Positions 1-64,000 of a stretch of DNA of 64,000 nucleotides are shown here, one piece after another. Below the pieces are notes generated by a model. That model ran no database searches and was not told the origin of the DNA. It saw only the letters and a list, made by a program, of their open reading frames with translations. Both the position numbers and the translations under genes were made by a program. The stretch's first letter is position 1, and each line of letters starts with the position of its first letter. This DNA comes from Thermoanaerobaculia bacterium. GTDB lineage: Bacteria > Acidobacteriota > Thermoanaerobaculia > UBA5066. The DNA lies in the NCBI GenBank assembly GCA_022071945.1, contig JAJVIN010000013.1:62001-126000 (forward strand). The letters are read 5' to 3'.

Positions 1-974
1 ATGCCGCCGATCAAGTTCTTCCTCATCTTCCAGAGCGTGAAGCAGGCGCCGACGAGCATGCCGCCGACGGCGATCGGCCGGACGATGTAGCGGTAGAGGT
101 GTCCGGCCAGCCCCGCCCAGTTCTGGACACCGTCCGCGCTCGTGTACTTGTCGATCATGACCGGACCGAGGAAGAAGACGAGCAGGGGGACGAAGAGGCC
201 CCAGGCGAGGAGTCCACCCGCGAAGTTCAGCGCGCCGAGCTCGGGACCGATGATGTACCCGACACCCAGGTAAGCCGGCGTGGCCGCGGGGGCGGACATG
301 GTCGTGATGCCGCCGGCGGCGACCTGATTGGCGTCCTTCGTCAGGCCGAGCCTCACGAAGCTCTCCTTCCACTTGCCGACGTTGAGCGGGAAGTCGTTGG
401 AGGCGCGGAAGATCCCCGCATCGCCCAGGAGCTTGATGAGGGCGCCCACTCCCATCGCCTTGAAGAGCTGGATGGCGGCGTCCGCGCCGCGCTGGCCGGC
501 CTTGTGGATCTCGGCCGCCGCGACCGACTCGGGGAACGGCAGACCCTTGTCCTCGACCATGACGCGCCTCAGGATCGTCACGAAGAGGATTCCGAGGAGT
601 CCCCCGAGGATCATCAGCGCCGTGGCCGTGGCGTATTCCTTCATGTCGAAGGGTTTGCCGAACTTCCACATGTCGAGGATCACGAACGCCGGGATCGTGA
701 AGATCGCTCCGGCCGCGACCGACTCGCCGATGGAGCCGACCGTTCGAGCGAAGTTCTCCTCGAGCAGCGAGCCCTTGACGATTCTGAGGACGGCCATGCC
801 GATGACGGCGGCGGGGTACGTCGCCGCGATCGTCATCCCGGCCTTCAGGCCGAGATAGGCGTTGGCGGCCCCGAGAATGACGCTCATCAGCAGGCCGAGG
901 ATCAAGGCGCGCAGCGTGAACTCGCTCATCGTCGAGCTTGCCGGCACGAAGGGCTGAAACGGTTTCTCACTCAT
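1..974 (-). CDS. OPT-family oligopeptide transporter (3' end beyond window)
   Basis: Reading the minus strand from the ATG at 974-972 gives about 324 residues with no stop before the window edge, so only the N-terminal half is seen. After a short polar start the protein is strongly hydrophobic, with several membrane segments. It contains the glycine/alanine-rich stretch NAYLGLKAGMTIAATYPAAV near residue 40, typical of the oligopeptide transporter (OPT) superfamily. A later stretch, AATPAYLGVGYIIGPELGALN, also fits. Family members import small peptides or metal-chelate complexes across the inner membrane; the substrate cannot be read here. A GAGAGG-like purine run lies just upstream of the ATG. 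The exonuclease gene lies upstream on the same strand with a gap of about 146 nt, so co-transcription is possible but not shown. Confidence 0.85.
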   Translation of the reverse strand, partial: MSEKPFQPFVPASSTMSEFTLRALILGLLMSVILGAANAYLGLKAGMTIAATYPAAVIGMAVLRIVKGSLLEENFARTVGSIGESVAAGAIFTIPAFVILDMWKFGKPFDMKEYATATALMILGGLLGILFVTILRRVMVEDKGLPFPESVAAAEIHKAGQRGADAAIQLFKAMGVGALIKLLGDAGIFRASNDFPLNVGKWKESFVRLGLTKDANQVAAGGITTMSAPAATPAYLGVGYIIGPELGALNFAGGLLAWGLFVPLLVFFLGPVMIDKYTSADGVQNWAGLAGHLYRYIVRPIAVGGMLVGACFTLWKMRKNLIGG

Positions 975-1120
975 TCACGGGGTTCCTCTCTTGCCGTGAT
1001 CAGGATGGAACGAGGACTGTGGGGCGACGGGCATCCGGAGCGGGATTCTACACGCCGCATTCGCGCAAAAGCCGCGTAGAAGAGCCTCGAAACCTGCCTT
1101 TCTCCTTCGGGGGCCGCTCT

Positions 1121-1822
1121 TCACGAGGGATCGTTTCGAGAGCTCTGGAAGACCGGAAGAAGGGTCGGCTCGAGCCTGCGGTAGAGCTCCGCCGTGGCCT
1201 CGATGTCGCGCCGGCAGTACGCGGCGATCTCCAGGATCCGCCCCTCCCGGTACGCCTTTCCCACCGTGTAGCCGTGCATCTCCTGGCTCTTCGGCGACGG
1301 GACGCCGAAAGCCTCGCACGCCACGTGGAGGCTGGGCCTCTGAAGGGTCGCCCCGAAGAACGTGAGCACCTCGAGGAGATCGACGTGGTCCTCGACCCGG
1401 TAGCGGTATCCGCTCAGGTTACGCGAGGGGCGAAGGCCGAGGACCGCGCTCCTGATCGCGAGAAACGGGCCATCGAAAGAGCGGCCGTTGAACGTCACGA
1501 CCCGCTGGTACCGCTTCAGATCCCGCCAGAAACTCTCCAGCATCTCCTTCTCGGACGTCCCGACCATCTCGAAGGATCCGTCTTCCGTCTTGTGTTCCTG
1601 CCGTCCTCCATCCCTCTCGTAAAAGACCCTCCCCATGCCCGAATCGGGGTTCAGCATTCCGATCGCGATGACGCGGGAGGCGTAGGGAGACAGCGACCTC
1701 CACTCCTTCTTCTTTCTGTACTCCTCGCCCCGCGCTCCCCGGGTCAACCACTCGCGAACGCCGGGTTCGAGGTCGAGCCATGGCAAGGCTGCGGTCTCGA
1801 TGTCGAAGACGACCGTTGCCAC
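1121..1822 (-). CDS. predicted 3'-5' exonuclease, PolB-like DEDDy family
   Basis: The GTG start at 1822 is preferred over an upstream ATG at 1954 because it sits directly on the stop of the preceding gene (TAGTG, one shared base) and the homologous part starts there. The 233-residue protein shows the three exonuclease motifs of the DnaQ/PolB exonuclease superfamily: VVFDIET near residues 5-11 (Exo I, metal-binding D and E), FNGRSFDGPF near 113-122 (Exo II) and YCRRDIEATAEL near 205 (Exo III, Tyr/Asp of DEDDy). Such stand-alone proteins are predicted to remove nucleotides from 3' ends in DNA repair or RNA trimming; the substrate is not predictable. Translational coupling with the upstream hydrolase-like gene is likely. 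Confidence 0.85.
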   Translation of the reverse strand: MATVVFDIETAALPWLDLEPGVREWLTRGARGEEYRKKKEWRSLSPYASRVIAIGMLNPDSGMGRVFYERDGGRQEHKTEDGSFEMVGTSEKEMLESFWRDLKRYQRVVTFNGRSFDGPFLAIRSAVLGLRPSRNLSGYRYRVEDHVDLLEVLTFFGATLQRPSLHVACEAFGVPSPKSQEMHGYTVGKAYREGRILEIAAYCRRDIEATAELYRRLEPTLLPVFQSSRNDPS

Positions 1823-2865
1823 TACGGCACCGGAGGGGACTGGGGGGCGGGCGTTCCGGCCGGGACGGGGGCGAGCGTCGACACCGCCGGGACCCTCAGG
1901 ATCGGAACGGCCGGCGCGGGGGGCGGGATCGCTCCGAGCTCCCGGGCGAGCCACGCGACGGTCTCGGCGGCGGCCTCCTGGTGCTTCTCGAGAAGGGTCC
2001 GGGCGTGTTCGGCTCCGGGGTAGACGATGAGTTTCTTCGCTCCCTCCCCGTCGGCGACGAGCGAGCGGGCGGAAGCCTCACGGCCCGGGTCTCCCACCGA
2101 TGCGATCACGAGAGTGGAGCGCGGTTTGGTGGCGCGCGAGCCGGAAAGCTCCGCGAGGTTCGTGGTCGAAGGCGAGATCGCTACCCCCGCCTGGGCCCAG
2201 CCGTTGGCCGTTGCCAGGACAGCGAGATTCGCCCCGACCTGCCAGCCCGCCACGCCGGCCTTTCGGGTTCGCGCAAGAAGCCACTGGCACGCCGTCTCGA
2301 CGTCACGCGGGAACGCCCGTGGGTCCTTCAGGAGTCTGGGCGTGACCTGGATCCGTCCCGACTTCTTCCTCGTCGATTCGCCGTGGCCTCTCAGGTCGAG
2401 GGTCAAGACGGCGAGGCCCTTTTCTCGAAAGGCCGGAACGAAGGGGTCCCATTCCCTTCGATCCCTCGAGAACGCGTGAACGAGGAGAACCGCGGGGGCG
2501 TCGGGCTGCCCGGCGACCGGCATCCAGGAACCCGCGAGCTCCACTCCATCCGGAGTCTCGAACGTGACCCGGTTCGGGTCGACGGGCCGGGGCGCCACGG
2601 GAGGAGCGGGCTTTGACGTCCCCTTTCCCTTCTTGGCGGGCTTCTTCTTGGTCTTTTTCGAGGTCTTGGAAGACTTCTTCGCGACCGTCACCGAGTGAGG
2701 CCGGTTCTGAGAGGCCCGGGCAGAAGACCCGCGGTGGGCGGCCGTCGCCGTGCCCCCCCTGCCGGAAGCGAGAGCTTCTCCCTTCGAGAGCGCCAGGACC
2801 ACGGCAATTGCTAGAAGGCGCGCCCAGAATGCCGTCCAGACCCGGGAGGGGCGTTCTACCCTCAC
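1822..2865 (-). CDS. exported alpha/beta-hydrolase-like protein lacking the nucleophile serine
   Basis: The GTG at 2865 is chosen because it puts a signal-peptide-like segment (VWTAFWARLLAIAVVLALSKG) at the N-terminus; the open frame continues to 3048 without a better start. A lysine-rich linker (KKSSKTSKKTKKKPAKKGKG) follows, then an alpha/beta-hydrolase domain: a beta-strand/oxyanion segment VLLVHAFSRDRREWDPF, a conserved LDLRGHGES, a candidate acid in SVGDPG and a histidine in YPGAEHART. The nucleophile elbow, normally GxSxG, reads GWQVGA, so the catalytic serine is replaced by glutamine. The protein may be non-catalytic or use another mechanism. The C-terminus is proline/alanine rich. The stop overlaps the start of the exonuclease gene. 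It is divergent from nadA. Confidence 0.7.
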   Translation of the reverse strand: MRVERPSRVWTAFWARLLAIAVVLALSKGEALASGRGGTATAAHRGSSARASQNRPHSVTVAKKSSKTSKKTKKKPAKKGKGTSKPAPPVAPRPVDPNRVTFETPDGVELAGSWMPVAGQPDAPAVLLVHAFSRDRREWDPFVPAFREKGLAVLTLDLRGHGESTRKKSGRIQVTPRLLKDPRAFPRDVETACQWLLARTRKAGVAGWQVGANLAVLATANGWAQAGVAISPSTTNLAELSGSRATKPRSTLVIASVGDPGREASARSLVADGEGAKKLIVYPGAEHARTLLEKHQEAAAETVAWLARELGAIPPPAPAVPILRVPAVSTLAPVPAGTPAPQSPPVP

Positions 2866-3005
2866 TCTCGGGCGACCTCGCTTTTCACGCGCGAAATCAA
2901 CAAGGTGCCGGCCGGTCTCGAGGTCATCGGGAGTCCTATCCGAAGGGCGGACACGAAAGTTTAGCAAGGCCGGTGCCTGCCCTGACGCGTCGTAGAATGC
3001 CGCGG

Positions 3006-3995
3006 ATGCCCACACCCGAGATCTCGACCCCGGCCGTGGAGATCCCACGGAACCTCGAAGACGCCATCCTTGCCCTGAAGAAGGAGAGGCGGGCCGTCAT
3101 CCTCGCTCACTATTACCAGGAGTCCGAGATCCAGGACTTGGCCGACTTCATCGGGGACTCCCTGGAGCTCTCGAGAAAGGCGACCCGGGTCGAGGAGCCG
3201 GTGATCCTGTTCTGCGGCGTCCACTTCATGGCCGAGACCGCGAAGATCCTGAACCCCGAGAAACGCGTCATCGTGCCCGATCTGGAAGCCGGGTGTTCCC
3301 TGGCGGACGGTTGCCCGGCCCCGCTCTTTGCCGAGTGGCTGAAGAAATACCCCGGACACACGGTCGTCAGCTACATCAATTGTTCAGCCGCGGTGAAGGC
3401 CCTCTCGGACGTGATCGTCACGTCGAGCTCGGCCGAGGTGATCCTGAGGCAGATCCCCGGCCCGGTCGTCTTCGCTCCCGACCGCAACCTCGCGGCATGG
3501 GTGGAGAGGCGGCTCTCCCGCAAGTTCGCCGTCTGGCCGGGCACGTGTGTCGTGCACGAGACCTTCTCGGAAAAGAAGCTCGTCGAGCTGATGACCCGGC
3601 ACCCCGAGGCCGAGGTGATCGCCCACCCCGAATGCGAGGACCGGATTCTCGCCCTGGCGAACTACATCGGCTCGACGACGGCACTCCTGAGGTACGTCAC
3701 GGAGTCCTCCTCGTCCTCCTTCATCGTCGCCACGGAAGAGGGGATCCTCCACCAGATGCGAAAGGCGGCTCCGGGGAAAGAGCTGATTCCCGCTCCTCCC
3801 GACGAGGCGTGCTCGTGCAACACGTGCCCTCACATGAAGCGAAACACGATGGAGAAGGTCTACCTCGCCCTCTTGAATCTCGCTCCGGCCGTCGAGGTCC
3901 CCGAGGCCATCCGGCTCCGGGCGAAAAAGCCGATCGACCGGATGCTCGAGATGACGGCCGGCCAGACCCTCGCCCCCGCTCTCGGCCGGTCGTGA
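3006..3995 (+). CDS. nadA: quinolinate synthase A
   Basis: This 329-residue protein (330 codons with stop) matches NadA, which condenses iminoaspartate with dihydroxyacetone phosphate to give quinolinate for NAD biosynthesis in the cytosol, using a [4Fe-4S] cluster. Diagnostic stretches are AVILAHYYQESEIQDLADF and GDSLELSRKA near the N-terminus, MAETAKILNPEKRV and PDLEAGCSLADGCP (first cluster cysteine), WPGTCVVHE (second) and CSCNTCPHMKRNTMEKVYLA near the C-terminus (third). Length is close to the short bacterial form. A second in-frame ATG at 2997 is possible; 3006 is used because a TAGAAT box at 2993-2998 overlaps the earlier one. No nadB or nadC is present in the window. The phosphatase gene begins 7 nt after the stop. 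Confidence 0.95.
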   Translation: MPTPEISTPAVEIPRNLEDAILALKKERRAVILAHYYQESEIQDLADFIGDSLELSRKATRVEEPVILFCGVHFMAETAKILNPEKRVIVPDLEAGCSLADGCPAPLFAEWLKKYPGHTVVSYINCSAAVKALSDVIVTSSSAEVILRQIPGPVVFAPDRNLAAWVERRLSRKFAVWPGTCVVHETFSEKKLVELMTRHPEAEVIAHPECEDRILALANYIGSTTALLRYVTESSSSSFIVATEEGILHQMRKAAPGKELIPAPPDEACSCNTCPHMKRNTMEKVYLALLNLAPAVEVPEAIRLRAKKPIDRMLEMTAGQTLAPALGRS

Positions 3996-4002
3996 CGCGG
4001 CC

Positions 4003-6360
4003 GTGAACCCGGATCGAGAGCGCGCCACGCGGTCGTTTCCTCTCGGCTCCCTGGCCGCGGGCGCTGTCCTCCTCGCTCTCGGGCTCTGGGCCGCCCAGAA
4101 AACCCTGCCGGAGTGGTCGGTCCCGAAGCGGCCCGCAAGAGACAGCGTTCGGGCGGCCGTGGGAACTCTCGAGGCCGCCGGGGCGAGGCTCGGGGAATCG
4201 AGCCTTCGCCTGAGGCGATCCTCCCTGTATCCCCACCTCTATGAGAGAGCGTTCCGGCAGCTGGGCCCGAACGCCCGGGAGTACCTCGCCGAAAGGGGAG
4301 GATTCTGCGCCTGGACCCTCTCGGCGGATCTCTCCATTGGGAAGGGTGCTCCCGGGCTCGCCAGTCTGTCGTTCGACTCGAAAGGACAAATCCGGAGGCT
4401 CGACTGGCGACCGGCGGGACTCCTGCTCCTCATGAAGGAGACGCGGGAGGACGACCGAAAGGCCAGGGACGCACTGGCGGCCCGGCTCGTCGACCTCCTC
4501 GCCGGCGGCGAGAAGAGAGGCGCGGAATCGACCGTCCTCGAGGCGGGGGGAAACGCGGTCAATCGGGTCTGGCGGCTTGCCGAGACGCCCGGCCAGCCCG
4601 GTGAGTGGGTGACGGAGCTCGTGGCGGGGGGAAACGTGATCGCCGTCGGCCGGGAGCTCGCCAGCACGGGGGCTTCCCGCGGGGCTGGGCAGGGCTATGT
4701 CGGCCGCGCGCTCACGATCGCGGGACTCTCGGGGCTCCTCGTCGTTTCCGTGCTCGTGACACTCGGGGTCCTGCTCTTCAAGAGGCGTCTGAGCTTCCGG
4801 ATCGCGATCTGGCTCGGGGGCCTCGTCCTGGCCACGGCGATCCTGTCGGGAACGGCCCTCGACTCGATGATGAGAAACGGGGGTGTCCTGGCCCTCCTGT
4901 TCTTCTCGGGTGGTCTGGCGACCTCGGCGTTCCTGGTCGCCCTGTGGGCCGTTGCCGAGTCGCTCCTTCGGGACTCGGTTCCGGGGTTCACGACGAGCCT
5001 GGACGCGCTCTTCGGGGGCCGGATCGGACCGCGTTCGGCGCGGGCCCTCCTCGGTGGACTCGGCCTCGGGGCCGCCACGGCCGGCCTTCGTCTCCTCCTC
5101 CACGCCTTCGCGGGGACCGTGCCCGCGACAGGGGTCTTTCCCGTGGCCGCGTCCTTCAATTACCCGTTCTACTCCTTCATGGGCAACCCGTTCACCGAGG
5201 GAGGGTACGCCGCGGCGATCTTCGTTCTGTTCGCGGCGGCTCTGCGGAGACTCCTTTCGAAGGAGAAGGCCGACCCGATCGCCATCGCCGGGCTGGCCCT
5301 GGCCAAGTCGGCGGCGATCCCCATCATGCCCTGGGGCGCGTCCCTCATCCTGTTTCTCATCGAGGGCATCCTCCTTCTCTACGCCTTCCGCCGGTATGGC
5401 CTGACCGGGCTCCTCGTGACCGCGATTTCGGCCTGCCTCTTCCGTGACTTGCCCGCGAGCTTCGTCTACATGCCGAATCAGATCCTGCCGTTCGTGATCT
5501 CGGGAGTCTGTCTCGCGGTGATCGCGGGCACCGGTTTCGTCGGCATGGGGAGGGCGAGCTCGGTGGAGGAAGGGAAGCTCGACGGTCCGGATTACGTCAG
5601 GCGCCTCGAGAAAGAGCGCCGCGTCACGTACGAAATGGGCCTTCTGTCCCGGATGCAGCTCGCCTTGCTCCCCGAGCGGCCGCCACAGGTGAAGGGCCTC
5701 GATCTGGCGGCCCGGTCCCGGATCGCCAACGAAGCCGGAGGGGACCTCTACGACTTCATTCCGGACGCCGGCGGCTTTCTCTGGATCGCGGCCGGAGATG
5801 TCGCGGGCCACGGGTACTCGTGCGGGATCCAGCAGGCCATGGTGAAGGCGTCGCTCCTGAGCCTCGTGAAGGCAGGCCGGAAACCTTCCGAGGTGCTCGA
5901 CGAGATCCACCGGGTCCTCGGGATGGTCAGGAAGAGCCGGCTCTTCACGTCGCTCGTCCTTCTGAGGCTCGATCCCGCGTCCGGGGCCGGTTTGATCGCC
6001 AATGCCGGCCACCCGTACCCGTTGATGATCCTCGAGGGGAAATGCCAGGAGATCGCGATCCCCGGCCTTCCTCTCGGGCAGGGGCCGCCGCGCTCGTATC
6101 GGGATGTTCCGTTTCAGCTGGAAGAGGGGGCCTCTCTCGTTCTGGCGTCGGATGGGCTTTTCGAGGCGGGGAACCGGGAGGGCGCCCCGTACGGCTACTC
6201 GCGGGCGCAGGCGGTTCTCGAGACCGTCGGGCTCTGGCGGCGGCCCGCCGAGGGGATCCTCGAGGCTCTCCTGGCCGACCTCGAGCTGCATGCGGACCAG
6301 ACGGGCCTGGCCGACGACACGACGGTCGTGGTCGTCAAGCGAACGGCCCTGGCGTGGTGA
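4003..6360 (+). CDS. multi-pass membrane protein with C-terminal SpoIIE/RsbU-type PP2C phosphatase
   Basis: Starts with GTG, 7 nt after nadA, and encodes 785 residues. Residues of about 13-30 form one membrane segment, followed by an extracytoplasmic-looking region of about 200 residues. Residues of about 230-520 contain many hydrophobic helices. The C-terminal third is a PP2C-like serine phosphatase of the SpoIIE/RsbU type: SRIANEAGGDLYDF (metal-binding GGDxYD near 579), AAGDVAGHGYS, LIANAGHPYPL, LASDGLFEAGN and ADDTTVVVV. Such proteins dephosphorylate anti-anti-sigma factors or related STAS proteins and respond to a membrane-sensed signal. No STAS or anti-sigma gene is in the window, so the partner is unknown. 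The signal may reach the enzyme through the membrane helices. Close spacing suggests co-transcription with nadA. Confidence 0.9.
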   Translation: MNPDRERATRSFPLGSLAAGAVLLALGLWAAQKTLPEWSVPKRPARDSVRAAVGTLEAAGARLGESSLRLRRSSLYPHLYERAFRQLGPNAREYLAERGGFCAWTLSADLSIGKGAPGLASLSFDSKGQIRRLDWRPAGLLLLMKETREDDRKARDALAARLVDLLAGGEKRGAESTVLEAGGNAVNRVWRLAETPGQPGEWVTELVAGGNVIAVGRELASTGASRGAGQGYVGRALTIAGLSGLLVVSVLVTLGVLLFKRRLSFRIAIWLGGLVLATAILSGTALDSMMRNGGVLALLFFSGGLATSAFLVALWAVAESLLRDSVPGFTTSLDALFGGRIGPRSARALLGGLGLGAATAGLRLLLHAFAGTVPATGVFPVAASFNYPFYSFMGNPFTEGGYAAAIFVLFAAALRRLLSKEKADPIAIAGLALAKSAAIPIMPWGASLILFLIEGILLLYAFRRYGLTGLLVTAISACLFRDLPASFVYMPNQILPFVISGVCLAVIAGTGFVGMGRASSVEEGKLDGPDYVRRLEKERRVTYEMGLLSRMQLALLPERPPQVKGLDLAARSRIANEAGGDLYDFIPDAGGFLWIAAGDVAGHGYSCGIQQAMVKASLLSLVKAGRKPSEVLDEIHRVLGMVRKSRLFTSLVLLRLDPASGAGLIANAGHPYPLMILEGKCQEIAIPGLPLGQGPPRSYRDVPFQLEEGASLVLASDGLFEAGNREGAPYGYSRAQAVLETVGLWRRPAEGILEALLADLELHADQTGLADDTTVVVVKRTALAW

Positions 6361-6509
6361 GGGAGCGGGCGAGAGTCCGAACAGGCAGTCAGAACGCGGC
6401 CGGAGGGCGGCTTCCGTGGGGAGGACTCGCTTCGTCTTGCTCCAGGGGACCGCGAGGGGACTTCGAGGGTGTTCCGTCTCCCGAAAGAGCGTGAGAGGAT
6501 CCCGGCGCC

Positions 6510-7073
6510 ATGAAGATTGCGTTCATCGGGACCCACGGCGTCGGCAAGACGACGCTGTGCTACGACCTCGCCGCGAACTTGAAGCGACGGGACCTCACCG
6601 TCGAGCTCGTGCGCGAAGTCGCCCGCGAGTGCCCGCTGCCGATCAACCGCGAGACCACCCTCAAGGCTCAGTCCTGGATCCTGCACAGCCAGATCGCCTG
6701 GGAGCTTCAGGCCGAGGCCAAGGCCGAAGTCGTGGTCTGTGACCGCGCCGTCCTCGACAACTTCTGCTATCTGAAGAGGGCCACGGCGACCTCGGGTGTC
6801 GACCCGGTTCTCGAGAGCATGGTCCGGGCCTGGACCCTCACGTACGACTTCCTCTTTCACGTCCCGATCGTCGGTGATCCGAGCTTCGATGGCGTCAGGG
6901 ACACCGACCGGCTCTTCCAGCGCGAGATCGAGGAGCTTCTCGAGGAACTTCTGGCAAGCTGGAAGATCCCGTTTTCGGTGCTCGATCCCGCTCGCCGGGA
7001 CGGGTGGGGAAAGGACGCCCTCGAGGCTCTTCTTCCGGTCCTTCGCCCCCAGGAGCTTCTCTTTCCGGAGTGA
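6510..7073 (+). CDS. P-loop NTPase/kinase-like protein (AAA_28, NadR-kinase-like)
   Basis: A 187-residue cytosolic protein. The Walker A motif FIGTHGVGKTT is at residues 5-15, and a kinase-like VVVCDRAVLDN acidic motif lies near residue 75. The stretch DFLFHVPIVGDPSFDGVRDT suggests a lid/nucleotide-monophosphate-kinase-like fold as in the AAA_28 family and in the kinase domain of NadR. This could phosphorylate a nucleoside or ribosyl-nicotinamide, but no substrate residue is diagnostic. A GAGAGGA box lies about 11 nt upstream of the ATG. A 149-nt gap separates it from the phosphatase gene; no clear terminator was seen there. Confidence 0.75.
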   Translation: MKIAFIGTHGVGKTTLCYDLAANLKRRDLTVELVREVARECPLPINRETTLKAQSWILHSQIAWELQAEAKAEVVVCDRAVLDNFCYLKRATATSGVDPVLESMVRAWTLTYDFLFHVPIVGDPSFDGVRDTDRLFQREIEELLEELLASWKIPFSVLDPARRDGWGKDALEALLPVLRPQELLFPE

Positions 7074-7123
7074 GCTCCCGCGCGGGTGCTCTGCGGTACG
7101 ATTTCCCCAAAAGGAAGAGTCCG

Positions 7124-8242
7124 ATGAGCTCGAATTCCGGAAAGATCAAGAAGATCGCGATCTGCACGGGCGGGGGCGATGCCCCCGGTTTGAATGCCGT
7201 CATTCATGCGGCCGTCCTGTCGGCCATCAACCGCGGGTGGAAGGTCCTCGGGATACGGGACGGTTACAACGGTCTCATGTTCCCCGAGAACTACGTCAGC
7301 GGCGGGTTGATCCCCCTCACTCGGGACGCGGTCCGCGGGATCACCTCGCTCGGCGGGACCATCCTCGGGACCACCAACAAGGGAAACCCGATGAGCTTCC
7401 CCGTCCGCAGACCGGACGGGACGATCGAGGAGGTCGACCGGACGGATGAGTTGATCCGTCTCTTCTGCCTGCACGAGATCGACGCCCTCATCTCCATCGG
7501 AGGAGACGGGTCTCTCACGATCGCCAACGTCCTGGCGAAAAAGGGTCTCCGGGTCATCGGCGTGCCGAAGACGATCGACAACGACCTCGACAAGACGGTC
7601 ATCACCTTCGGTTTCGACACGGCGGTTTCCTACGCGACCGAGGCGATCGACCGGCTCCACTCGACCGCGGAGTCGCACCAGCGCGTCATGGTCGTCGAGC
7701 TGATGGGGCGCTACGCCGGCTGGATCGCGCTCAATGCGGGCATGCCCGCCTCCGCCGACGTCATTCTCATCCCCGAGATCCCGTACGACCTCGCCAAGGT
7801 CGCCGAGAAGATCAAGGAGCTGGAGAACCGGGGCAAGCGCTACGGGATCATCGTCGTGGCGGAGGGAGCCAAGCCCAAGGAAGGCACCATCTCGGTCGTG
7901 AAGCCGAAAGAGGCAGGCCGCGCCGAACGTCTCGGAGGCGCGGGGGAGCGTGTGACTCGCGAGCTCGAGGAGCTGACGGGACGCGAGATCCGGACTGTCG
8001 TCCTCGGTCACCTCCTCAGGGGAGGCTCGCCGACCGCCTTCGATCGCCTTCTCGCCCTCAGGTTCGGGGCCGCCGCCGTGCGCGCCCTCGACGAGGGGCA
8101 GAGCGGCATCATGGTCGCGCTCGCTCCCCCCACCGTGAATTACGTGCCCCTGATGGAAGCGACAAACCGCATGAAGGTCGTCCCGCTCGATTCGGACGCC
8201 ATCAAGACCGCCCGGGACCTCGGGATCTGCTTCGGCGACTGA
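7124..8242 (+). CDS. pfkA: 6-phosphofructokinase
   Basis: The ATG at 7124 is chosen because AAGGAAGAG precedes it at 7111-7119 and the homologous sequence begins there; an upstream in-frame ATG at 7004 lies inside the preceding gene. The 372-residue protein phosphorylates fructose 6-phosphate in glycolysis. Motifs: CTGGGDAPGLNAVI (nucleotide loop), SIGGDGSLTIA, GVPKTIDNDLDKT (catalytic Asp), VVELMGRYAGWIAL and GHLLRGGSPTAFDR. The residue equivalent to E. coli Gly104 is Gly (residue 129), which favours ATP over pyrophosphate. The residue equivalent to Gly124 is Lys (residue 149), as in pyrophosphate enzymes and some ATP-using ones. Best read as an ATP-type enzyme of the mixed clade; biochemical donor preference is uncertain. 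Confidence 0.93.
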   Translation: MSSNSGKIKKIAICTGGGDAPGLNAVIHAAVLSAINRGWKVLGIRDGYNGLMFPENYVSGGLIPLTRDAVRGITSLGGTILGTTNKGNPMSFPVRRPDGTIEEVDRTDELIRLFCLHEIDALISIGGDGSLTIANVLAKKGLRVIGVPKTIDNDLDKTVITFGFDTAVSYATEAIDRLHSTAESHQRVMVVELMGRYAGWIALNAGMPASADVILIPEIPYDLAKVAEKIKELENRGKRYGIIVVAEGAKPKEGTISVVKPKEAGRAERLGGAGERVTRELEELTGREIRTVVLGHLLRGGSPTAFDRLLALRFGAAAVRALDEGQSGIMVALAPPTVNYVPLMEATNRMKVVPLDSDAIKTARDLGICFGD

Positions 8243-8248
8243 CCGCGC

Positions 8249-8641
8249 CTACTCCTCGCAGAAGCAGGAGGGGAGCGGCTGGGTGTTGATGTAGGTCAGG
8301 TTGTTGGTGTAGCGGGTGAAGCCCTTCTGCTTCTCGACGAGACGCAGAAGGCAGCCGCTCTTCTTCTTCTCGACGAACAGGGTGTAGTCCGTGCCCGACG
8401 GAGCCTGGATCAAGAACGGGCGCGGTCCGTACTGCTGGTAGAGGTGGCTGGCCGGAAACTGAGTCGCCAGCCTGCCGGCCGCCTCCTGGGTCTCGCCTTC
8501 TTCCGTGAGAATCCGCGCGAGCTGCCGCTGGAACGTCTCGCGGCACAGGGGGTCCTCGAGATTCGTCAGGCGGGCGATGGTGGTGCAGCCGCTTCCGAAG
8601 AAAACGAAAAGAGCGAGTCCTGCCGGCAGGGCGCGTTTCAT
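8249..8641 (-). CDS. hypothetical lipoprotein
   Basis: A 130-residue protein with a lipoprotein signal peptide: a basic start (MKRALPAG), a hydrophobic core and the lipobox FGSGC with the acylated cysteine near residue 19. The mature part is small, mixed alpha/beta, with four further cysteines, including the CFC near the C-terminus. I recognise no family. The ATG overlaps the stop of the upstream prephenate dehydrogenase gene by 4 nt, so it is the last gene of the minus-strand run. It converges on pfkA with only 6 nt between the stops. Confidence 0.75.
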   Translation of the reverse strand: MKRALPAGLALFVFFGSGCTTIARLTNLEDPLCRETFQRQLARILTEEGETQEAAGRLATQFPASHLYQQYGPRPFLIQAPSGTDYTLFVEKKKSGCLLRLVEKQKGFTRYTNNLTYINTQPLPSCFCEE

Positions 8642-9387
8642 TTGGGGTCCCCTTTCGGGTGCGAGTCGAGGCTCCGGTCGACCTTCTCCAGGGCCTCCAG
8701 GAACCTGCGTCTCGCCTCCTTCGCGAAGGGGTTCTCCCGTTCGATGGCGTCGAAGAGGTGTCCGGCGTCGGACTGGACGGCGTCCACGAGCCGCCGGATC
8801 GCCTGGAACGAGGGCGGGGCGAAGGGCACCTCCACCCCGGTTCCGGCCGAGAGGATTCCGCGGGCGATGAAGAAGGCCAGGGCGTGCGTCTCCGCCATCA
8901 CGCGGTCATGCGTTTCCGCGTCTTGCAGGATGACCTCGCACCCGAGCATCTCGTAAAGCTCCCTCACCCTCAGTACGGCATCCGGGTGGTCCGGGTTCGG
9001 GCAGACGACGACGCGGAGCGGCCTCTCGCCGCGAGACAGGCTGACGGGTCCGAAAAGAGGGTGGGTCGCCACCCACGGAATCTCTTTTCCGAGAACGTCT
9101 CGGAGCGCCTCGACGGGCTTCACCTTGACGCTTCCGACGTCGAAGACCGTCTGGTCCTTGAAGAGGAGCGGCCGGAGCTCGCGAAGCGCCTCGCGAATCG
9201 AGGTGACGGGCATTCCCGCGAGGACGAAGGCAGACCCTTCGAGGGCAGAGGCCAGAGTCGGGCGGAAGAGTCCGGGCGGGACATCGGCCTTCGGATCGAA
9301 CACGCGGACATCGTGACCCGCGGCGAGGAGGAGCCGGCAGAACTCGGTCCCGAAGCGGCCGTACCCGAGAACGGCGACGGTTGACAT
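8638..9387 (-). CDS. tyrA: prephenate dehydrogenase (short TyrA)
   Basis: A 249-residue NAD(P)-binding protein. VAVLGYGRFGTEF near residues 4-16 is the Rossmann loop. THPLFGPVS near 110 is the conserved histidine-containing substrate motif of TyrA (HPMFGP in E. coli T-protein). AETHALAFFIARG is the conserved TH helix. It oxidatively decarboxylates prephenate to 4-hydroxyphenylpyruvate for tyrosine. It has neither a chorismate mutase nor an ACT domain and is shorter than most bacterial TyrA, so it is probably not feedback-regulated through ACT. Neighbours (membrane hydrolase upstream, lipoprotein downstream) do not belong to aromatic biosynthesis. Cyclohexadienyl or arogenate specificity cannot be excluded. 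Confidence 0.82.
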   Translation of the reverse strand: MSTVAVLGYGRFGTEFCRLLLAAGHDVRVFDPKADVPPGLFRPTLASALEGSAFVLAGMPVTSIREALRELRPLLFKDQTVFDVGSVKVKPVEALRDVLGKEIPWVATHPLFGPVSLSRGERPLRVVVCPNPDHPDAVLRVRELYEMLGCEVILQDAETHDRVMAETHALAFFIARGILSAGTGVEVPFAPPSFQAIRRLVDAVQSDAGHLFDAIERENPFAKEARRRFLEALEKVDRSLDSHPKGDPK

Positions 9388-9397
9388 CTGGCCGAGA

Positions 9398-9943
9398 TTA
9401 CCGCGAAGAAGAGCCGAGCCGTCGCGACAAGACCGCGAACGCGCCGAGGGCGCAAGACGGGAGGACGACCCAGAGGAACTCGCTCCTGAGCACCCGCCAG
9501 GCGTGCGGCGTGAAGAACTCCAGGACGCCGATCGGCGAGACCTGGATGGGACGGTAGGGCAGGAAGTAACGGTGATTGCTCATGGGTGAGAAGAACGCGA
9601 TTCCGAGTCCGCCGCTCGTCATGGCATCGAAGACCCCGTGCGAGGCCGTCGAGAGAAAGAGAAACCAGAAGAGCCCGGTATCGAACCGCCTCGAGAGGAG
9701 CCTGGCGGAGGTCCAGGCCGTCAGCACGGCGGCCAAAAGCAGCGCGAAGGCGATCGAATGGCTGAACCCGCGATGTCCCAGCGTGTGGCCGTACGGGATG
9801 CCGATGTCCAGCCCGAGCGCATCCAGGTCGGGTACGACCGTGCAGAGCGCGCCGAGGCCCCAGACCTTCCAGCCAGCCCCTTTACGCAGACACGCGGGGC
9901 CGAAGGCCAGGACGGCAGCCGGGTGAGTCAGGAGGCTAGCCAC
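9398..9943 (-). CDS. YdjM-like membrane-bound metal-dependent hydrolase
   Basis: A 181-residue GTG-start protein. It shows the family pattern of the YdjM/DUF457 membrane hydrolases: SLLTHPAAVLAFGP at the start, VVPDLDALGLD (acidic metal ligands), HTLGHRGFSHSIAFALLLAA (histidine cluster before a membrane helix) and LSTASHGVFDAMTSGGLG. Four to five membrane segments are visible. The activity of this family is poorly defined; induction by LexA is known for E. coli ydjM, but no LexA box was sought successfully here. It lies 20 nt after the lytic transglycosylase and 10 nt before tyrA on the same strand, so it is likely in one transcript. Confidence 0.82.
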   Translation of the reverse strand: MASLLTHPAAVLAFGPACLRKGAGWKVWGLGALCTVVPDLDALGLDIGIPYGHTLGHRGFSHSIAFALLLAAVLTAWTSARLLSRRFDTGLFWFLFLSTASHGVFDAMTSGGLGIAFFSPMSNHRYFLPYRPIQVSPIGVLEFFTPHAWRVLRSEFLWVVLPSCALGAFAVLSRRLGSSSR

Positions 9944-9963
9944 TTCGCGTCTCGAGATCCTGG

Positions 9964-12342
9964 CTACGGATTCGCCAGACGAACCTGGAGCCGCTTCGCG
10001 CCCGCCTGCTCCACTTCCGTGAGGGCGGGCAGGCCGTAGAGGGTGGAGTAGGCCGATTTGAAATAGAGGACCTTCTTGACGTAGTCCCGCGGTTCGGAGA
10101 GGGGTATCGACTCGACGAATTCGTCCATGTCGAGATGGCCCATTTCGCGCCTCCAGCGCTGAACCCGGCCCGGCCCGGCGTTGTAGGCCGCCAGGGCCGC
10201 GACGACGTCCCCGCCGAACATGCGGAGCATGTCCGCGATGTAGCGGGTCCCGAGCCTCACGTTCACGGCGGGATCGAGGAGGTTCGGCTTCCCGCGGCCC
10301 CGCTCCTGCCGGTAGAGCTGCCGCCCCGTCGCGGGCATCACCTGCATCAATCCGAGGGCCCCGGCCCAGGAACGGGCATCAGCCTCGAAGATGCTCTCCT
10401 GGCGAATCAACCCCAGGACGAGCGGGAGCGGAAGGTTCCGGTCTGCCGCGGCAGCCTCGATCACGGACGTGTGAACCGACGGGTAGTAGAGCCGCCGGAT
10501 CGTCAGCGGGACGTCTTGCTCCTTCTGCGTCCCGAGCTCCGGGAAGCGGTTTTTCAAGAGCACCACGGCCCTGCGGAATTCCCGGCGGTCCCACGCCGCG
10601 AGCGCGGAGAGGAGGGGCGAGGTCCGGCCCGAGGTCTCGGCCGCCTCTTCGGCCAGATCGGGAAGGCCCGCCGCCAGAAACTCACGTTCGGCGGGTCCCG
10701 CCGCGTTTGCCGTCAGGACGGGAGCGGCCTCGACGGCCTGAGAAAGGGCCGGAGCGGGATAGGGGACGCCCAGGGCGGCCGCCGCCCAGCGTCCGTAGAG
10801 GTCGGCAGCCGGGCCGCCGAGGAGCGACGAAAAGTGCTGTCGCGCGGCCTCCCGCTCCCCGGACTTGGCCCGGGCCCGTCCGGCCCAGTAGAGGGCTCGC
10901 CTCCTGACAGCGTTGTCCTTGTAGGTCTCCGCCTGGAATTCGAGGTCCCTGGCCGCGTCGGAGACCGTGGTCCCCTGGCCGGTGCGGTACGAGTGAAAGG
11001 CTGTCCGGAACAGGTCCTCGGCTCCCGCGCTCGTCGACGGATCGAGGCTCACGAGGTCCGTCAACAGGCGGCGAGCCACCGGCGTGCTGGCGGTGGCGGT
11101 GGCCAGCCGCACGGCATCCGAAAGGAGGCGGCGCCGGTCCAGGGGGTCGAGCGCACCTTTGAGTGTGGCCTCCGCCTGCTCGAGAAGAGCGACCGCCGGA
11201 GCGAGGACGACAGGAGGGGGCGCCGCGACGGGCTTTTGCGGCTCGGCCTTTCGGCCTCGGGACCGGCGCTTCTTGCCGCCTCTCTTCTTCGATCCGGCGG
11301 AGGGGGCCGACGCGGGCCGGGGCGACACACGCAGGAGGGTGATGCGCATCTCGAGAGACAGGAGAAGCGGGGGAACCCTCTGAGCAAGGTCGGGTGAAAG
11401 CTGACCCTCGGCCTGCAGGCGCTGGAATTCCTTCCGGGAGTCGACGAGACGCCCTCCGAGGAGGAGGGTCTCGGCGGCCGCGAACTGCTCGGCGGGTGTG
11501 CCGTCACGGAAGGGCATGAGAAGGCCGATCCCCTCGTCCGTCTTTCGCGGGATCAGGGTCCGGGCCCTGGCGATCCTGAGACCGAGCGGGGCCGATCGTG
11601 CCGCGCGGGAAAACGACGCGAGGTCGTTTGCGTCGAAATGGTCCGGAAATCGTTCGGGGGCGTCCGGCAGGGCGGCGAGGAGCTCGCCGAAGATGGCGAC
11701 GCGGTCCGCCTCCCGGCCGGCCAGGCGGGCCGCGATGAGGGCCCGGCGGGTGGAGAGGCGCGGCCTGTCGGACGAGATCGCGGGGAGCCTGGAAACAAGT
11801 GGGAGAAGGGCTTCGCGGTCCGGGGCGGATCGGGCGAAGAGGGAAGCGTGCCAGAGGGATTCGGCGAGAAGGGGAACGGAGGGGGCCTGGCCCGCAAACC
11901 CGGTCAGGGCTGTCGTGGGTACGAGGCGGGAGGACGTTCCCGCCGGGAGGCTGGCCAGAAGGCTCAGCCATGAGTCGAGTCCGGTCAGGCCGACGCGGGA
12001 GGCGTCGATCCCCGAGAGACTCTGACGGACGCCGACCGGATCCCGCCGCCGGGCGGCCTCAGAGGCCCGGGCCAGCCGCACGCGCGTGGTCCAGAGTCCG
12101 CCTGCCTTCTCGACCTCGGTGAAGGGGTCGTCAAGGAAACGCCCCGAGGCGTCGAAGGCGAGATCCCGGGCGGTCTGGCGGGCGAAGGCCAGCCTCGACT
12201 CACTCTCCGCATCTCGCGGATCGGTCAGCGGCCGCTGGGCCTTCGGGGTTTCCTGGGGGGCCGGTTGAGCCGATGCGGCCCGGGCCGGTCCCTCGAGGAG
12301 AGCGAGGCAGAGAAAAAGACTCACAGGACGCCGCAGCGGCAT
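9964..12342 (-). CDS. slt: soluble lytic murein transglycosylase (Slt-type)
   Basis: A 792-residue exported protein with a signal peptide (MPLRRPVSLFLCLALLEGPARA). The long middle part is alanine/arginine-rich and helical, as in the superhelical ring of Slt70. A proline/lysine linker with KKRGGKKRRSRGRK lies near residues 355-370. The C-terminal SLT domain has the catalytic glutamate in LIRQESIFEADARSWAGALG (near 650), followed by LMQVMPATGRQL and AALAAYNAGPGRVQRW, all standard for lysozyme-like lytic transglycosylases. It would cleave peptidoglycan glycan strands with formation of 1,6-anhydromuropeptides in the periplasm. It is 58 nt downstream of the GAF-like protein gene and 20 nt upstream of the YdjM-like gene. 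Confidence 0.93.
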   Translation of the reverse strand: MPLRRPVSLFLCLALLEGPARAASAQPAPQETPKAQRPLTDPRDAESESRLAFARQTARDLAFDASGRFLDDPFTEVEKAGGLWTTRVRLARASEAARRRDPVGVRQSLSGIDASRVGLTGLDSWLSLLASLPAGTSSRLVPTTALTGFAGQAPSVPLLAESLWHASLFARSAPDREALLPLVSRLPAISSDRPRLSTRRALIAARLAGREADRVAIFGELLAALPDAPERFPDHFDANDLASFSRAARSAPLGLRIARARTLIPRKTDEGIGLLMPFRDGTPAEQFAAAETLLLGGRLVDSRKEFQRLQAEGQLSPDLAQRVPPLLLSLEMRITLLRVSPRPASAPSAGSKKRGGKKRRSRGRKAEPQKPVAAPPPVVLAPAVALLEQAEATLKGALDPLDRRRLLSDAVRLATATASTPVARRLLTDLVSLDPSTSAGAEDLFRTAFHSYRTGQGTTVSDAARDLEFQAETYKDNAVRRRALYWAGRARAKSGEREAARQHFSSLLGGPAADLYGRWAAAALGVPYPAPALSQAVEAAPVLTANAAGPAEREFLAAGLPDLAEEAAETSGRTSPLLSALAAWDRREFRRAVVLLKNRFPELGTQKEQDVPLTIRRLYYPSVHTSVIEAAAADRNLPLPLVLGLIRQESIFEADARSWAGALGLMQVMPATGRQLYRQERGRGKPNLLDPAVNVRLGTRYIADMLRMFGGDVVAALAAYNAGPGRVQRWRREMGHLDMDEFVESIPLSEPRDYVKKVLYFKSAYSTLYGLPALTEVEQAGAKRLQVRLANP

Positions 12343-12400
12343 GGCCCTACTCCAAAGAAACGCGTGTCGAGGCCCTGTGATCCGGAGGGTTCCGGTGACC

Positions 12401-14218
12401 TCAGTTGATCGGTCCGAGCGCGTCGGGCTTGCCGTCGGCGAGGATGCGGACGAGCTCTTCGTGGAAGTAGTCGGCCTCGCGGCGGACGGCCTCCGGAACG
12501 CGCTCGTTGAACACCTGCCGGCTCCTCTCGATGTCGTCTTTCAGCCGCTCGTAGATGTCGCCGGAGGCCTTCCCCTCCTGGACCTTCTTCTCGTTGTAGA
12601 GCTTGATCTCCGAGATCAGGAGGCGAGCCAGGCGGCGAGCGTCTTCCGCGGCGCGGCGCGGGTCATCCTGTCGGCCGCCGAGACGGCTGCGGGGAACGAA
12701 CCCAGCCGGAGGGGCCATGGGGGCGACACCGGCGCCCCCGAGGGCGTCGGCGGCCGGAAGGGCCGAGGGGGCGGCGGCAGCGGCCGGAGGAGCCACGACC
12801 GCTGGCCTTGGGGGCTCGGGAGGAGCCACGGGTGGCCGGACGGCCGGGGGCGCGGGAGCCGGGGCCGGGGGCGCCGCGACGGCGGGTGTCGGCGGCGCCG
12901 GAGGCCGCATGGGTGCCGCGGGGGGGTGGCCCGGCGAACCCCTGAGGGACTCGAACGCCAGGGTGACCTCGCCTCCCTGAAGCGGGGGAATGATCGGAGC
13001 TGCCGGGGCCGGCGCGGGAGCCGGAGCCGAAACCGGCGGAGGGGCGGAAACGATTCTCGGTTTCGGTGCCTCGACCGGCGGAGCGGGTTCGGGCCGGACG
13101 AACTTCGGGACCTCGAAGTCCGAGATCTCGCTCCGCTTTCGACCCGCGGCCGACTCCTCCAGAGCCCGGAGCGCCTCCGACGTGTCCGTCATCTTCCGCT
13201 TGGTGTCGACCGGCGGCGATGGTGGCGCAGCAACCGTCTTCTTGGGTTCGGGGGGCGGCAGCTTGATCGACGGGGCGGCGACGGTCATGAAGGCCGGGTC
13301 GGTCGCCGTCGACAGCGGGGCGGGCTTGGCCGCCGGGATGTCGAACGGCATCGCCGGCGTCATGGCGGGAGCGGGAGCCGCGGGCGGAGGACCGAACCGC
13401 AAAATCGCCTCTCCCGTCGGGGTGAGGGTCGGCGAGGGGATCTTCTTTCGGGCGGCGAGCAGGTCGACCGTCAGGCCCGTGACGAACGTCAGGATTTCGA
13501 GGGCGGCTTCGTTGACGCGTCCGTCCTCACCCGGGAGCTCGTCGGCGACGAGCAGGCCGGCCAGTCTGTCCCTGATGACCATCGGGATGAGGACCGTCTT
13601 GGCGGGGGCCTTTCCCCCCAGGGCCCGGCGGAGCGGTCCCTCGGGGGGCGGCGAGGCGAACATGGTTCTCTCTCGCTTGAGCACTTCGGCCACGAACGGA
13701 TCGTCGTTCGTGCCGAGGTCAACGGCCTTGATCGCGTCGTCCCGGCCTCCCGAGCCGTCGAATCCAACGCCCTTCCAGCCCGTCAGGCGGTCGTTCCTCA
13801 GGACGAGGAGGGCGACGCGCGAGGCGTGGCTATTGGCCTCGGAAAGAAACCGGCTGAGGATGTCAACCTGCGTGCGCGCGGACTCGATCGTGCAGAGGGC
13901 GCCGCGGATCAGGGACCAGTCGGCCCCGCCGGTCGGGACGGGAACCTCCACCCGCTCGACGACCTTCTCCACCACCTTCTCGATGATCTTCTGGGGCGGG
14001 GTGGGGGGAGGCATGACGTCCTCGAGGAGGAGGCTGACGATGTCCTCGGGGAACAGAGGCTTGGCTTGCGCGGGAATCTTCTCGCCGATTCCCGTGAGGA
14101 TCTGGTCGATTTCCCGGCGGGCATCCGCGATGGAAGACTTCCAGGCCGCGAGGTAATCCTCGAGGTGTGTCGAGAGACCTTCGGCGAACCGGCGCGACGC
14201 GATGGGATCCACGGACAT
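12401..14218 (-). CDS. GAF-like domain protein with long proline-rich linker and helical C-terminus
   Basis: A 605-residue protein of unknown function, apparently cytosolic. Residues of about 1-60 are helical. A short coiled-coil-like run (KIIEKVVEKVVERVEV) follows near 78. A domain at about 95-255 has the look of a GAF fold: VALLVLRNDRLTGWKGVGFDG, then VLIPMVIRDRLAGLLVAD. Residues of about 270-500 are a proline/alanine/valine-rich linker. The last 85 residues are charged and helical (ARRLARLLISEIKLYNEKKV). I know this architecture only as hypothetical proteins; a sensory or scaffold role is possible, but no ligand or output domain is visible. It has a good SD (AGAAGGGG at about 14228-14235) and is probably the first gene of the minus-strand run. 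Confidence 0.75.
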   Translation of the reverse strand: MSVDPIASRRFAEGLSTHLEDYLAAWKSSIADARREIDQILTGIGEKIPAQAKPLFPEDIVSLLLEDVMPPPTPPQKIIEKVVEKVVERVEVPVPTGGADWSLIRGALCTIESARTQVDILSRFLSEANSHASRVALLVLRNDRLTGWKGVGFDGSGGRDDAIKAVDLGTNDDPFVAEVLKRERTMFASPPPEGPLRRALGGKAPAKTVLIPMVIRDRLAGLLVADELPGEDGRVNEAALEILTFVTGLTVDLLAARKKIPSPTLTPTGEAILRFGPPPAAPAPAMTPAMPFDIPAAKPAPLSTATDPAFMTVAAPSIKLPPPEPKKTVAAPPSPPVDTKRKMTDTSEALRALEESAAGRKRSEISDFEVPKFVRPEPAPPVEAPKPRIVSAPPPVSAPAPAPAPAAPIIPPLQGGEVTLAFESLRGSPGHPPAAPMRPPAPPTPAVAAPPAPAPAPPAVRPPVAPPEPPRPAVVAPPAAAAAPSALPAADALGGAGVAPMAPPAGFVPRSRLGGRQDDPRRAAEDARRLARLLISEIKLYNEKKVQEGKASGDIYERLKDDIERSRQVFNERVPEAVRREADYFHEELVRILADGKPDALGPIN

Positions 14219-14256
14219 AGACAGCCCCTTCTCAATCCGCTTCGATGAGACCTCGC

Positions 14257-14262
14257 ATTATA
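14257..14262 (-). promoter_or_regulatory. -10 box of the minus-strand run (TATAAT)
   Basis: On the minus strand the sequence reads TATAAT, a perfect sigma-70 -10 box, 38 nt before the ATG of the GAF-like gene. No convincing -35 hexamer is seen at 16-18 nt upstream (best TTACGG). It lies back to back with the rpsU promoter. Confidence 0.5.
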
Positions 14263-14300
14263 AGCAAGCCGCCGTCTGACCCGTAACCCCCGGCGCCACG

Positions 14301-14329
14301 TTGACCCGTTTCGCTCCTGGATCTATATT
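14301..14329 (+). promoter_or_regulatory. sigma-70 promoter of rpsU-mutS2-dnaG-rpoD
   Basis: TTGACC at 14301-14306 and TATATT at 14324-14329 are separated by exactly 17 nt, a near-consensus housekeeping promoter. It lies about 70 nt before the rpsU start and would drive the macromolecular-synthesis operon. Confidence 0.75.
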
Positions 14330-14382
14330 CAGGGTCCAAGCCTGCGCTTGGCGGAGGTGTCTGCCGGGCAATCCGTGGCCAG

Positions 14383-14390
14383 AAAGGAGG
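14383..14390 (+). promoter_or_regulatory. strong ribosome binding site of rpsU
   Basis: AAAGGAGG, almost fully complementary to the 16S 3' end, 10 nt before the GTG at 14401. It decides the GTG start. Confidence 0.8.
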
Positions 14391-14400
14391 GAGAACCGAA

Positions 14401-14607
14401 GTGCCTCTGGTACACGTCAAGGAAGATGAGTCTTTCGAGAACGCGCTGCGCCGCTTCAAGCGCAAGTGCGAGAAGTCGGGAGTCCTTTCCGAGCTGAAGA
14501 AGCGCCAGCACTACGAGAAGCCCTCCGCGAAGCGGAAACGCAAGCTGATCGCCGCCCGCAAGAAGATGCTCCGAAAGCTTGCGGAAGAACGCCGCGCCGG
14601 AATGTAA
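14401..14607 (+). CDS. rpsU: 30S ribosomal protein S21
   Basis: A 68-residue basic protein with GTG start. [20 protein letters not shown] and [20 protein letters not shown] are the conserved S21 core. The lysine/arginine-rich C-terminal helix [20 protein letters not shown] is typical. S21 binds the small subunit near the anti-Shine-Dalgarno region and helps initiation. It heads the operon rpsU-mutS2-dnaG-rpoD and has its own promoter and strong RBS. The 42-nt gap to mutS2 contains a small GGGCC/GGCCC hairpin without a T tract, which could act in processing but not as a strong terminator. Confidence 0.97.
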
Positions 14608-14649
14608 GCGCCTCTTGGGGCCGACGGCCCGCCACCACCAAATACTGAA

Positions 14650-17055
14650 GTGTCAGCACACAAGGAACTCGACTGGCCCGGCGTGCTCGCGCTCGCCGGG
14701 CGTTTTTGCGCCTCGGAGAGGGGCCGCCGCTCGATCGAGAGGACTCTGCCCTCGATCGACCCGGTCGAGGTCCGCGACCGCGCCCGGCTGACTCGCGACC
14801 TGATGACCCGTGCCGAGCACGCAGTGCCCGTGTTGCTGGATGGGATCGACGAGGCTTCGGCCCCCCTCGCTCACCTCGGACCGGCCGGGATCGCCCTCCC
14901 CGCCGAGGAGCTGCTCGATCTGTTCTTTCTCCTCGAGCGTTCGGAGGCCGCCCGCTGCGCCGTCCCGGTCGAGGGAGTCGAGCTGCCCGAGCTGACCAGG
15001 CTGCTGCGGCCTCTGCCTTCGTTCGAAGACCTGCTCCTGGAGCGCGAGGTCATCTTCGAGCCGGACGGCCGGATCAAGGACACGGCAAGCTCGCGCCTGG
15101 CTACCATCCGGAGCTCGATCGTGCGCCTGCGCCGCGAGCTCGTGAAGCGGCTCGAGGAACTCGTGAGGAGCCGCGAGGATGCCTTTGCGGACGTCTACGT
15201 GACGGAGAAGGGGGGCCGCTACTGCCTGCCCGTCCGTTCCGACCGCCGGGACGCCGTCGCCGGCATCGTTCACGAAAAGTCCGGATCGGGTCAGACGTTC
15301 TTCGTGGAGCCTCTCGCCGTCGTCGAGGGAAACAACGCCCTGGCCGAGGCCCTCGAGGAGGAGAAGGCCGAAATCCGGCGGATCCTCACCGCCCTCACGA
15401 CACGCTTCTCCGCCCACCGCGCCGAGCTCCAGTTCGCCCTCGACGTCCTCACCGAGCTCGACGGCTACCAGGCCCGGGCCGAGTTCTGCAAGATGTTCGA
15501 GGGGACCTTCCCCGAGTTTTCCCCGGCCCTCTCCCTGCGCCAGGTCCGCCACCCGCTTCTCGACAGGCGCCTTGGGGGATTGAGGGAGAAGGTCTTCGGC
15601 GAGAGGCCCGAGGAACGGGGCGCCGATGCCGTGCCGCTCGACATCGAGCTTCCCCCGGATCGACGCCTCCTCCTCCTTTCCGGACCAAATGCCGGGGGGA
15701 AGACGGTCGCCATGAAGACGGCCGGCCTCTGCGCCCTGATGGCCCAGTCCGGCTTCGCCCTGCCCGCCGCCCCGGGAACCACGCTGCCGATCTTCGACCA
15801 GGTTCTCGTCGTCGCCGGCGATGCCCAGGACGTTCTGGCCGACCTCTCCTCCTTCGCGGCGTCGATGACGAGAACGGCTCAGGTCCTCTCGAAGTCGACG
15901 GCGTCATCCCTGGTCCTCTTTGACGAACTGGGCAGCGGAACCGACCCCGACGAGGGGGCCGCCCTGGCGATCTCGATCCTCGAGAAGGACTTGGCGCGGG
16001 GGGGACTGACCGTCGCCACCACCCACCTCTCGGCGGTGAAGGAGTGGGCTCATGGCCGGCCGGATGTCCTGGCCGCCGCCATGGAGTTCGACGAGGCCGC
16101 CGGACGCCCCACGTTCCAAATCAAGCCCGGAGCGGTCGGACGTTCCCGTGCTCTCCCCGTGGCCAAGAAGGCGGGCATCCCGTTTGACGTGCTCGAGTCG
16201 GCCCGGGGCCGCCTCGGATCGGTGTGGCGGGCCGCCGAGGACGCCCTCGAGAGGCTCGAGAGAGAGACGCGCGAGGCCCGGCAGGAAAAAGAGAAGGCCC
16301 ACGGCCTTTTCGTCGAGCTGAAGGAGCGGGAGGAGCGCCTCGAATCCGAGCTCGCCCGAGTCCACGCGGAAAAGGCCAAGCTGAAAGAGAAATCGAAGGC
16401 GGCCCTGGACAAGGCGATCGAGGCCCTGCGGGAAAGGGCCCGGCGTGAGCTCGACCAGATCCGCGAGGCCGTGAAGACCGGACGGTCGGTTTCGAAAGGG
16501 GCCCTCACGACGATTCTCCACGAGGCAGAAGCCGCGGCGCGCTCCGAGCTCGACGACGAAGATGAGGGCGCGGAGTCCGGCCCGGTCGAACCGGGCGCAC
16601 AGGTCAAGATCGAGCCCTACCGGATGACGGGGGTCGTCCTTTCCGTGGACTCCCGGGGGCAGGCGGAGGTCGAGGCCTCGGGCAAGAGGCTCATTGTTCC
16701 CGTCAGCTCGCTCCGGCCGCTCGCCCGGCCGAAGCCCGCCACCAGGGATCGCGTGCCTCGGGAGACCGGGCCGAGCGCGGGCGAGGCGCCGGCGAAACGG
16801 CCCGCCCTGGCGTTTCCCGAGGTCGTCCTGGTCGGGTACCGCGTGGATGACGCGGTCGCCGAGATCGAGAGGGCCATCAACTCGGCCCTTCTCTCGGGAA
16901 AGGGGGGACTCCGGATCGTCCATGGCCATGGAACGGGCCGTCTGGCCGCGGGCGTGAAGGACTTCCTCTCCGAGCATCCGGGCGTTTCGTCCTTCCGGCC
17001 GGGAGACGGCCCGGAGGGTGGTTCCGCCGTCACCGTCGCGTTCTTCGACGTGTAG
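14650..17055 (+). CDS. mutS2: MutS2 ATPase with C-terminal Smr domain
   Basis: An 801-residue GTG-start protein. It lacks the MutS mismatch-recognition N-terminus and starts with the helical core. ATPase motifs: SGPNAGGKTVAMKT (Walker A, residues 345-352), SSLVLFDELGSGTDPDEGAA (Walker B and signature) and VATTHLSAVKEWA. A long charged coiled coil runs from about 535 to 635. A KOW-like segment, EPYRMTGVVLSVDSRGQAEV, follows. The C-terminal Smr domain has IVHGHGTGRLAAGVKDFL, but the usual LDLRG motif reads VLVGYRVDDA, so the nuclease part may be altered. MutS2 acts in recombination control and in rescue of collided ribosomes. Its place inside the rpsU/dnaG/rpoD operon is unusual. Confidence 0.95.
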   Translation: MSAHKELDWPGVLALAGRFCASERGRRSIERTLPSIDPVEVRDRARLTRDLMTRAEHAVPVLLDGIDEASAPLAHLGPAGIALPAEELLDLFFLLERSEAARCAVPVEGVELPELTRLLRPLPSFEDLLLEREVIFEPDGRIKDTASSRLATIRSSIVRLRRELVKRLEELVRSREDAFADVYVTEKGGRYCLPVRSDRRDAVAGIVHEKSGSGQTFFVEPLAVVEGNNALAEALEEEKAEIRRILTALTTRFSAHRAELQFALDVLTELDGYQARAEFCKMFEGTFPEFSPALSLRQVRHPLLDRRLGGLREKVFGERPEERGADAVPLDIELPPDRRLLLLSGPNAGGKTVAMKTAGLCALMAQSGFALPAAPGTTLPIFDQVLVVAGDAQDVLADLSSFAASMTRTAQVLSKSTASSLVLFDELGSGTDPDEGAALAISILEKDLARGGLTVATTHLSAVKEWAHGRPDVLAAAMEFDEAAGRPTFQIKPGAVGRSRALPVAKKAGIPFDVLESARGRLGSVWRAAEDALERLERETREARQEKEKAHGLFVELKEREERLESELARVHAEKAKLKEKSKAALDKAIEALRERARRELDQIREAVKTGRSVSKGALTTILHEAEAAARSELDDEDEGAESGPVEPGAQVKIEPYRMTGVVLSVDSRGQAEVEASGKRLIVPVSSLRPLARPKPATRDRVPRETGPSAGEAPAKRPALAFPEVVLVGYRVDDAVAEIERAINSALLSGKGGLRIVHGHGTGRLAAGVKDFLSEHPGVSSFRPGDGPEGGSAVTVAFFDV

Positions 17056-17062
17056 GGGCGGC

Positions 17063-18858
17063 GTGGAACCTCGCTACGACATCAACGAGGATGTCAAACG
17101 TCAGGTCCTCGCGGCGACCGATCTCGTCGCCCTCATCGGCGCCGTCACCGAGCTGAAGAAGGCCGGCGCCTCGTGGAAGGGACGGTGTCCGTTCCACACC
17201 GAGAAGACGGGCTCGTTCCACGTCCATCCCGAGAAGGGCTTCTACTACTGCTTCGGGTGCGGAGCCAAGGGAGACGCCATCAGCTTCGTGCGCGAGACCG
17301 AGCGTCTCGACTTCGTCGAGGCTGTGGTCTACCTGGCGCGGCGCTCCGGTGTCTCTCTGCCCGTTCGCAGGTCGGGGACCCGGACGGACCGGGCGAAGGA
17401 AGCCGGAGTCCCGGAGGCCCTTTCGGCCGCGGCCCAGTTTTTTCGACAGGAACTCGAGCGGTCGAGCGCCGCTCTCGAGCTTCTGAAGAAGAGAGGGCTC
17501 TCTCTGGCGGAGGGAGAGCGATTCGGGTTCGGGTATGCCCCGGACAGCTGGGACGCTCTGCGCGGGCAGCTCTCCCGCCGCTTTCCGGAGGCGACCCTGA
17601 TCGAGGCCGGGCTCCTGCAGCACCACCCGGAGTCCGGCCGCGTCTACGACAGGTTCCGAAACCGATTGACCATCGAGATCAGGGATCCGAGGGGAGAGGT
17701 CCTGGGCTTCGGCGCTCGGGCCTTCGGCGACGAGCAGCCGAAGTACCTCAACTCTCCCGAGACCCCGCGGTTTTCGAAGGGCAAGCTGCTGTACGGCCTC
17801 GACCTCGCCCGGGAGGCGATCCGAAAGTCGGGGCAGATCCTCCTCGTCGAGGGTTACTTCGACCGGATCGCGTTTGCGCGCGCGGGCCTCGATCAAGCCG
17901 TCGCCTCCATGGGGACCTCTCTCACCCCGGCGCAGGTCGAGCTGATGGCCCGGTTCGGAGCCGAGGTCGTCGTCGCCTATGACGGCGATCCAGCCGGCCT
18001 CGCCGCCGCCGAGAAGGCCTTCGCCCTCCTGCTCGAGAAGGACCTTCGCATCCGGCACCTCGTCCTTCCCGACCAGCACGATCCGGACTCGTACCTCTCG
18101 ACCTTCGGGGTGCCGGCCCTCGTGAGCGCCGTTGCAGAGGCCAGCTCGTTGATCCAGACGCTGTCCGCGAACCTCCCCGCCGCGGAATCCAATCCGGAGA
18201 AGCGGGCGGAGCGGATCCAACAGGTCACGGACATCTTGCGGAAGACCGCAAGCCCCGTCCTGCGATTCGAGTTGCTGTCGAGCTTCGCGAATCAGGCGGG
18301 AGTGCCGCTCAGAGTCCTTGGCCTCGGTCCGGCCGGCGGCCGTCCGGCAATTCCCAGGCCGGCTCCCGAGGCGGCGCCTCCCGAGGAGAGCCTTCCGGAA
18401 TCCGAGCGGAGTGTCCTCCAGATGGTCGTGTCCTGGTGGCCAGCCACGGTCCCGATCGTGAGGAGGTTTCCGGCGGACCTGTTTTCTCATCCGGCGGCCT
18501 CGGAGATCGCCGAGGCACTGAAACTCCGAGCGGATAGCCCCGAAGCCCTTGATTTTTCGGAGTGGTCGACCCATCTTGGGAAAGTTGCCGAACGCCTCGT
18601 CATGGGGCTGGTCTTTGCGAAACCTGGGGTTGGTGACGGAGAGCCCGGGGAACCAGATTTCAGCAGGTTGAGAAAACCGCTGCTGAGCCTTCAGATCAAG
18701 AGACTTGAGGAGAAGAGTAAAGAGCTACAGGCGGTCCTGGAACGCGCCAGGGGTGAAGGTGACGCTTCCGTGGATGAACTCCTCAACGAGAAATCAAGGC
18801 TCACACAGGAAATAACCAAGCTAAAGCAAGAATTGCGCCGTCCGAGGGCGGCAGGCGG

Positions 18859-18862
<4 letters not shown>
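17063..18862 (+). CDS. dnaG: DNA primase
   Basis: The GTG at 17063 is preferred: an AGGGGCGG box lies just upstream and the conserved N-terminus ([20 protein letters not shown]) starts there. It is 7 nt after mutS2. The 599-residue protein makes RNA primers at the replication fork. The CHC2 zinc finger is at about 40-70 ([15 protein letters not shown] and [13 protein letters not shown]). The catalytic core has [20 protein letters not shown] and [15 protein letters not shown]. The Toprim metal site has [13 protein letters not shown] (near 260) and [15 protein letters not shown] (near 305). The C-terminal DnaB-interacting part is less conserved, as usual. The stop overlaps the start of rpoD by 4 nt (ATGA). 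Confidence 0.97.
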
Positions 18863-20574
<1,712 letters not shown>

Positions 20575-20605
20575 CGGACCAAGCAGGAACCACCAGGATC
20601 AACGG

Positions 20606-20630
20606 AAGGGGGCGGAAACGCCCCCTTTGT
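20606..20630 (+). terminator. Rho-independent terminator after rpoD
   Basis: A 9-bp stem (AAGGGGGCG at 20606-20614 pairs with CGCCCCCTT at 20619-20627) closed by a GAAA tetraloop and followed by TTGTT. It lies 32 nt after the rpoD stop. Confidence 0.85.
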
Positions 20631-20774
20631 TCGTGGATGACATGCGTTCCGTTCTTCGGCGATGAACTGACGTCGCCGCATCCGTCGAACGGCCACTCCA
20701 CCGGTTCCCTCCGCCCGTTCCGCTCCCGGAACGATCCGGAGAACCCTTCCGTTCGGGTCTACACTGGACCCGCG

Positions 20775-22322
20775 ATGCGGTTCTTCAACACGGCCGGGCC
20801 CTGCGTGCAGGACGACCATTACATGTTGCCGGTCGCGGTCCGCCTTCCCGGTGTCGTCGGTCTCGTGAGGCGAAAGGCTTACTTTGTCATTCACGCGCCT
20901 CGCCAGTCGGGAAAGACCACCGCGATGATGGAACTGGCCCGCGAGCTAACGGCCTCCGGGGAGTTCGTGAGCGTCGTTCTTTCCATGGAGGTGGGGGCTC
21001 CTTTCGGAGACGACCCAGGCAAGGCCGAGGCCGCCATCCTGGACGAGTGGCGGGAACGGATCGCTTTCCGGCTGCCCGCCGAGCTGCACCCTCCCGGGTG
21101 GCCGGAGTCCGAGCCGGGCCGGAGAATCGGTGCCGCCCTCGGGGCCTGGAGCCGGCACATCTCGCGGCCCCTGGTTCTCTTTCTCGACGAGATCGACGCG
21201 CTCCGAGATGCCGCTCTCATTTCCGCGTTGCGACAGCTTCGCTCGGGGTATCCGGAGCGTCCTCGAGGTTTCCCCTGGTCGCTCGCCCTGATCGGTCTGC
21301 GGGACGTCCGGGACTACAAGGTTGCCTCGGGTGGGTCCACGTACCTCGGAACGTCGAGCCCTTTCAACATCAAGACCGAGTCCTTGACCCTTCGCTCCTT
21401 CACGGCTGAAGAGGTTGCCGAACTCTACGGCCAGCACACGGCGGAGACGGGGCAGGTCTTCACTCCGGAGGCCCTCGCACGCGCTTTCTTCCTCACTCAG
21501 GGCCAGCCGTGGCTCGTGAATGCGCTTGCGCGGCAGATCGTCGAGGTGGTCGTAAGGGACCCGAAGATCCCGGTCACCGGGGAGCACGTCGACGCGGCCA
21601 AGGAGATCCTGATCGCCCGCCAAGACACACATCTCGACAGCCTGGCCGAGCGTCTTCGCGAGCCGCGCGTCCGGAGCGTCATCGAGCCGATCCTGGCCGG
21701 CGGGTCCATCGGCAACATCCCTCCCGATGACAGACAGTTCGTAGTGGACCTGGGTCTTCTGCGCCGCGATCCAGAGGGGGGCCTCGTTGTCTCCAACCCG
21801 ATCTATCGGGAAGTGATCCCACGTGTCCTCGCATCCGGACCGCAGGACTCGCTTCCGCAAATCCAGCCGAGCTGGCTGACTCGCGAGGGAACTCTGGACG
21901 CAGACAGGCTCCTCACCGCGTTCCTGGCCTTCTGGCGGCAGCACGGGCAACCGCTTCTCGGCGCGGCCCCGTATCACGAGATCGCTCCCCATCTCGTTCT
22001 GATGGCGTTCCTGCACCGGGTGGTCAACGGAGGAGGGACTCTCGACCGGGAGTACGCGATCGGCAGCGGACGCATGGACCTGTGCCTGCGGTATGGCGAG
22101 ACCGTTCTCGGCATCGAACTCAAGGTCTGGCGAGAGGGCGAAGGCGACCCGCTGAACGAAGGACTCGCTCAGCTTGACGGATACCTCGACGGACTCTCCC
22201 TCTCGACCGGCTGGCTCGTCATCTTCGACCGCCGCCCGGGACTCCCGCCCATCAGCCAGCGGACGACGACGGAGACGGCCCTCTCACCTGGAGGCCGGAC
22301 GATCACGGTCATCCGGGGCTGA
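20775..22322 (+). CDS. AAA-type ATPase fused to PD-(D/E)XK nuclease-like domain
   Basis: The ATG at 20775 is used; the open frame extends to 20637 but the conserved start MRFFNTAGPCVQDDHYMLPV begins here. The 515-residue protein has a modified Walker A (APRQSGKTT, residues 41-49, Ala in place of the first Gly) and a Walker B, PLVLFLDEIDAL, near 135. A helical/winged-helix middle part follows. The C-terminal domain contains GSGRMDLCLRYGETVLGIEL and ELKVWREGEG, matching the D...ExK pattern of PD-(D/E)XK nucleases. This resembles the AAA-ATPase/PDDEXK proteins of the DUF1703 type, which occur in many copies in some phyla. Their role is unknown; genome defence or selfish behaviour has been suggested. 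It stands alone after the rpoD terminator. Confidence 0.8.
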   Translation: MRFFNTAGPCVQDDHYMLPVAVRLPGVVGLVRRKAYFVIHAPRQSGKTTAMMELARELTASGEFVSVVLSMEVGAPFGDDPGKAEAAILDEWRERIAFRLPAELHPPGWPESEPGRRIGAALGAWSRHISRPLVLFLDEIDALRDAALISALRQLRSGYPERPRGFPWSLALIGLRDVRDYKVASGGSTYLGTSSPFNIKTESLTLRSFTAEEVAELYGQHTAETGQVFTPEALARAFFLTQGQPWLVNALARQIVEVVVRDPKIPVTGEHVDAAKEILIARQDTHLDSLAERLREPRVRSVIEPILAGGSIGNIPPDDRQFVVDLGLLRRDPEGGLVVSNPIYREVIPRVLASGPQDSLPQIQPSWLTREGTLDADRLLTAFLAFWRQHGQPLLGAAPYHEIAPHLVLMAFLHRVVNGGGTLDREYAIGSGRMDLCLRYGETVLGIELKVWREGEGDPLNEGLAQLDGYLDGLSLSTGWLVIFDRRPGLPPISQRTTTETALSPGGRTITVIRG

Positions 22323-22365
22323 TCAGCCGGACGCCCGGAGCGGGGCATGGGATGCCGTGGAAGGC

Positions 22366-22390
22366 GAGCGGCGGCTTTTCGCCGTTGCTC
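22366..22390. terminator. hairpin between convergent genes (possible bidirectional terminator)
   Basis: A 10-bp stem with two G:T wobbles and a TTTTC loop, located between the stop of the AAA/PD-(D/E)XK gene and the stop of the dioxygenase gene. There is no T tract, so termination strength is uncertain. Confidence 0.4.
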
Positions 22391-22409
22391 CCCATCCCGA
22401 CGACCATCT

Positions 22410-23189
22410 CTACGCGAACTCGACGCAGCGCATGCTGAGGTTCGCGTGCTCGAAGGTCGCAAACGGGAACGAGATCTCGGGCTTCTCGGATCCGGCCGCC
22501 CCGGCCACGACCAGGAGCGGGGCGTAGTGCTCGAGTGTCGGGTGCGCCCGCCTCCCGTGAGGTCCGTCCCAGGGCCGGCAGAGGGCCTCGACGTCCCACG
22601 CTCCGAGCCGGTTGGCAACCCACTCGTCGAATTCCTCTGCCCAGCGATCGACCGGCAGGTCCCGGTCTCGCAGATCGGCTTCGCCGAGGTTGTGCACGAG
22701 ATTCCCGCTCCCGACGATCAACACACCTTCCTCTCGAAGCGGCGACAGCGCACGGCCCACCGCGACGTGCTCCATCAGATTCGAGGGCCGGGTCAGACTC
22801 ACCTGGACGACTGGAATCTCAGCGTCGGGGAAGAGAAAGAGGAGAGGCGCCCAGGCCCCATGGTCTAGCCCGCGACGCGCATCTTCACTCGCCGGGATAC
22901 CTGCTCCGGCAAGAAGTTCGACAACCCGGGTGGCCAGGACTTGGCTTCCAGGCGCCGGATAGCGAAGAGTGAAAAGTTCTCGTGGGAAACCGTAGAAGTC
23001 GTGGATCGTCTCGGGCCGCGCCGAGGACGTCACCTTGGTCCCGAGGCTCTCCCAGTGAGCAGACACCGCGAGGATCGCCCTGGGCTGTGCAACCGATCGT
23101 CCCCACCTGGAAAGGAACTCGGAGAAGGGCGTTTTCCCGAGTGCGTTCATCGGGTTCCCGTGAGCGGTGAACCAGGCCGGCAACTTCAT
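22410..23189 (-). CDS. extradiol ring-cleavage dioxygenase, 4,5-DOPA dioxygenase (YgiD/LigB) family
   Basis: The ATG at 23189 is chosen because GGGGAG lies 6 nt upstream; another ATG is 6 nt earlier. The 259-residue protein belongs to the class III extradiol/LigB-like family of E. coli YgiD: AWFTAHGNPMNAL (metal-binding His), ILAVSAHWES, GLDHGAWAPLLFLFP and IVGSGNLVHNLGEADLRDR provide the conserved histidines. HPTLEHYAPLLVVAGAA lies toward the C-terminus. It would cleave a catechol-type ring such as DOPA using a divalent metal in the cytosol. It is monocistronic here and convergent with the AAA/nuclease gene; no aromatic-degradation genes adjoin. Confidence 0.9.
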   Translation of the reverse strand: MKLPAWFTAHGNPMNALGKTPFSEFLSRWGRSVAQPRAILAVSAHWESLGTKVTSSARPETIHDFYGFPRELFTLRYPAPGSQVLATRVVELLAGAGIPASEDARRGLDHGAWAPLLFLFPDAEIPVVQVSLTRPSNLMEHVAVGRALSPLREEGVLIVGSGNLVHNLGEADLRDRDLPVDRWAEEFDEWVANRLGAWDVEALCRPWDGPHGRRAHPTLEHYAPLLVVAGAAGSEKPEISFPFATFEHANLSMRCVEFA

Positions 23190-23383
23190 CTGCATCTCCC
23201 CGCGGGACCAGAGTCTGACTCGTCCAGACGGACGCTTCAACCGAACAGGCGCGCCTCCCGCATCGCCGGGGTGGCAATGCCGCGGGATTTGGAAATCCAG
23301 CGAAAGGCTGATAAAAACCGCCGCCAGCAAGTCCCATCCAACGGAAATGCCCGGCAAGCGGGGAGTCAGTAGGGAGTACGGTC

Positions 23384-23758
23384 ATGCCCCGATTCAGGAA
23401 GCTGCGTCTGCGGAGCTTTGTGGGAGCGATCATCCGCGCCTCTCTGGCCTCTCTGTCGTCCGGCTGGGAACAACAGGCCGGAGCCGTGGACGCATCTCGT
23501 ATCTCCGATCTGAAGGCCGCGCGCAAGTGGTGTTGCCAGTCATGGGGCGATTGCCTGTGTGGATGTGTTGTGTTGGTGTGCGCCACTGATGAACTGGATT
23601 GCGGTTGTCCATGGTCGCGGACTGAGGAGACGAAGGAGGGAACCCATAAAGACATAAGTGCTCGGAGCGCGGGTTTTCGAGACAGATACCGATGCTTCAT
23701 TCGGGTGAATCAAATGCCCTATGGAGCGTCCCTCTCGAACTGGGCCAAAATAAGCTAG
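23384..23758 (+). CDS. possible small cysteine-rich ORF
   Basis: A 124-residue open frame. AGGGAG lies 7 nt before its ATG, and its TAG stop overlaps the AGGAG ribosome binding site of the following giant gene. The N-terminus is basic (MPRFRKLRLRSF). The middle has a dense cysteine cluster (CCQSWGDCLCGC, then CATDELDCGCP). The C-terminal third looks random and has lower GC than the neighbouring genes, and I recognise no family. It could be a leader peptide coupled to the giant gene, a degraded gene, or chance. Confidence 0.25.
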   Translation: MPRFRKLRLRSFVGAIIRASLASLSSGWEQQAGAVDASRISDLKAARKWCCQSWGDCLCGCVVLVCATDELDCGCPWSRTEETKEGTHKDISARSAGFRDRYRCFIRVNQMPYGASLSNWAKIS

Positions 23759-23761
23759 GAG
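23757..23761 (+). promoter_or_regulatory. ribosome binding site of the first giant gene
   Basis: AGGAG, 7 nt before the ATG at 23769. This favours 23769 over the in-frame GTG at 23763, which would be only 1 nt from the box. Confidence 0.65.
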
Positions 23762-23768
23762 TGTGACC

Positions 23769-26700
23769 ATGTTCCGGAGTTCTCGAGACGACTGTCGGGC
23801 ATCTGCTTGCGCGGCGCTCTTCGTCGCCCTCCTCGCCGGTCTGCTCGCGCCGGCCAGACTCGATGCCGCGGATCCGCTTGCCTCCGGGCAGCTCCAGATC
23901 CAGGGATCCAGTCTCGGCCTCTACTATGACTCCCAGACCACAGACGCCGAACAGACGGTCAACGCGGGGGAGGCTGTCCGGATTCGGACCTGCTACGGCT
24001 CCGGGCCGTGCGGTCAGTCAACGGCACCGGGTTTACGCGTCCGGGGAGACCTCCGTGGACCCGAACTGTCCCAGCCCGTCACCTACGAGACGGTTCCCGG
24101 CGGCACGTTCTTCCTGCCTGGATTCCAGGTCGAAGGCGACTACTTCCTCGAGAACATCCGCCTCGAGGAGAACGGACGAGTCCTCGGTCACTCCTCTCCG
24201 CCGGTCGCTGTTGTCCACGTCCGGAAGATCCTGCTCACCGAAGCCCGAGTCTCCCGCCTGACCCTGGAGGAACTGCGCGCCCGCGGAATCAGCCTGAACC
24301 AGGAGAACGCACAGGCCTACCGCTTCGCGATCGGATTCGCCTTCGGCAGTCAGACCGTGACTCTCGAGATGCCGGTCCTCTATCAGGGAGCCGGCAGTGT
24401 CGAGCCACTCGAGAAGCCGACGGTCAACCTCGACGGACTCCCTCCCGATGTGGCGCAGTCCGTCAGGCGCTGGGAGCCGCCGCGGATCGTCCCCTTCAAG
24501 CTCGACCTCCCGCCCTCGGCGCAGCTCGACGTTCAGGAGCAAGGCGAAGAGGCACCCGCCGAGATGCCTCTCTTCGGCGCCATCGTCATCCCGGGCAGCA
24601 TCTCGTTCCTCAACCAGTTCTTCGAGGCGCGGTTGATCGTCGCCAACGGCGCCGATGCGGGATCGAGCCTCCAGCTCGGGAACATCCGGGCCGCCCTCCG
24701 GCTTCCCTCGGGAGGCGCCGTACGGCTGGCCAGAACCGATCCGCCAGTCGGCGCTGGAACCTGGCTTCCCGTTCTCGGCCAGGGTGGAGACAACAGCCTC
24801 GACCCCACCGAGCAGGGCTCCGCCGCCTGGACCGTGGAAGGCCTCGTCACCGGCACGCACGCCCTGCGCATGGACATCGCGGCCGACCTGCGCCGGCCGG
24901 GCCGTCCCGCCCTCGAACTGGCGGGATCGTCGCAGGCCGCCGTCGAGGTCGTCGACGCGCGCTTCAACCTCGCGTTCAGCCATCCCGACACGGTCCGCGA
25001 CGGTGAGGCCTACAGCCTCTTCGTCACCGTCACGAACCTCTCCCGCGCCGCGATGAACGAAGTGAGTGTCGCGTTCGGCCAGATCAGCGGGGCGCACGTG
25101 ATCGGATCCCCGTCGCAGGCCATCTCGACTCTTCCCGCCGGAGGATCCGAGACCCTGGAATTCCGGATGCTGTCGGAAACCACGGGGAAGTGCTTCGCGA
25201 CGACCTTCCAGACGGCGAGCGCGGGTCTGACCGGCAGCATCACTCTCCGCACAGGCGTCGGCGAACTCGGCATTCCCCTCTCGCCCGCAACCCTCGTCTT
25301 GCCGCGCCACGCGAGAAGACTCCCTCCCGCGCTCCTGTCCGCGAACCAGCGCTTCCTCGGCCTCGCCTACAGCCTGGCCGTGGCCCCCGCGGGGGCCGCC
25401 CCGCAGGGGCTCCCGCACGTCATTCGCTCGGATGTCGAACGCCGAGCCACCGACCTCGGCGAGGCGGGCCAGCGGCTCTTCCTGAACGAGCCGCTTCTCG
25501 AATCTCTCGAGGTGCTCGCCCTAGATCAGCTCGGCAACCGTCACGACCTTCAGGAACTCGACACCCTGCGCCGAAAGAGCGACAAGGGCCTCGCCGCCGC
25601 CGCGGCACTCGGTACCGAACTCCGGACGCTGCAAGCAAGCCACGTCCCCGTTCTCGATGCCGCGAGTCTCTTCGATCACTTCATCTCGACGACTTCGTAC
25701 TCGCGCCCATTCCTTGCGGCCGTCCTCGTTCCCTCCGGCGGACGCCCCGCGCCTGTCCTCGAGGTCACGAAGACCTCGTCGCTGGGTTTCGCCGCGCTCG
25801 CCTACTCCGCGGAGGAGAGCGGCCAGGCTCGTCTCAGAAACGTACCCTACGGCGAGATCTACTCCGTAAGCGAATCGGGGACGGGAGGCGCTCTCGTTCC
25901 GCTCGCGATGGTCGGCAGGCTCGACCGGACCGCCGCCTACGCCCTGAGACTCTGGGCGAACGCGGGAACCGACGCGCGCGGGCGCCTGATCGTTCTCGCT
26001 CCCAACCATGACGGGGTGGGATTCGTTCGGGTGGAGTTCCCGAATCTCGACCTGCGCGCGGGAGACATCTTCGAAATCCTGGTGGTCCCGCCGTCTTCCT
26101 CGGAGCCCGCGACCTTCGAGGTCCGGCGGGCCGGGTCCGGGCTCCCCGTCGCCGGCGTCCAGGCCGTCGTCCAGCCGGTGACCCTCCCGCCTTTCCGAAT
26201 CACCGGCGCCGTACAGGACTTCGACCTCGACCCGTACGGTTCCGCGATTTCGTATCTCTTCAATCGCCCGCCCGCGAAGGCCTCGGCCGAGAACGCCGCT
26301 CTCTACCAGATCGCGACGACGTCCGATGTCGAGGAAGCGGCGGGAGGCGAAACGGCCGTTCGGGTCTCGACGAAGATGGGCGCCGCGGCGTTCTGGCAGC
26401 CGAACAGCGAGCGCGTCGTCAACGTCCGATTCGCGGGACCCATCAGCCCGCTCTCGGGTGGTGGGGGCCGTCCCCTCGTCACTCACGTTCACACTGTTGC
26501 CGCCGGAGTGGCCGACACCTTCGGGAACTCTCTTGCCACTGCCGCGCCCAGTCCCGTCCTAGAGGCGGGCCATACGGGCGGGCTTGTTGAAGGAAAGGTC
26601 CTGGACGGCCTGTCGAACCCGATCTCGGGCGCCCGCGTCTCCCTTCTGCGATGGCGACAGCCGGTCAACGAACTCGGGGCGGCAGCAGGAAGCCCCGTTC

Positions 26701-29700
26701 TCGATCTCGTGGCCCAGCAAACGACTGGAACGGATGGCGCCTTCTACTTCGACTTCGTCGAGGAACCGGCCCAGGGCAGGGGTGTGCTTTCCGGGTTCCT
26801 CGTTCGCGCGGAGACCGGGGGCAGCGCTCCGGAGAGAGAGGAAGTCAGTTCCCGAATCCGCCTGCAGGGCAAGCTCGTCCGCCTGAACGTCGCGTTCCTG
26901 GGCCGGGGAACCGTCCAGGGCCGGCTCGTTTATGAAGACGGCGTTCCGGTCGTGAACGGCTCGGTGACGGTCGCGAACACGCTCTTCTCGGAGATGAAGA
27001 CCGTGGCGGTGACGGGCTCTGATGCCGCCTTCACGGTATCGGGAATCCCGGTCGGGCCGGTCACTGTCACGGGGAGGGACGCGGCCGGAAACAGCGGATA
27101 CGTGACAGTCGGCCTCGAGACCGGCGGACAGGTCAAGAGCGACGTCGTCGTCCGGATCCCGCACCGTTCCTCCCCGAGGACCGGAACAGTGACCGGAACG
27201 GTTGTCGTCCTGCGATCGGGGCAGACGTCGCCGGTGGCGCGGGCACGCGTGGCCCTCTACGCAAGCGGCGGCGCCTTCGGCGAGAGACTCACCGATGCCT
27301 CCGGCAACTTCAGGTTCGAGAGGGTCCCGGAAGGCCAGGTCACGGTACAGGCCGCCGACTTCTCCATCTCCCGGTCACCCGTGGTCTCGGATCTGATGCT
27401 CGTCGCGGATCAAACCGCGAACCTCACCTTGACGCTCGCGGAGGCCGTCACCCGAACGGTCTCGGGGTCGGTCTTCTTCCATGAGCCCGCGACCAACACG
27501 GACGTCCCGGTTGCCGGTGCCGTCGTCTTCGTCGAGGGTCCCGGGAACTTCGCCTACACCGATTCGGCGGGAACCTACCGCATCGAGAACGTTCCCACTC
27601 CCGGGCTCGGTGAGTCGTATCTGGTCACCGCGATCGATCTGGGCCGGAAGCTGCAAGGCTCCGTTTCGCTCGCGCGCTTCGGCGCAACGGCGCCGGAGCC
27701 GATCGCCCTGGGCCGGATCCTCCTGCGGACCATGGCGGGCGCGCTCGAGGGACTCGTTCTCGACCCGCTCGGGAGACCGATCGCCAACGCTGGAGTCGTC
27801 CTCGGGCACCTCGCGGAGACCCGCACGGCATCCGACGGGACCTTCGTGTTCGAAGGCGTCCCGGTGGGCTCCCATTCGGTCACGGCCCATTCCGGGGACG
27901 GTCTCGAGCCAGGACGGCTCGGGTACTTCGGTCTGACGCAAGGCGTCCAGGTCGTCTACGGAGGCCACCGGGCCCGAGTCACGATCCAGATGCGCGGCGC
28001 CGGAGTTGTCAGGGTGGAAACGAAGAGCCCGGGCGGATCCGCTGGCATCCTCTCGCCTCTCTCCATTTCTCGAGAGGCGTTCCTCGACGGGACGAAGGCC
28101 ATCGGTACCAAGACCCTTGAAACAGAGACCAGTCCGGCCGGGTTCTTCGAGATCCCCGTACCCGTCGGGAATTTCGGTGTCCGGGCCAGCCATCCGTTCC
28201 ACGGAACGAAGGCTTCGGGCGGAAGGATCGACTTCCCCGGGCAGATCAAGAACGTCGTCCTCACCTTCGATTCCGCCGCGACGGTCACGGGCCGCGTCCT
28301 TGCCGTCGACGGAGTGACCCCTGTCGACGGGGCCGAGGTCTTCCTGTCGGCCTCCGGGCTCTTGCCGCAGCGACTCCTCACCGGCCCAGACGGAGCCTTC
28401 CGCTACGAGCTGGTTCCTCCGGGCTCCATCTCTCTTTCGGCGAGTGTCCGGATCGGAACCATCACGCGTCACGGCAAGGTGGATGGCTGGGTGACATCCC
28501 CGGGGCAGACGCTCGACCTCACTGTCGTCCTGGGCGCGCAGGGAACAGTTCGCGGCTCGATCAAGAAGAAGGCGTCCGCCGGGGAAGAGCCTGCCCCGAT
28601 TCCGTTCGCGGAGTTCTACGTTCAGGAAAGCAGCCATCCCAACCGGCGGTTCCCCGCCGGATCCGCCTGGTCGCGAGCGACTTCTGCCGGTGCGTTCGAG
28701 GTCGCTGGCGTCTCCTCGGGTCTCGTCACCGTCATCGCTCGCGATCCCGGCAACGTGACCGTGATGGCTCGCGCGCAGGTCCAGATCACGGCGGACTTCC
28801 AGATCGTCGATGTCCCGCCCCTCGTCCTTTTTGAGCCTTCCGGGACGCTCGAGATCACAGTGACGGATCCCGAAACCGGAAGCGGGGTTGCCGATTGCCA
28901 GATCCACCTCTCAAACGGCGAGACGACCGTCGCGGACTCTCTGGGCCGCGCTACTCTCGAGGCTCTCCCGTACGGGACGTACTCCGTGCACGTCTTTCAC
29001 GCTCCGACGGGAAGGGGCGGACACGCGGATGGCCTCTTGATCGACTCGGGGCACGGCCTTGTCGCGAGACAGATCACCCTCGGCGCGAGGGGGAAGATCT
29101 CCGGAACACTCTTTGACGACGCTGCCCGCACGAGAGGGGTTGGGGGCGCGACGATCGCCCTTGCCGGGCGGACGGACGGGCAGAACGGACCCGCGACCTT
29201 CTCTGCGCTCGCCACCACGGACGGCGCGGCCGCCACGCGCGGCGGATTCGCCTTCGAGGGGATCCCGATCGGGACCTACACCCTCACGGCCGGAGTTGCG
29301 GGATCCTCCCGCCGGGCCCAGGGGCAGGCTGCCTTGACGCCGACTTCGACCCAGCAGACGGTGGATCTCGTTCTCGAGCCGATCGGTGATGTGCACGTCC
29401 GGCTCTTCGAGACCCTCAGCCTGAACCCGCTTTCAGAGATCAATCCGGTGCTAGGGCTCTTCTCGGTGAGGCTCCTCCAGCCGGCCGGTTGCTCCCCGGG
29501 AACAGCGGGACCGACGGCCTGCGCCTTCGACTACACGGTTCTGACGCCATCCTCTCCCGCGCCGAACCACCTCTACGTCTTTCCCTCCATCCTGACGTCC
29601 CGTCCGCTCGAGATCCAGGTTCAGGAGGCGACCGGAGAACGGAGGACGGGCCGGGTTCTCGGGGCGACCCTCGCCGGTAGTGGAACGTCCGCGGACCCAT

Positions 29701-32700
29701 ATCGAGCGGTTCTGGAACCGAGAGGCACGCTTCGCGTCGAGGTCAAGGATGCGGGCGGGCAGCCGGTCGCTAACGCGGAGATCCGCGTCAATGGCCCTGC
29801 ATACAGCGCTGCATTCGCGGCTGACAGCGAGGGGAAGAGGGACATCACCTCCGTCCCGCGCGGGGCGCTCTACGTCAGCGCCGTCGCGCCTGGCTCGTTC
29901 TCGGGGCTCGGCGGCAGCGCCACGACCTCCATCGAATTCGATGACGACATCAAGAATGTCCTCGTCAACCTTTCACCCTCCCACTCCGTCGAGGGCCGTG
30001 TCCATCGAGAGCCGGCCAACGGCAGCTACAGCGATCCGGCCGCGCTGCCGGGCGAGCCTCGTGCGGCCATCTCCATTCAGGGGCCCGTTCAACAGGCCGT
30101 CCAGGCGGATGCGGACGGGCGCTACCGCTTCGACGGTCTCCCGGCCGGCACGTACGCCGTAACGGCAACGGGGACCGATGGAGTCTCGGCCTCGGCCTCT
30201 GTCACCGTCCCGGCCCCCGAGGCAGGCATCGTGGCGGCACCACCGCTCGTTCTTGACGGCTCGCGGCCGCTTCTCGTCTCGATCGCGCCTCCGCCCGGAG
30301 CGACCGGAGTCTCCCGCAGCGCAACGGTCGAGCTGGTCTTCTGGGAGCCGCTCCACCCGGCTGTCGTCTCGTCCCTGGCCTCCTACTTCTCGGTTCGCCT
30401 GCCTTCGGGCACGCTCGCGACGGGACTCTGGTCGACCCTCGTCGACACGGTGAACCGGCAGCTCGTTCGCTTCACGCCGGGACCCGCTCCCGATCTTTTC
30501 GCGAGCAACTCCACGTACGCGATCCAGATCAAGGGCGGACCCGACGGCGTGCGGGACAGGGCGGGGAACCGGCTGACCGATTTCCAGGACATCGGCTCGA
30601 ACTTCACCACCGCCGACACCCTCGGCCCGGTCGTCATCGGGACGGTTCCGGGTCTCGACCAGCCCGTCGATCCGCAAGGCACGATCCGATTCGACTTCAA
30701 TGAACCGGTCACCGCTCTTCCCTCGGAGCTGGACGGGAATCTCGTGGATGACGCCGGCGAGCTGTACTACGGACAAGGAACAGAACCCGCCGTGACATGG
30801 TCGCGGATCCCGGTGGAGCTGTACCTCACGTCGAACGGCTACTCCCTGGCGCTCCGGCCTCTCGGTGGACTCTCTTTGCCGGGCGACAACGGCCGCAGAA
30901 GGGTGGTCGTCACTCGCCTGAAAGACAGCTCGGGCAACGCGATGGCGGCTCCCTACATCCGCGAGTTCAGCGTCCGCGACGCCGTGAGCCCTCAACTCGT
31001 GATCGGGTTCCCATCAGGCAGCCTCGACGGCCGCCTTTCCGCGGGAACGGCGTACGTCCTGACGCCGGCGTTCTCCCCGGCCAGCCTGAATGGACCTCCA
31101 CCATTCGGTGACGTCGCCCGCGTCGAGTACTTCACGGCCTCGGCCGCGGACCCGAATCAACCCTCGGCGAGCCCAGCCTTCGTCGCCTCTTCCGCGCCCT
31201 TCACCCTCACATTCGCGCCGAGCTATCAGGGTGATGGGACGACCCCTCGCCCCTACAGCATCTGGGTGACGGCCACCGATACCAGCCTCAACCGGAGCAA
31301 CACCATCAGCCTCGCGATGGAGGTGGTGCCGAATCAACCTCCCGCAATCGGGAGCGTGACGATCGCGCCGGTGGGCGCCGCCTTCTATGCGGGGTCGACC
31401 GTGAGGGCAAGGGTTTCCTCGATCGCCGACCCCGACGGGAACACCCTGACGCTCGCGGCCGAGTTGCGTCGCGAGAATCCGTCGAACCCGAACAACCCGG
31501 CGGATCTCTTGGCCTCCGTTCCCGGTACCGGGCTCACGAAGCCCGCGGGCGGCTGGCAGGACCTTCCACCACAGACCTTCGATCTGGTACTCCCGATCGG
31601 AACGCCAGAGGGAACGCCCATCCTTGTTCGGGTCCGCGCGACGGATTCCCTCGGGGTTTCCGCCACGAGAGATAGCGCCACGGCCCCCGTCGCGGATGAC
31701 ACAGCCTCACCGGTGGTCGTGCAGTTCCAGGCGAGAGCGGCTGGGCAGACGGAGCCTTCGAGCCAGTTCTTCCTGGGTCAGAACGTGCTCTTCGAGTTCC
31801 GCGCCAGCGATGCGGAGACCCAGGTGAAGTCCGTCTCGATCGGCTTCGACGGCGTGTTCGCCTCGCCCGTAACGCCCACGCTCGTCACCGGCGACCAGTA
31901 CAGAACGGCCGAACTCTCGATTCCGCCCGAGGCGATCCCGCAGGGCGGACGCGACGTGATCGCGACGGCCACTGTCGAGGACTGGGGCGGGAATACGAAG
32001 ACCTCCACGCTCATGATCCACATCTCGCCCACGTCCGATCCGACGGCCCCGGTGGTCGAATGGACTTCGCCGGTAGAAGGCGGCCAGTGGCCCGCAGCCT
32101 ACACATCGGTCCGCGGACAGGGAGGAGTTTCCCTGCTCCTGAGGGTTCGAGTCACCGACACCGACCGCGATGCGCAAGGGAATCTGATTCCGGGCACGGT
32201 CATCGGTGTCAAGTTCTGGGGCCCGGTAACTGGAGGAGCGCTCTCCGCAACGCCCATTGATGGGATGCGAGTGACGGGAACGGACGTCTGGCAAGCGTCG
32301 TGGATCGTGCCGGACGGCATGCCCGCCGGTGCCGCGATCGAGTTCAAGGCCGAGGCAACTGATAGTGGTCAGAACAGGTCGACGAAAGCGATCGTCCTGA
32401 CGGCGGTCTCGAATCGGCTCGTCTACGAGAACACCACGACGGCTGTGCCATCGACCGAAACTTGGCCAGGTGCTCCGGCCGTGTTCCTGCTCGATGGGGC
32501 CACGGTGAGCCTCCCGTCGAGGGAAGGCGGCGCCGCGCATTCCGTCGAGAATCTCTACCTCTATTCCGGCGCGGACCAGAACGGTGTTCGGCCTGCAGTC
32601 CTGACGACGCCCGAGATCACGTCGGTGAACTCTCCGGTCCTCTACCACCCGCTCAGACTCGAGATCGGCACACAGCTCGGTCTCGGAGCCGGATCGATCT

Positions 32701-35700
32701 TCAGGACGCGCGGGTTGATGGGCTCGACATCAACCACGACCGTGACGCTCCCGGGAGTGACGCCGCCGGAGATCAATGCTGGCGGTTCTCACGGCGGTCT
32801 CGGCGGAACGGGACTGAAGGCCTCTTCACCGCGAACGAGTCCGGGGTCGATCTACGACAGTGTGCGCGAACCTTCGCTTCCGGGAACCGGAGGCCGGAGT
32901 TGGTCTTCCACCTGGGGCTGGAACGGTGGGGCCGGCGGCGGAGTCGTCATTCTCCGCTCACCCGCGGGTGAGATCCGCCTGGAAGGCGACATCGATGTCA
33001 GCGGGGCGGCCCCGCAACCCGACTACATCGTGAATCCCGGAGGTGCGGGAGGGACGGTCCGGATCGCAGCCAAGAGCCTCCAGGGTGCAGGTCGAATTCG
33101 CGCCAATGGAGGGTCCGCCATAGGAAACCAGTACCAGGTGGGCGCTGGAGGAGGAGGCCGGATCTCGGTGTCCTTCCAGCAGCCTCTTCTCAGTGATCTG
33201 GGTCTCGAGTTCGCGGCCTCGGGCGGAGCGGACTCGACCGCGGCAAGCGAGGTCCTGATATTCGCGGGCGCTGGAACCATCTTCCTTCAACAGCTCGATT
33301 CCCAGAGCCAGCCGGTTGGAAACGGCAAGCTCATCGTCGACAGCCTCGCCTTGAAGCCTGCGGGCCTCACGCCGCTTCCGGCTCTCTGGGGCTGGCGAGA
33401 TGGACAAGCACGGCCGGCAACGGTCGCCGAGGTGGATCTGAACGGAACGAGAATCCGTGTCAACGCCCTGGCCGCGGCCGGAGACTGGAACGGGGAGCGC
33501 ATCATCCTCTCAACGAGCGCCAGCTCGGAGGAATGGTCCGGGATCATCACGTCGGTCGAGCCGACAGCGGACGCGCCTCCACAGTTCTGGCTCGGCCTCG
33601 GCACCGTGACGTCCGGTGCGCTCGAAGCGATCGCTCAGCAGCTCTCCCAGTCTCCGCCAGGAGCGGTGTACGCCCGCGTCCGGTCGAGATTCGATTCCGT
33701 CGAGGTGAAGGGGAACGCTCGTCTCGTTCTCGAAGATGACGTCACGATCGGGCCTGACCCCGGCTTCACGAACGATCGAGCCGCCTTCTCGACCGGCGCG
33801 AATGCGAGCGTCCTCCTCAGAAGCGACCTTCCGACCGCGACCTTCGTCGCGAACCCCGAAGCCAGCATCGCGCCTCCGGGATCGATTTCCTTCCAGTACG
33901 GTTTCGACCACCCCGTCGGAATCCTCCGAAGAGACACACTCTGGTCGCAGTCGGGATACGCCTCCTCTGAGTCCTACCGGGAATACGAGGCGCCACGGAC
34001 GTACGCGTGGGGACCGGTTCAACTCCCGATCCCGGCGACACAGCCTCCGGGAACCGTACAGTACAAGGTGAAGCTCTGGGACCTCGCGGGCCGCGTGGGA
34101 GAGAGCGTGAAGGAGTGGACCGTCCTGCCGGAGAACGTCCCGCCCCAGCTCAGCTCGATCACTCTCGCTCCCACCCGTGCCGGAGACGCCTACACCGCCG
34201 GGCAGCCTGTGACGATCTCCGTCTCCGCGACCGACAACGTCGCCGTTGCCCGGGTCGTGATGACCGTCGGGAGCGACGTCAGGGAGTTCAAGGCTCCTCC
34301 CTTCGCGCCCGTGACGCTCGTCTGGACGGCTCCACCCGTCTCCTCCCCCACCCAGATCGTGGTGACGGCCGAGGCTTTTGATCAGGCCGGGAACCATTCC
34401 AGCACGTCCAGGTCCCTCACCGTCAACCCACTCCCGAACGCGAACCCCCCGGCCGTCAACCTTTGTCCATCGACCGGCGCGCACGTCCCCTCAGGTCTCG
34501 GCACCTTCCAGCTCATAGCCAGCACCTCGGACGACCTCGGCGTCTACAAGGTCGAGTTCTACAAGGGCAACGAGCCCGCGCCGTTCACCGTCCGCATGCC
34601 CTCCGGTGGAGGAACACTGGCGAGCTTCGTGACGAAGTCGGAGCCCTCCGCGCTCCCCACTGTTTCCGAGGCGACTCCTCTCGAGTTCACAGTCAAGGCG
34701 TACGACGCTTCGGGCAATGTCGCGACGGCATCCGCCACACTCACCGTCGTTCCGGCTGTCGCGCTCTCGGCAACGGGCCCGAATGACTGGCCCGCTCTGA
34801 CGAGCCAGACCGTCTACCTCTCCGAGGGCGTCCTGTCCCTGACTGAAGACGTCCGTTTCGCGAACCTGATCCTTCTCGATGGAGCTGTGATCACGCATCC
34901 GGAGGGCGCCGACAAGGCGGTCCGGATCGACACCGGTTCCGGATTCGTGGAGATCCAGTGCTCCGCCGCGATCGATGTGACCGGGAAGGGGTTCGCTCCG
35001 GGCGCGACCTACCCCACGCTCACGCCCGCCAGTCCCTCCGAGGGCGGAAGCCATCTGGGCATCGGCGGCGGGATCACCGGCACGTCTGGAAGAACCTACG
35101 GCAGCGTCGTTCGACCCCGGGAGGCCGGGGCCGGCGGAGGGAGTGATGGCTCCGGAGGCGGTGTCGTCAAGGTCACCGCCGGCAACCTCTCACTTCACGG
35201 GGAAGCCCGCATCGCGGCCAACGGAACGGGCGCGTCCGCCGGCGGCGCCGGCGGAGCCATCTGGATCGACGCGGGCCGGATCCATGCCCCGTTCTGGACG
35301 GGTGCAATCGAAGCCAAGGGTGCAGGCACGGCACCAGCTGGAGGCGGAGGTGCCATCGCCGTCTCCTACAGCGATCCGGCCAGCTCCGTCGATGTGACGA
35401 GGCTCTCGGCGGGCGGCGGAGGCTCGGGCACGAGCCCGTCAAACGGCGGGGCAGGCACGGTTCTCATAGCGGGACCCGCTTCGACCTTCGGCACACTCAC
35501 TATTGACAATGGTGGCGTCTCCGGGCAGCCGACAGTCCTGCCTGCCCTCGGTTCAGGAAACTCGGCGGCCGGGACATCCGGACGGATCCTGGCGACGGGA
35601 ATGGCGTCGATACCGTCCTACTTTGCGGGTCACTGGCTCGAGCTTGAAGCTGGCGGCGCTCCTGCCGGACTCTGGCGGGTCGAGTCGGTGGAGGGGGGAA

Positions 35701-38700
35701 TGCTGACGCTGGAACCCGCCGCGAACCTTGATTCCGGGCTGACATACCAGTGGAGAGGCTCCTATCGCTTCGACCAGACAATCGTCCGAAGCGGCGCCCG
35801 CCTTCAGTCGGCGGATCTGTTGAAGGACGCGGTTCCAACTGTCAGCGTGAGCGCGCCTGGTCCCGGAACGACAGTCGTGTCCGGGCGGATGGTGACGGTC
35901 CTTGCGATCCCCGGCGACGACTCGGGGTTGAAGAGCCTGGAGGCCTGGCTCGGATCGGCCTCGGCGACGGTGCAGGTCCCGGCCGTGGGACAGCAGGCAA
36001 CACTCGTCCTCACCGCGCCGTTCGTGGCCGTATCGACTCCCGCCGCCCTCGAGGTTGCGGCTGTCGATCTCGGAAACCAGCGGACCGTCCAGCAGATCGC
36101 GGTCACAATCGCGCCGGATCCGATCCCGGTCGTGACGGCTTCCGCGACGCCGCCATCCGCCGACGCGGGTCAGACTGTGACGGTCAGCTATTCGGCCACC
36201 GATGATCTCGCACTGACGGCGATCGAACTCTCGGTCTCGGGTGTCGTCACGGTCTCGGAATCCAGACAGGTTTCCGGGACGAGCGCATCAGGGACCTTCT
36301 CGATTCCCATACCAGCGGATGCCGTCCCCGGCGATCTCCGGATCGTCGTCTCCGCCACCGACACAACGGGCGGACGCGGCTCCTCTCAACCCATCACGGT
36401 CGCCGTCAGGCGTCCGGCTCTCGTGAACGTCACCACATCGGCCGCGGTCCACGGCCCTGGTGATGTGATCGCCGTGACGGTGATTGCGCGGCACCCTGGC
36501 CTTGTCCGGCAGCTGCGCGTCGGTGTGACCGGGGCGTTCTCCTACCAGCGGCTCGTTACCGTTTCGGCGGCGGGAGTCGCCGAGACTGAGCGCGAGATCG
36601 GGATTTCCGTTCCGAGAGGGAACCTCTCTGGTCCCGTCTCCATCACGGTCACTGCCGTTCCCATCACGGGGAGTGACCTGATCTCTTCGCCGGCCCTCGT
36701 GCAGATCGTCGACTCGCAAGCTCCCGTCGCGTGGTCCTTCGACATCCATCCGGACGGGCCGGTTCCGGCCGGCCGAGATCTCGAACTGGCTGTGCAGGCC
36801 GTGGATTCCGGTGGTGTCGCCAGCGTCGCCTTCGTCCTCGTGACGGGCGGGGAACAGGAATTGTCGCGAGTCGAATCCCGTGCTGAGCTGTCACGCTTCG
36901 TCGCCCCGGTCACCTTGCCCGCTGGACTACCACAGGGCGCGGTGACGATCCGGGCGGATGTTCGAGACCACGCCGGCAACCTGACCTCCCTCTCCAGAAC
37001 TGTCGTCGTCTCGCCGCAATCGTCCCCGCACGTCTGGTTCCACTGGCCCTCGAACGGGGCGCCAGTGCTCCCGGGAGGCTCCATCCAGGCATATGTCATG
37101 AACGCGGGACCGTCTGAGATGACGTCCATCGACTGGTTCATCGGCGGTGTCGCCGTGACGCCGGAGGTCCTCGAGGCTCCGTTCAACGTCCGGCTCGCCG
37201 TTCCCGCGGGGCTCACGGGCCCATCGGTGACTCTACTGGCGAGGGTTCACTCCGCATCCGGCGTCACGGAGGTCACCCGTGAACTCGCGCTGGTTTCCGG
37301 TGCCGTCGTCGTGGATGCACCGCGCCGCCTCGAGGACGGCGACCTCTCTCTCGAGAACCAGATCGTCGCGGTGAAGAACGCGACGCTGACCCTTCGCGGC
37401 GAGCATCACTTCCAGCAACTGATCGTGCTCGAGGGCGCGCGTGTGACGAGCGACGCGGCCGGTGTGGGAGAGCCCTCGCCGGTTGGTCTCCACGTCGCTG
37501 GCCTCCTGTATGTGGATCCGAATTCCGCGATCGACGTCAGAGGTCTCGGCTACCTCGGTGGCCTCGAGGAGGGCAACCCGCATCCGGAGGGCCGGACTGT
37601 GGGGCAACAGGCCGGCAGCGACCCGATGGCGGGTGGCAGCGCCGCCGGCCTCGGTGGAAGAGGCTCGGGAACTCCCGTTGCGGGGCCGGCGTACGGCTCG
37701 ATCAGGAACCCGGTGAACGCCGGGTCCGGCGGAGGCGCCTCCCTCGATGGCAACCCGGGAGGTGCCGGGGGAGGGTTGATTCGGGTTCACGCCGGCAGAA
37801 TCCTCAACGATGGAGGTCTCGGTGCCGACGGCAACGATGGCTGGGGCGGAGGCGGCTCCGGCGGCTCCCTGCTCCTGGATGCTCCCGTCATCGAGGGCCG
37901 CGGGGTCGTATCTTGCCGCGGGGGCGCTGCCGCACAGGGCCTGTCCGGTACGGGCGGCACGGGAGGCGGCGGGCGGATGGCGCTCCTTGGAGCAACCACC
38001 CACCGTAATCTCTGGCTGACGGCATCGAGCAGCTCCCAGGCATGGGACGACGGAGGCGCGGGAACGATCTTCATGAAAGATCCGCGCGAGCCCTTCGGTC
38101 ACCTCGTCGTCGACAATGGAGCAGCTACCCGTGGAGCGAAAACTCCGCTCGTCTCCATTGGCTCGGGAACGATCTCGGCCGTGGAGGGAACGGCCATTCG
38201 CGGCGGGCAGACCAACTGGAAATCCGGCGTTTCCGGCAGCTTCGTCGATGTCACGCGCGGCCCCGACTTCATCGGACGGTTCCGGGTTGAGAGCGCGGAC
38301 GAGGCTACTCAAACAGTGACGCTCGAACCCGAAGCCCTCCTGCAAATCCTGCCTGGCGACGCGTATCAGGGTGTCCAGGTCTTCGACAGCATTCATGTCA
38401 GGTCTCGGGCAAGTCTGGAGACCTCGGACAAGCTCGAGGGCAGACTCGCGGTTTCCGCCGATTCCTCGGTACGGGCCGCCAATGTCCAACAGTTGCCGCC
38501 GGATGCACCGCCCGTTGTCGCCCTTACGCCCTCGGCGGTATCCGTCTTCCCTGGTTCGTCGCTGATTGTCACTCTTCAGGCGTCCGATGACGTTGGGCTC
38601 GTGAGTGCCGTCTGGAGCACGATGGGGGCGCTCGAGACCCCGGAGACAGCCCTCCCTCTCAGCGGCACCACCCGGCAGGAACAGTTCACGATTCCGGTCC

Positions 38701-41700
38701 CTCCGGGAACGCCTCCCGGCCGTACGGCCATCGTCGCCAGGGTGCTCGACAGCGCGGGGAACCGGACCTGGGCGGCCTTGCGAGTCTTCGATGTCCTGGC
38801 CGATGGGGCTCCGACGGTCACGGCTTCCGCCGAACCTCCTACCGTCACAGCCGGTCAGACGCTCATAGTGACCTACGCCGCCTCCGACGACATCGCCCTC
38901 ACGACCGTAGCGCTGGAGGCCTCCGGAGCCGTGACCTCGAGCCAGTCGCGCGCGGTGTCCGGCAGCACGGCATCGGGCACGTTCTCGATTCCTATTCCCG
39001 CCGGGACATTTCCCGGCGACATCTCGATCACGGTAACAGCCACGGATTCGCGGGGAGGAGTTTCTTCCGCACCGAATCTGACCGTCCCGGTTGTTGGCCC
39101 TCCGCTCCTGCCCGGCGAGGACATGGCGGAGGGCAGCGCCAGCGGGTGGCAGGCCTTCTCACAAGACGGTGCCCCTGCCGCTGTCGCCAACGAGACGACA
39201 CAGCGAGTGCGCGGCCAGCAGTCCCTGAAGTTCACATCCGAGAGCCAGGAAGTCGCCGGAATCCGGTACACAGTGCCCGCCGGAGGCTCGTGGGATCTCA
39301 GTCAGGCCACGGTCTTCTCGTTCTGGGAACTCGCCGGGGGCGAGAGAGAGTTCACCGGACCTCAGCCCGTTGTCGTCCTCAGAAGCGTCACGGGCGAGTC
39401 CTTCTACCACCCCGCGGCGCCACGGATGTCGGCGGGGAGCTGGCGGCGGTACGTGGTCTCCCTCTCCGATCTCGGCGTCTTCGCAAGGACCACAGATGGG
39501 GATCCCTCTCTCTCGGAGATTCGCGAAATCGAGATCCGGCATCGGGCCACGGGCCCTGTCGCGAGCTACACGATCTACGTCGACGGAATCCAGTTCATGA
39601 CCGAGCTGGAAGGAGACTTGGCGGAGGGGAATGCCGGCCTGTGGACACCTTTCGCGGACGGTGGCGAGCCTGTGTCGGCAGGGCTCGAGACCAGCCGGAT
39701 GCGAGCGGGCGCCTCCGCGATCCGGTTCGTTACGGAAAGCGGCGGGGGAACCGGGCTGCGCTTCGCGGCCGGAGCACGGCCGAACTGGGACCTCTCGAGC
39801 ATCCAGAGTCTCTACTTCTACACGTGGGCGGAAAACCCGAGTCCGTTCGGGTTCCAGGGAATGGCCGTTTACCTCCGCGGTCCGGCCGGGACCTACCGCT
39901 ACACGCCTGCTCAGCTTCAGCTGGAAAACGGTGCCTGGAGGCTGCACGAGGTGCCCCTCGGTGGCGACGCAGGCTGGATTCGCGAGATCGCTGACGGAAG
40001 CCCTGACCTGTCCTCCATGGACGAGATCGAAATCTGGTTCGACACGTGGGACGCGGGGTTCACGGTCTTCGTCGACGGGGTGACCTTTGGCCAGCGGATG
40101 CCGCTTCTGAGCGTCCTTCCGCGCCAGGTTCCCGCCGGCCAGCCGGCCGAGGCAACTGTCCGGTTAAATGAACCCGCGCCCGCTGGCGGCCGGGTGCTTT
40201 CCATCACGAGTTCGGATCCAGCCGTGTCGCTGACGGGGCCGCTCATCGTTCCTGAGGGGGAGGTCTTCGCGGCCTTCCCGGTCACGACCGGCGGCCAGGC
40301 GGCCACGACCGTCACGCTCACGTGGGACGATGGCGGCCGCAATCGTACCGCCAGCCTCGATCTGACGAACCTCGTCTTGAGCAGTGGTGACTATCCCGAT
40401 ACAGTCGCCTTCCCCGGTCCCGTCGTCGTCGAGGGATCGATCGGCGCAACTCGACTCGAGGCCGGGTCCCTCACAGTGAAGAATGGCTCGGAGCTCCGGC
40501 CCCTCTCGACTGCGAATCCCGGCGGTTCGAGCCCCCAGCCCCTCATTCTGATCGTCGAGGGGAACACTGTCGTCGAGGAGGGCGCTTCCATTCACGCCAA
40601 CGGTTTTGGATACGGTCCCGGAAAGTCACATCCGTCGGCCGTACCCTCTCAGCCCGGGAGTGGGGGTAGCCACATCGGTCTGGGGGGCCAAAACTCCACC
40701 GGCGCCGGGACGTCGTTCGGGAGCGTCACCACGCCTTTCGAGGCCGGAGCCGGAAACGGCGGAATGGAAGGCTTCGGCGGTGGCGTCATCTACTTGCGCA
40801 CCGGCTCACTGAGAGTCGATGGTGCCATGACGGCTCATGGAGGGGCTCCGGGGGGCGGGGGTGGGTCGATCCAGATCCGGACGGGCGCCTTGTCCGGAAT
40901 CGGTGAAGTCGGCGCTCTCGGGCAGGATTCGGAGGCGGGTTCGGGTGCCGGTGGCGCCATCTCCATCGTCTACTCGAGTGAGGCCGATGGGATTCTGGAA
41001 CGAGTCAATGCGAGAGCGGGCGGGGGCAGCGTCTCGAGCCACTTCGGGGGCGCCGGGACAGTCTTCCTCTTCGGCCCAGCTTCCACCTACGGCGAACTCA
41101 TCGTCGACAACTGGGACCTCCAGCCCGCCGAGAAGACTGTCCTCCCGGGGCTCGGCGGAGGTCTCGCCCAGGCGGGCTCGGGCGGAGCGATCATGGAAAC
41201 GGGCCGTCCCGAGATTCCATTCTTCTTCGTCAATCACTGGGTCGAGGTCAAGGACCCGGGCGGCGTTTCGAAAGGACTGCACCGCGTCATCTCGACCGGA
41301 CCCGGCGGCCGCCTGGAGCTTCTGGCCGGCGCCTCGGTCTCGCCCGGCGACTCCTGGCGAGGAATCTACCTCTTCGATCGCGTCACACTCAGACGGGGGG
41401 GCTCCCTCGAATCGGCCGATCCCCTCCATCCCGATGTCCCGGTCATCCTCGAATCGAACAGCATTCGATCTCCGGTCGTGACGAGCGGGCCCGTCGAGAT
41501 CAGGGGCGGCGTCACCGTCCCGTCGATCTCGGCGCGCTCTCTTCTCCTGCGGACAGACGGTCAGCTTTCCCCGCCAGACACGGCCGGGGCAGGCGAGCCG
41601 GCCGTCCTTCACCTCGATATTCAAGAGAGCCTTCATCTCGAGGCTTGGTCGTCCATCAATGCCATCGGGCTCGGCTATCGCGCCGGCGGTTCGGTCCCCG

Positions 41701-42641
41701 GCTCCACAGCCTCGGAGGGAAATGCCGGAGGCAGCCACCTGGGACTCGGCGGCGTGGGTGGAGGCTCGGCAGGGAGCGCCTTCGGCAGTGTCCATCAGCC
41801 TCTCGAGGCGGGTGGAGGCCCCGGCTCGGGGGATGCCCGGGGAGGAGGTGCCGTGCGGATCTCCGCCGGGAGCCTTTCCGTCGCCGATGGAGCAGGAATC
41901 TACGCCGACGCAGCACCCGGCTCGGGGCCGGGAGGCGCGGGCGGATCGATCTGGATCACAGCCGGCGAACTCTCGGGCGATGGCTGGATTGCGGCCCGCG
42001 GCGCCGAGTCCGCGTCCGCCTCCGGTGCGGGAGGCGTCATCAGTGTCGAGTACACAGCCCTTGCTGAAGGATCTGCGCTGCTCCAGCGCGTAACGGCCCA
42101 CCCCGGTGGGAGCGCCGCTTCGGAGTTCGCCGGCGGCGGCACGATTCTGATCCGCCAGACGGGACAGCCGTACGGAGACCTCCTCGTCCATGGTTTTGGC
42201 ATCACGGGCGGCCGTGCGACCGTCCTGCCATCGCTGGGCTCGGGAGCCGCGCTGGCAGGCAGTGGTGGAGCCCTCCTGCGAATCGCTAGGCCGGAGCCCG
42301 TTCCGCCCTATTTCCTCGGGCACTGGGTCGAGATCAAGACATCGCTCGGTGCCGAAAAAGGGCGCCATCGCATTACGAGCGTCGGCGGCGATGGAAGAGA
42401 CCTGACGCTTTCGGGAGACCCCGGCATCGTCGAGGGCGATCTCTGGAACGGACTCTATCTCTTCGGGTCTGTCAACGAGGAAGGCGGCGCAACCTTGCAG
42501 AGCGGCGATCCCGTCACGATTGTCCCGCTCCCCTTGGGCTTTCCCTTGACACCCTCGAGGCTGACGACGGTCCCCGTGCCCTCCCCGAATCCCCCGAAAG
42601 GACGACATTCCAGGAATCGCTCCCGGTCGGAGGCGAACTGA
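23769..42641 (+). CDS. giant secreted multidomain protein (Ig-like, carboxypeptidase-regulatory-like, glycine-rich modules), about 6290 residues
   Basis: A signal peptide (CAALFVALLAGLLAPARLDA) ends near residue 35. In order: N-terminal beta domains to about 930; about 13 tandem carboxypeptidase-regulatory-like domains (about 935-2157); two SbsA/Big_5-like Ig domains (about 2165-2400); further Ig-like domains; and five large glycine-rich modules (about 2883-3331, 3671-4018, 4510-4891, 5536-5891, 5898-6251) separated by Ig-like domains. A pair of carbohydrate-binding-like modules lies at about 5117-5445. The tail is short, basic and proline-rich, without LPxTG, PEP-CTERM or an autotransporter barrel, so the anchoring route is unknown. 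All features suggest a very long exported surface fibre or adhesin; no enzyme motif was seen. The stop overlaps the next start (TGATG), so translation is coupled to the 277-residue gene. Confidence 0.9.
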   Translation: MFRSSRDDCRASACAALFVALLAGLLAPARLDAADPLASGQLQIQGSSLGLYYDSQTTDAEQTVNAGEAVRIRTCYGSGPCGQSTAPGLRVRGDLRGPELSQPVTYETVPGGTFFLPGFQVEGDYFLENIRLEENGRVLGHSSPPVAVVHVRKILLTEARVSRLTLEELRARGISLNQENAQAYRFAIGFAFGSQTVTLEMPVLYQGAGSVEPLEKPTVNLDGLPPDVAQSVRRWEPPRIVPFKLDLPPSAQLDVQEQGEEAPAEMPLFGAIVIPGSISFLNQFFEARLIVANGADAGSSLQLGNIRAALRLPSGGAVRLARTDPPVGAGTWLPVLGQGGDNSLDPTEQGSAAWTVEGLVTGTHALRMDIAADLRRPGRPALELAGSSQAAVEVVDARFNLAFSHPDTVRDGEAYSLFVTVTNLSRAAMNEVSVAFGQISGAHVIGSPSQAISTLPAGGSETLEFRMLSETTGKCFATTFQTASAGLTGSITLRTGVGELGIPLSPATLVLPRHARRLPPALLSANQRFLGLAYSLAVAPAGAAPQGLPHVIRSDVERRATDLGEAGQRLFLNEPLLESLEVLALDQLGNRHDLQELDTLRRKSDKGLAAAAALGTELRTLQASHVPVLDAASLFDHFISTTSYSRPFLAAVLVPSGGRPAPVLEVTKTSSLGFAALAYSAEESGQARLRNVPYGEIYSVSESGTGGALVPLAMVGRLDRTAAYALRLWANAGTDARGRLIVLAPNHDGVGFVRVEFPNLDLRAGDIFEILVVPPSSSEPATFEVRRAGSGLPVAGVQAVVQPVTLPPFRITGAVQDFDLDPYGSAISYLFNRPPAKASAENAALYQIATTSDVEEAAGGETAVRVSTKMGAAAFWQPNSERVVNVRFAGPISPLSGGGGRPLVTHVHTVAAGVADTFGNSLATAAPSPVLEAGHTGGLVEGKVLDGLSNPISGARVSLLRWRQPVNELGAAAGSPVLDLVAQQTTGTDGAFYFDFVEEPAQGRGVLSGFLVRAETGGSAPEREEVSSRIRLQGKLVRLNVAFLGRGTVQGRLVYEDGVPVVNGSVTVANTLFSEMKTVAVTGSDAAFTVSGIPVGPVTVTGRDAAGNSGYVTVGLETGGQVKSDVVVRIPHRSSPRTGTVTGTVVVLRSGQTSPVARARVALYASGGAFGERLTDASGNFRFERVPEGQVTVQAADFSISRSPVVSDLMLVADQTANLTLTLAEAVTRTVSGSVFFHEPATNTDVPVAGAVVFVEGPGNFAYTDSAGTYRIENVPTPGLGESYLVTAIDLGRKLQGSVSLARFGATAPEPIALGRILLRTMAGALEGLVLDPLGRPIANAGVVLGHLAETRTASDGTFVFEGVPVGSHSVTAHSGDGLEPGRLGYFGLTQGVQVVYGGHRARVTIQMRGAGVVRVETKSPGGSAGILSPLSISREAFLDGTKAIGTKTLETETSPAGFFEIPVPVGNFGVRASHPFHGTKASGGRIDFPGQIKNVVLTFDSAATVTGRVLAVDGVTPVDGAEVFLSASGLLPQRLLTGPDGAFRYELVPPGSISLSASVRIGTITRHGKVDGWVTSPGQTLDLTVVLGAQGTVRGSIKKKASAGEEPAPIPFAEFYVQESSHPNRRFPAGSAWSRATSAGAFEVAGVSSGLVTVIARDPGNVTVMARAQVQITADFQIVDVPPLVLFEPSGTLEITVTDPETGSGVADCQIHLSNGETTVADSLGRATLEALPYGTYSVHVFHAPTGRGGHADGLLIDSGHGLVARQITLGARGKISGTLFDDAARTRGVGGATIALAGRTDGQNGPATFSALATTDGAAATRGGFAFEGIPIGTYTLTAGVAGSSRRAQGQAALTPTSTQQTVDLVLEPIGDVHVRLFETLSLNPLSEINPVLGLFSVRLLQPAGCSPGTAGPTACAFDYTVLTPSSPAPNHLYVFPSILTSRPLEIQVQEATGERRTGRVLGATLAGSGTSADPYRAVLEPRGTLRVEVKDAGGQPVANAEIRVNGPAYSAAFAADSEGKRDITSVPRGALYVSAVAPGSFSGLGGSATTSIEFDDDIKNVLVNLSPSHSVEGRVHREPANGSYSDPAALPGEPRAAISIQGPVQQAVQADADGRYRFDGLPAGTYAVTATGTDGVSASASVTVPAPEAGIVAAPPLVLDGSRPLLVSIAPPPGATGVSRSATVELVFWEPLHPAVVSSLASYFSVRLPSGTLATGLWSTLVDTVNRQLVRFTPGPAPDLFASNSTYAIQIKGGPDGVRDRAGNRLTDFQDIGSNFTTADTLGPVVIGTVPGLDQPVDPQGTIRFDFNEPVTALPSELDGNLVDDAGELYYGQGTEPAVTWSRIPVELYLTSNGYSLALRPLGGLSLPGDNGRRRVVVTRLKDSSGNAMAAPYIREFSVRDAVSPQLVIGFPSGSLDGRLSAGTAYVLTPAFSPASLNGPPPFGDVARVEYFTASAADPNQPSASPAFVASSAPFTLTFAPSYQGDGTTPRPYSIWVTATDTSLNRSNTISLAMEVVPNQPPAIGSVTIAPVGAAFYAGSTVRARVSSIADPDGNTLTLAAELRRENPSNPNNPADLLASVPGTGLTKPAGGWQDLPPQTFDLVLPIGTPEGTPILVRVRATDSLGVSATRDSATAPVADDTASPVVVQFQARAAGQTEPSSQFFLGQNVLFEFRASDAETQVKSVSIGFDGVFASPVTPTLVTGDQYRTAELSIPPEAIPQGGRDVIATATVEDWGGNTKTSTLMIHISPTSDPTAPVVEWTSPVEGGQWPAAYTSVRGQGGVSLLLRVRVTDTDRDAQGNLIPGTVIGVKFWGPVTGGALSATPIDGMRVTGTDVWQASWIVPDGMPAGAAIEFKAEATDSGQNRSTKAIVLTAVSNRLVYENTTTAVPSTETWPGAPAVFLLDGATVSLPSREGGAAHSVENLYLYSGADQNGVRPAVLTTPEITSVNSPVLYHPLRLEIGTQLGLGAGSIFRTRGLMGSTSTTTVTLPGVTPPEINAGGSHGGLGGTGLKASSPRTSPGSIYDSVREPSLPGTGGRSWSSTWGWNGGAGGGVVILRSPAGEIRLEGDIDVSGAAPQPDYIVNPGGAGGTVRIAAKSLQGAGRIRANGGSAIGNQYQVGAGGGGRISVSFQQPLLSDLGLEFAASGGADSTAASEVLIFAGAGTIFLQQLDSQSQPVGNGKLIVDSLALKPAGLTPLPALWGWRDGQARPATVAEVDLNGTRIRVNALAAAGDWNGERIILSTSASSEEWSGIITSVEPTADAPPQFWLGLGTVTSGALEAIAQQLSQSPPGAVYARVRSRFDSVEVKGNARLVLEDDVTIGPDPGFTNDRAAFSTGANASVLLRSDLPTATFVANPEASIAPPGSISFQYGFDHPVGILRRDTLWSQSGYASSESYREYEAPRTYAWGPVQLPIPATQPPGTVQYKVKLWDLAGRVGESVKEWTVLPENVPPQLSSITLAPTRAGDAYTAGQPVTISVSATDNVAVARVVMTVGSDVREFKAPPFAPVTLVWTAPPVSSPTQIVVTAEAFDQAGNHSSTSRSLTVNPLPNANPPAVNLCPSTGAHVPSGLGTFQLIASTSDDLGVYKVEFYKGNEPAPFTVRMPSGGGTLASFVTKSEPSALPTVSEATPLEFTVKAYDASGNVATASATLTVVPAVALSATGPNDWPALTSQTVYLSEGVLSLTEDVRFANLILLDGAVITHPEGADKAVRIDTGSGFVEIQCSAAIDVTGKGFAPGATYPTLTPASPSEGGSHLGIGGGITGTSGRTYGSVVRPREAGAGGGSDGSGGGVVKVTAGNLSLHGEARIAANGTGASAGGAGGAIWIDAGRIHAPFWTGAIEAKGAGTAPAGGGGAIAVSYSDPASSVDVTRLSAGGGGSGTSPSNGGAGTVLIAGPASTFGTLTIDNGGVSGQPTVLPALGSGNSAAGTSGRILATGMASIPSYFAGHWLELEAGGAPAGLWRVESVEGGMLTLEPAANLDSGLTYQWRGSYRFDQTIVRSGARLQSADLLKDAVPTVSVSAPGPGTTVVSGRMVTVLAIPGDDSGLKSLEAWLGSASATVQVPAVGQQATLVLTAPFVAVSTPAALEVAAVDLGNQRTVQQIAVTIAPDPIPVVTASATPPSADAGQTVTVSYSATDDLALTAIELSVSGVVTVSESRQVSGTSASGTFSIPIPADAVPGDLRIVVSATDTTGGRGSSQPITVAVRRPALVNVTTSAAVHGPGDVIAVTVIARHPGLVRQLRVGVTGAFSYQRLVTVSAAGVAETEREIGISVPRGNLSGPVSITVTAVPITGSDLISSPALVQIVDSQAPVAWSFDIHPDGPVPAGRDLELAVQAVDSGGVASVAFVLVTGGEQELSRVESRAELSRFVAPVTLPAGLPQGAVTIRADVRDHAGNLTSLSRTVVVSPQSSPHVWFHWPSNGAPVLPGGSIQAYVMNAGPSEMTSIDWFIGGVAVTPEVLEAPFNVRLAVPAGLTGPSVTLLARVHSASGVTEVTRELALVSGAVVVDAPRRLEDGDLSLENQIVAVKNATLTLRGEHHFQQLIVLEGARVTSDAAGVGEPSPVGLHVAGLLYVDPNSAIDVRGLGYLGGLEEGNPHPEGRTVGQQAGSDPMAGGSAAGLGGRGSGTPVAGPAYGSIRNPVNAGSGGGASLDGNPGGAGGGLIRVHAGRILNDGGLGADGNDGWGGGGSGGSLLLDAPVIEGRGVVSCRGGAAAQGLSGTGGTGGGGRMALLGATTHRNLWLTASSSSQAWDDGGAGTIFMKDPREPFGHLVVDNGAATRGAKTPLVSIGSGTISAVEGTAIRGGQTNWKSGVSGSFVDVTRGPDFIGRFRVESADEATQTVTLEPEALLQILPGDAYQGVQVFDSIHVRSRASLETSDKLEGRLAVSADSSVRAANVQQLPPDAPPVVALTPSAVSVFPGSSLIVTLQASDDVGLVSAVWSTMGALETPETALPLSGTTRQEQFTIPVPPGTPPGRTAIVARVLDSAGNRTWAALRVFDVLADGAPTVTASAEPPTVTAGQTLIVTYAASDDIALTTVALEASGAVTSSQSRAVSGSTASGTFSIPIPAGTFPGDISITVTATDSRGGVSSAPNLTVPVVGPPLLPGEDMAEGSASGWQAFSQDGAPAAVANETTQRVRGQQSLKFTSESQEVAGIRYTVPAGGSWDLSQATVFSFWELAGGEREFTGPQPVVVLRSVTGESFYHPAAPRMSAGSWRRYVVSLSDLGVFARTTDGDPSLSEIREIEIRHRATGPVASYTIYVDGIQFMTELEGDLAEGNAGLWTPFADGGEPVSAGLETSRMRAGASAIRFVTESGGGTGLRFAAGARPNWDLSSIQSLYFYTWAENPSPFGFQGMAVYLRGPAGTYRYTPAQLQLENGAWRLHEVPLGGDAGWIREIADGSPDLSSMDEIEIWFDTWDAGFTVFVDGVTFGQRMPLLSVLPRQVPAGQPAEATVRLNEPAPAGGRVLSITSSDPAVSLTGPLIVPEGEVFAAFPVTTGGQAATTVTLTWDDGGRNRTASLDLTNLVLSSGDYPDTVAFPGPVVVEGSIGATRLEAGSLTVKNGSELRPLSTANPGGSSPQPLILIVEGNTVVEEGASIHANGFGYGPGKSHPSAVPSQPGSGGSHIGLGGQNSTGAGTSFGSVTTPFEAGAGNGGMEGFGGGVIYLRTGSLRVDGAMTAHGGAPGGGGGSIQIRTGALSGIGEVGALGQDSEAGSGAGGAISIVYSSEADGILERVNARAGGGSVSSHFGGAGTVFLFGPASTYGELIVDNWDLQPAEKTVLPGLGGGLAQAGSGGAIMETGRPEIPFFFVNHWVEVKDPGGVSKGLHRVISTGPGGRLELLAGASVSPGDSWRGIYLFDRVTLRRGGSLESADPLHPDVPVILESNSIRSPVVTSGPVEIRGGVTVPSISARSLLLRTDGQLSPPDTAGAGEPAVLHLDIQESLHLEAWSSINAIGLGYRAGGSVPGSTASEGNAGGSHLGLGGVGGGSAGSAFGSVHQPLEAGGGPGSGDARGGGAVRISAGSLSVADGAGIYADAAPGSGPGGAGGSIWITAGELSGDGWIAARGAESASASGAGGVISVEYTALAEGSALLQRVTAHPGGSAASEFAGGGTILIRQTGQPYGDLLVHGFGITGGRATVLPSLGSGAALAGSGGALLRIARPEPVPPYFLGHWVEIKTSLGAEKGRHRITSVGGDGRDLTLSGDPGIVEGDLWNGLYLFGSVNEEGGATLQSGDPVTIVPLPLGFPLTPSRLTTVPVPSPNPPKGRHSRNRSRSEAN
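26570..30240 (+). repeat. array of about 13 carboxypeptidase-regulatory-like beta-sandwich domains in the first giant protein
   Basis: Repeated protein pattern: G-x-V-x-G-x-V near each start, a central P-(V/I)-x-G-A, then DGxFxFxxVPxGxYxVTA near each end. Examples are GTVTGTVVVLRSGQTSPVAR and GALEGLVLDPLGRPIANAG; the last unit ends GLPAGTYAVTATG. Units are spaced about 250-300 nt. The copies are divergent at DNA level, so the array is old. Such domains are usual stalk or spacer units in secreted proteins. Confidence 0.75.
32415..33760 (+). repeat. glycine-rich module, copy 1
   Basis: The most divergent of five copies. It contains INAGGSHGGLGGTG, NGGAGGGVVIL, GAGGGGRISVSFQ and GAGTIFL, followed by GNGKLIVDSLALKP. 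The end is altered relative to the others, with an extra WGWRDGQ segment. Confidence 0.6.
34780..35820 (+). repeat. glycine-rich module, copy 2
   Basis: Contains EGGSHLGIGGGITG, GSVVRPREAGAGGGSDGSGG, GGAGGAIWIDAGRI, GGAGTVLIAGPASTFGTL, TVLPALGSGNSAAG and YFAGHWLELE, ending RLQSADLLKDAVP. Order and spacing match copies 3-5. Confidence 0.75.
36115..36412 (+). repeat. Ig-like domain, duplicated copy A
   Basis: About 97 residues beginning PVVTASATPPSADAGQTVTV and containing SGTSASGTFSIPIPADAVPG. It pairs with copy B at 38803-39095; the two proteins are clearly alike, while the DNA has drifted at many third positions. Confidence 0.65.
37297..38440 (+). repeat. glycine-rich module, copy 3
   Basis: Contains GGSAAGLGGRGSGTP, YGSIRNPVNAGSGGGASLDG, GGAGGGLIRVHAG, GGAGTIFMKDPREPFGHLVV, TPLVSIGSGTISA and ASLETSDKLEG. 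The HWVEI word seen in other copies is replaced by GSFVDV. Confidence 0.7.
38803..39095 (+). repeat. Ig-like domain, duplicated copy B
   Basis: Begins PTVTASAEPPTVTAGQTLIV and contains SGSTASGTFSIPIPAGTFPG, mirroring copy A. It lies just before the carbohydrate-binding-like pair. Confidence 0.65.
39115..40100 (+). repeat. tandem pair of carbohydrate-binding-like (jelly-roll) modules
   Basis: Two successive units of about 160 residues each follow one plan: an (M/L)AEG start, then GW/LW, a QQSLKFTSES or ASAIRFVTES strand, WDLS, a middle strand region, LSEIREIEIR or LSSMDEIEIWF, and a closing YTIYVDGIQF or FTVFVDGVTF. The pattern resembles family-11-like or other beta-jelly-roll carbohydrate-binding modules; assignment is tentative. 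Confidence 0.5.
40376..41440 (+). repeat. glycine-rich module, copy 4
   Basis: Contains GGSHIGLGGQNSTGAG, FGSVTTPFEAGAGNGGM, GGGGGSIQIRTGALSGIGEV, GGAGTVFLFGPASTYGELIV, TVLPGLGGGLAQAGSGGAIM and FFVNHWVEVKDPGG, ending GSLESADPLHPD. It is directly adjacent to copy 5. Confidence 0.75.
41460..42520 (+). repeat. glycine-rich module, copy 5
   Basis: Contains GGSHLGLGGVGGGSAGSAFG, SVHQPLEAGGGPGSGDARGG, GGAGGSIWITAGELSGDGW, GGGTILIRQTGQPYGDLLV, TVLPSLGSGAALAGSGGALL and YFLGHWVEIKTSLG, ending ATLQSGDP. It ends about 40 residues before the stop. Confidence 0.75.
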
Positions 42642-43474
42642 TGAGCATCCCGAAGGTCTTGTCCCTGGCAGTATTCTTGACCGCGCCCGTTGCGGCTCAG
42701 CCGGTCGCGTTCCCGCAGCCCTTCGCCGTGGAGCGGCAAGTGCGGCAGATCGCCCCGGAATCAGGAGAGACCTTTCAGACGCCGCCCGCGACGGAGTACT
42801 ACTTCGGGAACCACCTGGCGATCGTCCGCGCGAATGGCACGAAGGCGCTGATCGATTTCGAGAAACGCGAGTACACGGAAGTCGATCTGAAGCGAGGGAC
42901 GTACTGGACGTTGACGTTCAGCCGCCTCGGCGAGTTGCGGGAGCGGATCCGGGCGGCGGAGAACCCTGAAGGGCAGCCGGAGAAGAGCGCAACCCTCGCC
43001 TCGAGGCCCGATGTGAAGATCGACCAACTCCCGGCCGCCGGAAAGCCGAATGTGAAGACGACGGGAACCCGGCGTCTCCGCGCATCCATCGACGGAGGCG
43101 CGAACTGGGCAGAAGCGACGTACGACGACTCGATCCCTTTCGGGGAGAAGGCCGTCGCCGCCCTCGAGACGCTCGATTCGGCCTTCACCGGCGGGCCGAA
43201 AGCGGATCCCACACGAACGGCCGAGTTGATCTCGGCTCTCCGCTCGGCGGGCCAGGGCGCCTTCGTGGTCCGGTTCGAGAAGCCCCTCTCGGTCCGGGGA
43301 GGCCGGGCTCTCGGGAAGAGCGAGGACATCGTTCTCGACTGGAAGCGGCTCGAGAAAGACCCCGTCGAGCAGTTGCGAATCCCGGAGAATCACAAGCGAA
43401 TCCCTTCTCCTCTCGAGACCGTCGCCGTCTTCGCCGAGGAAGAGGCCGAACTGAAGAGCCGCGGCAGGAAGTAA
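42641..43474 (+). CDS. exported protein of unknown function between the two giant genes
   Basis: A 277-residue protein with a clear signal peptide (MSIPKVLSLAVFLTAPVAAQ). The ATG shares its first base with the upstream stop (TGATG), so it should be translated by ribosomes finishing the giant gene. The mature part has short beta strands early (TEYYFGNHLAIVRANGTKAL) and many Glu/Lys/Arg residues. It is cysteine-free, has no membrane helix after the signal and shows no motif I recognise. Its position suggests a periplasmic or surface accessory, perhaps a chaperone, clamp or assembly factor for one giant; that is inference. The RHS gene starts 9 nt after its stop. Confidence 0.75.
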   Translation: MSIPKVLSLAVFLTAPVAAQPVAFPQPFAVERQVRQIAPESGETFQTPPATEYYFGNHLAIVRANGTKALIDFEKREYTEVDLKRGTYWTLTFSRLGELRERIRAAENPEGQPEKSATLASRPDVKIDQLPAAGKPNVKTTGTRRLRASIDGGANWAEATYDDSIPFGEKAVAALETLDSAFTGGPKADPTRTAELISALRSAGQGAFVVRFEKPLSVRGGRALGKSEDIVLDWKRLEKDPVEQLRIPENHKRIPSPLETVAVFAEEEAELKSRGRK

Positions 43475-43483
43475 GAGTCAACG

Positions 43484-46400
43484 ATGTTCCGCCGGTCCGA
43501 GCCTTCTAGCCGCAGTCTCCGTCTTCGTCTCTTTCTCCCCGTCGCGCTGCTCATCGGTCTTCTTCCTTCGGTTGCGTTCTCTCAGATCGACCCCTTCTCT
43601 CTCGGCCCCATGACACCCTACGCGTTCTTCTCTGCGCAGGACGTGACGGTGAGCGGGAGAGTGGAGTCGACGGGCGGGACGAGCACGGCCCAGGGACACG
43701 TGCGCTCGAATGGGAACATCACGGTCAATAGCGGTGGAAAGATCGACGGAGACGCGAGGCCGGGACCAGGAAAATCGGCCTCTGGAACCATCACGGGAAT
43801 CACGATCCCGTCGCTGGAGAGCCTCTCACCCGCGCCCATCGATCTGGCGGCCCTGGAGACTCAGGTCGCGGCTCAGAACGACAACTCGAAGATCGACCCA
43901 AAGCTGATCCCGAACCGGAACCTGACGCTGAACAGCGGACAGAGCCTGCCGCTGCAGCCGGGGACGTACTATCTCAACAACGTCAACATCAACAGCAGCG
44001 CGACGCTGACGGTTTCGGGGCTGGTGAAGATCCTGGTGACGGGGAGTTTCAACCTGAACGCGACCGCGAACGCGGGAGGGCTGGCCCCGAACCTCCGAGT
44101 GTGGGTGAAGTCGACCTCCTCGGTGAACATCAACAGCAACGCGCAGATGAGGGGGTACGTCTACGCGCCGAACGCCACGGTGGCGGTCAACTCGAACGCG
44201 ACGCTGACGGGCGGGATCTTCGCCAAGCAGGTGACGGTCAACAGCAACGGGACGGTGAAGCGCTGGCTGGGGACGATCGGCCTGGGAGGGCCATCGGTCG
44301 CGATCACGGAGCCACGAGACGGAGACGTGGCCACGAACCTCTCGGCGGTCCTGGTGAAGGGGACCGTGAGCGATCCGGACGGCGTTGGGACCGTGAGCGT
44401 GACGGTGAACGGCTCCGTCGTGACACCGGCGGCGAACGGGAACTTCGAGAAGACGGTCGACCTGAGCGGCTCGAGCCAGCGGCGGATCACGGTGACGGCG
44501 GTTGACGCCGACGGACAGACGGACACGAAGACGGTGGCCCTGTGCGGACCGCCTCCCGTGACCCTCACGAGTCCGGCTCACGGTTCGACGGTCACGACGC
44601 AGACTGTGACCCTCACCGGCACGTGCGGGAACGCGACGACTCTGACGGTCAATGGTTCTCCCGTAACCTGCGGCGGCGGCACGTACACGACGAGCGTGAA
44701 CCTCGGCCCGGGCTACGGGGCGAAGGTGATCACGGTGGTGGCCCAGGGGGCCTGCGAGGCCGCGACGCATAGGTTCGTCCTCTTCTACGCGGCAAACCCC
44801 GACTACTTCGCGATGGGCCCGTGGATGACGGGGCAGGCGGTCTTCTCGCACCAGGCGTTCGTGCTCGACAACAACGGCGAAATCCGGGCGGCGAACGCGT
44901 CTGGCGTGACCCAGTCGAAGCAGGGTCACGTGGTCTCCAACGCAACGGTCACCGTGAAGAACAACGGCGTCGTGGATGGCGACGCCTGGGCCGGGTTGGG
45001 ACAGCCGGCACCGGCGACCCAGAACAACGGGAGGATCGAAGGGACTCGAGGGAACCTGACGATCGCCGTGAACCAGCGCCCCGTCGATCCGGCCGCGGTG
45101 AACGCGCTCCACCAGACGCAGAACAACAACATCGATCTCGCCGCGTCGGTCCTGACCGGAACGGAGTTCAAGCTCACGAACAACCAGACGTACCCGATGC
45201 CGGCCGGCACGTACTACTTCACGAAGTTCACGCTGGAGAACAACGCGAAGCTGACGCTGGCGGGAGCGGCGAGGATCGTGGTGAACGGTCCCGTGAGCCT
45301 GGGGAACAACGCGGAGGTGAACCGGAACGGGAACCCGTACAACCTCCGGATCTGGATGACCTCGGCACAGGCAGCGGCGCTTGCGAACAACAACGTGTTC
45401 GTCAGGGGGTTCCTGTACGTTCCGGACGCGAAGGTGACGATCGACAACGGGGTGGACCTCAGGGGCGGGATCTTCGCGAAGGAAGTGGAGGTCAAGAACA
45501 ACGCGAAGGTGTACCGCGTCATCGACGGCTCCGCGCCCGTGGTGTCGATCACACAGCCTTCCGAGGGAACGACTCCACCAGACCTCTCGGCCGTTCTGGT
45601 GAACGGAACGGTGACAGACGCCGACGGGAACCTCTCGACGGTCTTCGTGAACGGAACCCCGGTCACGGTGCAACCGAACGGGACGTACACGGCGACGGTG
45701 AACCTGACGGGAATGACTCCCGCCGTCATCACGGTCGTGGCTGTTGACCTCGCGGGACAGATCGCGGTGGCGACGCGGACGCTTCAGACCTGCACGCAAC
45801 CCCCCGTCCTCACGATGACGTCTCCCGTGCCGAACGGGTTCGTCAAGACCCCGGCGATCACGGTGACCGGCGGCTGCGGGACGGCATCCACGGTGACGGT
45901 GAACGGCGTCAGCACGCCGTGCCAGAACACAACGTACTCGGCCAACATCACCCTGCCGGCAGGGGACGGGACGAAGACGATCACCGTCGTGGGCACGGCC
46001 CCGGGCTGCCCGTCCGCGACGCAGAACTACACGGTCACCCTCGACACGATTCCTCCCGTGATCTCGATCGACTCTCCGGCACCGGGAGCCACGATCACGT
46101 CGAGCCCCGTGACCGTCACGGGACCGGTCACCGACGTCAATCTGCAAGCCGTCAGCGTCAACGGAGCCATTGCGACGTTCCCGTCCCCGGGCCGCTTCTC
46201 CGCCACTCTGCCGGTGACGGAAGGCGCCGTGACACTCGTCGCCGCGGCCACGGACAAGGCGGGGAACGCGACTGCCTCCGCGGGGATCCCTGTGACGGTG
46301 ACGCTCTCGGGGCCGTCGGTCACGATCACGCCACCAGCGGCCACGCTCGTGAAGACCCAGCAGGTGACGTTGAGCGGCACCGCGACCGGGACGCCCCCCC

Positions 46401-49400
46401 TGACGGTGACGGTGAGCAACCAGCCGGCGCAGGTCACGCAAACGAACACCTGGACCGCGACCGCCACGCTCGTGGAAGGTCCGAACTCCCTCACGGCCCT
46501 GGTTCGCGACGCGGCGAACCGAACCGCGACTTCGAACACCGTGAACGTGGAACTCGACACCCAGGCGCCGAGAGTGACGATCGACACGCCGGCCTCGGGA
46601 TGCCGGAGCACGGGAACCGTCACGCTCGGCGGCGTGTATGCGGATACCCATCCGGCAACAACGGCAGCCGTGTCGGTGGAGATCCGTCCGGCCGGCGGAA
46701 CGGTCCTCACTCAGACGGCGGCCATCGACCCGGCGACCCGCCGCTGGACGCTCGCGAACGTCAGCTTGGGGACGACGAACGGAACGGCGACCGTCACGGT
46801 GACGGCAAAGGACGCCCTCGACCAGACGTCGAAGGCGCAGGCCGGGTGGCGAATCGATACGACTCCGCCGGTCATCACCCTGCTCTCCTCGGGAACGCCC
46901 TTCCCGGTGAGCGGGTCCGGGCTGACTCCTCCTCAGGGAACCTCTCCTCGTCTCGTCAACTCCGTCCTCTCCTTCACGGCGCAGATCTCTGACGGAGACG
47001 AAGCGCCACCGAGCCCGGTCCTGACGCTGGACGGACAGCCCTACACGGCGGGAACACCCGTCACGACGGAGGGCCAGCACCTCCTGACGGCACGCGCCAC
47101 GGACTGCGCGCAGAACGAAGGGACGGCCTGGGCCCTCTTCACAATCGACCGGACGGGAGCGAACCTCGTGACGACGAGTCCGGCGGAAGGCGCGGCTCTC
47201 ACCGAGGCGCCGGCGTCCTATTCGGGAACGGCCGACACATCTCTGTCGGCCGTGAAGGTCAACGGAACGGCCGTCACACCCAGCGGGATGTCGTTCACGC
47301 TGAGCCCGTTCTCGAGCAAGGAAGGGGAGAACACGGTCTCGATAGAGCTGACGGACACGGCCGGGAACGAGACGGCGTACGAGCGGCACTTCAGGGTGAA
47401 GACGATCCGGCCGTCCATCGAACTCGTGGAGTCGGGAGTCTCGATCACCCCGGGAGCCGTCTACTACCGGGCGATCACGCCCGAGATCCGGACGAGCGAC
47501 CCGCAGGCGGTGGTGACGGCGACCCTCGACGGACAGCCGTATCAGTCCGGTACTCCGGTCACGACCGCCGGGAGCCACACGATCTCCGCCACGGCGACGG
47601 TGCCGGGGCTCCCGGGCCTGACGGCGACCGCGACGGTCACGTTTGCCATCGACCTCTCCGGCGGACCGTCGATCGCGATCACGTCGCCTCCGGACGGAGC
47701 GGAACTCCCGGGTCCCACGACGGCCGTGAGTGGCACCGCGAGCGGAACGGGAATCACGGTGATGGTGAACGGCACGCTGGCCACCCTCACCGGCACCACC
47801 TGGACCATCACGAACCTGCCTCTTACACCCGACACCATCAACGACATCGTTGCCATTGTCAAGGATTCACGCTCCCGCACGGCCTCGGCGGCCCGGTCGG
47901 TGATGGTGAGGAGCAGCGGACCGAGGATCGTGATCACGGAGCCACTGACGGGCTTCGCGACGAACCGGAAGAAGGTCGACATCGCGGGAGCCGTGGTGGG
48001 AGGCAAGGCCATCATCCCGGGTGAGACCCTGTCCCTGATCCCACAGCAAGGCAACTCCCGGACGGTGACCCTCGACGCCACGGGAGCCTTCCGCGCCCTG
48101 GACGTTCCCCTCGTCTCTGGCACGAACACGGTGACGGTGACGGGCACGGACGCGCACAACCGGACGGGGAGCACAACGGTTCTGATCACGTCGGATCAGA
48201 CGACGCCGGGCATTGCCATCAAGGAATCGGAGCAGCCGGTGCCGGAAGGGAAGGTGTTCGGCAAGGCGGTGACGCTGCGGGTGGAGGTGACGGACGACAG
48301 CCCCTCCATCCCGGCACCGGAGATCCGGCTGAACGGAGCGGTGCGGACCGCGACGGGCGCCAGCACCGATGTTCCGGTCGCCCAGGCGGGCGGATACGTG
48401 CTGTCCATCGCCGCGAAAGACGCGGCGGGGAACGAGACGCGGGTCGAGCGGAGCTTCGTGATCGACCTCTCCACATGCACCCTCTCGGAGATCGAGCCCC
48501 TGGCGGGAATCACGACGACGGAGACGAGCGTGACGCTCCACGGCAAGAGCGGGAGCGCACAGGCCGTGAAGGTGAGGACGGCCTCGGGAGCGACGTACCC
48601 GGCGCAGCTGGCGGACGGGACGTTCGCGATCGCGGGCGTGCCGCTCGAGGCGATCGGGGAGAACACCCTGACGTTGATCTGCGTGGACCGCTCGGGGCAA
48701 GAGCGTCCACAGGCGCACCCGATCACGCGGATCGCGGAGGGGCCGGGACCCGTGATCACCCTGACGAGCCCGCAGAACAACGCGAGGCAGACGGGCGGAA
48801 CTGTGACGGTCTCCGGGGCGGCCTCGGACCCATCGGCGAGCGTGCGGGTGAACGGAACGATTGTGGCCGTCAACCCATCGACGGGCGCCTTCAGCACGAG
48901 CCTCGCGATCGCGGAAGGTCCGAACGTCATCTTCATCGAGGCGGTCGACGCGGCGAAGAGGCGGAGCACGGAGCGCCGCGTCGTGGAACGCGACTCGCAG
49001 GCGCCGGGAGTGCGGATCACGAGCCCCCTGGCGAACCAGCGGATCGGCGCGACGTCGGTGACGGTGACGGGGCAGGTGGAGATCGAGAGCGAGCCGAACC
49101 TCGCGAGCGTGACGGTGGAGACACCTATCGGAACGGTGACGGCGACGGTGAATCCGGATACGGGCGCCTTCACGGCAGAAGCACTTCTCTCGGGTACAGC
49201 CGGAGCGAACACGACGCAACTCGTCAAGGCGCGCGCGGTCGACAGCCTCGGGCAAGCCTCGACGGTCGAGGTGAGCGTCTACGTGGACCCGCAAGGTCCG
49301 GCGCTCGAGGTGACGCAACCTCCGGATCTGACCTGGTACACGGCAACGCAGTCGCAGCCGGTCATGGTCAGCGGCACGGCCACGGGGAAAGAGGGCGCGC

Positions 49401-52400
49401 GGATCACGGTGAACGGGACGCAGATCGACCCCGCGACGCTGATCTGGGGCGCGCCGGACGCGAACGGCCGCAGATCGTCTCCCTTCACGGCTTCGGTCCC
49501 TCTCCCCTCCGCGGTCTCTGCGGTTCTTGTCCCCTCCCCTGCGAGCGCAGCGATGCGGGGGAGGGCTGGGGAGGGGGCACCCGGGTCGCCCTCGCCCTCG
49601 TCGGCGGATTCCACGAGTCCGTCCGTCTTCACGATCGTGGCCCGAGTGGAAGATCTCGACGGCGCCTTCGCGAACCAGCGGCGGCTTCTCTTCCTCGACG
49701 CCTCCGGACCCACAGTTCTGGAGATGGTCCCGGCCGATGGGACGACTCAGGCGGACGCGAACACGATCCCGCTGGTTCTCTTCAGCGAGCCGGTGAAGAA
49801 GTGGACTCTCACGGCAGGACTCACACTGACGCGCACGGGGACCTCGGACCCGATCGCCGGGACGTACGTGATGGCGGGGAACGCGGTGGCGTTCGTTCCG
49901 GCGGTGGCGCTGACGCCGGGGCAGCAGTACCGGTTCTCCGCAAAGAACACGCTCCAGGACTTCGCGGGCAACACCCTGACGCAACCGAAGGAAGTGACGT
50001 TCACGGTGGCGAGTGACGTGCTCGCTACGGCACCGCAACTGGACGCGATACCGGCCGTGATCTGCGCACAGACGCTTCAGATCAAGGGAGCCACGGCACC
50101 CGGCGCGCGGATCCGGGTCGTGGACGGGAACCTCTCGTCGACGGGGAACGCGGGAGCAGACGGACGGTTCGCGATCGAGATTCCAGTCTCGGGGAACGGG
50201 TTCCACGAGATCCGCGTGCACACCTTGACGGCGCAGGGAGACGCGGGACCCGAGGCGCGGGCGCTGGTCCGGATCGACTGCGGCGCGCCGTCCGTGACGT
50301 CGGCCTCGTTCGACAGGGTGACGGGGACAATCACGGTGACATTCAGCGAGCCGATGAACGCGGCGACGCTGACGGTTGGGGGCCCAACCGACGCACTCAG
50401 GCTGAGCGACGCGGAAGACGGCACGCGGACGGCGCAGACGGCGACGGTGATGCTCGACTCCCAACGAACGACGGCGTCTCTTCAGCTCTCCACGGCCCAG
50501 AACGCCTGGTGGCGGACGAAGCCGGTGAGGCTGGAGGTGCGTCCTCCGGCGTCGGACTCGCTCGGCAACGCGATCGCGGCGGCCTACGAGACGGTGTTCT
50601 ACATCGGGGGCGGACCGGGCGACCTGACGGGGAGCTTCCTCGCGGGAGAGGTGTACGACGAGGCGAGCGGGCGTCCGCTGGAAGGAGCCTCGGCCCGTCT
50701 CTTCGCCTCGGGGGCGAACCTTCCGGGAAGCGTTGCGGCAAGCAATCAGACATCTCCTGTCTCCACGCAGACGACGGACGGGCGGGGCCGCTACGCGATG
50801 GCGGGAGACGTCACGGCGGGACGGTACGCGGTGGTGCTGGAGAAGAGCGGCTACACGCGGGCGATCCGGAGGATGGCGCTGGAGCCGTCGACGGGGTTCG
50901 TGCCGTTCGACGCGCGACTGACGCCGCTTTCGGCCTCCAGCACGTTGACGATCGCATCGGGCGAGACGGTGAGCGGGCCTTCCGGCAGTCTCATCACGCT
51001 CGAAGTGTCTCCGAACGGGATCCCAGCGCCGGCTCAGACCGTTGGGGCTCGAATCACCCCGCTCTCGGGGCAGGGGCTTCCGGAACTGCTGCCGCTCGGC
51101 TGGAGCCCTCTCGTGGCGACCCACGTCGGGATCGAGGCGAATGGCGAGGCGCTGGCGGAAGGCCTGGCCACGCCTTTCGCTCAGGGCAGCGTGCAGTTGA
51201 CGTTGCCTCTCCCGGCTGGCACTCCAGCCGGGGGAACCCTCTTCGCGGTGCGGCACGACATCGCGTCGGGAACGTGGATCACGCTCGGAACGCTCACGCG
51301 CACGACGGGAGCGGACGGTATCGAGCGGGCGCGGTTCGACATCGTCGGGCCTGGAAGCGTCGCCGTCGTGATTCCGGATGAAGACCTGCTGATTCGTCCC
51401 CCGATTCCTTCGCAGCCGGCCTCGGTCCTGCAAGGCTCAACGCTTCCAAACCCGCTCCCGACGCTCACCGGCACGCTGACTCTGGATCCGCCGCAGGTGG
51501 CTCCCACGGGCAAGTCGCGGGCGCGGGTGGAAGCCCATTCAACGGACCACTCGTCCTGGCCGTCGGGCCTCGCGGTGCAGGCCTACCTGGACGAGAAGCT
51601 GATCCTCTCGGACGGGTCGGAGCTTTACGAATCGCCCTTCAGCACGGACCTGGTGCTCTACCGCTCGGCTTCTTCCTTCCCCTCGCCCCGCGTGAGCGGG
51701 GAGAGGGTCCCCGAAGGGGGGGTGAGGGGCCTCCTCCCGGGTTCTGGAAGCAGTGGAGATCCCCTGTCGAATCGGACTGGCCCGGGGGGCCCCTCACCTG
51801 GCCTGCCGGCCACCCTCTCCCCGTCGCCACGGGGCGAGGGAGGGACCCTCACCCGGCGCTCCGCGCCACCCTCTCCCGCAAGTGCGGGCGAGGGTTTGAA
51901 TGCCCCTCTCCCGATCACAGTGGGCACCGGCGCCGCCACATTCGCATCCCCTCTCCCGCGTGGAGCGGGAGAGGGTGGCCGAAGGCCGGGTGAGGGCCTT
52001 CTCGGCCCCGGAATCGAAACTCCCAGTCTGCGGCAAGCTCTAACTCCCCCCAGCCCCTTCTTTGCAAAAGAGGGGGAGAAGACACTCCTCTCCTCGTCCT
52101 CCTCCGGCGTTCTCGAGTTCATCGTCTCTCCGAGCCCGAAGGCCGCCGAAGTCATCCTGCAAACGGGGTACGACAACATCCGGCTCTATCCGTACACGGC
52201 GCCTCTCGAGCGCGGGAGCGTCCTCGGACCCTCGGGCGGGACGGTGACGAACACGGACGGGATCGAGCTGACGCTTCCGGAGGGAACGCTTGCGGGTCAA
52301 ACGGTCCTGACGGCGCGGTACCTGACAGCGGCGGAGCTGCAGGGGCTGACGCCTCCTCTGGGATTCCAGCTCCTGAGCGGCGTCCGAATCGAATCGGCCG

Positions 52401-55400
52401 GGCAGTCATTCGCGCGGGCGGCGACGCTGGTGATGAAGACGCCGTCCGGCACGCCTGCCGATCCGCAAGGCGAGCCGAGGATCGTCCTGGCGAAGTGGGA
52501 AGGCCAACCCGCGGACGGACGTGGAGCGTTTGCCAACATCATCAATCGTGGCGAGCGGATCGCGGCCTCGGGCAGCAATCCGGAGAGGCTGCGCTTCGCA
52601 CCGGAGCCGAGCACCTCGACGCTCCCTCTCACGGGCATCACGAGTGAAGGCGTCTACCTGATCCTGAGGGCGGAATCCGCGATTGGGTGGGCGACGGGGT
52701 TCGTGAAGGCGGAGAGCGGGATCGGCTACGCGGATGCTCGAGCCACGGCGGCCGGCCTCGGGACCGCGGACCTCTCGCGTCCCGGCGGGCGATACGCGAT
52801 ACCGGTTCCCGCTGGAACGAACAAGGTGGTGAGTGCCAAGCATCCGGTGCTGGACGAGACGGGAACGGTGACGATCCTGTCGCTGGCTCCGAACGCGGTG
52901 ATCCAGCAAGACATCACGATCCGCCCGCAGGGACCGACGATTCTCTCGGTGCAGCCCCTTCCTGATACGCAGAACCAGCCGATCGGGACTCCGATCACGA
53001 TGCAGTTCAGCGAGGCGCTCGACCCGGTGAGCATCCATTCGAGCCAGTTCCGGGCCGAGATCGCGAACGCGGACGGGACATCGACAGGAGTCCAGGTCCT
53101 CGGAACCCTGGCGTCCGGATCAGGCAACACGCAGCTCGTCTTCACGCCATCGCGGCCTCTCCCCACGGGAGTCCGGATCCTCTGTACGTTCCTGGGCGGA
53201 GTCCGGGACGCAGGCGGCACGCTCTACGCGGGAGCCGTTCCCTACACGTGGAGCTTCACGACATCGACGGTGTACCCGTGGGGCGGACAGATCAATCCGG
53301 CGAAGATCCGGATTCTGGTTCCGGTGAACGGGACGTCCCAGATCGTCGGCGATGCCGGTGCGCTGCCCACGACTCAGGGCACTCCGTGGTCGGTATCCCC
53401 TGACCTCGACGGTGTGGTCTGCTCCAGCGGCCAAACGGTTCCGGCCAATTCCCAGGGCGGCTTCGGACCGGTCGTGGCCGGCTGTCCGGCCAATCCATTG
53501 ACATTATCAAGTATCGTCTGGCTGAAGGTCTTCGACCCCACGGGCACTCTCGCGGCGACGATCAAGCTCGGCCCCTTCACGACGCCCGACGGGAAGGGCT
53601 TCGTGGCCCGCGCGGGAGAGGAGACCACCTACACGACGACGGAAGGCATAGAGGTCACGGTCCCGGCGGAGGCCTTTGGTGAGGCGAAGCTGGTGACGGT
53701 GAAGACGCTGGATCCCTCGGGGCTCAACCTCACTCCACCGGCCGGGATGGAGGTGACGAGCTACGTTGATGTCGACTTCGAGGGGCGAGCGGGCAAGACG
53801 CTGCTTCTGAAGATCCCGGCTCAAACGACGGCGCCTGCCGGACGGCTCTGGTTCGCGGGTGAGCTGGTCGGAACGCCGTGGGGAGAGAGGCTGAATCTCA
53901 TCGATGTCGGCACGGTGGTCGAGACTGCAGGACAGAAGTACCTCTCGAATCACGATTCGGACCTGCCAACGGTTCAGCAGACCCGGCAAAGACCCGCTCC
54001 ACTGGCGAACGAGAATCCGATCAGGAGGACGCTGGACGAGATCAAGCTTGCGAGAAAGGCCGTAATACTCGCTTCGAAGGGTCTAGACTACGCGGTCGCC
54101 ACGGGCGGGATCTCCCTGGATCTCGTCAAGCCGCAGGAGCTTCTCTACAACGCGGTGGCGGATCTCTTCGTCTATCTCGATCCGGGATTCGATTGGGACG
54201 GGGAATGGGTGTTGCCGGTCGCTCCTGGCACGGTCTTCACGATCGTCCGGAGGAGTCTCGCCACGGGGTGGATCGTTGCTCAGCGCGACTTCAGCGCGCT
54301 TTCCGCGGGCGGACGGATCGTGCGGATCGAAGGACAGAGCGACTTCCCTGGTCAACTTCACGGGCCGCGCGCCTACGTCGATCTTTCGCCGTTCTCCTTC
54401 TCCCGCTACACGGTGGAGAACGTTCTCGGGACTTCTCCCTCGTGTGCCGGCCTGAGGCCGGAGCTGAATGTCTGCAGCTCACCCGGGAAGGTCGCCGCGG
54501 AGGCGGCGGGAACTCCGCTGGCGGCGGAAAGCCGGGTCCTTCTGTTCAACCCGAAGACGAAGGCGAGCCTGGAGAGGACGGCGAACGCGGGCGGCGGCTT
54601 CGAGCGGCTCGAGCTTCCCGCAGACCCGGGACAAGAGGTCTGGGTCGTTGTCACTCCGGGAGATCTGGATCCGGACCGGTTCGAGGAGTTCCGCGTGGAC
54701 TTCGACCGGCCGCTTCCGAAGCTCTCTCCGTCCGGAGTTCCCTTCTCAGCCCCCGAGGTCGCCCGCCTGAGCGATTGCGGGCCGATCGGCCAGTCCGGCT
54801 GCGCGAACACGGCGATCCCCGCGGAATTCGTCCTGACCGAGAACCTCGCCGGGTTGCGCATCCGCCCCTTGCAGTCTCTCCCGCGCGGACATCAGTTCAA
54901 GTTGAAACTGGAGACGAGCACGTTCGGAGACGCCGAGGATCTTCCGGCTGTCTTCAGCTTCGCGACGCGCAAGGCCCAGGGGCAGGCCGCCGTAGGAGTG
55001 ACGCCAGGGCTGGGGGACACGACGACGGCCCGCGACATCATGAAGTTCGGAAACCTCCTTCTCGCCGGATCGGCCACCGGGAACATCGTGGCGATGGACA
55101 TCTCGAATCCCGAGGCGCCCAGAGAAGCAGGACGTCTGTCCACGCCTGCTAATGATGTTCGTGCCTTCGCCACGGATGGGCACGGCCGGCTCTTCTACAG
55201 CGCGGAATACGGCGGGACCTGGGGCGTCAAGACGATCGACGTTGCCGAAGTGCGACGGAGCTTGAAGTGTGTGTCCGAGCCCTGCGCATCCCGTCCCTTC
55301 CCGGCCACATTGGGATCGGTTCGGATCGCACACTCTCTCTCGGGCATCGTCACCGCGCCGGAGTACCTGCTCCTGCAGGGGAGTCTCCCCTCGGGTTCGC

Positions 55401-58400
55401 CCGTTGTCATGGATGTGATCGTCGACGACGACATCACGGAGGAGCTGGAGCTCGCCGAGTTCTACCTGGCGAATGCGTCGACGGACGCCGGATCCCTCGA
55501 GAGTCGTCTGACGGAGGAGGGCCGGTACGTGTTCCCTGTGAAGCTCGACTTCACGGTGAACGGTCGTCGTGTCGCGTCCTCGCGAGCGTTCGACGAGCAG
55601 GGCAAGCCGCTGGATGACCTCTGTCCGGCCGAGGGCCCGTACTACCGGTATCTGAGAGCGACCGTGGACAACCTGGCAACAGGGGAGAGCTGGTCGTTCG
55701 ATGTCGACAATCCGTGGCCGCTGACACAGCAGTCAGGGATTCTGGCGAAGGCGGAAGGGATCACGGCGAGGCGGGGAGACAAGCTCCGGATTCGTTACAA
55801 CCGCAGGACGTTCGGGTACGTCGGGATCACGGGAAGCGGGATCACGGTGGTGGATCTCAACCGGTCCTATCGCACCCCGTACGCGCCGCAGCCGGATCAA
55901 GCGGCGGGCCCGTGGCAGCTGCGTGCGCAATGCGGCAGACGGCTTGGGTCTTACGAGGGGCAAGACCGTATCCCCACGATGTTCGCGACGGCGGGCGTTG
56001 CCGCGCAGCCCCCCGTGGGACACAAGGGGGCGAATCAGATTCACGTCTACAGCGTCCTGAAGGGTCACGGGCTCATCCATACGACGTCGAGTTGGAGCGA
56101 ACCTGGCAATCTCACGTTCGCCGGACAGCAGACCCTCAACTCCCCGGGGACGTTCCTCAGGGACGTCGTGCTGGCGCCAGGAGTTCCCGTCCTGGTGGGA
56201 AGCCGGACCGAGGAACTGGACCTCCTCTTCACATCGCTCGGGGCAGGTGGAATCGAGGTCCACGACGTCACGAACCGTGCGTTCCTGAAGATCGGACGGT
56301 TCTTCCGGGCGAAGCACCACGTCTACCGGCTTCAGGTGGACGTGGCTCGAGGGCGGCTCTACGCGGGAGGCTGCGAGGATGGAGATTGCGGCAAGCCCTT
56401 CATCGATGTCTGGAGCATCGGGAAGCCTCACGGAGAGTCCGGGGAGTCCGATCCGCGCCTTCTCTACTCGGTTCCGATGGGCTGGGAGACCAATCACCTG
56501 GGGCTCGATCCGAGCGGAATGGGGCTGATTTTCACCTGGAGCAACAATCTGACGGCCGTGCCGGGTCCTTCGGGCGTCGTCGTCCCCGTGGAAGATCCGC
56601 GCTTTGCGTTCTTCGGGACGTACCGTGCTGATGCTGGCGTGAAGGTCGAGCCAACCCTCCGGTTCCTCCCCCTTGGGGCGGCCGCGCACATCTACGCGCC
56701 CGACGATCAGGATCCAGCGAAGAAGGCAGCCGCGGAGAAGCTGTACACGCCGGCCGTCAGGCTGCGGATAGCCCTCCCGGGATCGCTGGGAGAGCGGCTT
56801 GGCGTGAGGCTTCAGAGCCTTCGGAGCGCGCCCGAGCCGAGGCTCTGGAACCGGCCGGACTCGGAGCTGAAGAAGCACATCGCCCTGCCAGGGGGACCCG
56901 GATGGCCGGAGACGTCGACGTTCGTCACGTTGAAGCGGCTGTCATCGGACAAATTCGTTGAGGGCTACAACCTTTATGAATCGGAGGAGCACGTCCTGCT
57001 GCTCGCCGATCCGCGCGCGAAGGCGGGGTACGTCAGGCGTGACCTCCCCAACGAGCTTGCGGACGAAGCCGGACAGTGCCGGAGATGTGACAAGCCCGCC
57101 TATCTTGGGAGCGCCCCGGTCAAGGAGATGCTGGTTTCGGGTCCGTACCTCCGGGCCCACCTGGCGGTCCACCCGTCCCAGACTCCGGCAGTCCAGCAGG
57201 CGACCCAGGCTGCGCTCGATCTCTTCAACCGGATGGGAGAGAACTACCGGGCGCCTTCGGGGATGGCGGAAGCGGCGATGTGGGCCGATTCGGTTGGGAG
57301 TCCTGTCCAGACCGCCCTGGCGGAGCCTGTTCTCGGGAGGGCGGTGGCGGGATTCGAGGCGGGGGCTTCGGTCTCGCTCCTGGATGGAGAGTCGCTTCTG
57401 GAGCAGACCGACCATTCGGTGAAGGCCCGCGCGGTGGGCTTTTCGTTCTCGCGGGGCTACAGGTCGGGCGTGCTGGGGTTCGGGCCGCTGGGAAGTCTGG
57501 GCTGGAGCGGGAGTCTCTTTGCCCACTTGAGGCCGAATCCGGTGACCGGCGCGGTGGAGTACATCACCGGGACCGGAGACGTGCTGACGTTCCTCCCGAT
57601 GAAGGGATATCCGTACTCGTGCCCGGCTCAAACGGTTGCGGATGCTCGAACGGAACCGGAAGTGGATCAGAACGGCTCGTACTGCGTCCCGAAGGGTTTC
57701 TACGGCCGGCTTCTGAAGATGAGCGGAGACGCCGGGTGGCAGCTCATCACGAGGCAGCACGACATTCTCTACTTCGATGCGAGCGGGCGATTGAAGGCGA
57801 TCGCGGACCGGCATCGTCAAGACAAGCCCATTGGAGAGCAGGGGAGCACGCTGCAACTCGCGCACGACGTTCACGGGGACCTCATCCAGGCACGGGACGA
57901 CATGGGACGGACGTACCGCTTCCGGTACGAGGAGGATCCAGCGAGCCCGCGATACGGCCTCTTGAAGGAGATCGAGGACCACTGGGGCCGGACGGTGCGC
58001 TACGCCTTCGACGAGTCCCGGCGCCTTCTCTCCGTGACCCTGCCGAAGGTCACTAAGACGACTCTCACGGGGAGCTATCCGAGCCCGGCGATCAGCTATC
58101 GGAACGTGGCCGGGCCAAACGGCCGGAGCCTCCTGGCGGGCTACACACTTCCGGGGAGCAGCGCCGAGCGTGTCACGTTCCAGTACGCCACGGACGGACG
58201 CGTGACCTCGGTGAGCGTGCCGGCGAGCACGGGGACGGGTCCGGGCCCGAGCTGGACGCTCCAGTACGATGGAGCTGCACTCACGACGAAGGCCACGGTG
58301 ACCCAGCCGTGGGGGCACAGGGTCGAGTCCGTTCTGGACGTGAACGGCCGGACGATGGAGCGGCGCGAGCTTGGGGTCCCGACGCTGGACGTCTTCGGAG

Positions 58401-61400
58401 CGACGCCTCCGCCCGGGGGCTCTCTCACGTCCCTGGACCTCGTGACGAGGTACACCTACCTGGCGGATGGCCGGGTCGAGACGGAGCTTCGTCCCGATAC
58501 CGGCAGGACGATGTACTCCTACGAGACGTCGCTCCATGACCGGCTGGGGAGGCTGAACGTCAGTGAGGAGAGGCATGGAGCGGAAACGCCTGTCGTGGAT
58601 ACGAGGAGGAGGGGGCCTGTCACGTATTCGGAGACGGCGAGCCAGGCGAAGTACCAGGGCGACAACATCCCGTACCAGTTCACGGACGGGCTGGGCAGGA
58701 AGGGGACGGCGGCGGTCCCACAGGCGGCAAGCCCCGCGGTGCCGGGCTCCGGGAGGAACATCCAGGAGAAGCTGGAGCCCGAGGGCGATCAGCCCGCGAT
58801 CGTGACGACACAGGACTTCGACGGGTACGGGCGACCGGTCTACCAGAAGGATGGCCCCTCCATGTCCGGGGCGCCGGAGAAGTGGTTTACGTACGGCAAG
58901 GACGAACTGGGGAAGGAGGGCGCCGGCTTCCTTACGGAGGTGAAGACCCAGCGCGGGGCGCTGACACTGACCGAGAGATTCGAGAGGGACGAGCACGGCA
59001 ACGTCACGAGCCGAGCCGCGAGCTACGGCGTTTCGGCAACGGCTGAGTACGACGAGTGGGATCGAGTGATCAGGGGCGTGTCGGGGAAAGGGACGGGAAC
59101 GTATCCCGGTGTCGATGCGACGACGGAACTCGGCTACGACGAAACCGGGCACCTGATCCGGGAGAGGAGGAAGCAGACCGGCGTCACCGGAGGCTGGGTC
59201 GAGACAACCTACCAGTACAACTCGCGAGAGCAGTTGATCTCCCAGACGACGACCCCGGTGGCGGGAGCCGCGCTCTCGGGCGATGCAACGGCTTCCGCCA
59301 CGACGGCTTTCGAGTACGACGCCTTTGGGCGGTTGTGGAAGGTGCGAAGTCCGGCCGGAATCGAGACGGTCTACACCTACGACTCGGCGGGGCGGATCGC
59401 GACGGAGACGCGCGGCGTCTCTGGTCCGAGCCGGCGGGGATACGACCCTCTTCACCGGATGGTCTTCCTGACGGATGGGGACCAGGGAGTCTGGCGCGGC
59501 TACCACGACATCTGGGGCCGGCGCTACCGCGATGATCTGCCGGCGGGAGGGGTGAGGGAACGGGAGCATGACGCCGCTCACGGACTCATCCGGGAGACTC
59601 TCTGGTCGGGCGACCCGGGCAGCCCCGGAGTCGAGCGCCTGTCTGAGATCCGGACGCGGGAGCGGATCACGGGCGACATCGACCAGACGAGAGAACTCCT
59701 GACGAATCTGCCCGAGACGTGGCGGGTGACGAAGAAGAAGCTCGATAGCGCTGGCCGGGTGATCCGGGTCTCGAGCGGTCCGACGGACGCGATTCAGCGG
59801 GTGGAGAAGGAGATGGCGTACGACTCGGGGAACCGCGTCACCCTGGAGCAGGACGCGGTGGGCAACGAGACGGCCTACGTCTATCCCAACGAGTCACCCT
59901 GGCCTACGGAAATCCGGCGGCGAGAGACGAATCCGGCGGAGCCGCCGGTTCTGACAGTCACATCCACTCTCACCCACGACGCACTCGGGCGCGTGACGCG
60001 CGAGGTCCGCAGCGACGGGCGGACGGTTGAGACCACGCTGGATGAAGCGGGAAACGTGAGGGTGCTCGACGAGGGGAACGGGAAGAGGACGGTCACGTCT
60101 TACGACGGGACGGGGAAGGTCACCAGGACGGAGAAGGCGGGCACGGAGTCGAAGACCTACGGGTACGATCTGGATGGACGAATCCTGGGACGTCGTGTCG
60201 CGACGGCTGGCGGGACGCACGCCGAGACCCGGTACCAGTACGACGGCAGCGGACGGTTGATGGTGGTGACCCGGCCGCCGAACTCCATCTGTAGTCCGTG
60301 CCGGGAGTCGTACACGTACAACCCGGACGACACTCTGGACCGGGAGACGCTCCGGAGCGGAATCCAGGTTGGGCACGCCTACGACAGCGCGAACCGGCTG
60401 ATGAACCGCCGGATCGTGCAAGCAGGCTCGACCGGAGTTCAGCCCTTAAGCGATCTGGGCGATGACTACACGTACGATCGTGCCTCGCGAGTCCTCTCGT
60501 CGATGCGGCCGCAGACGGGCGCGCCGCCGGTCAGGTATCCGGTTTACGACACGGGGGGAAGGCCTCTACAGGAGGTCGTCGGGACGCGAACGCCGGTCGG
60601 AAAGGGATACGACACGTGGTCCCGCCAGACATCGGTCACGCTGCCCCACGGGGAGACGTACAGCCGGGTGTTCGATGATCTGGACCGTCTCACGGAGATC
60701 GGGACGAGCGCGGGCGGACAGGCCGGTGCGACGTGGGTCTGGGGCGGAGCGAGCCGGATCTATGGAATCACGAGCAAGGGACCTCTTCACGCCGCGCACC
60801 GGTACGGGTACATCGGGGGGCTCGGCGCTCAGGTTCCGTCCGGCACGGGAACGCCGGCGACGAAGTGGAAGCTCGGAACCCTGACGGTGGGTGCCCAGAC
60901 TGGGACGGAGCCGGTCACGGGACCTCCGGCTGCAGCCTGGGGGACGTTCGGATACGGGTACACGGGCGAGAGCGGGAACAAGCTGGGCCGCGAGGTGATG
61001 GAGAGCGCGGGGCCGTCGGTTCTGGCGAACCAGGGCTGGGCGTGGGGAACGGACACGAAGTTCCGACTGACGGCGGCGGCGTCTGGAAAGGGCTCGATGC
61101 GGGGCCTTTCGGAGTCCACGGCTGGGATCGAACGCTTTTCGTACGCCTATGGAGCGTCGGACGAACTGCTGTCGGCGGGCCGGGGCGTGGAGCGAGCGGA
61201 CTACCAGACGGGTGCCGAGGGCAACGTCAGGCAGGTGAACGGGGCGGCGGTCCTCTACGACGCGGACGGGAGGAGGATCGAGGACGACCGGTTCACGCTG
61301 ATCTGGAACTGGCGGGGCGAGCTTGACCACGTGATCGCCAAGGACGCGTGGCCGGGCAAAGACCCATCGGACGCGAGGGTGCCGGCGGGTCACAAGGTCG

Positions 61401-63220
61401 TGTACGCGCGGGATGCGGTGGGGCGGCTCTACTCGCGAACGCATCTCGGCAAGCCGGCGACCACCGGGGACGAGAGCAGCCGGCCCTTCATCGACAAGCA
61501 GGAGTTCGTCTGGGATGGACAAACGCTGATGGCGATCGAGGGCCGGGCCTTTGATGGTGGCCTGACGTACCGGATGTCGCTCGTACCGGGAGCGACGGGC
61601 CTGGATGACGCGGTCCAGCTTCGAGTTCAGAGATTCGACGTGAGTGGAACGCCGCAGCCGGAGAAGCTCTACACATATCTGAAGGACGAGTTGGGGACGA
61701 ACCTGGGGCTTGTGGAGGAGCGAACGGGTGCGGATCCAACGAAGCCGCCGCTCGTCGTGAGATACCATTACACGCCGTACGGAGAAGTGAGGGCAGAAAC
61801 GGGACCCGAGGTTCTCCGGGCGTTCTTTGACAATTCATTGGCCTCGGTGACCAGGTTCGACGGGACGACGGCGGCGCAGACGGTGAACCCGGCGCAAGCG
61901 GTTGCGGGAGGGTTCCTTCTGGAGTTCACTCTCGCGCCAGACGCGACAACCCTTGGAGCCGGCCTGATCGTCGAAAGGCGGCTGACGGACGGGACGTGGG
62001 GAGCGCTGCAGGCGAGCGAGCTGGCATTCGGGCGAAGGAGCAACGCCGAAGCCGGCGAAGTGATCATCCTGCCACTCTCGGGTTGGACAAAGGACAGCAC
62101 GTACCGGATCAGGCTCACGCAGACCCTGAAGGACGGCTTCGGGCGATCGATTGCGAACGCGCCCAGCCTCGAAATCCCGATTCCGGCGGCCGGAACGGCT
62201 CCGGTGTTCGAGAAGCGCTGGCCCTTCGACTACGAGTCGATCTTCGCGGCCAGCGAGACGGCGAACGGAGCCTTCCCCTGGGCGCAGCCGTTCCTCTTCC
62301 ACGGTGCCTTCCAGGACCCCGTGACTGGCCTTATCAATCTCCGTGCCCGCTGGTACGACCCGAGAACGGCTCAGTTCCTCTCCGAGGACCCCCTCGACGA
62401 CATCGACTCCCCCAACGTCTACGGGTACGTCGCCGGACGGCCGCACGAGGCGAGGGACCCCTGGGGACTCGTCTCCATGTCGGAGGACAACCCATACAGG
62501 GATCTCGGCGTGCCGGAGGCTCCAGACCCGCTGGTTGCCAGACTTGCACCGAAGAATCCTTGTGCACCGAGTCCTTCTCCCTGCGTGAGGGCTGCGGATC
62601 AGAAGCCCATCGTCATTGAAGAGAGCTTCATGGGACCAAACCCTCCACCGCTCGCGGAAACGGCAGAAGAGGGATGGCAGGGGGTCAGTCAAACCTATCA
62701 GAACATGGTCGGGGCCGTTGCTGGCGGCAAGATGTTAGGTAAGCGAGGCGTAGTAAAGGCGCGGCCGGCGCGCCGGGACAAGGTTCCAGGAACACAGGCA
62801 ACGCGACAGCCAGTGGCGCCCGCACAACAACAACGAGTTTCTGACCCCCCCGGAATTCAGGTGCCGCTACCTGTCGATTCTCCTCAGCGCAGCGCGCTAG
62901 CGAACAGTGCGCGCTGGGCACAGGCGCGTCAGGGTGTCAAAGGGCCCGGGGTTCGTGATCACTTCGAGAAACACGGGGAAGATGTTGGCGCAGCTACCGC
63001 CAGGGAGTACGATGTCAGTGCCCGACGGACACTTGAGGTTGGCCGCGAGTTCCGCTACAGAGACCGATCCACGAACGAGCCCCGTGTGGGGTACTGGGAT
63101 CCAGCGACTGGGCTGTTTACGGCGACAAAGCAGACGGGCGCGCGACCTGAAATCCTGACACACTTTTCCGAAACGTGGGCACGGCTTCGCGACTTGCCTG
63201 GTTTCACGGTGACGAAATGA
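43484..63220 (+). CDS. giant RHS-repeat polymorphic-toxin-like protein with Ig-like array, about 6578 residues
   Basis: The signal peptide (LFLPVALLIGLLPSVAFSQ) ends near residue 32. Two beta-helix/polymer-forming-like domains (about 33-269, 440-683) precede a long Ig-like array (to about 2070). SbsA/Big_5-like and carboxypeptidase-regulatory-like domains follow (about 2070-3260), then a propeller-like region (about 3850-4470). The RHS/YD shell spans about 4620-6010, for example DDMGRTYRFRYEEDP and DHWGRTVRYAFDESRRLLSV. The RHS-associated core is INLRARWYDPRTAQFLSEDP, NVYGYVAGRPHEARDPWGL (ending at 6329), and the last 249 residues are a variable toxin-like tip. RHS shells encapsulate and release such tips. 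Short palindromic repeats are inserted in frame near 49.5 and 51.7-52.1 kb. The stop overlaps the candidate immunity gene by 4 nt. No type VI PAAR domain is present; the Sec signal suggests another route. Confidence 0.92.
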   Translation: MFRRSEPSSRSLRLRLFLPVALLIGLLPSVAFSQIDPFSLGPMTPYAFFSAQDVTVSGRVESTGGTSTAQGHVRSNGNITVNSGGKIDGDARPGPGKSASGTITGITIPSLESLSPAPIDLAALETQVAAQNDNSKIDPKLIPNRNLTLNSGQSLPLQPGTYYLNNVNINSSATLTVSGLVKILVTGSFNLNATANAGGLAPNLRVWVKSTSSVNINSNAQMRGYVYAPNATVAVNSNATLTGGIFAKQVTVNSNGTVKRWLGTIGLGGPSVAITEPRDGDVATNLSAVLVKGTVSDPDGVGTVSVTVNGSVVTPAANGNFEKTVDLSGSSQRRITVTAVDADGQTDTKTVALCGPPPVTLTSPAHGSTVTTQTVTLTGTCGNATTLTVNGSPVTCGGGTYTTSVNLGPGYGAKVITVVAQGACEAATHRFVLFYAANPDYFAMGPWMTGQAVFSHQAFVLDNNGEIRAANASGVTQSKQGHVVSNATVTVKNNGVVDGDAWAGLGQPAPATQNNGRIEGTRGNLTIAVNQRPVDPAAVNALHQTQNNNIDLAASVLTGTEFKLTNNQTYPMPAGTYYFTKFTLENNAKLTLAGAARIVVNGPVSLGNNAEVNRNGNPYNLRIWMTSAQAAALANNNVFVRGFLYVPDAKVTIDNGVDLRGGIFAKEVEVKNNAKVYRVIDGSAPVVSITQPSEGTTPPDLSAVLVNGTVTDADGNLSTVFVNGTPVTVQPNGTYTATVNLTGMTPAVITVVAVDLAGQIAVATRTLQTCTQPPVLTMTSPVPNGFVKTPAITVTGGCGTASTVTVNGVSTPCQNTTYSANITLPAGDGTKTITVVGTAPGCPSATQNYTVTLDTIPPVISIDSPAPGATITSSPVTVTGPVTDVNLQAVSVNGAIATFPSPGRFSATLPVTEGAVTLVAAATDKAGNATASAGIPVTVTLSGPSVTITPPAATLVKTQQVTLSGTATGTPPLTVTVSNQPAQVTQTNTWTATATLVEGPNSLTALVRDAANRTATSNTVNVELDTQAPRVTIDTPASGCRSTGTVTLGGVYADTHPATTAAVSVEIRPAGGTVLTQTAAIDPATRRWTLANVSLGTTNGTATVTVTAKDALDQTSKAQAGWRIDTTPPVITLLSSGTPFPVSGSGLTPPQGTSPRLVNSVLSFTAQISDGDEAPPSPVLTLDGQPYTAGTPVTTEGQHLLTARATDCAQNEGTAWALFTIDRTGANLVTTSPAEGAALTEAPASYSGTADTSLSAVKVNGTAVTPSGMSFTLSPFSSKEGENTVSIELTDTAGNETAYERHFRVKTIRPSIELVESGVSITPGAVYYRAITPEIRTSDPQAVVTATLDGQPYQSGTPVTTAGSHTISATATVPGLPGLTATATVTFAIDLSGGPSIAITSPPDGAELPGPTTAVSGTASGTGITVMVNGTLATLTGTTWTITNLPLTPDTINDIVAIVKDSRSRTASAARSVMVRSSGPRIVITEPLTGFATNRKKVDIAGAVVGGKAIIPGETLSLIPQQGNSRTVTLDATGAFRALDVPLVSGTNTVTVTGTDAHNRTGSTTVLITSDQTTPGIAIKESEQPVPEGKVFGKAVTLRVEVTDDSPSIPAPEIRLNGAVRTATGASTDVPVAQAGGYVLSIAAKDAAGNETRVERSFVIDLSTCTLSEIEPLAGITTTETSVTLHGKSGSAQAVKVRTASGATYPAQLADGTFAIAGVPLEAIGENTLTLICVDRSGQERPQAHPITRIAEGPGPVITLTSPQNNARQTGGTVTVSGAASDPSASVRVNGTIVAVNPSTGAFSTSLAIAEGPNVIFIEAVDAAKRRSTERRVVERDSQAPGVRITSPLANQRIGATSVTVTGQVEIESEPNLASVTVETPIGTVTATVNPDTGAFTAEALLSGTAGANTTQLVKARAVDSLGQASTVEVSVYVDPQGPALEVTQPPDLTWYTATQSQPVMVSGTATGKEGARITVNGTQIDPATLIWGAPDANGRRSSPFTASVPLPSAVSAVLVPSPASAAMRGRAGEGAPGSPSPSSADSTSPSVFTIVARVEDLDGAFANQRRLLFLDASGPTVLEMVPADGTTQADANTIPLVLFSEPVKKWTLTAGLTLTRTGTSDPIAGTYVMAGNAVAFVPAVALTPGQQYRFSAKNTLQDFAGNTLTQPKEVTFTVASDVLATAPQLDAIPAVICAQTLQIKGATAPGARIRVVDGNLSSTGNAGADGRFAIEIPVSGNGFHEIRVHTLTAQGDAGPEARALVRIDCGAPSVTSASFDRVTGTITVTFSEPMNAATLTVGGPTDALRLSDAEDGTRTAQTATVMLDSQRTTASLQLSTAQNAWWRTKPVRLEVRPPASDSLGNAIAAAYETVFYIGGGPGDLTGSFLAGEVYDEASGRPLEGASARLFASGANLPGSVAASNQTSPVSTQTTDGRGRYAMAGDVTAGRYAVVLEKSGYTRAIRRMALEPSTGFVPFDARLTPLSASSTLTIASGETVSGPSGSLITLEVSPNGIPAPAQTVGARITPLSGQGLPELLPLGWSPLVATHVGIEANGEALAEGLATPFAQGSVQLTLPLPAGTPAGGTLFAVRHDIASGTWITLGTLTRTTGADGIERARFDIVGPGSVAVVIPDEDLLIRPPIPSQPASVLQGSTLPNPLPTLTGTLTLDPPQVAPTGKSRARVEAHSTDHSSWPSGLAVQAYLDEKLILSDGSELYESPFSTDLVLYRSASSFPSPRVSGERVPEGGVRGLLPGSGSSGDPLSNRTGPGGPSPGLPATLSPSPRGEGGTLTRRSAPPSPASAGEGLNAPLPITVGTGAATFASPLPRGAGEGGRRPGEGLLGPGIETPSLRQALTPPSPFFAKEGEKTLLSSSSSGVLEFIVSPSPKAAEVILQTGYDNIRLYPYTAPLERGSVLGPSGGTVTNTDGIELTLPEGTLAGQTVLTARYLTAAELQGLTPPLGFQLLSGVRIESAGQSFARAATLVMKTPSGTPADPQGEPRIVLAKWEGQPADGRGAFANIINRGERIAASGSNPERLRFAPEPSTSTLPLTGITSEGVYLILRAESAIGWATGFVKAESGIGYADARATAAGLGTADLSRPGGRYAIPVPAGTNKVVSAKHPVLDETGTVTILSLAPNAVIQQDITIRPQGPTILSVQPLPDTQNQPIGTPITMQFSEALDPVSIHSSQFRAEIANADGTSTGVQVLGTLASGSGNTQLVFTPSRPLPTGVRILCTFLGGVRDAGGTLYAGAVPYTWSFTTSTVYPWGGQINPAKIRILVPVNGTSQIVGDAGALPTTQGTPWSVSPDLDGVVCSSGQTVPANSQGGFGPVVAGCPANPLTLSSIVWLKVFDPTGTLAATIKLGPFTTPDGKGFVARAGEETTYTTTEGIEVTVPAEAFGEAKLVTVKTLDPSGLNLTPPAGMEVTSYVDVDFEGRAGKTLLLKIPAQTTAPAGRLWFAGELVGTPWGERLNLIDVGTVVETAGQKYLSNHDSDLPTVQQTRQRPAPLANENPIRRTLDEIKLARKAVILASKGLDYAVATGGISLDLVKPQELLYNAVADLFVYLDPGFDWDGEWVLPVAPGTVFTIVRRSLATGWIVAQRDFSALSAGGRIVRIEGQSDFPGQLHGPRAYVDLSPFSFSRYTVENVLGTSPSCAGLRPELNVCSSPGKVAAEAAGTPLAAESRVLLFNPKTKASLERTANAGGGFERLELPADPGQEVWVVVTPGDLDPDRFEEFRVDFDRPLPKLSPSGVPFSAPEVARLSDCGPIGQSGCANTAIPAEFVLTENLAGLRIRPLQSLPRGHQFKLKLETSTFGDAEDLPAVFSFATRKAQGQAAVGVTPGLGDTTTARDIMKFGNLLLAGSATGNIVAMDISNPEAPREAGRLSTPANDVRAFATDGHGRLFYSAEYGGTWGVKTIDVAEVRRSLKCVSEPCASRPFPATLGSVRIAHSLSGIVTAPEYLLLQGSLPSGSPVVMDVIVDDDITEELELAEFYLANASTDAGSLESRLTEEGRYVFPVKLDFTVNGRRVASSRAFDEQGKPLDDLCPAEGPYYRYLRATVDNLATGESWSFDVDNPWPLTQQSGILAKAEGITARRGDKLRIRYNRRTFGYVGITGSGITVVDLNRSYRTPYAPQPDQAAGPWQLRAQCGRRLGSYEGQDRIPTMFATAGVAAQPPVGHKGANQIHVYSVLKGHGLIHTTSSWSEPGNLTFAGQQTLNSPGTFLRDVVLAPGVPVLVGSRTEELDLLFTSLGAGGIEVHDVTNRAFLKIGRFFRAKHHVYRLQVDVARGRLYAGGCEDGDCGKPFIDVWSIGKPHGESGESDPRLLYSVPMGWETNHLGLDPSGMGLIFTWSNNLTAVPGPSGVVVPVEDPRFAFFGTYRADAGVKVEPTLRFLPLGAAAHIYAPDDQDPAKKAAAEKLYTPAVRLRIALPGSLGERLGVRLQSLRSAPEPRLWNRPDSELKKHIALPGGPGWPETSTFVTLKRLSSDKFVEGYNLYESEEHVLLLADPRAKAGYVRRDLPNELADEAGQCRRCDKPAYLGSAPVKEMLVSGPYLRAHLAVHPSQTPAVQQATQAALDLFNRMGENYRAPSGMAEAAMWADSVGSPVQTALAEPVLGRAVAGFEAGASVSLLDGESLLEQTDHSVKARAVGFSFSRGYRSGVLGFGPLGSLGWSGSLFAHLRPNPVTGAVEYITGTGDVLTFLPMKGYPYSCPAQTVADARTEPEVDQNGSYCVPKGFYGRLLKMSGDAGWQLITRQHDILYFDASGRLKAIADRHRQDKPIGEQGSTLQLAHDVHGDLIQARDDMGRTYRFRYEEDPASPRYGLLKEIEDHWGRTVRYAFDESRRLLSVTLPKVTKTTLTGSYPSPAISYRNVAGPNGRSLLAGYTLPGSSAERVTFQYATDGRVTSVSVPASTGTGPGPSWTLQYDGAALTTKATVTQPWGHRVESVLDVNGRTMERRELGVPTLDVFGATPPPGGSLTSLDLVTRYTYLADGRVETELRPDTGRTMYSYETSLHDRLGRLNVSEERHGAETPVVDTRRRGPVTYSETASQAKYQGDNIPYQFTDGLGRKGTAAVPQAASPAVPGSGRNIQEKLEPEGDQPAIVTTQDFDGYGRPVYQKDGPSMSGAPEKWFTYGKDELGKEGAGFLTEVKTQRGALTLTERFERDEHGNVTSRAASYGVSATAEYDEWDRVIRGVSGKGTGTYPGVDATTELGYDETGHLIRERRKQTGVTGGWVETTYQYNSREQLISQTTTPVAGAALSGDATASATTAFEYDAFGRLWKVRSPAGIETVYTYDSAGRIATETRGVSGPSRRGYDPLHRMVFLTDGDQGVWRGYHDIWGRRYRDDLPAGGVREREHDAAHGLIRETLWSGDPGSPGVERLSEIRTRERITGDIDQTRELLTNLPETWRVTKKKLDSAGRVIRVSSGPTDAIQRVEKEMAYDSGNRVTLEQDAVGNETAYVYPNESPWPTEIRRRETNPAEPPVLTVTSTLTHDALGRVTREVRSDGRTVETTLDEAGNVRVLDEGNGKRTVTSYDGTGKVTRTEKAGTESKTYGYDLDGRILGRRVATAGGTHAETRYQYDGSGRLMVVTRPPNSICSPCRESYTYNPDDTLDRETLRSGIQVGHAYDSANRLMNRRIVQAGSTGVQPLSDLGDDYTYDRASRVLSSMRPQTGAPPVRYPVYDTGGRPLQEVVGTRTPVGKGYDTWSRQTSVTLPHGETYSRVFDDLDRLTEIGTSAGGQAGATWVWGGASRIYGITSKGPLHAAHRYGYIGGLGAQVPSGTGTPATKWKLGTLTVGAQTGTEPVTGPPAAAWGTFGYGYTGESGNKLGREVMESAGPSVLANQGWAWGTDTKFRLTAAASGKGSMRGLSESTAGIERFSYAYGASDELLSAGRGVERADYQTGAEGNVRQVNGAAVLYDADGRRIEDDRFTLIWNWRGELDHVIAKDAWPGKDPSDARVPAGHKVVYARDAVGRLYSRTHLGKPATTGDESSRPFIDKQEFVWDGQTLMAIEGRAFDGGLTYRMSLVPGATGLDDAVQLRVQRFDVSGTPQPEKLYTYLKDELGTNLGLVEERTGADPTKPPLVVRYHYTPYGEVRAETGPEVLRAFFDNSLASVTRFDGTTAAQTVNPAQAVAGGFLLEFTLAPDATTLGAGLIVERRLTDGTWGALQASELAFGRRSNAEAGEVIILPLSGWTKDSTYRIRLTQTLKDGFGRSIANAPSLEIPIPAAGTAPVFEKRWPFDYESIFAASETANGAFPWAQPFLFHGAFQDPVTGLINLRARWYDPRTAQFLSEDPLDDIDSPNVYGYVAGRPHEARDPWGLVSMSEDNPYRDLGVPEAPDPLVARLAPKNPCAPSPSPCVRAADQKPIVIEESFMGPNPPPLAETAEEGWQGVSQTYQNMVGAVAGGKMLGKRGVVKARPARRDKVPGTQATRQPVAPAQQQRVSDPPGIQVPLPVDSPQRSALANSARWAQARQGVKGPGVRDHFEKHGEDVGAATAREYDVSARRTLEVGREFRYRDRSTNEPRVGYWDPATGLFTATKQTGARPEILTHFSETWARLRDLPGFTVTK
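43580..44290 (+). repeat. beta-helix/polymer-forming-like domain, copy 1 (RHS protein N-terminus)
   Basis: Contains TAQGHVRSNGNITVNSGGKI, PGTYYLNNVNINSSATLTVS, RGYVYAPNATVAVNSN and TLTGGIFAKQVTVNSNGTVK. Asn/Ser/Thr-rich, with short regular strand spacing, as in right-handed beta-helix or bactofilin/DUF7305-like domains; the family name is from memory. Confidence 0.55.
44800..45530 (+). repeat. beta-helix/polymer-forming-like domain, copy 2
   Basis: Same layout as copy 1: KQGHVVSNATVTVKNNGVVD, AGTYYFTKFTLENNAKLTLA, RGFLYVPDAKVTIDNG and LRGGIFAKEVEVKNNAKVYR. The shared (L)xGGIFAKxVxVxxN word marks the duplication. Confidence 0.55.
49529..49578 (+). repeat. palindromic repeat element translated in frame (element 1)
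   Basis: A CCCCTCCCC arm, a GCGAGCGCAGCGATGC centre, a GGGGGAGGG arm, then CTGGGGAGGGGG. This is the form of small intergenic palindromes seen in many high-GC genomes. It is read through as SPASAAMRGRAGEGAPGSP, breaking an Ig-like domain with an odd Pro/Ser/Ala linker. Confidence 0.65.
51679..51730 (+). repeat. palindromic repeat element, copy A (forward), in frame in RHS gene
   Basis: CCCCTCGCCCCGC and GCGGGGAGAGGGT form the arms around GTGA, followed by CCCCGAAGGGGGGGTGAGGGG. It has the same layout as copy D. Confidence 0.7.
51790..51840 (-). repeat. palindromic repeat element, copy B (reverse)
   Basis: On the plus strand it begins CCCCTCACC with a GGCCTGCCGGCC inner hairpin and ends CCCTCTCCCC...GGGGCGAGGG, i.e. 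the reverse complement of the plan of copies A and D. Confidence 0.7.
51845..51895 (-). repeat. palindromic repeat element, copy C (reverse)
   Basis: ACCCTCACCC, a GGCGCTCCGCGCC inner hairpin, then ACCCTCTCCCGC and GCGGGCGAGGGT arms. Same reverse layout as copy B, only 4 nt away. Confidence 0.7.
51948..51996 (+). repeat. palindromic repeat element, copy D (forward)
   Basis: CCCTCTCCCGC and GCGGGAGAGGG arms around GTGGA, then TGGCCGAAGGCCGGGTGAGGG. It is the cleanest copy and defines the unit: a 22-27 nt palindrome, a small GGCC hairpin and a GGGTGAGGG end. Confidence 0.75.
52041..52080 (+). repeat. second palindromic family: CTCCCCC ... TTTGCAAA ... GGGGGAG
   Basis: ACTCCCCCCAGCCCC, a TTCTTTGCAAAAGA centre and GGGGGAG form a different palindrome type, also translated in frame (SPFFAKEGEKT). 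It ends the inserted block. Confidence 0.55.
57350..61500 (+). repeat. RHS/YD repeat shell
   Basis: Many YD-type units with G-(R)-x2-x-Y-x-Y-D spacing, for example GRLWKVRSPAGIETVYTYDS, GRVTREVRSDGRTVETTLDE and GNVRVLDEGNGKRTVTSYDG. They build the beta-cage that encloses the C-terminal tip in RHS and TcC proteins. Confidence 0.85.
61800..62290 (+). other. Ig-like (Big_5-type) domain inserted inside the RHS-associated core
   Basis: The core normally runs from a YxxYDPYGEV-like strand straight to an FxFTGxxxDxxTGLxxxRARxYDP strand. Here YHYTPYGEVRAE is separated from FLFHGAFQDPVTGLINLRAR by about 165 residues, including TNPAQAVAGG-like, GFLLEFTLAPDATTLGAGLI and KDSTYRIRLTQTLKDGFGRS segments, which have the pattern of SbsA-type Ig domains. 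Confidence 0.6.
62471..63217 (+). other. variable C-terminal tip: candidate nuclease toxin domain
   Basis: The 249 residues after DPWGL. A proline-rich linker and a basic segment (KARPARRDKVPG) lead to a compact last 90 residues: VRDHFEKHGEDVG (residues 6490-6502), EYDVSARRTLEVGREFRYRD, RVGYWDPATGLFTATK and EILTHF. The spacing of the H-x2-K-H motif and the later GYWDPxTxLFTA strand resembles BECR-fold RNase toxins of polymorphic systems; assignment is by eye. GC drops visibly from about 62700. Confidence 0.5.
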
Positions 63221-63687
63221 AGACGAATTCGCTTAAGGCACTAAGGAAGCGCCTTTCACGCGGCATTAGGACCGCGGCGGAAGGGGGGGCTGTCGCCTAT
63301 CAATTGGTAGCCGCACGTCGAAGCGGTGAGATAACGGAAGCGCAGCTTCGGGAACTCCGTTCGGAGTTTCTTCGGATCCTGGAACAGGCGGGGCTGATGA
63401 ATCTGGCGAGTCGCCAAGTGGCCTATGCTGCGCGTCTCGCACGGTACCCAGGCGAGCTTCTGTACGAGGAAATGCACAAGCTCTTTTCTCTGAGCGACGA
63501 AGTTGAGTCCATGTTGGAACTTGACATGTCGCTGACCTTGGATGAAAAGCAGGACTGGCTTTCGGCCATACGCGAGCGATTGGAGAGGGAACCCGAGAAG
63601 GCACGGCTCGTCGCAGAAGACACCGCAAAGGGTTGGAACGCCGATTGGTGGTGGCATTCGACCTTGCCTGCCCAGGCAAGGCGGTGA
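63217..63687 (+). CDS. candidate immunity protein for the RHS tip
   Basis: A 156-residue protein whose ATG overlaps the RHS stop by 4 nt (ATGA). It is cysteine-free, without signal peptide or membrane helix, and apparently all alpha-helical: SLKALRKRLSRGIRTAAEGG, LRSEFLRILEQAGLMNLASR, LYEEMHKLFSLSDEVESMLE. The C-terminus has an aromatic patch (WNADWWWHSTLP). I recognise no immunity family. Position directly behind a polymorphic toxin tip and tight coupling are the evidence; cytosolic location fits a nuclease-neutralising protein. GC is lower than in the housekeeping genes, as in the tip. Confidence 0.6.
   Translation: MKTNSLKALRKRLSRGIRTAAEGGAVAYQLVAARRSGEITEAQLRELRSEFLRILEQAGLMNLASRQVAYAARLARYPGELLYEEMHKLFSLSDEVESMLELDMSLTLDEKQDWLSAIRERLEREPEKARLVAEDTAKGWNADWWWHSTLPAQARR
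63662..63681. repeat. 9-bp inverted repeat at the end of the candidate immunity gene
   Basis: CCTTGCCTG and CAGGCAAGG separated by CC, just before the TGA. It could form a hairpin in the message; no T tract follows. Confidence 0.4.
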
Positions 63688-63704
63688 TCACTTGGAGGTA
63701 TTCG

Positions 63705-64000
63705 ATGCGAACGCACCTCGGCTGGTTCACGTACCTTCTGGCCCTCGCGTTTGCGATCGGCACACTGGGCACTCTTTCTCTCAACACATGGTTCGGGTTG
63801 CCGAGCGATAGGGCCGTAGCGGGCTTCTTCGGATTCGGCCTGTCGGCCGTAGTGGGCGGTGCTGCTACCTCGTCGCTTTGGGAGAACGAGCGTTCGCTTC
63901 AGACACTCCTCGGATGGGCAGCTACCATGTTTGGAATAGCGTGTGGAGTCGCGGTGTTGCTTCTCGTGGCCGGATGGGTTCTGAAGGGAGAGAGCCTGGC
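63705..64000 (+). CDS. small membrane protein, runs off window
   Basis: ATG at 63705 with GGAGG at 63694-63698, 17 nt after the candidate immunity gene. About 98 residues are seen, with at least three hydrophobic segments (WFTYLLALAFAIGTLGTLSL, AGFFGFGLSAVVGGAATSSL, MFGIACGVAVLLLVAGWVL). No family recognised. It may belong to the same operon as an additional immunity or accessory membrane protein, or be an unrelated neighbour; the 3' end is missing. Confidence 0.55.
   Translation, partial: MRTHLGWFTYLLALAFAIGTLGTLSLNTWFGLPSDRAVAGFFGFGLSAVVGGAATSSLWENERSLQTLLGWAATMFGIACGVAVLLLVAGWVLKGESL

What the first reader, a model, noticed from the sequence alone, without database searches (positions are those of the whole stretch)
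32415..42520. Five-copy glycine-rich module of about 350 residues with no family I recognise
Each copy has the same ordered words: GGSHLGLGG, (F/Y)GSV-x2-P-x-EAG, GGAGG-(A/S)-IWI-x-AG, GGAGT-x-L/I, TVLP-x-LGSG, YF-x2-HWVE and S(L/F)ES-x-DPL. Glycine density and short strand spacing suggest a beta-helix with a cap. The number and order of conserved words indicate a real domain rather than low complexity.
Basis: seen in the sequence. Interest (0 to 1): 0.75.

Follow-up and report, generated by a model that had tools for sequence, protein, structure and literature searches.

The report
Giant toxin-partner rod with repeated β-helix module
A 6,292-residue, probably secreted protein of an Acidobacteriota bacterium carries five copies of an undescribed ~360-residue building block predicted to fold into a rod bearing a small barrel, and its gene sits directly upstream of a second giant gene for a toxin-carrying RHS protein in most relatives where the neighbour can be seen, which makes it a candidate for the missing adhesion or delivery partner of such toxins.

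Summary
The five-copy module is real. The copies are homologous, and a profile built only from other genomes scores them 154-296 bits against at most 8.3 bits for about 4,000 shuffles. No Pfam, NCBIfam or PHROGs model and no solved structure covers the unit by sequence. AlphaFold2 predicts copy 4 confidently (pLDDT 95): a β-helix (residues 1-261) plus a small β-barrel (262-337). In the model of tandem copies 4+5, single β-helices of known proteins align across the junction, so the barrel looks inserted into a continuous rod rather than being a cap. The module sits in the C-terminal half of a 6,292-aa protein (gene 1) with a signal-peptide-like N-terminus. Gene 1 runs in a tight operon into a 277-aa gene and a 6,578-aa RHS/YD-repeat protein with an RHS core and an unidentified C-terminal domain. 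In 148 genomes of the class, 36 of 37 with modules also have this RHS giant, against 5 of 111 without. C-termini of RHS relatives include a deaminase toxin and a Tle1-type phospholipase. Best reading: a rod-forming surface or matrix partner of a giant polymorphic RHS toxin. The fold class is known; the domain family and the giant pair appear undescribed. A delivery role is inferred, not shown.

The parts
23763..42641 (+). Gene 1: 6,292-aa giant with a signal-peptide-like start, nine CarboxypepD_reg stretches, Big_5 and Big_7 Ig-like domains and five β-helix modules
   Evidence: signal peptide judged by eye
23889..26462 (+). Conserved N-terminal region of gene 1 (~860 aa), no Pfam match, shared with module giants of relatives
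32412..33884 (+). Module copy 1 (491 aa, divergent, long insertions; orthologous to the first copy of G403 and G363 giants)
34752..35852 (+). Module copy 2 (367 aa)
37290..38492 (+). Module copy 3 (401 aa, divergent; groups with the last visible copy of G403)
40362..41441 (+). Module copy 4 (360 aa; predicted structure, pLDDT 95)
41145..41372 (+). Predicted small β-barrel inserted in copy 4 (module residues 262-337)
41442..42545 (+). Module copy 5 (368 aa), directly tandem to copy 4
42641..43474 (+). Gene 2: 277-aa protein, signal-peptide-like start, no family; start overlaps the stop of gene 1 (TGATG)
   Evidence: relatives at both G363 loci
43484..63220 (+). Gene 3: 6,578-aa RHS giant (two DUF7305, ten Glucodextran_B matches, Big_5, CarboxypepD_reg, DUF6531, RHS repeats)
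62279..62470 (+). RHS-associated core of gene 3 with PHEARDPWG at its end
   Evidence: TIGR03696 E 7.9e-15; motif
62468..63217 (+). C-terminal extension of gene 3 after the core (250 aa), candidate toxin domain, no family match
63217..63687 (+). Small ORF overlapping the end of gene 3; candidate immunity gene by position only
   Evidence: no family

Best explanation
The module is a rod-building repeat. Each copy adds a stretch of glycine-rich β-helix and carries one small β-barrel inserted between helix turns; tandem copies stack end to end. Five such units lie in the C-terminal half of a giant, probably secreted protein (gene 1). Gene 1 is made in an operon with a small protein and a giant RHS protein that carries a swappable toxin domain. 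I infer that gene 1 is the surface or extracellular rod that grips cells or matrix (through the barrels or the glycine-rich face) and so holds or presents the RHS toxin shell at the contact site. Shown: homology of the copies, absence from family libraries, tight gene layout, conserved pairing with the RHS giant, swapped C-termini. Predicted with good confidence: β-helix plus barrel. Inferred only: export, adhesion, contact with the RHS protein, delivery.
For: Copies real. Confident fold of copy 4 and of tandem copies, pTM 0.82 with no weak junction. β-helix matches: Awp3b adhesin Z 9.5, pertactin Z 8.7. Single β-helices align across the copy 4/5 junction: EspC Z 9.0, 3.8 Å over 181 residues, model 245-615; Hbp Z 8.0, 3.8 Å over 171, 246-616; HMW1 Z 10.2, 5.4 Å over 269, 76-598. 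Barrel matches over residues 262-337. Tandem copies in relatives repeat every ~350 residues without linkers. Operon layout. RHS-type giant directly downstream of module giants in 11 further loci matched by BLAST and in two more distant genomes. Co-occurrence 36/37 against 5/111 genomes. Swapped toxin-type C-termini in RHS relatives.
Against: No export route is visible: no autotransporter, TPS or anchor domain was found in gene 1. Z-scores of 7-10 are common for β-helices and do not prove descent. Some relatives have modules without an RHS neighbour (G359, G119, G274, G231; Thiodictyon plasmid), and in G029 the two giants lie on different contigs. Nothing shows physical contact between the two giants. 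The toxin of the window itself is unidentified.
Confidence: 0.5

Rival explanations
1. Gene 1 is a stand-alone adhesin or matrix filament. Its link with the RHS giant is shared regulation of surface genes, not a joint machine.
For: Homologues without an RHS neighbour in some Acidobacteriota genomes and in a gammaproteobacterial plasmid. β-helix and Ig-like composition is typical of adhesins.
Against: The pairing with the RHS giant is close to one to one in the class and the two are directly adjacent in most loci where the neighbour is visible. The genes are nearly contiguous.
Confidence: 0.3
2. The modules are carbohydrate-active: β-helix enzymes or carbohydrate-binding units related to GH110, digesting or binding matrix polysaccharide.
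For: The barrel matches the GH110 barrel at 1.8 Å over 64 residues, and GH110 is a β-helix with small β-barrels. Best Foldseek hits of the tandem model are GH110 (E 1.4e-3).
Against: No sequence relation to GH110 by profile. The conserved positions are nearly all glycine, and no adjacent aspartate pair like Asp-344/Asp-345 of PdGH110B is conserved.
Confidence: 0.15
3. Low-complexity glycine-rich sequence without a real domain.
For: High glycine content.
Against: Shuffled controls score at most 8.3 bits against 154-296. Cross-genome conservation and a confident fold.
Confidence: 0.01

Closest known systems
β-helix passengers of TPS exoproteins and autotransporters (HMW1, EtpA, EspC, Hbp, pertactin)
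   Same: Right-handed β-helix rod; single helices align across the junction of two module copies
   Different: Gene 1 has no TPS or autotransporter domain in the Pfam scan; the module carries an inserted barrel and is tandemly repeated; identities are 5-19%
Awp3b A-domain (Candida glabrata adhesin-like wall protein)
   Same: Top structural match of the single module's helix part (Z 9.5, 3.5 Å over 175 residues); a cell-wall adhesin-like β-helix
   Different: Eukaryotic, no sequence similarity (9% identity)
GH110 α-1,3-galactosidases (PdGH110B)
   Same: β-helix with small β-barrel domains; one barrel matches at 1.8 Å over 64 residues
   Different: No sequence relation found; no conserved adjacent aspartate pair; GH110 is a dimeric enzyme
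RHS polymorphic toxins and bacterial teneurin-like proteins (for gene 3)
   Same: RHS repeats, RHS core with PxxxxDPxG, variable C-terminus, Ig-like and carboxypeptidase-regulatory domains (PMC6425310, PMC13018210)
   Different: Unusual size (6,578 aa), N-terminal DUF7305 domains, and a conserved giant partner upstream that the passages I read in those papers do not describe

Membership tests
Any Pfam-A, NCBIfam or PHROGs family over the unit | Match to the family model over the module | tested here: not met
Right-handed β-helix (fold class) | β-helical solenoid | tested here: met
   By prediction only: pLDDT 95.3 and structural matches
TPS exoprotein or autotransporter | N-terminal TPS domain or C-terminal translocator domain | tested here: not met
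   Neither is among the Pfam matches of gene 1
GH110 / clan GH-N enzyme | Three catalytic aspartates, two of them adjacent | tested here: inconclusive
   No adjacent Asp pair among conserved columns, but no residue-level superposition was possible
RHS polymorphic toxin (gene 3) | RHS repeats, RHS core and DPxG cleavage motif | tested here: met
RHS polymorphic toxin (gene 3) | Toxin-type C-terminus that is swapped between relatives | tested here: met
   C-termini largely unalike; XOO_2897-type deaminase, Tle1-like and DUF900 domains in relatives; the window's own C-terminus has no match
RHS polymorphic toxin (gene 3) | Immunity gene directly downstream | tested here: inconclusive
   An ORF overlaps the end of gene 3 at 63217-63687 with no family match
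T6SS-loaded Rhs | PAAR or VgrG domain | tested here: not met
   None among the Pfam matches of gene 3
Bacterial teneurin-like protein (gene 3) | FN-plug, NHL propeller and YD shell in that order | tested here: inconclusive

The most novel reading that the evidence does not exclude
Gene 1 is a dedicated adhesion and delivery rod for secreted, T6SS-independent RHS toxins: a two-giant (plus small protein) contact-dependent toxin system with a new β-helix-plus-barrel rod domain. It would supply the delivery part that the 2026 survey of bacterial teneurin-like toxins says is not known.
Probability: 0.25. Interest if true: 0.85.

Novelty: new variant of a known kind. Interest (0 to 1): 0.6.

Why it matters
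The unit is a recurrent, confidently predicted domain with no library entry, found at up to ten copies per protein, mainly in Acidobacteriota (class Thermoanaerobaculia by its named relatives) and at least once on a gammaproteobacterial plasmid. Within the class its near-constant partner is a giant RHS polymorphic toxin. How secreted teneurin-like RHS toxins reach target cells without obvious delivery machinery is stated as unknown in PMC13018210; a conserved giant surface-type partner gives a concrete protein to test. The tandem β-helix with one barrel per repeat would also be a naturally modular extracellular rod.

Tried and rejected
Low-complexity artefact: rejected by shuffles. Known Pfam, NCBIfam, PHROGs or PADLOC domain: none. 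PDB by sequence profile: only chance-level hits (the tau hits probably reflect glycine-rich composition). Phages and viral contigs: no relative by sequence; weak structural matches in the viral library to collagen-like and PA14 proteins were not pursued. Foldseek against PDB gave no E below 1e-3. Other phyla could not be searched with the genome search because only handles of this phylum were at hand, so distribution outside Acidobacteriota rests on plasmid records. Alignments A1 and A2 failed as scan queries for lack of conserved words; A3 worked and named the relatives. A literature search for the motif words found nothing relevant. The window's RHS C-terminus matched no family, and its PDB hits to designer repeat and ribosomal proteins are taken as chance.

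Full report
OBSERVATION. The region is one open frame, window 23763-42641, 6,292 aa. Five copies of the unit lie at 32412-33884, 34752-35852, 37290-38492, 40362-41441 and 41442-42545. A profile built from 50 copies of other genomes, with no window sequence in it, scores the five copies at 154-296 bits; about 4,000 shuffled versions reach at most 8.3 bits. The own genome has only these five.

KNOWN FAMILIES. Pfam finds Big_7 Ig-like domains (and a DUF4175 match just above its cut-off) between copies, and CarboxypepD_reg, SpaA and Big_5 in the first half of the protein, but nothing on the unit. NCBIfam and PHROGs find nothing on it, and a scan of 55 members gives no Pfam family below E 0.005. 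No solved structure matches by sequence profile.

RELATIVES. In 396 genomes of the phylum, 23 have the module; in 148 of the class, 37. Named relatives are Acidobacteriota and Thermoanaerobaculia MAGs. The carrier proteins are mostly giants, up to 7,380 aa with ten copies. Of 100 domain matches in the fetched contigs, 62 reach the end of the C-terminal barrel part and 34 stop before or near its start, so the barrel part seems optional (counted by match ends, so divergent barrels may be missed). The tree shows that copy 1 groups with the first copy of related giants (100/100), copies 4 and 5 are nearest each other and look like a duplication in this lineage (100/99), genome G412 has a recent tandem expansion, and genome G363 holds two whole loci whose modules pair one to one. 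Outside the phylum, a plasmid of Candidatus Thiodictyon syntrophicum (Gammaproteobacteria) has two matching places, the best 42.8% identical to the G231 module, without an annotated RHS gene nearby.

STRUCTURE. Copy 4 with the 55-sequence alignment gives pLDDT 95.3 and pTM 0.94. By structural alignment residues 1-261 match β-helices (Awp3b Z 9.5, 3.5 Å over 175; pertactin Z 8.7, 4.2 Å over 167) and residues 262-337 match small β-barrels of phage tail-tip proteins, a gene-transfer-agent protein and V-ATPase subunits (Z about 6-7, 2.5-2.8 Å over about 70). The tandem 4+5 model has pLDDT 88.8, pTM 0.82 and no low-confidence junction. Single β-helices align across the junction: EspC 245-615, Hbp 246-616, SepA 63-616, HMW1 76-598. 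The barrel alone matches the GH110 barrel at 1.8 Å over 64 residues; GH110 is itself a β-helix with two small β-barrels. Tandem copies in relatives repeat every ~350 residues without linkers. I read this as a continuous glycine-rich β-helix with one inserted barrel per repeat. Residues 79-141, among the most conserved and glycine-rich, are predicted with high confidence but with almost no DSSP strands, so they may form an ordered non-β layer; I could not inspect coordinates. Z-scores in this range do not prove common descent.

CONTEXT. The stop of gene 1 overlaps the start of a 277-aa gene (TGATG), which ends 9 bases before a 6,578-aa RHS giant. The RHS giant has two DUF7305 domains, Ig-like domains (ten Glucodextran_B matches), CarboxypepD_reg, DUF6531 and RHS repeats, the RHS core and PHEARDPWG. 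Directly downstream of module giants, a relative of this RHS giant stands in G363 (two loci), G412, G411, G042, G067, G318, G144, G380, G334 and G034, and an RHS-type giant in the more distant G372 and G198 (the RHS match of G372 is weak, E 5e-4). In G067 both giants are split over several frames. Contig ends hide the neighbour in G392, G403, G021 and G223. G029 has the two on different contigs, and G359, G119, G274 and G231 show no RHS neighbour. In G314 modules and YD-type motifs lie in one frame. Across 148 genomes of the class, modules and RHS giant co-occur in 36 of 37 module genomes against 5 of 111 others (Fisher p 8e-28; genomes are related, so the p-value overstates independence, and I counted only RHS-giant matches above about 85 bits). 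The C-termini after the core are largely unalike between relatives, with one weak similarity between G363 and G380, and include an XOO_2897-type deaminase (E 2.5e-18) and a Tle1-like phospholipase (E 6.5e-35) and a DUF900 hydrolase: the hallmark of polymorphic toxins. The window's own C-terminus is unidentified.

MECHANISM. Gene 1 (signal-peptide-like start, carboxypeptidase-regulatory and Ig-like domains, then β-helix modules) fits an extracellular rod. The near-constant pairing with a toxin-carrying RHS shell suggests that the rod serves that toxin by anchoring, presenting or bringing it to a target. A survey of bacterial teneurin-like RHS toxins reports an immunity gene downstream and says the delivery machinery is not known (PMC13018210); the passages I read report no upstream giant partner. 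Homologues without RHS neighbours show that the rod domain can serve other purposes.

VERDICT. A new domain family of a known fold class, in a conserved and apparently undescribed pair of giant genes. The structural claim is predicted with good confidence; the joint function is inferred.

Noticed in passing
genome G238, contig C3, 391998-392699: A partial match to the middle of the RHS giant lies in an open frame of 27,346 aa, an extreme size.
   Followed up: no
window 23889-26462: The first ~860 residues of gene 1 are conserved (30-50% identity) in 46 of 148 class genomes but match no Pfam family; 11 of these genomes showed no modules.
   Followed up: partly
window 43484-45600: The RHS giant begins with two DUF7305 domains, the first also scoring weakly as bactofilin: more β-helix-like sequence at its N-terminus.
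   Followed up: no
RHS giant, window 43484-63220, in the protein stretch SFPSPRVSGERVPEGGVRGLLPGSGSSGDPLS...GEGGRRPGEG: A low-complexity proline/glycine/arginine-rich stretch breaks the domain pattern in the middle of the RHS giant and resembles translated intergenic repeat DNA (seen).
   Followed up: no
locus L089 (G314:C73:1-9896): One open frame of 2,630 aa holds both modules and YD-type repeat motifs, a possible fusion of the two partners.
   Followed up: partly
window 14650-20574: Ordinary housekeeping block upstream: MutS2-like, DnaG primase and a sigma-70 factor.
   Followed up: yes
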